A DNA stretch of 64,000 bases from Ecdyonurus torrentis (Eukaryota > Arthropoda > Insecta > Ephemeroptera > Heptageniidae). Each line of letters opens with the position of its first letter. The first letter of the stretch is position 1. This document shows positions 1-64,000 of this stretch, in pieces. Position numbers and translations under genes: made by a program. Below the pieces are notes generated by a model. That model made no database searches. It saw nothing but the letters and a program-made list of their open reading frames with translations, and was not told the DNA's origin. The DNA is taken from contig OX439132.1 in the NCBI GenBank assembly GCA_949318235.1, positions 6,948,534 to 7,012,533 on the forward strand, written 5' to 3'.

Positions 1-85
1 ATTTTTTATATTATGTATAGAAATTGAAATGGCCATAAACTTGAACTAGAAAAAAATAGAATTAATTTTGGTCCGATTATTAACT

Positions 86-116
<31 letters not shown>
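86..116. repeat. (TTG)n microsatellite
   Basis: About ten uninterrupted TTG units are visible. There is no coding context. Confidence 0.9.
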
Positions 117-371
117 AAACTGTACGTTTTGTTCTGTACAAAAAGTATTATTTGTTGTTAAAGCTTTTTCTTATTATTATCTCTGAAGCACAGTAGTCAG
201 TAATTTTCTAACAAACTTTATGTTTATGTAAATATATCATAAAATAAAAACTCATTTGTCAACAATAAAGTGTCAAAACATTTGTTTATATTTCGAACAG
301 AGTAAATTTCTGACATTAATTATGGTTTTCCATTTGTCAGCTTACATTTTTAATATGAACTTGTATACGAC

Positions 372-391
372 TTTTTTTTTTTTTTTTTTTT
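372..391. repeat. poly-T tract
   Basis: A 20-base T run. Similar A or T runs of 17-49 bases recur throughout the window and none is clearly attached to a retroposon body. Confidence 0.9.
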
Positions 392-738
392 AAATGAAAC
401 ATAATATCTTTTCATGTTACCCTCTAAGCTTTTAAGATAAATAAATTTAGAGCTTTAAAAAAGAGTGACACAATTATTCTTATCCACTTTTTTATGTAAA
501 ATAGAAAGGATTTTATATGAAAATTTAACATGTATTTACTTAAAAATATTTTTTAAAGCTATACAATTTATTTAAAACTAAATTATTTTTTAATGTTATA
601 CTTTACCCATACTTTTAGTTTATAAAAATTTAGTTTTTTTTTTTTTTTTTTTTTAATTTTTTAAAATTAATTATTAAAAACAAAGGATAAAATTTTGGTC
701 AAGAAATCATTAACATTTTAGAGAAACTACCCTTTTTA

Positions 739-947
739 CACGGAAAAAAATAAATACGTAATAATTATGCTAGATAATCTTCAGCAACATTTAAATCATA
801 ACTTATACTATTATGCATAGTAAATATATGTTGAATAGCATAAATTTTAATATTCTACTGTGCTGCAGTTCCAAATCAGCAATATTTATGCTATGTGACA
901 TAAATGTGTACAGAATAAATTATACGTAATTTTTCTTTCTTTCTGTG
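739..947. mobile_element. TA-flanked MITE, family with CACRGAAA-like ends
   Basis: The left end reads CACGGAAAAAAATAAATACG and the right end, in reverse complement, reads CACAGAAAGAAAGAAAAATT, so the termini are imperfect inverted repeats. A TA dinucleotide flanks each end (737-738 and 948-949), as expected for a Tc1/mariner-type target duplication. The inside is rich in TAATTATGCT-type motifs. Length is 209 bp with no coding capacity. Related copies are at 39283-39497 and, more loosely, 62470-62692. The family grouping is my inference from ends, flanks and size. Confidence 0.55.
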
Positions 948-1498
948 TAGGATCCCCTACATGGCAATTTGTGTGCCTAATGTTTGTGGTAAACATTAAA
1001 AATCTAGCCTTATGTGACTTTAGAGACCAATACGATCACAGGTCAGCTTACATTTTCCATTATATAAAGTAATTTTATAATACGCACGCGTATACAAAAT
1101 GATTGTTCAAAAATCATAAGCTTGCTAGTTTGATAGTTTATTGGTTGTATACAAGAGTCTTATTGCTAAAGAATTCTCAGTTGACACATATCATTTTTTT
1201 TTTTAAACAATTCTATTTTCCTTCCAGTTTTCTTACTCGACTATTATTAAATCAATTCAATTGACAAAGACATTTTTTTTCCTTTCCATCTGGGCGACTC
1301 TCCAATATGTATTGTAATATATTTTTATCTGTCGTTTTTATTTTGTATCTATACAATCTCAAAGTCAAAAGTTTCTTATAATATTATTCTACTTTATTTT
1401 TACGATGTATAAAATAGAAAAGCTTTGTCCATTTGATTTTAACTACCGATAAAACATAATTCAATTTAATATCTTGCTTATACAATATTTTATATTAA

Positions 1499-1631
1499 AG
1501 GCATAGCACACGTTGAACAAAAACTTATCTAATTACAGGTAATATCCTAACATACCTGAAAATCAACATTTATTTTCAGGTATATTATGATATTTTCTGT
1601 CAATAAGTTTTGTTTAATGTGTTCTATGCCT
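1499..1631. mobile_element. Short TTAA-flanked foldback MITE
   Basis: The ends begin AGGCATAGCACAC and, in reverse complement from the right, AGGCATAGAACACAT, giving inverted repeats of about 30 bp that include ACAAAA(A)CTTAT. TTAA flanks both ends (1495-1498 and 1632-1635). The 133-bp body also folds on a second inner inverted repeat (TACCTGAAAAT near 1553 and its complement near 1573). It shares the AGGCATAG terminus and TTAA target with the longer family at 26892, 38646, 53246, 60226 and 60843, so it is probably a related non-autonomous element. Confidence 0.75.
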
Positions 1632-3417
1632 TTAAATATAGCATACATTTATATTAAAGTAAAGATAAAATTAAAAACGTTAATATTGATTTAAACGTGT
1701 ACGTTGATTTAGCTCTAAAATTACTTCAAAGAGAATTAATATTTTTACAATCGAAGTAAAAAAACAATGAGAAAAAACCTTGCGGAAATCAGTCTAACAA
1801 CTCGCTCCCCTGAGTGAGTATATTATAGCAAGGCAGGGTTAAACCAACGCTCATGGGTAAATCAATATTGATTTCAAGTATAGCTTACGTAGAATCAATT
1901 ATTTATGTTCACTTAACAATTCCGTAGAATATCTTGTACACATTTTCACAATTTTTTAAGTATTGTGGAAATAACGGTTATGTCATAACCGTTATGACAT
2001 CACTTAACAGTAACGATGTATTTAAAAATTACGTTTCAAGCGTTATTATCACAATGAAATAAATGTCAATGAATAAATACCTATAAAGTTTATTATGTAT
2101 ATAATATAAATTATATATTATTATATTATTATATTATATACTATTCATTCGATCCTGACAGCCTGACGTCACTTTTGTGTATTTGTTGTGATAATTTCAA
2201 CGCATAGTGACGTCATAACCGTTAATTATGTTATACACTCCGTAAAACATTGGAAACTGTTCAAACTTTTCAAAGCTTAATTTTTAGAGTGTGGGTATAA
2301 AATATTGGTTCATGCTTTTATAAAACTCAGATTTTTTTCGAATTTTTCTATAACCTTTCATATTTATGAACTGGAAACAAAAAATCCTTACAAACACCCA
2401 TACTGTTACGTTGAAACAAGAAAATGATAACTTTTAACTAAAATAAGAAGGGAAAAAAATGCAGGGTCCATTTACTTTTCAACAGACGCTGCTGTAATTT
2501 CAAAATATGGATCCCATATCTTTTCTTATTTACTCATGAATAAAAGTATAATATTTTGTGAGAGGAGAGTAGAAACGGTTTACCTTTATTGTTAAATCTT
2601 AATTTTTTTCCTTTTTTTTTTACGTTTTTCTTTATATAAAAAAGTTATATTCTTTTCCATAAAAATTCCTCTATAATACTTTTCTCATCTGGAAAAAAAA
2701 AAGAAGGTTGAAAGATAGAAAACATAAAGGGAATACACGAAATGAAAAATTATTAACGTACTTCAGAGTATAGCATGATGTTATGTGCGACTGTCAGTAT
2801 AATCAGAAGTTATTATTGTTTGTTAACATTTCTCTTCGTGTTTTATAATATGTTAGTTCTCTAATACGTGGTCATTATATGTACATACGTACTTTGTGGA
2901 GTTATAATAATAATAATTATAGTCGGAAATTATTTTATAAACAAAGAATTGTGCTCTCATATATACATAATTCATTTTACATAAATAATTTATAATTTAA
3001 CACGCTAATATAAAGTGCACCATAAATTTGAATTTTAGTATAATAATATTTTAATCTATTTGTCGTTGAAAATGATTATGAAATTAACAAAATTTTCATG
3101 TATTAACAAAGGATTTCTAACTCTCGTTTTATTTTTTTTATTTTTTTTCCTCTTTCTGTTGCTTGTTTATTTGCTTATTTCACGACATAAAAATAAATAA
3201 ATGGGAAAGTTTTAGTTATATCCAAACATTTGTTGTACTCTGAAATAATATTTAAATACTAAAAGTGTACAATGACAGGTACTGTACATAGTACATGATA
3301 ATATTATATAGTTTTATTTATTTATTTTAATATTATTTATTTTTGCAAAATATTAGCATTATGGATCGGATTCATCAACATGATAACAGAGTTAACTTTT
3401 AAAAAATTCTGATTGTT

Positions 3418-3774
3418 TTGAATACTGAACAGAGTTTTTCAAAATATAACAGAGTTTTCTTGTTGATGAATCCCACCCGATCATTTGCTAAATTTTTAAC
3501 TTTTAAGCTGAATTTTGCAACAAACAAAATTACTATACATTTTTTAAAAAGAACTAAAATGTATCATTTTTTCCTGATCTGTTCATTTTCCTGCTGGAAC
3601 TTTCTGTTGTTGTTTTGTTATTGTTCCGTATTCAATGTTTACCCCTGGGTCAAGTTATTAGCGTTGTTTACAGGACGTGATCTATACACTATTATCATTA
3701 TTATGATTGTCTTTTCTTCCCTTTTTAACACAATCACTGGACTCTTACTTCAGCCAGAATGTTTACGAGAGTAA
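3418..3774 (+). other. Open frame with hydrophobic C-terminal half, doubtful
   Basis: The frame stays open for 118 codons, beginning at a TTG rather than an ATG. The second half is hydrophobic, with one or two possible membrane spans (residues ~48-70 and ~88-112). A splice-acceptor-like TTGTTTACAG ends at about 3672, so the last ~33 codons could be a terminal exon ending at TAA 3772-3774. I recognise no domain. In DNA this AT-rich an open frame of this size is expected about once by chance in the window, so this is probably not a gene. Confidence 0.15.
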
Positions 3775-5606
3775 CTTAGTACCAGATCTACTTTAGGTAG
3801 AGACTGCAGGTGGTAATATGGATGTGATTACAGACTTATAGCACTTTGCGCACGATGTGCCACAAACTGCAGCTTTCTGCATGACACGTCAATGCTTCTT
3901 CTCGAGCTTCATTATTATTATTACTTTTAATTTAATTTTTTTCTAACTTTTTTTAAAAGGGACATTTTCTTGATTACAAATTTATATTAACTTTTTATTC
4001 AATTGATAATTAAAAACCGAAATGATATATTATGACATGAATTTTAAAATTAAATATTATACTTTCACATTAAATTGATTCAGTCAAATAAAAAAAATTC
4101 TCGTGAAGTATAATATAGACTATAATGTAAATTAGGCGTAACCACAAAATTGCATGCATTAAACTTAATAGAACTTTATTGTCATTATTTAAATTTATTG
4201 AAAATATTTGGCATGCTAATGAATATTAAATAATTAAAATTTAATTTACACAGCATGCTTAGATTAAATAATAATAAAATGTGGTTTTGAAAATTAAGTT
4301 TTGACACAACGTTCAAACTGTTTAATAATGCTAAACTTTTTTTTTTACTATTTTATGTTGTTGGCATACATACGTGTATTTTTTTTAATAGTGGGATAAT
4401 TATACATTATAGATTAGTTATTCATAATAATATAGCTGTGAACTACATGTGTGTCAAAATATGACCTGTCTGTGTATATGACCTTTCCAAATATCAACTT
4501 TATATAACGAGTTTGTCTGCATTAATCTACATCATTATTTATTTATGTGTCTAATAACTAATTATGTATATTTGCCAATTTAATTTATAATTTATATTTA
4601 AAAGTTTGGGTATAACAGTAATGATTTATAAGTTATAAGTACTGATGATATTATTAATTAATTTATACACTGAAATGTTATTTAAAAAAAAAGACATTAA
4701 AAAAAAAATGAAAATAAATTTTTGTTTAATTAAGCTATTTGAAAACCCATGTGAAAAGGTCAAAAACGTTACACGTAAAAATTGATTAGTTAAAAAAAAA
4801 AAAAATGGTATCATGTATAAAGTTAATGCAAGTAATTTATAATATTATCGTCTGCTTTACACTTACAATTTTTTTCCCATCTTTTTTTTTCTGTTCTGTT
4901 AATGTTTTACAAAATAGCTATTCTATTTCTTCAGCAAAATGCTATATTGCAGGGCGTTCCATGAGTTATACTATGTTGTAGAGCAAAGCAATTTGGATAT
5001 CGAGATTTACCTCTTCAGTGTTGCAAAGTAATTGTTCTGTATACGTCAAACAAGTAGTTAATTCTTAAGCATATTTTGCCATGTATTGTACCATAAAACC
5101 AAGACAAGTTTTTAATTGATATTGCTCTGTATATGACGACTCATAACATATTGACTCATGAACTACACATCATTAATGAATTAATCCACATATTACAGCT
5201 TAATTATTAAAACGATCTTGTAATTATACTAAATCATCAAAAGAGATAAACAAAAGCGGTATTTCATCAATTTAGAGTTAAAACATGTCATCACAGTAAA
5301 TAGATAATTGAATACAACATACTAAATACCACTGTCAGTTAGTAGAGAAGTAAAACAAACATTTGAATACAGTGCACTATTAGTATTGCTATTTTAAGAG
5401 AACATCTCTACAGTAGATATATTCAACAATATGTATGAGATGTACAATATTTAACTTTCATTTTATAAATAACGTATTCAACATGTGGTGCTCTAGTATT
5501 TTAAATTATATGCTGTGTCTGTACATGAATATTTATATTTTTTATTATATTTAAATTACAGTTTTTTTATTTAATTTTTTATGACGTAAATTAGAATACC
5601 ATCATA

Positions 5607-5615
<9 letters not shown>

Positions 5616-5638
<23 letters not shown>
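5616..5638. repeat. (CT)n microsatellite
   Basis: About eleven uninterrupted CT units. Confidence 0.9.
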
Positions 5639-7138
5639 ACAATGTTTGTCATACTAAAATGTGTACTACAAAGTATAAAATACAATAACACAACAAAGAG
5701 CTACAAAGTTAAATTAAATTCCGGTATTTTAGTCTTTTCACAAACTTCATATACATACAGCGGTGTTCTGTTACACATTTTAAAACCACAAGTTTAGTAA
5801 ACAAAACTACGTAAATGAATTATTGATCTTTTTTTTTTTTTGCTTACAAAAGGTAACAAAGGATTAAAAATAATGCAAATATTTGTGTATTTATACTCAC
5901 TTTTTAACATAAGAATATAAAATATAAATATACAAATGTTTAGGCAGTCTTTGTATTTTAAAAAGGAAAATAGTTATTTATATACATGTTTATATAAAAC
6001 CTAAAATATCGTAAACAAAAGTTTTAAACTGGAGTTCTCTCATTCAATTATATAATATTGTTGTAAATTTTTAACCAGTTTATCTGAAAATCCAGTTTGT
6101 ATTTATTTTGTATTTTATTACGATTCTGAATGATCTGATATTATTGAAAATCAGTAGTATGAGTATTTACTAGAGTATACTTTTTAATATAGTGAGTATA
6201 TTATACGTATTAACCTATTTCTCACCCTGCTCGAGTATTGTTATATATCTGTACTTTCTTTTGTTTACCCAATAAATAGTTATTGTTATTGATTACTGCA
6301 GCAATGATGTTGAGAATAATTGAAGTTTTTAATAGCAGTCTTCTAGCAAAAATATCGACGATATAATAAATATATCGTTCATAACAAAAGATATAGAACA
6401 GTATAATAATATACAGTATAGATATAAAAATTTGAATATTTTATAGTGTATTAGAACTTGAAAACAAATAGCACATCAATATAATTTTTTTGTACGAGGT
6501 ATTTTACTGTTTAAGTTGTCTACATTTTATCAACCTTTAAATTAAAGGCATAGAAAACATGCCTTGTTTTTCACAAAATAATGTTATAAGTGAATATGCC
6601 ATTTATTTTATATCAACAATAATAATTTAAAAACATGACACGAAATTGATCGATAGCTTACTTTATATTATTCAAGCATTTATTATATTTTGCAAGCAAA
6701 CATTGTGTGTATGAAAAGTAAGTATATATTACAGTAAAGCTATTGTGAGGTACTTACAAAGATTATCCCTGAATCATAATATCTTCGTACCATGTCAAGA
6801 TTATGCATAATGTAAGTCAAATTTATTCTTTTCACAAACTTACATTATAACACGAGCATCTTAAACGTAATGTTCAGATAATGTTGCATCATCATGTATT
6901 TTGACTAAATTTGCACTTAAAATGATACTGTACGTAAAATGAAAAATGCTTCTAAATTATTGTTAATACGAGAAAAAAAAAAGAAGTAAGTACTTTTAGA
7001 GAGAACACATTTTGATTTAAATATGAGAGAAATTTTCATGTAGCTTTTCAAACTGAGCATTATTTTAGGCTCAAACTATACTTCAATGCTGGGATTTAAA
7101 TTTTTACCCTATTTTTCATACATTAACATTTCATTTTA

Positions 7139-7144
7139 TATAGT
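7139..7144. repeat. Left 6-bp target site duplication (TATAGT)
   Basis: TATAGT lies directly outside the left terminus of the giant inverted repeat and is identical, in the same orientation, to 21854-21859 just outside the right terminus. The match begins exactly where the inverted symmetry stops, which supports both the element boundary and insertion as a unit. Confidence 0.85.
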
Positions 7145-7195
7145 AGTAGTCTATAATCACCGATAGAACGTGTGCTTATAAAACATGCTTATAAA

Positions 7196-7557
7196 ACATG
7201 GGTGTGGCCTATTTTCTATAATTTATAAAACCAATGGTGAAGGTAATTTTTTTCGATGTTTTATAAAACCGGGGGCGTGGCCTGTTTTCTATGATTTATG
7301 AAACCAGTAGTGGGGGTAAATTCTTCGATGTTTTATAAAACCAGTGGTGGGGGAAATTTTTTGATGTTTTATAAAACCAGTGTTTGGGGAATTTTTTTTA
7401 TTTAATGTTTTATAAAACTAGTGTTGGGGGAAAATTTTTAATGTTTTATAAAACCAGTGGCTAGGGAAATTTTATCGAGGTTTTACGAGCAATACCGACT
7501 GAAACCGAGTGACCTTAACCAGTGGTGGGGGTAAATTTCTCGAAGTTTTATAAAACC
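7196..7557 (+). repeat. Subterminal tandem repeats, left arm
   Basis: At least seven degenerate units of about 35-40 bp share the core GTTTTATAAAACCAGTGG followed by a G run and AAATTTT. Good copies start near 7255, 7327, 7361, 7404 and 7442, with divergent ones near 7220, 7291 and 7514. Clustered short repeats just inside a transposon end are often transposase-binding sites, for example in foldback and hAT elements; that role is inferred here. The mirror array is at 21441-21802. Confidence 0.8.
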
Positions 7558-8601
7558 ATGTTAATAAAAAGGGGACGGGGGGAAGAAATTGCCTCGTCAC
7601 AAAAGAGCGAGGGAAATATTTTAAAGAAAAATATATTTGTTAATTCATATTTTATTATTGGTCCGATTTATGGCTATTATATGACCGATTTATGTATATA
7701 TTATGACCAATTTATAAATATTTTTATATGAATGATTAAAAATGATAAAAAGTGGCTTTATAAATTTTAATTGTACGATTAATGATTATTTTTTGTTCAC
7801 TTATGATAAGATAATTTGCTGCCTGCTAAAATGGCTGCGATACTAGGTAGAAATTTACCATGCGAGCGGAGTGAACACACGTGTGCGCTCACCTCACTTT
7901 CGCCACACACACCAGCCCATTCCTGAGTAAAAAAAAAATAATAAAATTGGCAATATATATTTTTGGCGGGAAAGTGAATTACCGAATGACCCCGAGCAAT
8001 ATCGAATGAAACCGAGTGACCTGAATTGCTAAATCTAGAAGAACGTAACGAGCGTGTGTGCTCTCCATCTACTCTTCCGACTGACTGCCAAAAGTGCCAG
8101 CATGTAAGCGCGAAGTGCGTTTTTGGTAATATACTAAAGCAATTTTCGCGGGAAAGCTAATTACCGACTTACCACGAGCAGTACAGATAAAAGCCGAGTT
8201 TAGCTAGGTATGAATAAATCATAAATAACGGTAAAATATATTTAGGTCAACATTCAGCAAGTCTACACAAGTTCAACTTCGCCCTGTAACGGTATTCACG
8301 TCTACTTAACCAATGCAGAGTCTGATGCTAGAGATACGGATACGATTATTTACTTACATCAATGGGTATTGTTTTGCAGAAGGTTTTCAAACAAAAGTTT
8401 GGTTAGCTAGAGGGTTGGAGTATCAATGGTGCAATGGTGTTTTTTTGTGATAAATGTCTTTTTAAGTATTTCTGGTTGGAGAGTTTACTTAACAGTGACT
8501 GCCCAACCCTTTGTACTTTAGAGCTGGTCACAATTTATGTAATAAGGTCACTTGTTAATTACCGAAATATCACGAGCACTATCGATGAAAGCCGAATGAT
8601 G
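7485..8601 (+). repeat. Four copies of a ~29-bp GAGCA...CCGAGTGACC motif, left arm
   Basis: Copies lie at about 7485-7514, 7992-8021, 8174-8200 and 8572-8601. They share the pattern CGAGCANTAYCGANTGAAA then RCCGA. Three are preceded by AATTACCGA, and two of those by GCGGGAAAG. The spacing is irregular, so this is a dispersed rather than tandem repeat. It is mirrored at 20397-21513. No function is known to me. Confidence 0.65.
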
Positions 8602-8633
8602 TCAATCGTTGTAAATTATGTATGAATAAAGCA
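7522..8633 (+). other. Subterminal region without a supported gene
   Basis: Short open frames of 63-69 codons at 7522 and 8434 are mirrored in the right arm simply because the DNA is palindromic. They have no recognisable domain, and the first overlaps the subterminal repeats, so I do not call them genes. Confidence 0.6.
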
Positions 8634-8636
8634 ATG

Positions 8637-8861
8637 AAGCTGAAGATAACGTAAGGTAGCGACTGCACATTTCGTGCATTTTTTCCGCATTTGACCGACC
8701 GCCAAGATCTATTTCCGGTAAAATTTCAACTTTTTTTTAAAAAAAATACACACGATAATATTTTCCCGCCACCAAAACGTGAAAAATACCGGAAATAAGG
8801 AATTAAATCTTGCAACAGACGCACGAAATGCGCAGTCACTTCCTTAGGTTATCTTCAGCTT
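8637..8861 (+). mobile_element. Nested foldback MITE, left-arm copy
   Basis: The left end AAGCTGAAGATAAC is repeated inverted at the right end, and the similarity continues for about 45 bp through GTAAGG, GACTGC and CATTTCGTGC with a few mismatches. The 225-bp body contains TTTCCGGTA motifs in both orientations. No clear target duplication is seen. An identical copy at 20137-20361 in the other arm shows that it was present before the arms were duplicated. Confidence 0.65.
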
Positions 8862-8879
8862 TGTTGGAATAAAGTATAA

Positions 8880-10330
8880 GTAACTGTAAAATAGATTAAG
8901 TTCAAGGTTTTAACAAGACTACACAAGAGTAGCGCTTGCCTGCTTGTAAATAAAAAAAAAACATTTATCAAAAAGATGAAAAAATTTGAGATACAAAAAT
9001 TTGAATATCAAAAAAGAAAAGAGAAGGTTCGAAAAGTTTAAAAAAGGTATAAGAAAGGTTCAGAACATTAAACAGTTTTTTACCTGTAAAAAAATTATAA
9101 TTATATATTAAATTCATAGACTATGGACCTTATAAACAATAATTTATTGACAATATAAATTTGCTATGCACGTGTGCATTCACTTTCTGATTCTACTTAA
9201 GCCTGTACATGTCATGACATGTTTGTGATAATTGTGTTAGAGTCACCTGTTTAAAGCCACAAACTTATTTGGATAAAAAAGCTTAAAGATTTTAAAATTT
9301 TAGATTCAAAAACTTTTCTATCCAAAAACGTTTAGATTTAAAAGTTTTCAGATTCAAAAGTTTTTAAATAAAATGAATTATAAAAAAATATATTAAAAGG
9401 AAAAATGTAAAGTACAAAAATGTAAACAGCAAAAATTTAAAAAAGTGATAATAAATATAGTATAAATTACCCTAAAAGGTTTTCAATTATTTATTTCAAG
9501 GACAAATGAACAAATTTTAAACTAAGATGTACTAGTTTATACAAGTTTAGACATGTTTAAAACACTACTTTGACATGTTCAGACATGTATAAGTCTGTTC
9601 AAAGTTGTTACGTGCTTTCGTAGGTGTGCATGTCTTTTGATTTTGTTATCTTAACACAAAAATGCAGACACCTCTCCTTATTATATTGTGTGACGGTTTA
9701 AGCACTTCTTTTTTTGTTCAATGTTGTTGATGAGATTTGAGTACAATGAATTATACCTAAATAAATTTTGATGCGTATACCGTGACTGGTAGGTTCTTAC
9801 TGAGATTTTTATCATATGTTCCTTAAATGGTTTGTTTAGTAGTTTCAAGGGTTGTTCGCATTCCCGCCGCTGTCGCTATCCATGCCACCGCAGCAAACCT
9901 TTTAACTTGACGTAGTTACACCTATTATCTCACTTATTTTTTTGTGAGACTTCGGAAATTCTTATACATTTAACTTTTGTAAGTTTAATGTCTTACTAAC
10001 ATTTTTTTTTTTTTGCTTTACGCTATTTAAAATAAATATATAAATGAAACTATGACTTTTTATAGTTTATACTAAAGTATAAACCATCGTAAAAGTTCTT
10101 TTTTTTTTAGATTAAGGTTTTAACCAGTCTGCACAAGTCCTGTGCTATCCTACATTTTAAGAGCAGATAGCCGATATAGGACTTTTTTTTTTACCAACGT
10201 TCAACTATACCTTACTTTTTATGTCACAAAAAAGGGGGTGGAGAAGTTCAAAGTGACCACTTGGTAGTTTTCTGAAACGACTATGACCTAATTACTACAT
10301 TATTGTTACGAGAAAGGCAGGTAGTCAATA
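8880..10330 (+). other. Arm interior without a supported gene
   Basis: AT-rich sequence with low-complexity AAAATTTAAA patches, a 16-bp palindrome ACATGTCATGACATGT near 9207, recurrent ACATGT words around 9540-9595 and a brief GC-rich patch near 9865-9897. No open frame of note. It is mirrored at 18668-20118. Confidence 0.6.
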
Positions 10331-10440
10331 CAAGACCCTACATCAGAGTTGCATAAAAGTTTAGATGGGGTAGCGGAACCAAATTTCAGGAAACTTTTAA
10401 GCAGCTTTTAAGGAAATATTACTTAAAAACTGCTTAGCCA

Positions 10441-10985
10441 GAGTTGCAAGACTCAAGAATCTACATTAAAGATAGTGACGCGCCGATTTTGGTATCCGGT
10501 TTTGGCCACCGCGAAATATTTGAATTGCTGTGCAATCAAATAGCACGGCCAAAAACGACACTAGCGCCACCTGGTGGTAAAACTGTGAAACTCCTATGCT
10601 CTAACACGGATCGCAGTTATACATGGAACCAATGGGTGTGACTATATCTTGTTTCTAGCATCTTGGTAAGACTTAGTTAGACTTATTTTTGTGTTTTGCT
10701 GACTGCAGACGCGCTAGAGTTGCAAGACTCAAGATTCTACATTCAAGATAGCAACGTGCCAATTTTTGTATCCGGTTTGGGCCAACGCGAAATATTTGAA
10801 ATGCTGTGCAATCAAATAGCACGGCCCAAGACGACAATAGCGGCCACTGGTGGAAAAACTGTGCAGGTTCTATGCTTTAACATGGGCCGCCGTTATACAT
10901 AGAATCAATGGACGTCACTATCTTGTAGCCAGCATCTTGGCAAGACTTGGTTAGACTTACTTTTGAGGCTCCACTTAACTTTTAA
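10441..10985 (+). repeat. 276-bp tandem duplication, left arm
   Basis: Two diverged units start at about 10443 and 10719 (period 276). Both begin GTTGCAAGACTCAAGA and contain GAAATATTTGAA, TGCTGTGCAATC, AAATAGCACGGCC and GCATCTTGG. Both keep one frame open for about 60 codons, with residues such as REIFE, LCNQIARPKTT and GGKTV in common; the second unit meets a TAG near its end. Many differences between units change the amino acid, so coding is not established. I do not recognise the peptide. Mirrored at 18013-18557. Confidence 0.75.
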
Positions 10986-10999
10986 AACAATGTCCACTA

Positions 11000-11620
11000 T
11001 GTTGTAGAAAATGTCTCACTATTAAGACTTTTTTGTTGGCGTTAACCTAGAGTTACTTTTTATACAAAGAAACCTAGGAACAAGAGACCATATTACAAGA
11101 CGTATATTTTTGAGGGTAACTTATTGTCTCCATCACAAGCCTATAGCCCCACGTTCACTCTCACCGCAATGTTAAACTTTCGGGTATCTTTCTAAACCTC
11201 TATATTGACCAAACATTTCAACTACGACCCCTTGAATGTTTCTGTTGACCATTTTCATATTTTGTTATTTATCTTTATCATTAGAAATATTCTTGTATGT
11301 TTAAAAAGAAAAAAAATTATAAAGAATTATAATACATATTAAATTATAAAAAATATAAATAAAAATTTGAACAGAATTTGAAATTTAAAAATTAATATTT
11401 TGTCTTTAAGGAATTCAAAATGTATGATTAACTATGCATAATTTAAAGTCACCTTATATTAAAAAAATACAATTTAAACAAAATGCACCCTGCTTTAAGA
11501 ACGTTGTGTATAAAATTGGTGAGATTTGGTAACCTGCGAGATATGGTACCGTACCAGACCAAATGTAAAAACAATTTAATAATTAAAAAAATCAACTGGT
11601 TCTTTAATACAGAACTATAG
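11000..11620 (+). other. Arm interior, non-coding
   Basis: AT-rich sequence with no notable open frame and no repeat that I could resolve. It links the 276-bp and ~405-bp tandem arrays. Confidence 0.5.
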
Positions 11621-12370
11621 TAAAAAATTCAAGCATTTCTTAAATTTATACACCAAAAAAGTATTCAAAACTGTAAAAGAAAAACCATTCTTTAAAAAGT
11701 AAGAACCAATTAACAAACCTAACAACCAAACAACCGACCAACTAACCTTTAGTTGCTTAAAAATAAATTTAAAAACCTAAAATATAAAATAATAATTAAA
11801 AAGCTTGAAAAAAAAGTTATTTACTACACAAAAGTACAATAATAAAAATACTTTATAAAAAAACTTATCTAAACTGGAAAACAGTTTACATAATTACAAA
11901 GCTGCATCTTACCTGTCTTTCAAGTAAAAATTTATTGTAAAAACAATGAGAAATATAAGAGACAAAAATTAAAAGATCAAATAAAAAAGAGAAGGTTAGA
12001 AAAGTTTAAAAAATGTAAAATAAATATTCAAGCATTTCATAAATTCATACACCAAAAAAGTATCCAAAACTGTAAAAGAAAAACCATTCTTTAAAAAATA
12101 AGAACCAATCAACAAACCTAACAACCAAACACTTAACCAACCAACCGACCAACTAACCTTTAGTTGATTAAAAAATAAATTTAAAAACTTAAAATATAAA
12201 ATAATAATTCAAAAGCTAGAAAAAAATTTATTTATTAAACAAAAGTACAATAAGAAATACTTCATTAAAAAATCTTATCTAAACTAGAAAACACTTTACA
12301 TAATTACAAAGCTGCAACTACCCTGTCTTTCAAGTAAAAATTTATTGTAAATACTATGACAAATGTGAGG

Positions 12371-12372
12371 TA
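12371..12372. repeat. TA target duplication, left side of mariner-like insertion
   Basis: TA precedes CAGCTCTGG. The same TA follows the element at 13871-13872, and a single TA at 16626-16627 marks the empty site in the other arm. Confidence 0.9.
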
Positions 12373-13870
12373 CAGCTCTGGCCAAAAGTTTGAGAACGAT
12401 TTGAAATGCAACCCGCAACACAAATCATGTAAACAAGCAAGTTCCCTTTTTCCTGACTATATCGGTGTAGCGATTACGATTATTTTGAGCACAGCCAGGC
12501 AGCAAGCAAGCAGACGTGTGTCTCTCATGCTTGCTTGCAGAATTTACCTTTCTATATAGCTTGTATTCAATAGTTCTGTTGACTACAAAATACTTTAGTT
12601 TTGCTATGCATTTTTGCTAAGTATTTTATAATATTCTGTCACTCAATTTTTCGTTATAAATAACATACTATTTTATACCAAATAAAATTTTATTGTTTTG
12701 CATATTATTTTAAGTATATTTTTTTAATTATTGATTTTATTTTTACAATAAATACAAATTGTTTTAATATCTAATATATCATTTATTATATAATTATGAT
12801 TAATTAATTATATTAAGTCATTACTAGCTATTTTTTTATTTACTTAAATAAATGGCAAAAAAAAAAAAATAAATAAATAAAGATTGTTAATGTGAAAAAT
12901 AATAATTATATAAAGTTAAATGCTAAAGATGACAAAGAAATAAAATCATACGATGTCTAGCTGTATAATATAATAGTTTTAATAAAATATAGTTCCAAAT
13001 TTTTAATTGCGCAACGATAAATACAAACAATTTGTCTTATTTATTTTGATCATTTTTACAAATTATTCAGAATAGCATAATATTATAATTATTAAAAAAT
13101 ATGTTACTTTTGCAATTGAATAAATTAAGTTTCTAATTATTTCTGATTTTTGTATATGGATTTATTAGTAAAGAAAGGAACACGAATATTTGTTCTTTTT
13201 ACTTTTCTTCTTTTCTATTGATTTTTACATCCTGAAATTTACTCTTTATAAAAAATGCATTAATGTATAAAATAAATTATATGTAACAAATTATTATTTA
13301 TTATTAAAAAATTAAACTCTTTTGCAATAAAAAAATTAAAATTAATAAATAGAAAAAGAGACAAAATAATAAGATTTATTCAAAATTGCTAATTAATTAA
13401 AATATTAATTTATTCTTGTTATTTAATTTTTTCATTCATTCATTCATTCATTCATTCATTCATTCATTCATTCATTCATTCATTCATTCATTCATTCATT
13501 CATTCATTCATTCATTCATTCATTCATTTCTTTCTTTTTTTTTTAAATTTTTTTACATTTTTTATTTTTACTTCATGTGAGACCTAGATATTATGAATAC
13601 ATAATAATTATATTTTATATAATATAAAACTCAAGCAGACAATATTCTGTGAGTTTCATACGTAAAAATAAAAATCACATCCTGTGGTATTGTTTGATCA
13701 AAAGTCATGATAACAAAACTAGACACAACAGATAGCCAAACATAAAGGAGGAGGTGAGGGGAAAGATGCACATACTATCGATATAGTCAGGAAAAAAGGA
13801 ACTTGCATTGATGACTCATCTGTTTTGCCCGATCACTTTCATATCGTTCTCAAACTTTTGGCCAGAGCTG
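12373..13870. mobile_element. Tc1/mariner-like non-autonomous element, left arm only
   Basis: The ends are CAGCTCTGGCCAAAAGTTTG and its inverted counterpart, and the similarity extends with interruptions for about 100 bp to a shared CTGACTATATCG. A TA duplication flanks the element. The mirrored position in the right arm reads straight across one TA, so the 1498-bp insertion is directly proven by its empty site. No transposase frame is present; the longest open frame near the left end is about 60 codons. The interior is AT-rich and carries a long (CATT)n run. Tc1/mariner membership rests on the TA target and the terminal sequence. Confidence 0.93.
13431..13528. repeat. (CATT)n microsatellite inside the mariner-like element
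   Basis: About 24 uninterrupted tetranucleotide units. Found only in the insertion, hence only in the left arm. Confidence 0.95.
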
Positions 13871-14545
13871 TACAATAACTTAAAAATATAAAAAAAGAAA
13901 AAAGAGTAGGTTAGAAAAAATTAAAAAAAGGTATATTAAATTTTCAAGCAATTCATAAATTTATACACCAAAAAAGTATACAAAACTGTAAAAGGAAAAA
14001 CATTCTTTAAAAAATAAGAGCCAATTAACCAACAACCCTAACAACCAAACACTTAACCAAACAACTAACCTTTAGTTGTTTAAAAAATAAATTTAAAATC
14101 CTAAATTATAAAATAATAATTAAAAAGCTGAAAAAAAGCTATTTACTAAACACAAGAACATTAAAACAATTCTTCATAAAAAAAACTTACCTAAACTGGA
14201 AAACAGTTTACATATTTACAAAGCTGCATTTTTCCTGCCTTTCAAGTAAAAAGTTATTGTAAAAACAATAAAAAATGTGTTAGGTACAAATATTTAAACA
14301 TAAAAAAAGAAAAGGTTAGAAAAGTTTAAAAAAGGTATAATAAAATATTCAAACATTTCATTATTTATACAACAAAAAAGTATTGAAAAGTTAAAAACAA
14401 CCTTCTTTAAAAAATAAAAACCAACCAACAAAACTAACAACCTAACACTTAACCAACCAACCGATCAACCAACTAACCTTTCGTTGCTTAAAAAATAAAT
14501 TAAAAATCCTAAAATTCAAAATATTAATTAAAAAGCTAGTTCAGC

Positions 14546-15010
14546 TCAGATTGAATTGTCCCATTCAATGCAGATAAATTTGAATTACTTAATGTTCATT
14601 TCTGTAATATATTTTGTTGTTTATATTATATCATTAACTGCTCATTACACTGAGTATTAAATTTATTCTTTTACATAAACAATAATAATTAACTTTAATG
14701 AAAGAAATAAAACATATTAAATCGTAAAAAAATAGTGTTAGAGGTGGAAATATGTATAACACTGAAGGAAATTAAAGTCACAAAAAAATCAATAACCTGA
14801 AAAAAGAAAGGAAAATGTCTAAATTACAATCAAAACTACGGAAGACGAATTTGAACAATACTAGGAAAATTATGACCAACCATATGATCAATTACATTTT
14901 TCTGAACTTCAAAAATAGGAGAGGTTTAGAGAGGTACGGAAATTAAAAGAAAAATCAACAAATTACAGAAATGAAAAACAGTAAGAAATAATTAAAAAGA
15001 AATAAGGAGA
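14546..15010 (+). other. Inner arm, non-coding
   Basis: AT-rich unique-looking sequence between the ~405-bp array and the GC-rich inner boundary. It is mirrored at 15488-15952 and shows no open frame of note. Confidence 0.55.
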
Positions 15011-15035
15011 GGTAACCCTGATCCGGCAGCCGTGC

Positions 15036-15078
15036 CTCCCCGCCGCCGCCGCCGCCCCCGCCGCCGCCCCACACCGGT
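15036..15078 (+). repeat. GC-rich CCG run at left inner boundary
   Basis: A sharp shift from AT-rich DNA to CCG-type trinucleotides, ending in CACACCGGT where the inverted symmetry stops. Mirrored at 15420-15462. The composition differs strongly from the rest of the window. Confidence 0.85.
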
Positions 15079-15419
15079 TTTAAGTTTTTAAGCGTCTGGA
15101 CCTGCTGACGCACGGCGGGAGTTCTAAGTTTTTAAACGTCTGGACCCGCCTCTGCAAAGAGCCGCTTCTAAGTTTTTATTCGCGGCCGGACCTTAATTTG
15201 TTAACGCGTCCGGCTATCAACTTTAACCGCGCCGGATGTAACTTTTTTTACAAGTCCGGACCGCACCGGATCTAAATTTGTAAACGCGTCCGGCTATCAA
15301 TTTTTAACCGCGCCGGATCTAACATTTTTACACGTCCGGACCGCACCGGATCTAAATTTGTAAACGTGTCCGGCTATCAACTTTTAACCGCGCCGGATCT
15401 AACTTTTTTATACGTCCGG
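15079..15419. other. 341-bp central spacer of the palindrome
   Basis: Not part of the inverted repeat. It consists of three units of a 44-bp repeat beginning TAAGTTTTTA (15081, 15125, 15169), followed by an 80-bp tandem repeat. It is CpG-rich, with many TCCGGAC, CGCGCCGGAT and ACGCGTCC words. No coding frame is evident. Confidence 0.85.
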
Positions 15420-15425
15420 ACCGGT
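15193..15425. repeat. 80-bp CpG-rich tandem repeat, three units
   Basis: Units start at 15193, 15273 and 15353 with an exact 80-bp period; the third is cut by the ACCGGT boundary. Each has TTTGTAAACGCGTCCGGCTA-like sequence, AACCGCGCCGGAT and GTCCGGACC. The array lies at the hinge of the palindrome. Confidence 0.9.
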
Positions 15426-15952
15426 GTGGGGCGGCGGCGGGGGCGGCGGCGGCGGCGGGGAGGCACGGCTGCCGGATCAGGGTTACCTCTCCTTATTTCT
15501 TTTTAATTATTTCTTACTGTTTTTCATTTCTGTAATTTGTTGATTTTTCTTTTAATTTCCGTACCTCTCTAAACCTCTCCTATTTTTGAAGTTCAGAAAA
15601 ATGTAATTGATCATATGGTTGGTCATAATTTTCCTAGTATTGTTCAAATTCGTCTTCCGTAGTTTTGATTGTAATTTAGACATTTTCCTTTCTTTTTTCA
15701 GGTTATTGATTTTTTTGTGACTTTAATTTCCTTCAGTGTTATACATATTTCCACCTCTAACACTATTTTTTTACGATTTAATATGTTTTATTTCTTTCAT
15801 TAAAGTTAATTATTATTGTTTATGTAAAAGAATAAATTTAATACTCAGTGTAATGAGCAGTTAATGATATAATATAAACAACAAAATATATTACAGAAAT
15901 GAACATTAAGTAATTCAAATTTATCTGCATTGAATGGGACAATTCAATCTGA

Positions 15953-17371
15953 GCTGAACTAGCTTTTTAATTAATATTTTGAATTTTAGGATTTTTAATT
16001 TATCTTTTAAGCAACGAAAGGTTAGTTGGTTGATCGGTTGGTTGGTTAAGTGTTAGGTTGTTAGTTTTGTTGGTTGGTTTTTATTTTTTAAAGAAGGTTG
16101 TTTTTAACTTTTCAATACTTTTTTGTTGTATAAATAATGAAATGTTTGAATATTTTATTATACCTTTTTTAAACTTTTCTAACCTTTTCTTTTTTTATGT
16201 TTAAATATTTGTACCTAACACATTTTTTATTGTTTTTACAATAACTTTTTACTTGAAAGGCAGGAAAAATGCAGCTTTGTAAATATGTAAACTGTTTTCC
16301 AGTTTAGGTAAGTTTTTTTTATGAAGAATTGTTTTAATGTTCTTGTGTTTAGTAAATAGCTTTTTTTCAGCTTTTTAATTATTATTTTATAATTTAGGAT
16401 TTTAAATTTATTTTTTAAACAACTAAAGGTTAGTTGTTTGGTTAAGTGTTTGGTTGTTAGGGTTGTTGGTTAATTGGCTCTTATTTTTTAAAGAATGTTT
16501 TTCCTTTTACAGTTTTGTATACTTTTTTGGTGTATAAATTTATGAATTGCTTGAAAATTTAATATACCTTTTTTTAATTTTTTCTAACCTACTCTTTTTT
16601 CTTTTTTTATATTTTTAAGTTATTGTACCTCACATTTGTCATAGTATTTACAATAAATTTTTACTTGAAAGACAGGGTAGTTGCAGCTTTGTAATTATGT
16701 AAAGTGTTTTCTAGTTTAGATAAGATTTTTTAATGAAGTATTTCTTATTGTACTTTTGTTTAATAAATAAATTTTTTTCTAGCTTTTGAATTATTATTTT
16801 ATATTTTAAGTTTTTAAATTTATTTTTTAATCAACTAAAGGTTAGTTGGTCGGTTGGTTGGTTAAGTGTTTGGTTGTTAGGTTTGTTGATTGGTTCTTAT
16901 TTTTTAAAGAATGGTTTTTCTTTTACAGTTTTGGATACTTTTTTGGTGTATGAATTTATGAAATGCTTGAATATTTATTTTACATTTTTTAAACTTTTCT
17001 AACCTTCTCTTTTTTATTTGATCTTTTAATTTTTGTCTCTTATATTTCTCATTGTTTTTACAATAAATTTTTACTTGAAAGACAGGTAAGATGCAGCTTT
17101 GTAATTATGTAAACTGTTTTCCAGTTTAGATAAGTTTTTTTATAAAGTATTTTTATTATTGTACTTTTGTGTAGTAAATAACTTTTTTTTCAAGCTTTTT
17201 AATTATTATTTTATATTTTAGGTTTTTAAATTTATTTTTAAGCAACTAAAGGTTAGTTGGTCGGTTGTTTGGTTGTTAGGTTTGTTAATTGGTTCTTACT
17301 TTTTAAAGAATGGTTTTTCTTTTACAGTTTTGAATACTTTTTTGGTGTATAAATTTAAGAAATGCTTGAAT
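15953..17371 (-). repeat. ~405-bp tandem array, right arm (intact)
   Basis: Mirror of the left-arm array, uninterrupted, with three full units and one partial unit. The reverse-strand runs of GGTTAGTTGG, TCGGTTGGTTGG and TTGGTTGTTAG mark the middle of each unit. Confidence 0.85.
16626..16627. other. Empty insertion site (single TA)
   Basis: The mirrored position of the left-arm mariner-like insertion. The sequence reads TTATTGTACCTCACATT with one TA and no element. Confidence 0.9.
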
Positions 17372-18012
17372 TTTTTACTATAGTTCTGTATTAAAGAACC
17401 AGTTGATTTTTTTAATTATTAAATTGTTTTTACATTTGGTCTGGTACGGTACCATATCTCGCAGGTTACCAAATCTCACCAATTTTATACACAACGTTCT
17501 TAAAGCAGGGTGCATTTTGTTTAAATTGTATTTTTTTAATATAAGGTGACTTTAAATTATGCATAGTTAATCATACATTTTGAATTCCTTAAAGACAAAA
17601 TATTAATTTTTAAATTTCAAATTCTGTTCAAATTTTTATTTATATTTTTTATAATTTAATATGTATTATAATTCTTTATAATTTTTTTTCTTTTTAAACA
17701 TACAAGAATATTTCTAATGATAAAGATAAATAACAAAATATGAAAATGGTCAACAGAAACATTCAAGGGGTCGTAGTTGAAATGTTTGGTCAATATAGAG
17801 GTTTAGAAAGATACCCGAAAGTTTAACATTGCGGTGAGAGTGAACGTGGGGCTATAGGCTTGTGATGGAGACAATAAGTTACCCTCAAAAATATACGTCT
17901 TGTAATATGGTCTCTTGTTCCTAGGTTTCTTTGTATAAAAAGTAACTCTAGGTTAACGCCAACAAAAAAGTCTTAATAGTGAGACATTTTCTACAACATA
18001 GTGGACATTGTT
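17372..18012 (-). other. Arm interior, right arm, non-coding
   Basis: Mirror of the left-arm stretch between the two tandem arrays. No gene is visible. Confidence 0.5.
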
Positions 18013-18557
18013 TTAAAAGTTAAGTGGAGCCTCAAAAGTAAGTCTAACCAAGTCTTGCCAAGATGCTGGCTACAAGATAGTGACGTCCATTGATTCTATG
18101 TATAACGGCGGCCCATGTTAAAGCATAGAACCTGCACAGTTTTTCCACCAGTGGCCGCTATTGTCGTCTTGGGCCGTGCTATTTGATTGCACAGCATTTC
18201 AAATATTTCGCGTTGGCCCAAACCGGATACAAAAATTGGCACGTTGCTATCTTGAATGTAGAATCTTGAGTCTTGCAACTCTAGCGCGTCTGCAGTCAGC
18301 AAAACACAAAAATAAGTCTAACTAAGTCTTACCAAGATGCTAGAAACAAGATATAGTCACACCCATTGGTTCCATGTATAACTGCGATCCGTGTTAGAGC
18401 ATAGGAGTTTCACAGTTTTACCACCAGGTGGCGCTAGTGTCGTTTTTGGCCGTGCTATTTGATTGCACAGCAATTCAAATATTTCGCGGTGGCCAAAACC
18501 GGATACCAAAATCGGCGCGTCACTATCTTTAATGTAGATTCTTGAGTCTTGCAACTC
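18013..18557 (-). repeat. 276-bp tandem duplication, right arm
   Basis: Mirror of 10441-10985, with both short open frames preserved on the minus strand (18357-18554 and 18096-18302). Confidence 0.75.
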
Positions 18558-18667
18558 TGGCTAAGCAGTTTTTAAGTAATATTTCCTTAAAAGCTGCTTA
18601 AAAGTTTCCTGAAATTTGGTTCCGCTACCCCATCTAAACTTTTATGCAACTCTGATGTAGGGTCTTG

Positions 18668-20118
18668 TATTGACTACCTGCCTTTCTCGTAACAATAATG
18701 TAGTAATTAGGTCATAGTCGTTTCAGAAAACTACCAAGTGGTCACTTTGAACTTCTCCACCCCCTTTTTTGTGACATAAAAAGTAAGGTATAGTTGAACG
18801 TTGGTAAAAAAAAAAGTCCTATATCGGCTATCTGCTCTTAAAATGTAGGATAGCACAGGACTTGTGCAGACTGGTTAAAACCTTAATCTAAAAAAAAAAG
18901 AACTTTTACGATGGTTTATACTTTAGTATAAACTATAAAAAGTCATAGTTTCATTTATATATTTATTTTAAATAGCGTAAAGCAAAAAAAAAAAAATGTT
19001 AGTAAGACATTAAACTTACAAAAGTTAAATGTATAAGAATTTCCGAAGTCTCACAAAAAAATAAGTGAGATAATAGGTGTAACTACGTCAAGTTAAAAGG
19101 TTTGCTGCGGTGGCATGGATAGCGACAGCGGCGGGAATGCGAACAACCCTTGAAACTACTAAACAAACCATTTAAGGAACATATGATAAAAATCTCAGTA
19201 AGAACCTACCAGTCACGGTATACGCATCAAAATTTATTTAGGTATAATTCATTGTACTCAAATCTCATCAACAACATTGAACAAAAAAAGAAGTGCTTAA
19301 ACCGTCACACAATATAATAAGGAGAGGTGTCTGCATTTTTGTGTTAAGATAACAAAATCAAAAGACATGCACACCTACGAAAGCACGTAACAACTTTGAA
19401 CAGACTTATACATGTCTGAACATGTCAAAGTAGTGTTTTAAACATGTCTAAACTTGTATAAACTAGTACATCTTAGTTTAAAATTTGTTCATTTGTCCTT
19501 GAAATAAATAATTGAAAACCTTTTAGGGTAATTTATACTATATTTATTATCACTTTTTTAAATTTTTGCTGTTTACATTTTTGTACTTTACATTTTTCCT
19601 TTTAATATATTTTTTTATAATTCATTTTATTTAAAAACTTTTGAATCTGAAAACTTTTAAATCTAAACGTTTTTGGATAGAAAAGTTTTTGAATCTAAAA
19701 TTTTAAAATCTTTAAGCTTTTTTATCCAAATAAGTTTGTGGCTTTAAACAGGTGACTCTAACACAATTATCACAAACATGTCATGACATGTACAGGCTTA
19801 AGTAGAATCAGAAAGTGAATGCACACGTGCATAGCAAATTTATATTGTCAATAAATTATTGTTTATAAGGTCCATAGTCTATGAATTTAATATATAATTA
19901 TAATTTTTTTACAGGTAAAAAACTGTTTAATGTTCTGAACCTTTCTTATACCTTTTTTAAACTTTTCGAACCTTCTCTTTTCTTTTTTGATATTCAAATT
20001 TTTGTATCTCAAATTTTTTCATCTTTTTGATAAATGTTTTTTTTTTATTTACAAGCAGGCAAGCGCTACTCTTGTGTAGTCTTGTTAAAACCTTGAACTT
20101 AATCTATTTTACAGTTAC
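18668..20118 (-). other. Arm interior, right arm, non-coding
   Basis: Mirror of 8880-10330. No gene is visible. Confidence 0.5.
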
Positions 20119-20136
20119 TTATACTTTATTCCAACA

Positions 20137-20361
20137 AAGCTGAAGATAACCTAAGGAAGTGACTGCGCATTTCGTGCGTCTGTTGCAAGATTTAATTCCT
20201 TATTTCCGGTATTTTTCACGTTTTGGTGGCGGGAAAATATTATCGTGTGTATTTTTTTTAAAAAAAAGTTGAAATTTTACCGGAAATAGATCTTGGCGGT
20301 CGGTCAAATGCGGAAAAAATGCACGAAATGTGCAGTCGCTACCTTACGTTATCTTCAGCTT
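20137..20361 (-). mobile_element. Nested foldback MITE, right-arm copy
   Basis: Exact mirror of 8637-8861, with ends AAGCTGAAGATAAC in inverted orientation. Confidence 0.65.
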
Positions 20362-20396
20362 CATTGCTTTATTCATACATAATTTACAACGATTGA

Positions 20397-21513
20397 CATC
20401 ATTCGGCTTTCATCGATAGTGCTCGTGATATTTCGGTAATTAACAAGTGACCTTATTACATAAATTGTGACCAGCTCTAAAGTACAAAGGGTTGGGCAGT
20501 CACTGTTAAGTAAACTCTCCAACCAGAAATACTTAAAAAGACATTTATCACAAAAAAACACCATTGCACCATTGATACTCCAACCCTCTAGCTAACCAAA
20601 CTTTTGTTTGAAAACCTTCTGCAAAACAATACCCATTGATGTAAGTAAATAATCGTATCCGTATCTCTAGCATCAGACTCTGCATTGGTTAAGTAGACGT
20701 GAATACCGTTACAGGGCGAAGTTGAACTTGTGTAGACTTGCTGAATGTTGACCTAAATATATTTTACCGTTATTTATGATTTATTCATACCTAGCTAAAC
20801 TCGGCTTTTATCTGTACTGCTCGTGGTAAGTCGGTAATTAGCTTTCCCGCGAAAATTGCTTTAGTATATTACCAAAAACGCACTTCGCGCTTACATGCTG
20901 GCACTTTTGGCAGTCAGTCGGAAGAGTAGATGGAGAGCACACACGCTCGTTACGTTCTTCTAGATTTAGCAATTCAGGTCACTCGGTTTCATTCGATATT
21001 GCTCGGGGTCATTCGGTAATTCACTTTCCCGCCAAAAATATATATTGCCAATTTTATTATTTTTTTTTTACTCAGGAATGGGCTGGTGTGTGTGGCGAAA
21101 GTGAGGTGAGCGCACACGTGTGTTCACTCCGCTCGCATGGTAAATTTCTACCTAGTATCGCAGCCATTTTAGCAGGCAGCAAATTATCTTATCATAAGTG
21201 AACAAAAAATAATCATTAATCGTACAATTAAAATTTATAAAGCCACTTTTTATCATTTTTAATCATTCATATAAAAATATTTATAAATTGGTCATAATAT
21301 ATACATAAATCGGTCATATAATAGCCATAAATCGGACCAATAATAAAATATGAATTAACAAATATATTTTTCTTTAAAATATTTCCCTCGCTCTTTTGTG
21401 ACGAGGCAATTTCTTCCCCCCGTCCCCTTTTTATTAACATGGTTTTATAAAACTTCGAGAAATTTACCCCCACCACTGGTTAAGGTCACTCGGTTTCAGT
21501 CGGTATTGCTCGT
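20397..21513 (-). repeat. Four copies of the ~29-bp motif, right arm
   Basis: Mirror of the left-arm copies. On the plus strand the motif reads GGTCACTCGGTTTCA then TCGGTATTGCTCG. Confidence 0.65.
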
Positions 21514-21802
21514 AAAACCTCGATAAAATTTCCCTAGCCACTGGTTTTATAAAACATTAAAAATTTTCCCCCAACACTAGTTTTATAAAACATTAAATAA
21601 AAAAAATTCCCCAAACACTGGTTTTATAAAACATCAAAAAATTTCCCCCACCACTGGTTTTATAAAACATCGAAGAATTTACCCCCACTACTGGTTTCAT
21701 AAATCATAGAAAACAGGCCACGCCCCCGGTTTTATAAAACATCGAAAAAAATTACCTTCACCATTGGTTTTATAAATTATAGAAAATAGGCCACACCCAT
21801 GT
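21441..21802 (-). repeat. Subterminal tandem repeats, right arm
   Basis: Mirror of 7196-7557, with cores reading CCACTGGTTTTATAAAAC on the plus strand. Confidence 0.8.
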
Positions 21803-21853
21803 TTTATAAGCATGTTTTATAAGCACACGTTCTATCGGTGATTATAGACTACT

Positions 21854-21859
21854 TATAGT
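21854..21859. repeat. Right 6-bp target site duplication (TATAGT)
   Basis: Direct repeat of 7139-7144, immediately outside AGACTACT. Confidence 0.85.
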
Positions 21860-23699
21860 TTCTTTGGAAAATAGTTTTGTATTCATTCAATCTTTTAGCG
21901 ATAACATAAAAGTTATGCAATATAATGACGAGGTATTTTTTTATTTCTTTGAAAATAATCGAAAAATAATGAGAAAATGTGCAAGTTACTAGATAAGAAT
22001 ATCATTTTTACAACTTTCATAAAAAGTGCTTTAATTCCAAAACTGTGTTTTCTGGTCAAATTAAAATGATTGATTGCAATTTTTCTAAAAGGGAAAACAT
22101 AATCCTGATTAAACTAGAAAGAAAAAAATGTCACACTTGAAACTAAAAACTTGCTAAACTTTTTTTTTTTATTCCCATATAGTTTGACATTTATATAAGA
22201 GTGCGCATCATAGTGATGGTCGCTATTAGCTTTACCGATCAATATGATGAGACCAATAATAAATCCCAGGGAGTCTCATTAAATTGTTGAGATCATGAAA
22301 AAACTCGTTTCAATAAGCTGTAAATGACGTCATAGACATGATAGGAATGCTAATTGCATTATTAGAACTTACTCATGCAAGTAATGGATTCATAATCGCT
22401 ACTTACATTATACACTACATGAATCTGATAATATTAATTGCTTCTGAATTTTGCAATGATGTTAGTTTTAGCTATTTAAAAATGTACAAAAAATAGGCCA
22501 ATTTCTATTTATTGATATATAGGGTGTATGCGCATGACGTCATATTTAATGTGCTTGAATGCCATACTGGAGCAATGGATAACATTGCTCAGCATAGGAC
22601 AAACTTCGTGTCTGGCTATTTTTCTTCGGAAATTGGTTAATTTTTTGTTATTATAATTTTTCTTACATACTTGAGATACTATCTCAATCTATTAACATTA
22701 TCAATGCTCTCAAAAATATTCCATAGTATTTTTAAACTGGCTAAATGATTCATTTTCCTATGCGGTCCATGTTATTGAGTGATCCAACATGGCGTCGAAT
22801 TTAACATGATTGCATGGACCCTATAGTAGATAATAAGATAAAAGGATAACGTGATAGTAAAATCACATTTATATATTATATAAAAAAAAATCCCTTGCTG
22901 ACATTTTAAAAATGTGATTATATTAACGTCTAGAAAGTTAATGAAAAGTCACTTAAAAAGTTTATTTTTTCCCTCATACAACAAATCTTTATGGTTATTT
23001 TCCGTATCCGACATGGTTGTCATAGTCTTATCACAGTGAGAGTGCTAATGTCATTTCTGACATATTTAAAAATTTACACTCAAAAGATGTCACAGTATTA
23101 CATGATTATATCATGAAACACGATACTGAAAAAATAAATGCATTGTTTTCTATTCTTTTAGTGACAAAAAATAACGACTTTTGTTTTCAAGCTTAGACAT
23201 TTTATTAAAAAAAAAAAAAAGCATTTCTCATTGAAAATTATACACCAACGTTATTTTCCTTTAACGACAAAAAATGACGTCAACCATTAAGACACCCACA
23301 CTGAATATCATACGTGCGCTTTCTTTGCAAATATACGTCATTCATAAGAATTAATTATTCAAAAGTTAATTACGATAATTAAAGTAGCTATATGAAGAAA
23401 TCAAATAGTAATTTGATGGTACTGTGTACAAAATTCAAATGTAAAATGTTAACTATAATAGAACATCAATTGATTATAATTGTCATTGTTTTGTTTAGAC
23501 TATAAGACCAATGATTATTGTAACATTTCCATTGTTACTCTGATCTGTGGACTGGGTCAATAAAGTTTCTTATTTTTGTTGTAAAAATTAAGTTAAAGAA
23601 TTGTGATTTTGGCATGCTTTAATTTTATTAATAAGTTTTATTACATTAGTCAACACTATTGAATGTTCATTTCTTGTTGCAATGGTATTTTTCTTCTTT

Positions 23700-23805
<106 letters not shown>

Positions 23806-24840
23806 TGAATAATAAATTTTTAGATGAAGATCTATGGCTCAAAAGTTAGAAAATTACAAAAACTTTCGCTAAATTTTGTTACAAAGTGAAATTTTAGCAG
23901 CTGTAAAAATGTTGAGAAAAATGCAATGTATCATAATAAATTACCTGACTTAAATTTTATGACGGTTATATAACAATTTTACTGATTAATTTTTCACTTT
24001 TTACTATAAATTTGACTTCAAAAGCTGCCATGTGACATTTTAAGTTGACAGTACTTAACTTTTATAATACAGTAGTAAAGTTAATACAAAGTTGATATTG
24101 TTGTAAGTTTTTATAAAATTTAAATATAACTGATATTATTGTTTCTCTTTGTTACAGGATTCCATAATCTACATCTTTGGAGAGAGAAAATAAGGTAATC
24201 TTTCTTACTCAACGTCAATCTTGGTGAAGGAAGGGATAAAAGTAATGTAATTAAAAGTCAACTTTACTTCATATACTTTGTAATCTAATATTGTATCATT
24301 AATGTGCAGCGGCAGGGAGTCTGTTTTTTAACACGTGGAACAGAAAAGTTGTGTAAAATAAATTAGAAAGATTATATGATAAGGGGAGAAAAAGTAGCTT
24401 CCAAAATAATAAATAAATACAATTAAAAAAAAGGAAATTTTTAGATTTTAATTCTGATTTTCTTTCATATTAAAAATTGTATTCTCATAATATGTTATAG
24501 AACATGTTATTCTTTAACATAAATTATTTTTAGCACTAATCGTTTTACTTTGTGCAAACAATTTAATGGATATATGGTATTTCGTGTAATAAATCGAGTA
24601 GAAAAGGGTGTTCATGTTCGGTAAAATGAACAACTTATCAGCAACAAGAGACGGTGTTACTATTTCTCCGATGCAACAACTTTTGGTAGCTATTTTTCTG
24701 CACTTTTTCATATTATGTATAAATATGAGAACGCACATACTTTATAAGTGCATTTATGCATATAAAAATGTTCTTAAAGAGATCCTGGCCTTTGTGATGA
24801 GACTATTTGTATACTAACAAACTGGAAAGAAAGCATGTAA

Positions 24841-24919
24841 AGTAGGCAACCTGTTTTACAATTTCTTTATTGTAGACCTAGATTTCATGACGTCATTTTA
24901 ATTCCTGAAGTTGCCTACT
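24841..24919. mobile_element. Short MITE with TAA duplication
   Basis: AGTAGGCAAC at the left and GTTGCCTACT at the right are perfect inverted repeats, each flanked by TAA (24838-24840 and 24920-24922). A 3-bp TAA/TWA target is typical of PIF/Harbinger elements. The 79-bp body contains a TGACGTCA. It is very short, so the superfamily is only suggested. Confidence 0.5.
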
Positions 24920-25577
24920 TAACAGTTTTTTAACTGCAGTTTGTAAGGGTTATCACAAAAGAGATGAGGTACATTATATGATGGTCCTAACTCATCAATT
25001 TTACATATTTTATTTATAATGTTTTGAGGACAGTATCTTTTTGAGAATGAGTTTTAATATAGAAGACTTGCAAAAAGTTGTTTAGTAAAAAGAATAAACA
25101 AACTTAGAGCCCAATAATGTAGTAACAAAAATTGCCAGCAAACCATTATGTCTCGATTTAACATACTAAAGTAAATACAAAGTCTGCGTACAATTCAGCC
25201 TCCTTATTTCTAAGATACTTTTATTATACGCATTACAAACTGAATTACTAAAATAGCTTACACAATTTTCATTAGTGTTTGCACTTAAGTTATTATGAAG
25301 CATTACTTTACATATATTACGTATGAATTTACGAATCGTATAATTATATAAAATTTCCTCAAGAAGTACATAGTTTAAATATATAGTTTTAGTCTGGTCA
25401 CACCATAGAGGATGTTAATATTTAAATACAATATATAAAGTTCTATTCTCTAATGACTCATATGTATATATACTGTATACACAGTAAGGTGAGCTAAAAG
25501 TTATTTTATTACATGGTCGTTAAAATGCATTAAACATATCACTCAGGTGTCCATCTCTCTATGAATATTAACAATGC

Positions 25578-25622
25578 TCTCTCTCTCTGTCTCTCTTTCT
25601 CACTCTCATTCTCTCTATTGTT
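25578..25622. repeat. Imperfect CT-rich tract
   Basis: CTCTCTCTCTCTGTCTCTCT with further interrupted CT units. Confidence 0.8.
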
Positions 25623-26891
25623 GGTTTATTGATAATACAATATTCTATAGATTAACCTCTATTTAAAAGTAGGGCATATTGTTTTAAAGACACCATAGTA
25701 TATTTAATGCTATCATAAATATTATTATTTATAATAAAAGGGTATATTCTCCCCCATCCCTTACCAGAAAGCACTTTTCATAGACTTATGAAATGTTGGG
25801 ATTTTGAACAGATGTTGTTTTCAGTGTTCACTTCTATATATAAAAATATATATGGAGAATGGTGTATCATTTCAGAGTTTACCGTTCTGTTGCATTATGT
25901 ATTACGTATATTTATTTTTATCTGCAAAATTATTATAGCCAAATGCCAATTTTTTAACTTTTTTTCTTTTAAAAGAATATCAATAAATCTAAATTTTTTT
26001 ATTGTTGTTTTATTGCATATTTAGAACAAATTTGATACTATATTATAGGCATTATAGGCAATTTAAAAATAGCGAATAAAAAATAGGTTTCAGTGTAATT
26101 GTTTCCCTGATAAGTATACATTTTTACACTTTTTGTTTTGGAAATCATACGTTCATTTAAAAAAAAAAAAAAAAAAAAAGTTGATATTTTAGGAAAAGTG
26201 TCGTCTTGTGTTACATTACATACCCTTAGCTCTATGATGAAAACAACTGTAAGTAAACTAATATTAAGGTATTAACAATATATTGCCATTTCTTTCTCTT
26301 TTTCTTTTATGACAAAAGTAGCAAATATTTAGGGGAAAAAAATGAGACAATTTACGAAAAATATTCCCTAAAGCATTCTTTTACTTTTAGAATTGTAGCC
26401 ATGTCTTTTATAAAAGTTGATTACAAAAATCTTGTTATTTTCTTTGAAGGTTGTGAAAAAGAAAGAAAGAAAGAAAATCCTTAGTGTGACTGATATTCTA
26501 TACGACACGAAACATCGTTAGTATTCTTGGAAAACTTTTCTACCAGTTTTATATATAACTTTAAGACTTGAAGATTAAAATCTTAATAAAGTCACTTTGT
26601 TGGGTTCTCACGAAAATTACATTGTGTAATAATTATCAAGTCACTTTGTGTGTTTTCGGTCTAGCCGCATGCAAATATTGTGTAAAATGGTATATTGTCA
26701 AAGGAACTAAGATTTGCAAAGTAATTTTGTGTAAATACTGTATATAGATTTTGCAAGCTTGCGTGATTTCACACTCACTTCGTATGTGAATTTATTATGA
26801 ATCATAATTATCATAAATAATGTTTATCGTGAAAGCTAAAATTATATTACAATTTATATTTATACGAAAATTATACTTTCATTTTATTTAA

Positions 26892-27210
26892 AGGAATAGA
26901 CCAGAAGAAAACATTTAGCTTTTATATCACAAAACACGTGATGTAAACAACATTAGTTTGTCTCAAACATCAACAATAGTGCCGTAGCAGTGATCAGAAT
27001 ATTTCAACTCATGCAACCCGCACAGCATTTTCATGCTAATTTTTTTACGGTTTCTGACGTCAGAAACATACAACTAGTATACTTTATAGTATATTTTCAC
27101 GCTCCCTTGTGGGGCCACATTAATATTCAGATAAAAATGATCATCAGTTTTGGAGATCCCATGTTGTGTTTAATCATTAACAAGAACACGTTTTCATGTG
27201 GTCTATTGCT
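26892..27210 (+). mobile_element. TTAA MITE family, copy A
   Basis: Begins AGGAATAGACCAGAAG after TTAA (26888-26891) and ends TGTGGTCTATTGCT; the right TTAA is mutated. The interior carries the family landmarks TATCACAAAACAC, GTTTGTCTCAAA, CATGCAACCC, GCACAGCATTTT, TTTCTGACGTCAGAAACA, TCACGCTC and GTTTTGGAGATCCCAT. It is 319 bp and non-coding; the open frame over it is a shadow of the repeat. The TTAA target is shared by piggyBac and Kolobok elements, so the parent superfamily is open. Confidence 0.9.
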
Positions 27211-27288
27211 TTTCACTTTTTTGATTTTTTCATAATTTTATAAGTAAATATATAAGCTAATTGATAAGAAAAAAAAATTTCATAAATA

Positions 27289-29411
<2,123 letters not shown>

Positions 29412-29415
29412 TTAC

Positions 29416-29756
29416 CTTTCATCCATTCGAAATCCACTGAGATCACTCCATGCACTCATACTACGTGCACGACCAGACGGTTGCCGAAGTGGTGATTTAT
29501 TTTCTGTAGCTGATGGCACTTGATGATGAAAACTAACTCTAAAATTTCTAGGAGATTGAGCACCAACCTCCTCATCATTTTTTAGCATTTTATACCAACC
29601 CCAACCTCTTTTTAACTTATATGCACTACCCCCACCCTTAGCACCTGGGGCGGGGGTAACTGTTACCCTAGGTAAATCATCATCATCATCTATTTCGTCA
29701 TCCCCTGATAGTTCTGCAACCCCCCCAAGATGACCTTCTTCATTATACCCCTCCAC
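29416..29756 (-). CDS. Probable protein-coding exon, product unidentified (partial)
   Basis: The best coding candidate in the window. The minus-strand frame is open for ~114 codons with a composition unlike the AT-rich background. It has Gly and acidic residues first, a cluster DDEIDDDDD (about residues 19-27), a Pro/Thr/Gly stretch, then KLKRGWGWYKMLKNDEE, and a basic, Ser-rich end with SPRNFRVSF, RQPSGRARSMSAW and DLSGFRMDE. The frame runs into a donor AAAG|GTAATA (GT at 29414-29415), so the exon should end at 29416 in phase 2. The left limit is uncertain: the frame opens from a stop near 29777 with no in-frame ATG and no good acceptor; 29756 is a GTG. It looks like a low-complexity N-terminal or linker segment of a larger protein; I recognise no family. 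Confidence 0.6.
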
Positions 29757-29759
29757 AAT

Positions 29760-30600
29760 TAATTTGTTAATGTCATTTTATTAGTTTAAATAATTGTTTA
29801 TAATTACGTACATTAACACTTTATTTATTTATTATTATTATTATTTTTTACTTATATTTCATGTGATATTAATACAATATTTATTTTTACTTTTTGAATG
29901 AAATTGTGTCACGAGATTGTCAACAACTGTTTATTTTTATTGATTACCTAGTAAATTTCCATTCACTATATAAAGTACCTGTGTGCTTTTTTTATCTCTA
30001 CCTTATTTACCAATTCACATTTCTTTCCCACTTGTCTGTGTAAAATACTTTTAACACTTTATAATTTTCTTCTCACTATAAAGATATGGTGTTGATTTAA
30101 TTATTAATTAAAGATTAATTACGAGATAATATTAATATTAAATGTGTAGTGTCATTGAAATTTTTTTCATTTTAATAATCTCCTGGATATATTTTAAAAA
30201 AAGAAGAAGTGAAATATTAATGAATATTATATGAGTATAGCATAAATGTTGTTTTAATTCTAAGGGACAATTTTCATTAAATTTCTTCTAAAATTCTTCT
30301 TAAGGATTAAGTGTAAGTGTTCTAAAAGACACTAAAAAATAAAGAAGAAGAAAAAAAATAACACTTATTAATATTTATTTTTTAACACTTATAAAAAAAA
30401 AAATAAAAAATATAAACACCAACTAGCAAGAAAGAAGAGAGAAAATACTATATATTATTTTTCTTGTGTGAAACACTTAAGATAGAAGAAGATGATAGAT
30501 TATAGAGAAAAGCACTACTAAGTACGTACACATAACAATACACAACACTGTAAACTATTGAAGAGTTTTTAGATATTATGTCATGCATGCACCAAAAACA
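29760..30600. other. AT-rich stretch upstream of the minus-strand exon
   Basis: No open frame of note; GAAGAA-rich and A-rich words lie around 30190-30360. If the exon is real this is probably its upstream intron or 5' region. Confidence 0.4.
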
Positions 30601-30840
30601 CCATAAGAAAGAGTACGATGTGGACGAGTAGTGTATGTATATCTGAAGTGAAAAGCAGGGCTACCAAACGAATAGAAGCAACATCAGCAGTGGGTAGCTG
30701 CAAGCAGGCACACCACAGTTTGTGTGAGAAGAGAGCTAAAGAGAGAAAGAGAGGAGAGAGAGAGAAACCCCTCCCATCGATCGCTTTTTGGTACCATGCA
30801 ACCCGGCATAAAACCCTATCTGCACGCTACACCCCGTGAA
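30600..30840 (-). promoter_or_regulatory. GC-richer patch, possible 5' exon or promoter of the minus-strand gene
   Basis: This ~240-bp patch is clearly richer in G+C than its surroundings and lies about 0.9 kb upstream of the minus-strand exon. On the minus strand it contains a pyrimidine-rich CT tract followed by an AG, which could serve as an acceptor or initiator environment, and two nearby ATGs (GCATGGTACC and CGATGGGAGG). Plus-strand open frames through it are shadows of the AG-rich tract. The promoter or UTR role is inference. Confidence 0.2.
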
Positions 30841-30849
30841 AATGTATCA

Positions 30850-32604
30850 TTACAAAATTTACTTATAAAATTACTAACAAGTGTATATGAAAGATATTAT
30901 ATATATATATATTTTTTCCCACATTTATACTATTATTTGTTATTGAAGTAGAGACAGGTATTTGAAGTTTAAAAATTAAATTTTACAAATTTTATGTGTG
31001 GATCTGTATTGATATCCAGTAAATTTAATATCAATGGACCTAGCTCTTATGGTGCTCCAACATGACAAGAACCACTCCTACTAAAAAGTCATTGTCGTTT
31101 GTTATGCTCAGGTGCATTTTGTGTTACTCTAAAGTGCAAAAAAACTATAGTATGAGGTCAGAATTTACCTCATAAACTTGTAGTATATTATACTCAGGAG
31201 GGTAGTTTTAAATAATAATTTAGTTTTCACCTTTATAGGAGTGAAACAAAATGTAAACAAAGAATTGATTAAGATAACGTAATTTTTAAGTTTGACTTTT
31301 TTTTTTTTTTTACTTTACTTTTATTTATTTATTTTGTTTATTTATTTATTTTTTGTATTTAATTTTTTTTAATGATTGTATTACAAATACTATTGGGAAA
31401 CAAGTCAGAGTATAATGCAGAGTAATTTTATTCCACCACGTATAAAATTGTATTTTGTTTGATGGTGATATCATTTAGTAGACTAGAATTCAGGAATATA
31501 TTATATTATATTTTTATAAATGATGGTAAATGACAATTTATAAATATTACCATTTTAAGGCCAAGGTACACCTTTTTTTTGTATAATATTATAAAAAAAA
31601 AATATTCATTTCCTTTTTTTTTTTTGTACAAGTTAATTGGCTTACAAAAAAAATCTTTAACTTTTAAATAAACATTCAACCTTTAAATTTTTTTTTTTCA
31701 ATTTCATTTCATACAATTTAGTCTGTAACGTGGAAAAAAAATTATTTAAATAAAAACGTACGTTAATTAGTTTGCGGTCGTTGGCTAAAATACCTCTTTT
31801 AATTTTGTTCATCAATTACCTTTCATATTAATTAAAAAAATAAAAAATAAAATATGCTTTAGAGCAGTTTTTTTATATAATTATAAAAATACCATATTAG
31901 GAAAAATCAAATTTATTTGCATATAATAAAAATTAAAGATTGTATCTAAATTTTAATTCTATTTTTAAAGATTAATACAAAAATGAGTTTCTATTTGATT
32001 TTAGTTTACGTGTTCTTGGTACAGTTTCAAAACGAGTAGAAATATTAAAATTAGTTCTCTCACTACAAACTCAGTTTGGGAACTCTGATGTGTACATTCA
32101 TACTTAAAGGTGACGTACAGAGCTAAAGTTTACACAAAAAAATATATGAAAAAAAAAAATAGCTTGAGATTGGAATGATATGCCAAAGATTTATTGTTAG
32201 ATACATTTCAAGTAAAAAATTCTAAAATTCTTTCAAATTGTAAGATCTTTTTAAATCAAATTTATTCTTTTTTACAGGATAAATTGTTGATTTGTTGATG
32301 GTTTCCCCAGACTTTATGAATGACGTCATAAGTTCTTTGTTTTGAATGTCTCGTCCTTTGTATTGTACGTCTGTGTAGTATTGTTTTTTGTATTCTAGCA
32401 TTACTACTTTCCTTCACAATCAATTAGAAATACTTCTAGACGTTTTTAATTCAGTTTCAAAAAGAAAATATAAAATTTGTTTATTTTTAATATTTGATAT
32501 CAAATCATACTTAATTGTTTATTTTTCTTCACAGATCTCAATCTAAAAGTTAAAAAAGTTTTTTTTTTATATAACTTTGGGATTCTTTAACGAGAAAAAT
32601 CAAT
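30850..32604. other. AT-rich non-coding stretch
   Basis: Poly-T runs near 31299 and 31616, TTTA-rich low complexity near 31320-31370, and one TGACGTCA at 32321. No gene seen. Confidence 0.5.
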
Positions 32605-32606
32605 TA

Positions 32607-32889
32607 AAGTTCCTAGAAAATACCAAGTACTCTCTACGAAACCGTTGAAAATCTCACTCAAATAGCATGCATTTGAATCGCAATCGTGACCTCTCAACAA
32701 TGAAAAAAAAAAAAAAAAAAAAAAAAAATCTTGTAGGGCTGTAAGCTGCAACCTCTAGTTAAACCTTAGTTATCTTTTTTTTAATTGTTGCAACAATCAA
32801 AATAACAACTTAACTACGGGTTAACTAGTTAGTTAGTGTCGCAGCTTATGGGGGGTAGAGTGAGAGTACTTGGTATTTTCTAGGGACTT
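32607..32889. mobile_element. Foldback MITE with TA duplication
   Basis: The left end AAGTTCCTAGAAAATACC and the right end (reverse complement AAGTCCCTAGAAAATACC) match for about 30 bp through CAAGTACTCTC, and inner parts pair again (AAGCTGCAACC with the GTCGCAGCTT region). TA flanks both ends (32605-32606, 32890-32891). 283 bp, including a 26-base A run. Tc1/mariner-type by target only. Confidence 0.8.
32703..32728. repeat. poly-A tract
   Basis: 26 A residues inside the foldback MITE. Confidence 0.9.
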
Positions 32890-32891
32890 TA

Positions 32892-34086
32892 GGGTAAATA
32901 ATAACAATCAGCTGTTAAAAGAATGATCGTCAACTTGCCTTAATTTAATGCACAGTAGTAATTTAAACTGAAATGAGCCCTAATATCTAACAATTACGGG
33001 AGTTCATTACGTATATTTTTGAATTAAATTTTTACGCTTATAACTTATAAGATTCAACGTATATTTTTTGAATCTTCAATGATAATTTCTATCACTGATA
33101 GCTGAAATAGAAAGGATTTATAAATATAAAATTTGATAACAATTGTAATAAATTAAAATACATAATATTGGACTTCTGTCCAATCCCTTTAAATAAAACT
33201 TTTAAAAATAGTATCACGTGACGAATTTTAGAGCACAAGATTTTATCATAAATTTCAAAATAATTTATAAATATAATATATATGATAATATATGTAATTA
33301 AATTTAGTACAAGATTAAAAGTTAATTTTCTAGTTACTTTATAACCTGCTTGCTTTTTTTATTTTATTTCTCAACATGTTGTTGTTGGCGTGAGTTGTTT
33401 TCTAGTACGTAATTTAAGCTTATCTAATATCAACCAGACTCCTGTTGCTTATCAATTTAAAATAAGTACATTGTGTATTACATGCAACTATTTTATTATA
33501 CAATTTTCAGAGAAAATATATTATATATAAAGAGACAAGGTACTCTAATTTTACTCAATATGATGAGGAAGGTAATTGCATTTTCCATTAATGTACTTTT
33601 AGTAGCTCTATTGTGACGTTATACATATGGCTACATAACTTTTTTAGTACGGTTATAATTGAGTTGTGGTCTTAAATATACCCACAATGTGTGTACCCAA
33701 TATGTACTTATCTGGGTTCCAATTATCAGTTCTAATAAGTGCGTCAATATGGAGAAGCTATGAAAAACATAAATGTATGCTTCATAAGATCAATGCTACG
33801 TTTTGTTTTGTTTTCAACCTAACTTTTTAAACTCATCTAGGGAGTTTTGAATTAGGAATTTTTATCAAGGCTACAAGATACCATAATAACAGATAATCAT
33901 AATTTATAATACTATCGCCTTATTATTATTTTTTTTTTATAAATAGATAACGCAATAGTCTTTAAAATTCCACAATTTGGAGACATTTAACTTTTAAAGA
34001 AGATTTAAAGACACGTTCGGAACAATATTTACACTATATGCTCAGAAAATATAAATTATGTAAATTACGCTGCATAATTCTTATAT
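32892..34086. other. AT-rich non-coding stretch
   Basis: I see no gene, long repeat or RNA gene. Confidence 0.5.
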
Positions 34087-34088
34087 TA

Positions 34089-34302
34089 GCTCGTTCTGTA
34101 AACTACACACAAATATTGAGGCAGCTTCGAAATGTTCCTTTTTTATGAACAGCTAATTAAGACGTCATTACCTGTTTACTACTGTTTATACATATGGTCG
34201 ATCATTGTTATTTCTTCTTTTAGAACTTTTAAATTGATAAGAATGAAAGAAACTTCCCAAAAAAAGTTCCAGTCTCAATATGCGACTCACATTTATCGGC
34301 TC

Positions 34303-34348
<46 letters not shown>

Positions 34349-34420
34349 ACGAATGAACGTGTCTTTTTGTTGGTCAGCCAATCACTGTTATTGAAATTTA
34401 CTTTACTTTACAGAACGAGC
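34089..34420. mobile_element. Probable TA-flanked MITE
   Basis: GCTCGTTCTGTAAA at the left is matched by TTTACAGAACGAGC at the right, each flanked by TA (34087-34088 and 34421-34422). The inverted repeat is short (~14 bp) and the interior does not fold further. It holds a 42-base A run. Confidence 0.55.
34304..34345. repeat. poly-A tract
   Basis: 42 A residues; it gives a spurious poly-lysine frame. Confidence 0.95.
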
Positions 34421-34424
34421 TATT

Positions 34425-35402
34425 GAAGAACATATATGTTGCTATTATCTAATAGCATAAAGTATAAATAATGTTATTATTTATAATAATAAATATATAA
34501 TGTTCCTGCATTGAGCAAACTTATAGTTATTATTTTATTACTTATTTACCTTTATCTGTGTGAAATAAATTTGATTACATGGAAAATTGACAGTTTAGAA
34601 TGAAGATTGCATGTAAAAAAATTATTTCACATTAAAAACATTTCATCATGTGAACAAGGCTATATTCTAACCATAACTTTTAATTTTATTAATAAAATAC
34701 TAACACAAAATTTCTAAAACTATTGTAAAACTTACATTGCAATATATTTTTCACTATTTTTCATTGTTATACTATAGAGAAGTAAATCAAATCTGTAGTC
34801 TGAAAATTACTTTGTTCATTATTTTTTTAAAACCTGGATCATTTCCAGAATTTTAAAACTTGTCCAAGTACTAATTACTATGTTACGATGACATCATTGC
34901 AGTTATATTTGAGCTACAGAATTCTACAGCAACCAAATTTGCGAGAGCTCCCAAGTCGATAAATTCTCACTGTGTTGTACTGCAAGTATTTGCCGCACTA
35001 TTGAACGTATTTGATTTGCAAATTCATGCGTATCGTATACAAGCATAATTAATTACATACCCCAAGAGAGAGTTTATCTCCACAATGCAAATTTTATAAT
35101 ATATACGTTGCAGATATATTGGCTTGTTTATAATATTTTTGACCACGTTAAAATGTCACAAAAATTAATTGAACCATAAGTTATAATACTGTGACTTTTT
35201 ATTCTTCTGCTATAATATTTTTAGTCAAGTTTGATTGCTTTTTTTAAAATTTACAAACCGAATAAAATTGTTAATATTTCCCGTTAATGAATATGTATAT
35301 TGTGTTATAGATTTATGTGTCAACACTTTATTAGATAGAAGAATAGAATATATTTTAAGGCTTTAAGATGAGATGTAAAACAAGGTAGCAAGCGAGAGAA
35401 AG

Positions 35403-35406
<4 letters not shown>
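34425..35406. other. AT-rich non-coding stretch
   Basis: Nothing recognisable. Confidence 0.5.

Positions 35407-35471
<65 letters not shown>
35407..35471. repeat. (AG)n microsatellite
   Basis: About 32 AG units. Confidence 0.95.
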
Positions 35472-35477
<6 letters not shown>

Positions 35478-37594
35478 ATTTCTCTGCAGGTATTACCATA
35501 TTAACCGCAATTGCAAGTTGTCTTTCAAACATTTTAAATAACCAGGAGTTGGGTGAGGATGAAGTTGGACTTAATCTTATGCAGCTTTTTTTTTATTTTT
35601 TTTTATTTTTTTTAATCTTATAGTGGAATGTATAATAATTTAAAACTATAGAAAGAACCGTCGCTTATTTTTTCGTTCTTATTATTTCCTTTTATGCAGA
35701 GTATTATAAATAATACCAAGATTGCGAGTTTTTACTTTTCTTTCGTCTAACTGAAATAACGTTTGTATATTTTTTTATCTCTGGTCTCTTGGATTACTTA
35801 TTTAAAACATGAACGAGTTACTACACAATATTTTTTCAACGTTTGCGTATTTTTTTTTTGTATACTGTATGTATACATTGGAGCACACACTTTTTATTAT
35901 ATTTCTTTCTATACATTATATTGTTTCTTTTTATTATTATTTACATTTTTGGCATTTTTATGTTTGTTTCCGGGCGTTTTCAAAAAGTACATTTATTGTT
36001 TAAAACCTTGATAAATGTATGTAATTTAAAAATGTCCTTATATAAAGTAGCAGCATTGTAATTTTAAAACTATTCTTTGTCTTCAAAGGTAAAATATTTT
36101 TCAGTTTGTATACAATCAACATTTCTTGCCTTTGAGATGGTAATTATTTTTACATTAATTACATTTTAAATGTCTATCTCTACAGTATCTGCCAATATTA
36201 AGGTCATATTATTATATATATTTCAAATGATCAATGCCCCAGATGGAATTTATATTTCTTATTGTTCACACACAGTTCACATAAAGTTACGTGAGAGAAA
36301 AGCACGCACCATACATAAACTTGACCGTGAATATTTTGGCAACTTTCCATACACAATTTTTACGACTCTCTTTGTATAAATACACGAACAAATACCACAA
36401 CTTGTTATTATATCGTATAGAAGAATTTTATTAACAAATATTTTTGGCTAATCACCAACAAATAAATTTAATCCCAATAATATCGTGATGAAAAGTAAAA
36501 CATTTTTAATATCAAATATTGCTAAACACAAATTAAATATCCTTTTACCCATCTTTCATCCCAAACAAATCATCTTATTTCCAACTTTTTTTTTTTTTTT
36601 TTTAAGTATTGATTTCTTTTGAAATAAACACTTTATTTTTTGCAATAAAATTGTATACATATTCAAAGCATTATGTTAACATATTCATGTAGTACTCAAG
36701 AAAAAAAAATCTTTACTTATAAAACTTCTAAGGCATCTGTTACCATTACGCTGAAGGGATTTTTTCTTTTCTTTCGTTGAGGAGAAAAAAAATCTCAAGA
36801 AAATCGATATAAATATATTTTTTGCTCTGAAAGTCAAACTCACTTGACACATAAATATTTAAAAGTAGATTTGGACATTAGACCTTTTTTTTTTTTTTTT
36901 TTCTTCTTCTTCTTCTTTTTCTTTATTTTTGCAAGAAAAGGGTTGTAAGAGCAGACTATTTTTTTGTTACTATATTTCTCTAGTCTTTGAATTTAGTGTC
37001 ACTGTAAAGGACTTTTTGTAGGACTGTAAGTCAGATACAGACGATTAATTTCGATTTTCAAAAGAATTGAAACAATTTACAGCTTAAAGTTAAAAACACT
37101 TTAATGTAAATTCCTTTACTTTCTGTACTTATAAATTTAATTTCGTTACATAAAATAATAATTAATGCAATGCCTATAAGAAATGCTCATATAATAGAAT
37201 AGCTTATTAGTAAAAAGAAAACGAAATATTTCATTCTAAAAAGTAATAAATATAATGAAGATTGTGTATCTCTCTTGTCAGTTAAAAGCTGATTGGCTTA
37301 AGCTGTGTCTACTTAAATTGTATTTGTGGAGTAAATTGAGTGGAATAAGGATGCAAGTTGTGTTGCAATTTTTTCGACTCTATTCTGAGCTTATTTATTT
37401 TCTAAGTTAATAAAAATCTTTTCGCATCTTGAACTTTTGTGGCATTTGCTTGCTAACTTTTTGTTTGTTTTACTTTTCAGAAACTCTGTATTGCGTATAT
37501 TTGTTATAAGTGAAATTATCACAAGCGTGACAAATGGGCTAGGTTTATAGCAGCAGAAGAAACACTCGCAGTGTTTGTGATAACTTCATATACA
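35472..37594. other. AT-rich non-coding stretch
   Basis: Overlapping short hydrophobic frames near 35763-36061 and one at 36170 are chance readings of T-rich DNA. Also a poly-T near 36585-36603 and a TTC-rich tract at about 36883-36930. No gene is supported. Confidence 0.5.

Positions 37595-37647
<53 letters not shown>
37595..37647. repeat. (AT)n microsatellite
   Basis: About 26 AT units. Confidence 0.95.
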
Positions 37648-37650
<3 letters not shown>

Positions 37651-38060
37651 AGCTTTATCAAATAGGTCTTAGAATTAACATAAAATATAAAAATTTATCC
37701 ATAAAAACTTTTGATTTGTGGGTTTAGTATGATGTTATAATGATATAAAATTATAAATATGCAAGATGCAATGGATTTTTATTTTATAATTTCATTCCAT
37801 CAAAATGCAAGAATATCGTAAGTATTTACTGTATGAGTAAAACTGCAATGTTTTACTTCTTCAACAACAAAGAAGGCCAAATATACACGGAATACAGGAA
37901 AATACATTCAAAACTAAACATGTATAATGTACAATACAAGTAATAAAAATGACACTATATTTATTTTCATATTTATTATAAATTATCAATTGAAATGTTT
38001 TTATTCCTTCTTTAAATAGAATACCTCACATTTCTTCCAAAGATTTTTGTCCTTTTAAAA

Positions 38061-38065
<5 letters not shown>

Positions 38066-38146
<81 letters not shown>
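38066..38146. repeat. (AG)n microsatellite
   Basis: About 40 AG units. Confidence 0.95.
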
Positions 38147-38149
<3 letters not shown>

Positions 38150-38429
38150 ATAATGTTTGCTTCTTATTTAATCAAATTTCAAAGAAATAGCAATATAATA
38201 AGTCATATCATTTTTTTTTGTCGGAAAAAAAAGTTAATAAATTGAAACACGAGTATTTTGTCCAATATGGAAATACATTAATTTGAAGAGCTTGTAAAAT
38301 GAGATAAAATAATTTCCCCGTTGGGTTTTTAGTTACAAGGAATTTAGATAGATATAAATTTTAACTAAAGTGCAGTTTTTGTAGCTTACATTCTAAGCAA
38401 AATTATTAATGAAATAAATGGCAAAAGTT

Positions 38430-38453
38430 TTTTTTTTTTTTTTTTTTTTTTTT
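38430..38453. repeat. poly-T tract
   Basis: About 24 T residues. Confidence 0.9.
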
Positions 38454-38645
38454 ACATTTTGTGTTTGTACTTTGTATGTACATCAAGATTATAGATTTTA
38501 TTACGTTCATGACTTTTACAGTGCAGAACATGTCACATTACAAACACAAATACTTAATATTAAAATATAATAATACTAATAAAACATTTTACTGTTCATT
38601 GGTGACAAGAAAATAATTGATATTATAAAACATTTTTTCTATTAA

Positions 38646-38982
38646 AGCCATATAGACCACATAAAACAACATGTGCTTTTTAATGAATAAACACGAAATA
38701 GGATCTTCAAAACTGATGACAATTTTTACCAGAATGTTAATGTAGCCCCACGAGAGAGAGTGAAAAAACTGTAAAGTATGCAATTTAAGTGACTATTCAT
38801 GTTTATGACGTCAGAAACATGCAAAAACTAGTATGAAAATGTTGTGCGGGTTGCATAAATTGAATTTTCTTATCACTGCTACGGGGCTACTGTTGGGTTT
38901 TGAGACAAACTAATGTTATTTATGTAAATCCCATCAAGTGTTTTGTGATATAAATTCTTATGTTTTTCTCTGGTCTATTTCT
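38646..38982 (-). mobile_element. TTAA MITE family, copy B
   Basis: Reverse orientation. It begins AGCCATATAGACCACAT after TTAA (38642-38645) and ends CTGGTCTATTTCT before TTAA (38983-38986). The interior repeats the family landmarks in reverse, including GACGTCAGAAACATGC, TGTTGTGCGGGTTGCAT and TGTTTTGTGATATAAAT-like words. 337 bp with an intact duplication. Confidence 0.95.
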
Positions 38983-39282
38983 TTAAATATTCTTGCAACT
39001 TAGTTGCAACGTAAATATTGTTGAAAAAATAAAATATTGTTTGTAATGTAATGTTTCATTCAAAAAATTATTTTAATATTTTTATATAATAAAAAGACAG
39101 GGATTAAATAAAGTAAACAACAATAACAACGCTTAAGCATATTTTTCACAATTAAAATTATTTGTACCGGATTAAAATTTTATTCGATATTTAACTAAAA
39201 AAAAGTTGTTTATTTTATTTCTGTTTGTAAAGAAAAGCACACGATAAATAAGACTACACAAGTAGCAATAAAAATCAACCTA

Positions 39283-39497
39283 CACAGAAATAATAAATTA
39301 CGTAATTTATGCTGCATTTATGTCATTATAGCATAAATTATGCTAAATTAGAACAACATAAATAATTATGCTGTATGACATAATATTTATTCTTTATAAC
39401 ATAATTATTATGCAATATAGCGTAAATTATGCTGTATTGAACAAATTTTACTGAAAATGAGCTAGCATAATTATTACTTACTTATTTTTAGTCAGTG
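39283..39497. mobile_element. TA-flanked MITE, CACRGAAA-like ends, second copy
   Basis: The left end is CACAGAAATAATAAATTACG; the right end, in reverse complement, is CACTGACTAAAAATAAGTAA. TA lies on both sides (39281-39282 and 39498-39499). The interior is dominated by palindromic AGCATAAATTATGCT and CATAATTATTATG words. Same organisation and size as the copy at 739-947. Confidence 0.55.
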
Positions 39498-39527
39498 TAC
39501 TTTACATTATAGTACAGAGAGTTATAG

Positions 39528-39559
39528 CATTGAATTTAGAGTATACTCTAAATTCAATG
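39528..39559. repeat. Perfect 32-bp palindrome
   Basis: CATTGAATTTAGAG, then TATA, then the exact inverted copy. It lies 30 bp right of the MITE at 39283-39497. Function unknown. Confidence 0.9.
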
Positions 39560-41812
39560 GTTATACTGTCTTCATTTACTTGTAAAACTGACACTTTAGC
39601 AACTTAAAAAAAAAAAATGCATAATTTTAGTAATGATTAGTGTTATATTTCATTACAACATTTTGAATGCTCTATAGTGACTTTGTGGTATAGGATAGCA
39701 CAATTATGTGGATGCTCAACATAATTATTATGCTACTATATATGTAAATACTATATAATGCAGAGCATAAATTATGTGATTTCTTCTTACGTTATAAAAT
39801 ACTGCTGCATAGAATTAAAGTCTATTTATCTAATTCCAGTAATGGGTAGAGTGTTAAAGTATTAAAATTATTGTGAAAACTATTATCAGCCGAATACAGA
39901 GACGCAATTCCCTTAAGGGATGAAACATTATTTGGAATTTTATTCCCAGAACCGCTTGTTTAATGAAAGTAGATTTAATTTACAAAAGTTAACTCATTTC
40001 TCTTCCAGATTAAAATCTCTGCATTTAATAAGAATAAAAACAAATCTTTTAGAAATACTGCTCAAAGTTTTTCTTACTTTCAAAGGAGATGTGATTCATT
40101 ATATTAGTAGTGGAAAAATTGAAGTGACAGAACTTTGTTAAAAAATAAAATCTACTGGACTTGGCATTATTTTTTTCATTTTTATCATTAATCATGTTAT
40201 ACAATTTTGAAGAAACAAAATATTAATCATTTTCTGTGTGTGGATATAGCAAGAATTTAATGGTAAAAAGATTTTTTTTTTTATTTTTTTTTATTTTTTT
40301 AGAATTATGCACAGTATGAAATGAAATAGTGATTTATTTAGTAACTGCAAATGCATTATTACATACAATTTTATACAGTTTTCATATATATTATGTGCAT
40401 TAGTGCAATAATTATGGTATAGTTAAATTTCATCAATATTTTGTAAATAACAACATAATTTTATACTACAATATTGTACAGCGCCTATGTTAATGTTGTA
40501 CACAGCATTATTATTTTTGTAATGTCCAAATTTAGCATTACTTACGTTGTATCATGGCATAACAGCTATTATTTACTGAACCACGCAGCATCAATAATGT
40601 TATTATTCCCGCAGAAACTGTCTGTTCAATATATATATTACGTTCTGTATATTGTACTATATTGCCTTATGGATTCACAATGTATTCATATAAACTTTAA
40701 TCAACGTAATCCTCAATATAAATACATGGAATTTCCACCTACGTTAATGCATTAAAATGTTATGTGACATTGTCTATACTTATTGGTCTTTGCTCTACTC
40801 GTATATAAAAATGAAAAAAAATATTTACAGTATATATTATACGCTTAATTAGACAAATTTATTCAGGTGAGGCAATAGTTTTTCGTCATTTAAACAGTGA
40901 TACTCAAGCAAAAAATATTACTATATAGCACATATTATTATATTAGTTGCATATGTATTTAACAAAAAACATTATTATGGTATCACACATCAATAAGCAA
41001 AATAGAATTAACAAAGCATATTCGGAAACGTTCAACATTACGAGGAGGGATAAGTTATGGCAATCTATTGATAAAAAAATAATTAGCGTCATTTGGATTT
41101 TTTTTCTTATCCCCTTTTTTTCATGATACAGTGGTATTTTTAATCAAGAAGTCCCAAAATATATAAAAAAAATATAAGGGTTGTAACCATGGAAATTTTT
41201 ATTTTTGAACGTTTGGCGCAAAAGGCTCAATGTTAAGTTTAATAAATTGTTTCATCCGCAGTATTTCAATGCTAATCTCAAATTTTGTATCCCTATAGTA
41301 GCTTGCATAATAAATTTTAAACTAAAGTGATATCAATTTTGATAGCAATTGATGTTCAAAATGTGAAGATTTTATGTGACTTAAGAAAAAGATTTTGAAA
41401 GAAAATTATTAAAGAGAATGAAATTTATAGAACATGAGTGTTAAACATGAAATTGGAAGCTTACATAGTTCAGTACATCAATATTGTTAATAAATTGATA
41501 TTTTACAGAATATAATGTTATATATTAGTACAGAAAAGTCTTGTAATTTTATACAAATTATTGTAATTTAAAACAATTTATGACATTATATTTTAACTGA
41601 TAGCTTATAGAGATAAAAAAATCTTTAAAGACTACTTGTTATACACATTGAAATGCTTCAGGCAAAAATACTTGCTGTTTATAAAGTATTTTGATATGAA
41701 ATTTATAACCAGCATTTTTTTTTTTTTTTTTGTGACAGATAAATTACTTTCTATAAATAATGTTTTATGTCACACTAAATTTACAAGGAGAAAGGTAAAG
41801 ACGACTTTTTTT
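39560..41812. other. AT-rich non-coding stretch
   Basis: Further CATAATTATTATGC-type words around 39700-39780 suggest another, decayed member of the neighbouring MITE family. Open frames at 39920 and 40474 (73 and 93 codons) show no recognisable domain and I treat them as chance. Confidence 0.45.
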
Positions 41813-41835
41813 GGAGAGAGAGAGAGAGAGAGAGA
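41813..41835. repeat. (GA)n microsatellite
   Basis: About eleven GA units. Confidence 0.9.
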
Positions 41836-41963
41836 ATACTGTGTAGCAAAAAAAGCAACAATTTTTATTCTTGCATAATGCAAATATATGTAAAAAAAAT
41901 ATTTGTATTGTTTGTCCTTATTGCATTCTAAAAAATAATAATAATAAAATGTAAAAAAAAAGC

Positions 41964-41985
41964 CCATTGTAAAATTTTACAATGG
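41964..41985. repeat. Perfect 22-bp palindrome
   Basis: CCATTGTAAAA followed by its exact inverted copy, with no spacer. Function unknown. Confidence 0.85.
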
Positions 41986-42680
41986 TATCGTACAATTAAC
42001 GGTTATGACCATGGATATGGTTATGACATCCTAAGTAATCAATTGTTTTAAGATAAAAACGTCAGTGACGTTTATTTAGACTGCATGAAAAAAAAAGGTA
42101 TTTTTGATCTAATCTTTGGAATCTTCAGCATGCTAGGTCCTATATTAGGCATATATGCACGTATATTTTCAAATGTATACTGACGAACGATAGACAAATT
42201 ACAGTAAACATAGATCTGACGTTAAAAACTGGTATACTTTAGTTTTCATAATTAATAATTTCATGATTAATTATTTTAAATTTTTTAAAAATATATGGTT
42301 ATGACTGATGACAATGTATTTTTTTTAATAATAATTATAATGAAAGTAGATCATCTATTTTTTGTTTGAAAATTGACTCTCTTTTTTTATAAAGGTGATA
42401 TTGCATAGGACAATGAAATATTAAGTACATTCAACGGAATTGGCTCTCAATCGTGTTCATAGCAAATTTAATAATAATAAGTGGTACTCTATTATTCTCA
42501 CTCACTCTCGCCTTAGCTCAAGCAAAAGCCAGTTGTTGGAGATAGAAACATTTTGAAGAAAAAGTGAGACATAATAATAATAGTGGTTACATTTATGCCA
42601 ATAGAATTTTTTTATATGTTTCAGCAAACTTCAAAAATTGTAACTGCGACTTTATTTTTATAATAGAATTGACTAACAGT

Positions 42681-42821
42681 GAAACAACTGTTTGGAGGCT
42701 GACTTTAAGCGATTTTTGCTCACATCCGCTATCGTTTTGACATACTGCGCATGCGTAGTAAGTAGAAATGGAAGCGGATGTGAGCGAAATCGATTAAAAT
42801 CAGCCTTAAAACAGTTGTTTC
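42681..42821. mobile_element. Foldback MITE
   Basis: GAAACAACTGTTTGGAGGCTGA pairs imperfectly with TCAGCCTTAAAACAGTTGTTTC, and an inner block GCTCACATCCGCT pairs with AGCGGATGTGAGC. A further palindrome (CTGCGCATGCGTAG) lies between. 141 bp; target duplication not clear. Confidence 0.75.
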
Positions 42822-43110
42822 TTTATAAGTTAATAATAATCGAAGCATGAAATTCAGATACGATAAAGAAATATTGCCTTTAAGAATAAATTAGGGCATA
42901 TTCCATTATTCCAATAACAAAGATTGACCTTTTTTTTATTTTTACAAATTTATTGAATTATAGCCTACCACTCCCACATTGCACTTTCCGGTATATTTCC
43001 ACTTAATAATTCATTATCTTTTCTCCGCCTATAATAACTAATAAACAGTAAAAATGTAATAAACGTTAATTGAAAAGTATTGATTCAATAGCGCAGATAT
43101 ACTCGACTCA

Positions 43111-43137
43111 TCAAAAAAAAAAAAAAAAAAAAAAAAA
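43111..43137. repeat. poly-A tract
   Basis: About 27 A residues, followed by TAAAATATAAAATA-type low complexity. Confidence 0.9.
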
Positions 43138-43760
43138 TGTAAAATATAAAATATAAAATAAAATAAGATTGTGCTTATTTTAAATTATAATTAAATTTTA
43201 TAAAACAAAATATAAACATAAAATTTTTAAGATTGAACCCTTAAAAATGTATTAACATTAATTTAAAACTCCAATCTAAATTTTGATCATCATACACACC
43301 ATGTAAATTTTGTAATTTTTTATTTTTTTATAATTTCAACTTTTAAGTAGATAAACAGCTTTTTGCTTTGTTTTAGTTAAATAGAGCAATGTAACATAAT
43401 TCAATACAAATTTTATAATAACGAGACGAGATTTTTTTTTCCTGGTATAAAAAACACATTTTGTGAAGATGGAATGGAACTCCATCTATGATAAAAGTAC
43501 TTAACTAAATGTATACGAGAAACTTGGAAACTAACTTGAGACACTTCTTTGAATCAATGTTCCGTATTCTAATATGTAATATGTTAACAATTGGTGCCAT
43601 CGTCATCTCGACCCTTTCATCTTATTATTATATAATAGCCCCTCACAAGATGTTCAATTTTGACCCTTTTCTCAAGTATACAAATATCAAATAGCGTATC
43701 TGTCCAAATATATCACAACATTTTAATTGAATTTGTTTGAGCGCACTGTAAAAGATACGA

Positions 43761-43918
<158 letters not shown>

Positions 43919-44232
43919 CTCTAAAGTAGAAAGATTTAAAAATAATTTTTTTGTAAGGAAACTATAGCTTTCATGATCTTTATAAAAAATATTCAAAGCT
44001 TATTTTTGCAAAGAGAAAAGATCGAAGTTGAGGAAAAGTATCTAAAAATGTAAGAAGAAAATCCAGCCTAAAGAGTTTAGTTTTAGTTTTAAAAGAAAAC
44101 AAAACGTACGTATATTTATAAATAGTTCAATCAAAGCGTCGATCATTATTCCTCAAAAGGAAGAGAATTTTTGTTTTTCTTTATTTCTTAAAGCGATCTT
44201 TTTAATCAGCCAACATTCTATATAGTTAATAG

Positions 44233-51220
<6,988 letters not shown>

Positions 51221-51224
51221 ATTA

Positions 51225-51557
51225 GGAAGACTAACAAGTAAGTTTTTTAGGGGATATTATTATTACATAATTCTAAAAGAAAATATTGTCCTGAATCGAT
51301 TGATATGCAAATTTCTAATTTTTTAGTTCATTAAGTATTTTTAATTAATTTTTGAAAGTTGTAAAATGACAACACGGGTGGCAACCTTTTCCTTTGCCTA
51401 TATGCATATAAGTTGCCACAAGTTAATTCTATTTTTAAAAAATAATTAATAAACGCAAGAATTAGAAATTTACAATTTACATATCAATCGATTCAGGACT
51501 ACGTTATCTTTTAGAATAGAAAATAATATTAACCCGTAAAAATATCTTTAGTCTTCC
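51225..51557. mobile_element. Foldback MITE with long inverted repeats
   Basis: GGAAGACTAA at the left pairs with TTAGTCTTCC at the right. The symmetry continues inward through TTCTAAAAGA and GTCCTGAATCGATTGATATG to AATTTCTAATT. 333 bp. ATTA occurs next to both ends (51221-51224 and near 51560) but the right one is offset by two bases, so the target duplication is uncertain. Confidence 0.8.
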
Positions 51558-51559
51558 GC

Positions 51560-53240
51560 ATTATAAACCTACATGTTGTACTGCAGTACAATTTTAATTT
51601 AAAATATCACATATTTGAACATTGGTTTTAGTCACTCTTAGCCACTATTACTTTCATTCCAGATCGAAGAAATTTTTTTTAAATTTTTTTGGCCACTTAT
51701 TTTTGCCACTTACTCGATTTATAATTATAGTTTTTATTTATTACTGTAATGAACTACTAAATGTAATGTAATATATTTACATATAATGTATGTACTTTAA
51801 TATTGATGAAATTCGTCCTTTTTAACGGAAAAACAGTGCTAAGTAATAACTTCATGCTAGTCAAATTATCAAATATGACTTCTTAAAACTTCAATGACTT
51901 TGCTCTTATCACATTACCTCTACAAAAAAGTAGTTTAAAAAAATTAAGTGACCTAGTTGTGCACGACACTTCATAACAAATTGATTGACCAAACATTTGC
52001 CTAGACTGTCATTGTCATTTATACTTTGTAATGACTACTATAAAATACCTAAAAGCTCACATTTACATTGTATTGTATGTAAAAATGATCTTTAAGAATG
52101 ATAAAATATTCTCATCAGATATGTAAGATCAGTAGCTCAAACATTTTTGTCATTTGAGCATTCCACGACGTACTGTGAATACTAAATAAAATTACGTAAA
52201 TAGATGGGTCTAGCTACTATAGAATGAATTTTTATAGTAAAGGTCAGAAGCTGCAATGCGAAAAAAATAAATTTAGAAGAATGCGTCACACATAAATCTA
52301 GAGAGATGTTTTCTTATACAAGAGAGAAAAAAACTCTCTGATATCGCATAGAAAATTAATTTTGAGTATAATTAAAAAATACACTACGTAAACTTTTTTT
52401 TATTTTATTATATTAAACTCTTCTATTACACACGTGGCTGCTTTATAAATGCAGGAAAATGTTATTAAATATTGTTTTACATTATCCAAAATATCACACA
52501 CATGAGTATATTAAATTAATTTTTATTACAAAAAAAAAAAAAACAAAAAAAAAAAAAAAACGAACTATATTATAAAAGAAATTTAATATTGACATAAAAT
52601 GTAATACAATCCAACACATTCAATTGATATATTGATTTTAGCTAAAAATAGAGGAATTCATGTGTGAATTTATGTATATATTATAATATCAAAGTCGTGT
52701 AGTGTAGGATTATCAAATATCTTTGAAAACTTGAGTTTAAGAGAATTTTTTCTTGCTTTCAAGACTTAAAATAAAAAAATTATAATATTATATTTTTTTT
52801 TCTTACTGATATCCTCTTACAAGTCCTGTTTCTAATATAGTAATTTGATATAATTTACTTTTTTGGCAGCCTGTGTTTGCAAGTATATTCATATATTATC
52901 CATTTACATATTATTCATTTATTAGAAAATCAGTATCAAAATAACGCATTTTTTTGATGAAGGTATTGAATATAAGTATTTTTGCTATAATGCGTAAAAT
53001 ACTGTTTTAATGCAAATTTTTATTAGAAAATTATTTAATTTGTATCTCAAGTCCTTTTGATTTCGTAAATGTTACAGAAAGTCAATTTTAGATAATATAA
53101 TTTAAGAATATGGGTACATGTGTGTGTATAGTTATTATATTTCTGTTCCAATTCAAACACCAATAATTTTATACCCGTAATAGTTTCAAAACTTAGTTAT
53201 AACAAAACCTCCAAAATTTATGTGGAATTAATTTCTTATT
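51560..53240. other. AT-rich non-coding stretch
   Basis: Contains a broken poly-A near 52529-52560. No gene seen. Confidence 0.5.
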
Positions 53241-53245
53241 CTTAA

Positions 53246-53606
53246 AGGAATAGACTAGAACAAAACATTATATAGCATTGGTATCACAAAACACTTAATG
53301 GGACTTACATAAATATAACATTATACTGTAGTGTGTCGTCTCCAAACTCAACTGTAGCGCCGTAGCAGTGCGCAAAAAAATTTGAGTTATGCAACCCGAT
53401 CAACATTTTTATACTAATTTCTGCCTGTTCGTGACGCCAGAAACAGAAAATAGTCATGCAAACAGCATACTTTACAGTATTTACACGCTCTCTTGTGGGG
53501 ACACATTAATATTCTGACAAAAATTTTCATCGATTTTGGAGATCTCATTTTGTGTTAAGTCATTAAAAAGCACAATAATTTATGTTGTTTAATTTGGTCT
53601 ATGGCT
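53246..53606 (+). mobile_element. TTAA MITE family, copy C
   Basis: Begins AGGAATAGACTAGAAC after TTAA (53242-53245) and ends TTTGGTCTATGGCT before TTAA (53607-53610). It contains the landmarks TATCACAAAACACTTAATGG, GTAGCGCCGTAGCAGTG and CGCTCTCTTGTGGGG. 361 bp, the longest copy. Its internal TGACGTCA is mutated to TGACGCCA. Confidence 0.95.
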
Positions 53607-53664
53607 TTAACTAAAAATTTAAAATTGCTTTATTTTCCATACTGTACGGTACGTAGTATCTGTT

Positions 53665-53739
53665 CACTCTAAAAAATGGTGCATTACTTTAGTTACTTTA
53701 TTTAAGATATACTAAAGTAATGCACCATTTTTTAGAGTG
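53665..53739. repeat. Perfect 29-bp-arm hairpin
   Basis: CACTCTAAAAAATGGTGC...AGT (53665-53693) is repeated exactly inverted at 53711-53739, with a 17-base loop. It may be a very small MITE or a hairpin RNA source; no other copy is seen in the window. Confidence 0.85.
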
Positions 53740-54311
53740 TTATAACAAATAAACAAAGCAAAAATCTATAATAAACTTTAAACAAAAACAATTGGGCTAA
53801 AAAAAAATCCGTACCGATTTTTATTATTTTCATTTAAACAAGTAAACAAATAAATTAGCATCCCTACAATTTTCCCTTCTTCAATTACAATATTATTTCT
53901 GATTTCTGTACTCTGTAAATTTGAAAATACAAAAGTATGAACAAAATTAATTCCAATCGAGCCGAATTCATTTTCAATGTCAGTTTACTGCTTATACAGT
54001 ATAACACGACGTAACACACAAGCCAAACACTTTCTTAAAAATTCCCGTGTAAAATAGGTGTTAAAATTACACACGCTAAAAATTAATATAAGTTTTGAAT
54101 ACCATTTTGATATCATTGGGGTATACGTATATTTTACAATATACGAACAACACTATTTATAATGTACAATTTCAAGAAACAAAATTGCAAGAGTTTTAGA
54201 AACTTTATTCAATTTAAAATTCAAGAAACTTTTAAGTTGTTTTACGCATGACTATACATACAAATTTGTTTGTATTACAGAAACAATATCATTATACTTT
54301 CTCATATCTTA

Positions 54312-55354
54312 GAGCCCTTGTCAACTTACTTTTTTATCATTTAAAATACTAGATTGATAATTACCATACCTTAATATTCATTAATTAGACACCATCACGC
54401 AGGGGCGGACTGGGCCTCCACGGCCCTTCGAGATAACTAAAGTGACGGCCCCCATCTGCCGGGGGGTCTGGGGGCAAAGCCCCCCAGAATAGCGCCGCAG
54501 CCGAAAATTTTACGAAAAAGGGGGCGTGGCTAGCTAATTTTAAGTAAAAATTACAATCATTTACTTAAGAAAGCAAAAAAAAAAAAAAAAAAACTCCCAA
54601 GGCTAGAATAGAAAATGTTCGTGTGTAATTGGTATTTCTTTGAGATGACTATAGTAACCTGTGATATCAAATTGTTTGTATGAATATTGCTTTGTTAAAG
54701 TGCACCATCTTTTGAAGAAAAAAAAAAAAAAAAAAACTGACAAGAATTCTGAAAGTGCCGTCATGAGACATTGGGTTGAGATTAATTTATTTCTATTTAA
54801 AACTTTATTTACAACCTTTATATTGTAGGATCAGCCATCGCACAATAAGATCTTATTAAAATTATATCAATATCTAAACTATATATAAGATTAAAAAATT
54901 TCCTTCCTTTCCTTCCTGCTTTTTTTTTTTTTTTTTTTTTTTTTTGCCGGTTGCTGCGAAGACGGCCCGACGGCCCTCTTTAGCCGCGGCTCTTCGAGAT
55001 AATATCGAAATCTCGGCGCTCAATCCGCCACTGCCATCACGTTGATTTTGAATTTATTTTCGTTTATTTTTCTTTTTGCGGTTATATCACGTATCTGACG
55101 TCACAATGTACCGATGGGGCCGTGATAGGGGTAAAGAACTTGAGGGAGGGGCTTAAATTTATCACGTGACCACAGCGGTGACTGTGATTGGCGGTGGTAC
55201 ATTGTGACGTCAGATACGTGATATAACCGCAAAAAGGAAAATAAATGAAAATAAATACAAAATCAACGTGATGGTGTCTAATTCATGGATAATAAAGTAT
55301 GGTAATTATCAGTCTAGTATTCTAAATAATAAAAAAGTAAGGTTACAAGGGCTT
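54312..55354. mobile_element. TA-flanked foldback MITE, split by a hAT element
   Basis: Ends GAGCCCTTGT and (reverse complement of the right) AAGCCCTTGT, flanked by TA at 54310-54311 and 55355-55356. The arms pair for well over 100 bp through TTACTTTTTTAT, GATAATTACCATAC and TTAGACACCATCACG, then through TGCGGTTATATCACG and ATCTGACGTCACAATGTACC. Removing the nested hAT element and one 8-bp duplication leaves about 401 bp. The core near 55104-55200 is GC-richer and contains ATCACGTGA. Confidence 0.85.
54400..55033. mobile_element. Non-autonomous hAT-type element
   Basis: Begins CAGGGGCGGACTGGGCC and ends TCAATCCGCCACTG, imperfect inverted repeats with the CAG...CTG ends typical of hAT elements. 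It is flanked by a perfect 8-bp duplication, CCATCACG (54392-54399 and 55034-55041), the hallmark length for hAT. 634 bp. The ends are GC-rich, the middle is AT-rich, and there are A runs near 54576 and 54720 and a T run near 54921. No transposase frame. Confidence 0.93.
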
Positions 55355-55356
55355 TA

Positions 55357-56561
55357 AGCATAATTGTAATGTGGAAAAAAGTAACTTGAATTTTGTGTAT
55401 AATTTATTCAATGTCATATTAAATATGTAGTAGTACAATATAATCAGATTATTATATTTTATAATTTCATTGTAGTACATGTTTACTGTAGAAGGAAAAA
55501 TAAATATATATGGAATACAAAGGAGCTTATGTATGTATCTCATGAAACATTAATAATATGCTACACAAATAACCCTTGAAATGAAGATATTAAACATATA
55601 TGTATATTATGTATAAAGAAATAAGAGATAAAATAATACTTTTAAAAAGGACATCAAAAGACTCTTTTTCTCTTTGGTATTTTTTTTTCTATAATGTAGG
55701 TTAAAAAAATGTAATAATTTCTCTTTATTATTAAAATATAGAAGGAAAAATAGGAAACATCAAAGTTTTTTTCTTTAATGTTTGTTTTATATTTTTATTT
55801 CCAGCCAGTATTTTTCCATACCTGTCATTATAACATCAATAATAAAGATCAATTAGATACTACAGTTTTGAAATTAATTGGAAACATTTTTTTTGACGTC
55901 ATATGAATAAATCACAGAGGTATAAACAAAAAATGTGTGTTTTATTTCTATTTGGGCAAAAATAAATATATTACCTTAATAATATAATCAATTATTATAT
56001 TTTCATGAAATTTGTTAGTATAACTCGACGTTATGTAAAACTAGCGTGAGAAAAAGAAGAAGAAGGGAAAAAATAAATTAAAATTTAGTGTATGAGTGCC
56101 TCCATCATTGCTTGAAATATTATATTTTCCTTGGGAATGTTACAGTCAAGAGTTTCAGTTTGTTGTTGTTAAAATTGGTATTAAAATTCATGTAGTATGC
56201 TATACTGTTTGTTAAGCAATACAGGAACTTAGGAAATAGTTTACAATTAAAACAATAATAGGTACAATGAAATCTAATATCTTCTAAAAAGCTCGGAAGA
56301 CCTTTCCCGGTTGATTGATTACAATAAAGCTTTGAAAAGCTTTGTACAGTCTTTTTACAAAAAAAAAAAAATATTTCTATGGAAATTATTTGTATTTAAA
56401 TGGGGTTTTGCTTCAACTGAAATCTCCATATATATATGATTGCATTGTATGGCCATAAGCCAATAAAAATAATTTTTTATTAAAAAGACTATACTCAGTT
56501 TTAAAATGTATAGACTAAACGGTTACAACTTTACAAAGTCTTAAAATTCCAACCAAATTTT

Positions 56562-56562
<1 letters not shown>
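55357..56562. other. AT-rich non-coding stretch
   Basis: One TGACGTCA at 55894. No gene seen. Confidence 0.5.
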
Positions 56563-56612
<50 letters not shown>

Positions 56613-56640
56613 GGAGAAGAAAAAAGAAAAAGAAAAAGAA
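56563..56640. repeat. poly-A tract with A-rich GAAAAA tail
   Basis: 49 A residues, a short GC-containing break, then four or five GAAAAA-type units. The longest homopolymer in the window. Confidence 0.9.
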
Positions 56641-57344
56641 AAAGAAACACGTAAAGTGAAGTCATAATTGTTAAAATTAAATGGAAACATATTATTTAAA
56701 ACAAACAACCTAATTTTTTAGTTCATTGCGGTTCTATAACGTTTGTGACGTCATTTACGTTGATATCGTTAGATTGAGGTCACAACCGTTAATACTCCAT
56801 TACAAACATTGAAAAATTGCGTACAAACACTTTGATATAAAAATTTACTTTATTGCCTTTTGGCAACACAAATTTATTGATATAAAACATTTAAAGTATC
56901 CGTATACGTATAAACATTGTATTGCCATGACGCAATTAAAAAATTAAAAAGCAGTGTCAGGTTATACGATGCTTTTCAAGAGTGTACTATATGTACTAGT
57001 CTTATTACTGTGCTACAACTAACTCCACACTTCTAGCTACGTTTAATACAAGATCTGTGAGAATCAAATCACTATTTTTTATTTTTCATCATCATTACTT
57101 GTAATGAGCAACGGTCAAACAGCACAAAGTGTGTACATATGTGTTTTGTTTCGTTTAAAACAAGTAAATACTCCAGCATTGTGATTGCTCATATGAATAC
57201 TTCGTTTCACCGCTCTTTGTTAGTATTACCTTGATTTGAAGTTACAAAATTCTATTATAAGTTTTATTCAGTGAGAGAGAATTTTATTGTAACATTTGAT
57301 TTTTGTTCAATTCAATTTCTATAGGAAATATTTTGATCTGGAAG

Positions 57345-57366
57345 AGAGTGAATGAGAGAATGAGAG

Positions 57367-57417
<51 letters not shown>
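57345..57417. repeat. GA-rich microsatellite
   Basis: GAATGAGA units that grade into about 26 perfect GA units. Confidence 0.9.
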
Positions 57418-57419
<2 letters not shown>

Positions 57420-58934
57420 CATACGTGAAAATTGAATTTCAATCCCATCTGATTTTAAAGCACAACTCCTAGTATGCTTACAAACGTAATTGTATTATTT
57501 ACAGTAAAAGATAATTAAATTTACCAACATATTTGTACCAGAAATTTATTTTTTTCCGTTTTTTTTTTCTTTCTTTTTCTGTAACTTCTTTGTTGATTAA
57601 AAAGTAGCCAATTGTGTCTGTGCCGTTCAACTCTAATTGCTAAAACCTTTTGAGTATGTTTCTAATTTTTATATACACATATTATGATTGTAATAATATA
57701 TTTTACTAGTAAAAAAAAATTACGCTACACCTGCAAAGGTTATTCTTATCAAAACAAACACGTGTTTAAATTCAAACAGTAAATAATATCACAAATACGT
57801 GTACACTCACTTCAATATAAAATTTCACTGTACTATCTTATAGCAGAACAATGCATTCATATGGAGACTTTAACGAACGTAATACTTCATATAAAAATGC
57901 ATGGTTTTTCCATAAGCCAATATAGTAAAATTGTATATCACAGTGTCTGTACATATTTATGTTTATCGTGCTTACTATTGTAACTTGGCAACTATTAAGT
58001 TTATATTTTTTGTTATTTTGAATTGATTAAAAAAAATTAAAATTGTATCAAATTAAATGATCGCTTGTATACTAATTAAAATAAAAAAAGCTTTATTTAT
58101 TTATTTTTTTGCTCTAGTTCATGAATTCATGAATTTACGAAACAACGACGATCCCCTAATACTCTTTAAATGAGATTGCGAATTGATTTTAGGGCAATGT
58201 AACAGATTTACAAAGAAATATTAATTACAATATTTTCTATGAATGTGAGCGTAATTTTTAAATATCCACATTTCTAATTTATGATAGAAGCATAAAACAT
58301 AAAAAAATCAATAAATAAATTCACTGTTATAACGTTTAGTAAAAGCTAAGATTGAAAACTTCCTACATCTGTACAATTATCTTCTATCTTTTCTCATTGA
58401 TTTGTGTTTTACGTCATTAGAAAGTATGTTTATTAATAACTCTATTCACAATAATATATTCATTTATGCTATAGAATTATTTTCCTTTTATAAATTAAAA
58501 TTTGCAAACTTACGTTAGTGTGTAGGTTGCATATCACTTGTACACGTGTCTCTTTGTTTTATTTCCAAGAATATATCCCACAATATCACAATACATTATA
58601 GCTTTTATAGAAAGTTTTTCTACTACCTGATGTTCCATGAGTGCACCATTGCAAAACAATTTATATCTGTATATGATTCTCTTCGATGTGAGTTGAAAAA
58701 TACATTGAAAGAAATTGAAACCACATGTCAAGGATAAACAATTGAGAAAATTAATATCGTGAGTGGTTATAGATATCAACTATATCACTTTTTTTTTAAT
58801 TGTTTTGTATTGCAGTTATAATAAGTCAACAATAAAAACCTTGGGCAGAGAAATCTAGTGTGGGAAGCTGGCCAAAAGTTACCCCCAATAGTCAGCTTAA
58901 GTTTTGTTTACGTTAACATATTTTGTGACATTTT

Positions 58935-58940
<6 letters not shown>
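57420..58940. other. AT-rich non-coding stretch
   Basis: Overlapping frames at 58534-58779 (minus) and 58546-58737 (plus) lie on opposite strands of the same DNA and neither shows a domain. No gene is supported. Confidence 0.5.

Positions 58941-58943
<3 letters not shown>

Positions 58944-59002
<59 letters not shown>
58944..59002. repeat. (TA)n microsatellite
   Basis: About 28 TA units. Confidence 0.95.
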
Positions 59003-59006
<4 letters not shown>

Positions 59007-59820
59007 TTTTATAAAGTGTGGCTTTTCTTTAAGACATTTTCCCTCTTGAAGATTTTTTTTTTTTTTCGTTTTTGTAAAAGGTCAAAGTTTTTTTTATACA
59101 ATATTTACGATATTGGGTAATGCTCTGGTTTCAATATTATTTTATCTATATGCCGTTTTCACACGGAGTAATTTGCACCACTATGTTATAAATTAAATTG
59201 CTTTGAAATTTAAATATGCATTCATGTATTTATTGTAGCTTTGCACAGGAAAAATCATTATTTTCATTAAAAACAATGCAATTTAGCAATTAATTGAAAA
59301 AAAAAAAGTGAATGAACTGTAATAACTTATTGCTGATAAATTGCATACACACACTTTAATATAAAAACATCAACAAGACATTGAAGATATTGCACCGTGT
59401 TAACAAGGTTATATATACAGTACATAATTTTATTTTAAATTAGATGAAGAATTTTGCCAGAAATTTTGGGTATGTTAATTACAAATTTTTTCAGTAATTT
59501 AAGTGTTAATTATTATATTAAAGATATTCTTAGCATAAATAAGAAATCCAGATTCTTTATATCTTATAAACTTTATTTCTAACTTAATTATAAAATGAAG
59601 TGCGACTATAATTTGCAATTTAAGCAAGAAAATATAATTTTAAAGTGGGTTCATGAATTTCATTTAAAAGTTTAAATAAGTTTAAAAAAAAGAAAAAAAA
59701 ATCTCTTGTTTTTGTTATGTAACATACAAAAGATGTTCCAAAGTAACTAGGTATATAAAATTATATGAAAGTTTTGTATACGTAAACTTTTATGTTTTTG
59801 ACAGGATCTCTATGACGTCA

Positions 59821-59935
<115 letters not shown>

Positions 59936-60225
59936 TACATATGTTAGCAACGTCACTCAGCTTCAAGAGTGTTAGAGTTGCATGGACCTGTCACCTGTCA
60001 TGCAAAATAATATAGAGAATTTATATTTACATATCATCTTTTTGTTAATGCATCGCATATCATGCAGTGTGTGAGAAAAAAAAAAGGTCATTGTGTGAAA
60101 AACCACACTTGTTTATAAGTGGTTGTTAAGTTGTGGTGGGCAATGTGAGGAGAATTTAAGATTTTATATAGACTGGTCATTTGAAATTGAAAAAATAAAA
60201 GCTATACTACCATATTAAATGTTAA

Positions 60226-60544
60226 AATCATAGACCACATGAAACATGTACTTTATAATGATTATAAACACAAAGGGGATCTTCAAAACTGGTGACAATT
60301 TTTAACCAAAATGGAAAAAATGAACCCACAAGAGAGTGTATAAAAACTTTAATGAATGTGTGACTATTCCTATTTCTGACGTCAGGAACAATCAGAAATT
60401 AGTTTGAAAATGTTGTGCGGGTTGCATAAGTTGACATTTTCTCATCACTGCTACGGCGGCTTTGAGACATACTAACGTTATTTATGTAAGCAGCATCAAG
60501 TGTTTTGTGATATAAATGCTAATATTTTTTCTTTGTCTATTCCT
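60226..60544 (-). mobile_element. TTAA MITE family, copy D
   Basis: Reverse orientation. Begins AATCATAGACCACATG after TTAA (60222-60225) and ends TTTGTCTATTCCT before TTAA (60545-60548). Landmarks include ATCTTCAAAACTGGTGAC, TTTCTGACGTCAGGAAC and TTGTGCGGGTTGCATAAG. 319 bp. Confidence 0.93.
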
Positions 60545-60842
60545 TTAATCTTATATATTATAATAGTAAGAGAGAAAAAGAAAATTCACAAATTTTGTTG
60601 TACATATAACCTCGTTATGCGCTTATTCAACACAATGTTTTATTATTGGATTCTACTGTTTGTTTGTTTGTCGCAGCATTTTTTTAATATGTTTTTACTA
60701 CCCTTGGAGTTAAGTTATTTCTCAAGTGGATAAAATTGTTGTACAGCATATTTGAAACAATATAGTAAACTATTCAATCTATTCTATCCGTACGGGGAAA
60801 TATTACGTAAGCATTATGATTATATACTACAGTAAAACTTAA

Positions 60843-61177
60843 AGGCATAGACCAGAGAAAAACATAAGCACTTATATCACAAAACACTTGATGGGACTTA
60901 CATAAATAACATTAGTTTGTCTCAAAACCCAACAGTAGCCCCGTAACAGTGATCAGAAAATTCGATTTATGCAACCCACACAACATTTTTATACTAATTT
61001 TAGCATGTTTCTGACGTCATAAACATGAATTTACACGCAAATTGCATACTTTACAGATTTTTCACGCTCTCTCGTGAGGCTACATTAACATTCTGGTAAA
61101 AATTGTCATCAGTTTTGAAGATCCCATTTCGTGTTTATTCATTAAAAAGCACATGTTGTTTTATGTGGTCTATGGCT
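60843..61177 (+). mobile_element. TTAA MITE family, copy E (best-preserved ends)
   Basis: Begins AGGCATAGACCAGAG after TTAA (60839-60842) and ends TGTGGTCTATGGCT before TTAA (61178-61181). All family landmarks are present, including TTTCTGACGTCATAAACATG. 335 bp. It lies about 300 bp from copy D in the opposite orientation, so the two together form a large inverted pair. Confidence 0.95.
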
Positions 61178-61181
61178 TTAA

Positions 61182-62469
61182 GTATAAAAATGTTAAAACA
61201 ATAGCAATAAACCATTTTATTGGTAATAATTTCATTTTTATTGTATTTTAAATAATTAAATTTATTTTGTAGTAAATTTCAGTGTTTTATATCTGAAGCA
61301 GAGAACGCACTGCAATTGAATCAGAATCAGAAAATAGCTTTCTGATAAATAAAAATAAATTATATATCAAAGTAGTGTATGCTGAATTTGCATAATATTG
61401 CATGTAAATTCATTAAAATATAAGCTTATATATTTATCATTTCGTTATACTGTTTTTGAAATCACATAGAGCGAGAAAAATAAAATCAATTGATTCCAAG
61501 GTTTCAAAGCTATATTTGGAGTGTATTTACTTAAATTATAGGATTGCTTTTCGCAGAGAGAAAAATATTGCAATATGTTGCGTCAATAACAATTTTCAGA
61601 ATCTTCATTTTCTTGCTTGTGTAGGCGTGGGATGGTGTGGAAGAGAAGAGAGAGAGAGAGATGTTCATTTCAGCAGAAGAAAAATTCTTTTAACTACTTA
61701 CAAAGATAATCTTATGCCTGTGCCTTTATGCCTTATGCCTTTATATAAGTACATCTTTAATGAAAAAAAAAGGCACGTTCGATTTTTTTAAATTAGTTTT
61801 TTGATCTTACGGGAAAGGCGAAAGGATGTATTAAGTTTGATATGAACTAAAATCAAATAAATATATTTGTTTAAAAAAATAAGTAAGCAAAGGAAAAAAA
61901 ATTAAAGGCACCATAGGGTTTGATTTTTCTTCTTCTTTTTCTCAGTTCTGAGCGTAGTACTAAATATCGTGGTATAAGATAATGTTCTTACAAATTATGT
62001 TATTAATTATAAGTATTCTTTTTATAAAACTATTTAAATTTTATATAACAGATCTCTCTCTCTCTCTCTCTCCCTTTCTCTCTGTCTCTCCTCTCTCTGT
62101 CTCTCTTTCTCTGTTTATATATATTATACTGTATAAAGATATATAATAATTACTAATACTTAACAACAATTCCATCACAAACTCTGACGTATATTTTATG
62201 GTTTCAAGTTTCAGAAGCAACTAAAATGTTAAGAGAGGAGGGTGTTATATATAGTTGTTATTGTGGCAGAATGACGATGTAGTGGCCAAACCAATGTTGA
62301 TAAAGATCTGTGAACGTGCTGATGATGAAATTTAATCTCAAATTAATATTGAGTTACAAAACCACAATCATTATTAAAAAAATTTTACTTCAAAGGTTCG
62401 TGTTATATGTTTTATTTCATTTGCTGGTAGATCTGGTGACTAAATAAAATAGTAATATAAATATAATTA
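61182..62469. other. AT-rich non-coding stretch
   Basis: A 111-codon frame at 61456-61791 has no ATG start and no recognisable domain and runs through GA- and TATGCCTT-type repeats, so I do not call it. CT-rich tract at 62050-62111. Confidence 0.45.
62050..62111. repeat. Imperfect CT-rich tract
   Basis: CT units with CCTTT and GT interruptions. Confidence 0.85.
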
Positions 62470-62692
62470 CCCGGAAAAAAAATTACTATCTATGGCAGGT
62501 ACATGAACCCTGTATTTTAAAATAGTTACACTTTAATTTGGAACAGGTAGTATAAACTACAATACCACTTAATCTAAGTGAGTCACACTTTTCTTGTAGC
62601 ATATTGCACCTCCATTAGGTATTATTGTAGCATAATAATACCTGTGTTCTAGGTTATATGTCTACCTATTATAGTATTAATTTTTTTACGTG
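62470..62692. mobile_element. Probable TA-flanked MITE related to those at 739 and 39283
   Basis: The left end CCCGGAAAAAAAATTACTAT and the right end (reverse complement CACGTAAAAAAATTAATACT) are imperfect inverted repeats, with TA on both sides (62468-62469 and 62693-62694). Inner AGGTA and TACCT words also pair. 223 bp. Confidence 0.5.
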
Positions 62693-62777
62693 TAGTAATG
62701 TAAACAGTAATATACATAAACCGCACTTAAATTGAATGTAAATTGAACCATGTAAGTGGGTTTGTACCTTTTCTTTG

Positions 62778-62796
62778 CCCCCCCCCCCCCCCCCCC
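62778..62796. repeat. poly-C tract
   Basis: 19 C residues followed by about nine A residues. The only long G/C homopolymer in the window. Confidence 0.9.
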
Positions 62797-62799
62797 AAA

Positions 62800-63729
62800 A
62801 AAAAACATTTATTTTTATTATAATATTAAACGTAACTTTAAAGTAATTTAAAAAAAATAATTAACTATTATTATCACACAAATATATTTTTACACTTTTT
62901 AGAACAACGGTACCAGGTGATAAAAATGCAAAAGTAAATGTGTTTTATATGATGGCATTCCAGAACTAATGACTATTGGAGTCAATTTTATGCCTGTTTC
63001 GTTAACAATCCAGTTAAAATAAAGTTTATCATAATGACTAATGAGGTACTAAATTTTAATTACAGTATAATTCTGCTTACTAGTTAAATATAAGTTTAGC
63101 TTTGTTAAGTTTAAAAACGTTAATATTTTATAAATTCATAGTGTGTGTTACAAAAATTACATTATTATTTTAACCTTTTGAAACACAGCTGGTACAAATA
63201 GTAACAAAAACATAGAAAAAAATATTTTATGATTTTGGAAACGCTCCAATAATTCCATAAAGTGGTCAGTAAAACACTTTAATTGTACAAAGCTTAGCAG
63301 AGCCAAGACTTTAACCATATGTACATTAACCCCCATTTTTAAAAAAAAATAATATCCACTAGAGAATTGCTTTTTTCTTTGATTTATTATGGGGTAAAAA
63401 AGCTTTATAAAAACTAAAGTATAAATCAATGGTGTTGCTAATATGACGTCATAAACTGTATATTTGTGTGGAATGCACTTTATAAAAAAAGTTTAAGTCT
63501 CTATACATTAGGCTGATATGTGAACGTAAGCTCTAATATCCCTCAGGTACTACATAGTATTGTCTCTACGGAGAAAGCACTCATTATTTTATATCAGCCT
63601 GTTTTTTTTATCTATCTGTTATGTGAAAAGTAATCGCATACGAAGCAAAAAAATATTTTTATAAAAATTTATATCGTAAATATAAGCCAAGCTATTTACT
63701 TCATGGCAAGATCAAAATGTAAAACTTGC

Positions 63730-63733
<4 letters not shown>
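62800..63733. other. AT-rich non-coding stretch
   Basis: A 90-codon minus-strand frame (63157-63429) shows no domain and has a weak context. One TGACGTCA at 63444. No gene is supported. Confidence 0.45.

Positions 63734-63776
<43 letters not shown>
63734..63776. repeat. (AG)n microsatellite
   Basis: About 21 AG units. Confidence 0.95.
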
Positions 63777-63778
<2 letters not shown>

Positions 63779-64000
63779 GATATACACATGCTTTTTACCG
63801 TTAAGGTGTAAGATTACTACTTATATTTTTAGTTTCTTTTTATTTTTGTTCTTCCAAATTCAAGGTGGTACTTGAAGAACTAAGAAAAAAGATGAAAAGG
63901 ACATACTTTGAATTTTTCTCTTCCTTTTCTTTTTAAATTTAAAATATTTCTTTTTCGTAAGATGTATATGAAAGTAGTATGGATGATGGACTGATTTTAA

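Follow-up and report, generated by a model that had tools for sequence, protein, structure and literature searches.

Near-perfect palindromes bearing the Polinton end motif and target duplications of 6 bp in Ecdyonurus torrentis

Foldback elements (Drosophila FB and Galileo) have long inverted arms filled with repeats and a short middle, and chromosomal palindromes, such as those of the Y chromosome, have a short spacer and near-identical arms that are kept so by arm-to-arm gene conversion. Foldback elements differ from the element considered here in duplication length, ends, and superfamily, and their arms are usually shorter and heterogeneous; chromosomal palindromes are immobile and have neither a terminal motif nor a target duplication. 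Polintons, or Mavericks, are virus-like, self-synthesising DNA transposons. For vertebrate Mavericks, the reported signature is (AGT)2//(ACT)2 ends together with a 6-bp duplication (PMC8097293). Adeno-associated virus (AAV) snapback subgenomes are described as inverted duplications of the left or right moiety that fold on themselves and need intact genomes (PMC8235507).

The element described here occupies positions 7145-21853 of a window of E. torrentis DNA (the whole stretch analyzed, 64,000 nucleotides) and is a palindrome with the ends AGTAGT...ACTACT. Counting it, the host genome has about twenty related elements; the family consists of near-perfect palindromes bounded by the Polinton end motif and by duplications of 6 bp. 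The 6-bp duplication, the (AGT)2//(ACT)2 ends, and the terminal inverted repeats are shared with Polinton/Maverick elements, but in these palindromes no polymerase, integrase, or capsid gene was detected, nearly the whole element consists of the inverted repeat, and the arms are homogenised. AAV snapback subgenomes would have the same plan, one moiety of a linear genome duplicated in inverse orientation and able to fold back on itself; they are, however, found in parvovirus particles and not as a heritable dispersed family, and involve a hairpin ITR and Rep chemistry. A literature search, mostly of non-subscription titles and the starts of abstracts, returned no palindromic or non-autonomous Polintons and no giant palindromic or foldback elements. 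The window element is probably a non-autonomous Polinton/Maverick derivative, an inverted duplication of one end that arose by snap-back and is mobilised in trans.

Structure and coding content of the window element

The target-site duplication TATAGT was read directly on the forward strand at 7139-7144 and 21854-21859, and the symmetry of the element ends exactly at these two copies, as an earlier note on this DNA had stated. The left arm (forward strand, 7145-15078), which starts with AGTAGT, and the right arm (reverse strand, 15420-21853), which ends with ACTACT, are separated by an asymmetric, GC-rich (0.48) spacer with ~80-bp direct repeats (15079-15419), whose length of 341 bp agrees with that given before. 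Two equal arms of 6434 bp had also been claimed; this is correct once a 1498-bp mariner-like insert, which had been overlooked, is set aside, but the left arm as it stands is 7934 bp long, the insert and a 2-bp TA duplication being added to its 6434 bp. Over their outermost 5230 bp (7145-12374 versus 21853-16624), the two arms do not differ at all, and the complete arms, less the insert, differ by one mismatch, at arm position 5850.

The insert (12373-13870) is present in the left arm only, has 28-bp perfect inverted ends (CAGCTCTGGCCAAAAG... and CAGCTCTGGCCAAAAGTTTGAGAACGAT), and is flanked by TA at 12371-12372 and 13871-13872; from this duplication and the end sequence we take it to be a non-autonomous member of the Tc1/mariner superfamily. 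The arms themselves carry sub-terminal tandem repeats with 36- and 73-bp units (TTTATAAAACCAGTGGTGGGGG...; forward strand, 7189-7485, mirror copy 21513-21809), two ~255-bp direct repeats that are 84% alike (forward strand, 10437-10965, mirror copy 18033-18561), and 412-bp tandem repeats, which lie in the inner right arm (15959-17370) with a mirror copy in the left arm and align poorly across subfamilies.

The absence of genes asserted in the earlier note holds as far as it was tested, by frame lengths against shuffles, Pfam, and host protein queries. The longest stop-to-stop frame of the window element, 119 aa, is within the shuffle range for the window arm, a Pfam scan of its six frames, run on ten single frames, gave sub-cutoff matches only, and neither Rfam nor tRNA scans found anything in the window. 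Eleven protein queries from two host elements had no match at E<=0.1 in 22 family arms, so the window element is not an autonomous Polinton. Elsewhere in the family, one copy (C21b) has a 132-aa frame that is longer than most shuffles (2 of 100 reach that length); a frame of 182-183 aa in copies C8a and C8c, above the shuffles, was rejected as a gene candidate, since it is simply a translation of the 36-bp repeats, 12 codons to a unit.

A dispersed family in the host genome

The terminal 300 bp of the element match 21 loci on 12 contigs of the 503-Mb host assembly, and 19 of the 21 are inverted pairs. Spacer matches lie inside 18 of these loci and at six further loci, which are counted here on the spacer match. 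Palindromic arms are present in all 12 copies compared along the arm length, and a thirteenth, on C1, is palindromic over its central 2408 bp. Inserts aside, eleven copies measure 13.2-14.5 kb and the twelfth (C20) ~10 kb; arm length is 6.4-7.1 kb in the 11 copies compared, one left arm reaching 7.7 kb with an insert. The copy at C1:15.7 Mb was considered as a larger autonomous form and rejected, its 23-kb span being due to a Gypsy element in one arm; the LTRs of this Gypsy are identical over 1161 bp, so that the insert gives no date for the homogenisation of the arms. The 26-base terminus has no match in viral contigs.

Checking full-length copies for target duplications, as the earlier note had advised, revealed an exact 6- or 7-bp duplication in 17 of the 18 copies tested; in copy C17 the fit requires 7 bp, and the exception, at C4:9.90 Mb, matches at five of six positions only. 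TATATA, an easier match in AT-rich DNA, is the duplication in three of the 17. A 6-bp flank match alone has p ~8e-4 at the local base composition (hand calculation), and this value together with the recurrence of exact duplications excludes chance. Each of the 18 copies in the duplication test has AGTAGT at its two ends, and the copy at C12:27.38 Mb has it at one; a search for it at the C1 copy's left end found none. The family arms are terminal inverted repeats, a feature of Polinton/Maverick elements.

Polintons and polymerase-bearing palindromes in the same genome

Many Polinton polymerase and integrase genes are present in the host genome (polB identified as PF03175, the integrase as rve+chromo; an adenovirus-type protease was also identified). 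The reference Polinton is a 17-kb element at C11:5.461-5.478 Mb that has AGTAGT ends, a GTTACT 6-bp duplication, and convergent polB and integrase genes in mid-element, the only genes read in it; another ordinary Polinton lies at C4:9.93-9.95 Mb. Longer relatives with the same ends and a polymerase or integrase had been suggested as a check, and the C11 element is one: it has the motif, a duplication, and both genes, but the end motif is all that it has in common with the non-coding family. The arms of this family match no Polinton sequence seen here, and beyond AGTAGT its terminus is unlike every Polinton end read. The shared ends, the duplications, and the C11 element support the earlier reading of the window element as a non-autonomous relative of a large Polinton-like transposon, possibly of a new family.

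Five further palindromes contain an inverted polB pair, with one gene in each arm; inverted end pairs occur in all five, and the duplications are exact in the four that are testable. The arms of one are 100% identical over 6320 bp, and its polB protein is 95.5% identical to that of the C11 element over 704 aligned residues. DNA homology between this polB palindrome and the C11 element ends ~100 bp past polB, close to the hinge and in the interval that separates polB from integrase; because of this stop, the palindrome compared appears to be the polymerase half of a Polinton, duplicated in inverse orientation. Origin of both arms from the same moiety has sequence support in this one polB palindrome, and in the other four it is suggested by gene position only. 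The 114 integrase matches listed include no inverted pair; of 293 candidates, 112 were scored. Two other candidates were rejected: a group at C12:29.36 Mb, taken as integrase-only, has polB too, and a 12.1-kb locus at C1:44.91 Mb with one polB listed is no palindrome, its inverted repeat measuring ~1.24 kb.

Origin and maintenance of the arms

The arms of family copies evolve in concert. Subfamilies diverge by 14-17% and the arms inside one copy by ~0.07% (49 differences in 72,288 compared bases in 11 copies), a value that supersedes an earlier within-copy identity of 98-99%, which took in half of the asymmetric spacer. Among 352 copy-private substitutions in the 11 copies, 339 are in both arms and 13 in one arm; without copy C8c, the counts are 249 and 12. 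Copy C8c shows 102 left/right differences, which an indel within repeats produces through misalignment; BLAST of the same region gives 3 or 11 mismatches in two comparisons, with ~40 gap bases in each. The BLAST count over the 11 copies is slightly higher (60 mismatches), partly from alignments that enter the flanks. Misaligned tandem repeats affect the between-copy figures, and nearest-copy values were taken from the private-substitution comparison instead.

A palindrome would be formed when protein-primed strand-displacement synthesis switches to its own displaced strand (snap-back). The snapped-back strand would fold over its full length into a hairpin, the open end of which would be an intact terminus, so that the strand could be copied again; in each round of this replication, which we infer, the second arm would be rebuilt from the first, and the arms would therefore stay identical. 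Ordinary Polintons would provide, in trans, the integrase that recognises AGTAGT and inserts the element via a 6-bp staggered cut, as the ends and duplication suggest. The fairly constant size, little below that of a complete Polinton despite the lack of coding, may point to a size limit on packaging or replication, but the C20 copy of only ~10 kb runs counter to this argument. More tentatively, and with doubt slightly outweighing belief, Polintons in this genome may spawn self-perpetuating palindromic satellites that combine full-length hairpin replication, arm rebuilding, integrase in trans, and near-packaging size; some would have the polymerase gene only and others be gene-free, and together they would be an inherited, dispersed equivalent of the defective-interfering snap-back genomes of viruses.

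As a rule, DNA transposons that are non-autonomous become smaller; most copies of this family stay at 13-14 kb without genes, with palindromy preserved through 14-17% sequence drift. The family thus gives a handle on three open questions on Polintons: replication by protein-primed strand displacement, packing of the DNA into size-limited particles, and defective-interfering satellites, as in viruses. The scatter of 13-kb palindromes across many chromosomes is also relevant to genome stability and assembly and, if the arms are transcribed, to double-stranded RNA silencing.

The same Polinton-derived palindromes may instead have had their arms kept identical after insertion by chromosomal gene conversion, as in sex-chromosome palindromes. 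Arm homogenisation would appear alike under such conversion, which predicts the same both-arm substitution pattern, and the few one-arm differences that persist (the 49 in 11 copies) would be expected between conversion events. We nevertheless regard this as unlikely: 17 of 18 copies retain exact duplications and the sole datable insert, the Gypsy element on C1, is very young, so that perhaps too little time has passed for much conversion to be required, and the mariner-like insert in the left window arm has been neither removed nor copied across.

It is improbable that the family belongs to an unrelated superfamily (foldback/MULE, Ginger2, IS3EU, or Dada type) and has 6-bp duplications by coincidence. 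The long, repeat-filled arms do recall foldback elements, and no coding remnant links the window arms to Polintons, but the duplications of Foldback and Mutator-like elements are ~9 bp long, against 6 bp here. Ginger2 termini are given as TGTNR (PMC2836005), against AGTAGT here, and AGTAGT//ACTACT with a 6-bp duplication is found also on the host element with polB and integrase and on published Mavericks (PMC8097293).

An assembly or read fold-back artefact, of which nearly 100% arm identity is typical, is highly improbable given that the two flanks differ, the duplication lies exactly where symmetry ends, the mariner-like insert is in one arm alone, the spacer is asymmetric, and many loci agree. 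A single inverted segmental duplication whose flanks match over 6 bp by chance, the outcome foreseen in the earlier note if the ends were found at no other locus, is refuted by the occurrence of the terminus at 21 loci on 12 contigs, with 17 of 18 tested copies having an exact duplication of their own.

The window element and its non-coding relatives

Self-comparison of the window bears out the palindrome proposed in the earlier note, which occupies 7145-21853 and is flanked by the 6-bp target duplication TATAGT (7139-7144 and 21854-21859). The left arm also contains an insert of 1498 bp (12373-13870), missing from the description given there; without it, the two equal 6434-bp arms and 341-bp spacer of that description hold, and the arms differ by 1 mismatch and are identical over their outer 5230 bp. 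Perfect inverted ends of 28 bp, together with a TA duplication, best fit a non-autonomous Tc1/mariner-like element. Only one arm carries the insert and its empty site is visible in the other, so the two arms were assembled as distinct sequences. Tandem repeats (36- and 73-bp units near the ends, 412-bp units near the centre) and a 255-bp repeat pair occupy parts of the arms; the GC-rich central spacer (15079-15419) is built of ~80-bp tandem units. No gene is evident from open frames compared with shuffles, a Pfam scan, or host-element protein queries, in agreement with the note. Inverted repeats of 41 bp, 90% alike (8637-8677 and 8821-8861; 225 bp overall), are mirrored in the right arm and are probably an old small inverted-repeat transposon within the arm.

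The earlier note tied a transposon family to ends shared with other genomic copies, and such copies are found: in the 503-Mb host assembly the terminal 300 bp has at least 91 matches, grouping into at least 21 loci (40 of 58 candidates scored, so locus counts are lower bounds). Inverted pairs ~10-15 kb apart, one of them 23 kb, are present at 19 of the 21; two are single-sided among the matches listed. Ten further copies were retrieved whole (including C21b, with 490 masked bases), and all eleven full copies, the window's included, are palindromic; their arms measure 6.4-7.1 kb and their spacers 239-398 bp, except that inserts lengthen the left arms of C8c and the window copy. A twelfth copy of ~10 kb (C20) has 2 mismatches in 4837 bp between its arms, and in a thirteenth (C1), Gypsy-interrupted, palindromy holds for the central 2408 bp.

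Each of the 18 copies tested (18 of the 21 terminus loci) carries AGTAGT at its two ends, and so does C12:27.38 Mb at the single end read; none was found at the C1 copy's left end. Target duplications are exact in 17 of the 18: TATAGT, TATATA (three copies), ATCCTG, TGTAAA, CTTGAA, CACCCC, TCTAGG, CTTAAG, TACGTG, TATGTA, GCTATG, AATATA, ATTATA, AGCATA, and TGGTAAA, the last fitting at a length of 7 bp only. In the eighteenth copy (C4:9.90 Mb), 5 of 6 positions agree. One study gives (AGT)2//(ACT)2 as the commonest end motif of vertebrate Mavericks, accompanied by perfect 6-bp duplications (PMC8097293), with which the Polinton/Maverick traits named in the earlier note (6-bp duplication, AG-type ends) agree; another gives 6 bp for Polinton duplications against 4-5 for Ginger (PMC10045372).

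All 26 candidates of the spacer search were scored, so its count, unlike those of the other genome searches, is not a lower bound: the window spacer has 28 matches in the host assembly, including two 35-bp scraps. A match lies inside 18 of the 21 terminus loci (in several pieces in C10, and 6 kb from the single listed end in C26:52.05 Mb), and six more loci are known from the spacer match alone; among these 26 candidates none falls in C20, C4, or C12:27.38 Mb. Spacer GC is 0.48-0.56 in family copies against 0.27 for the window. The GC-rich spacer is thus a core that most of the family has conserved.

The eleven copies form three subfamilies, 82-86% identical in a comparison that includes some misaligned repeats. 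The arms within copies differ at only 49 of 72,288 compared bases; BLAST of the same arms gives 60 mismatches, plus ~40 gap bases in C8a and likewise in C8c. Copy-private substitutions within a subfamily (outer 3.9 kb) are shared by both arms in 339 cases and confined to one arm in 13. C26a and C29 are nearly identical to each other; in this pair, arms differ as much as the copies do. Since the subfamilies are far apart but the arms alike, and private changes mostly two-armed, palindromy is by these counts actively maintained or restored along each lineage. All three subfamilies recognisably share the core's GC-rich, CCGG-containing direct repeats, with 68-72% identity to the two distant subfamilies, a hint that the core itself has a function.

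Polintons and polB palindromes in the host

Polinton genes are abundant in the host, which has at least 105 matches to the polymerase (PF03175; 91 of 152 candidates scored) and at least 114 to the integrase (112 of 293 scored), some in each case being fragments of one gene. Near C4:9.94 Mb lies an element whose open frames encode polymerase, integrase (rve plus chromo), an adenovirus-type protease, and other Polinton-like proteins, among them a putative capsid protein and a putative ATPase, for which there was no Pfam hit. The earlier note suggested a search for longer relatives with the same ends and a polymerase or integrase, and a 17-kb element (C11:5.46-5.48 Mb) fits this as far as the end motif goes: it has AGTAGT ends, a GTTACT duplication, and polB and integrase convergent in its middle (3.4 kb read). 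Four elements of this class span 16,990-16,998 bp between outer matches.

A 12.1-kb Polinton-like element at C1:44912400-44924501 of the host assembly (G000; pieces L045, L046, L070, L071, and L073) has a TTTATT duplication, inverted repeats of ~1.24 kb (100% alike for 300 bp and 98.9% for the 940 bp that follow), and one polB match, with no integrase match among the matches listed; it is possibly a polymerase-only, non-palindromic form. A Polinton end in L047 (G000 C12:29370250-29370750) directly adjoins what by eye resembles a host ferritin exon, which points to an insect host. Four non-coding palindrome loci (C4:9.899-9.914, C12:23.524-23.538, C12:27.376, and C12:36.200-36.214 Mb) have a match to the Polinton polymerase no more than ~35 kb away, which seems more than expected.

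Five inverted pairs occur among the polB matches, with ~4 kb between partners; all are enclosed by inverted end pairs 14.4-15.6 kb apart, or 20.8 kb in one, which probably carries an insert. Their terminal sequence is AGTAGATATAATGTGCCGG. Four have exact 6-bp duplications (ACGACC, GTTCAA, CTAGAC, and CATGTC); in the fifth the flank is masked. Over the stretches compared, arms are 100% identical at C17:21.66 Mb (6320 bp) and in C4 (2327 bp), and 99.9% in C21 (1895 bp); the C4 and C21 palindromes are ~91% alike. Four pairs have open polB frames of 1385-1386 aa in each arm, and the fifth has shorter ones of 1351 and 1110 aa; the C17:21.66 Mb arm has a single polymerase frame, of 1382 aa.

The C17:21.66 Mb polymerase is 95.5% identical to that of the 17-kb element over 704 residues. 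The DNA match between the two stops at position 9466 of L029, the piece holding this palindrome, ~100 bp past the polB stop; from there it is ~110 bp to the start of the asymmetric spacer (L029:9580). In the 17-kb element, the convergent integrase gene has its 3' end ~180 bp beyond the match end. Because homology stops just past polB and no inverted integrase gene pair is present among the integrase matches listed (at least 114), the C17:21.66 Mb arm is best read, from sequence comparison, as a doubled Polinton half, the one on the polymerase side; the other four are best read likewise, on gene position only. The spacers are asymmetric, ~0.7-1.2 kb (three read), repeat-like in the one examined as sequence, and unrelated to the window-family spacer.

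A possible snap-back origin

On the established view, Polinton replication proceeds by protein-primed strand displacement. If a displaced strand primed its own copying, an inverted duplication of one end would result; the resulting palindrome would have two good ends and fold over its whole length, so that in every later replication round one arm could serve as template for the other. To integrate with AGTAGT ends and 6-bp duplications, such a palindrome would require only integrase in trans. This snap-back model explains jointly the palindromy, the homogenised arms, and the short unpaired spacer. A live alternative is that chromosomal gene conversion, rather than hairpin copying, homogenises the arms. 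Under the snap-back model the non-coding family would represent an older lineage of this type; its parent was not found among the host Polinton sequences examined. Palindromes formed in this way would resemble snapback genomes of AAV, which are inverted duplications of one genome end and hold one moiety, left or right (PMC8235507). Within the partial literature coverage, no title or abstract opening treats palindromic Polintons.

Other features of the window

A likely exon from a conserved animal gene lies at 29415-29777 (-): this open frame of 121 aa has no Pfam hit, and three metagenome proteins match it at 50-53% identity. Self-comparison also reveals a dispersed repeat of ~340 bp (26885-27220, 38629-38989, 53241-53624, 60217-60548, and 60838-61198), whose five copies are 73-92% alike, lie on both strands, and are SINE- or MITE-like.
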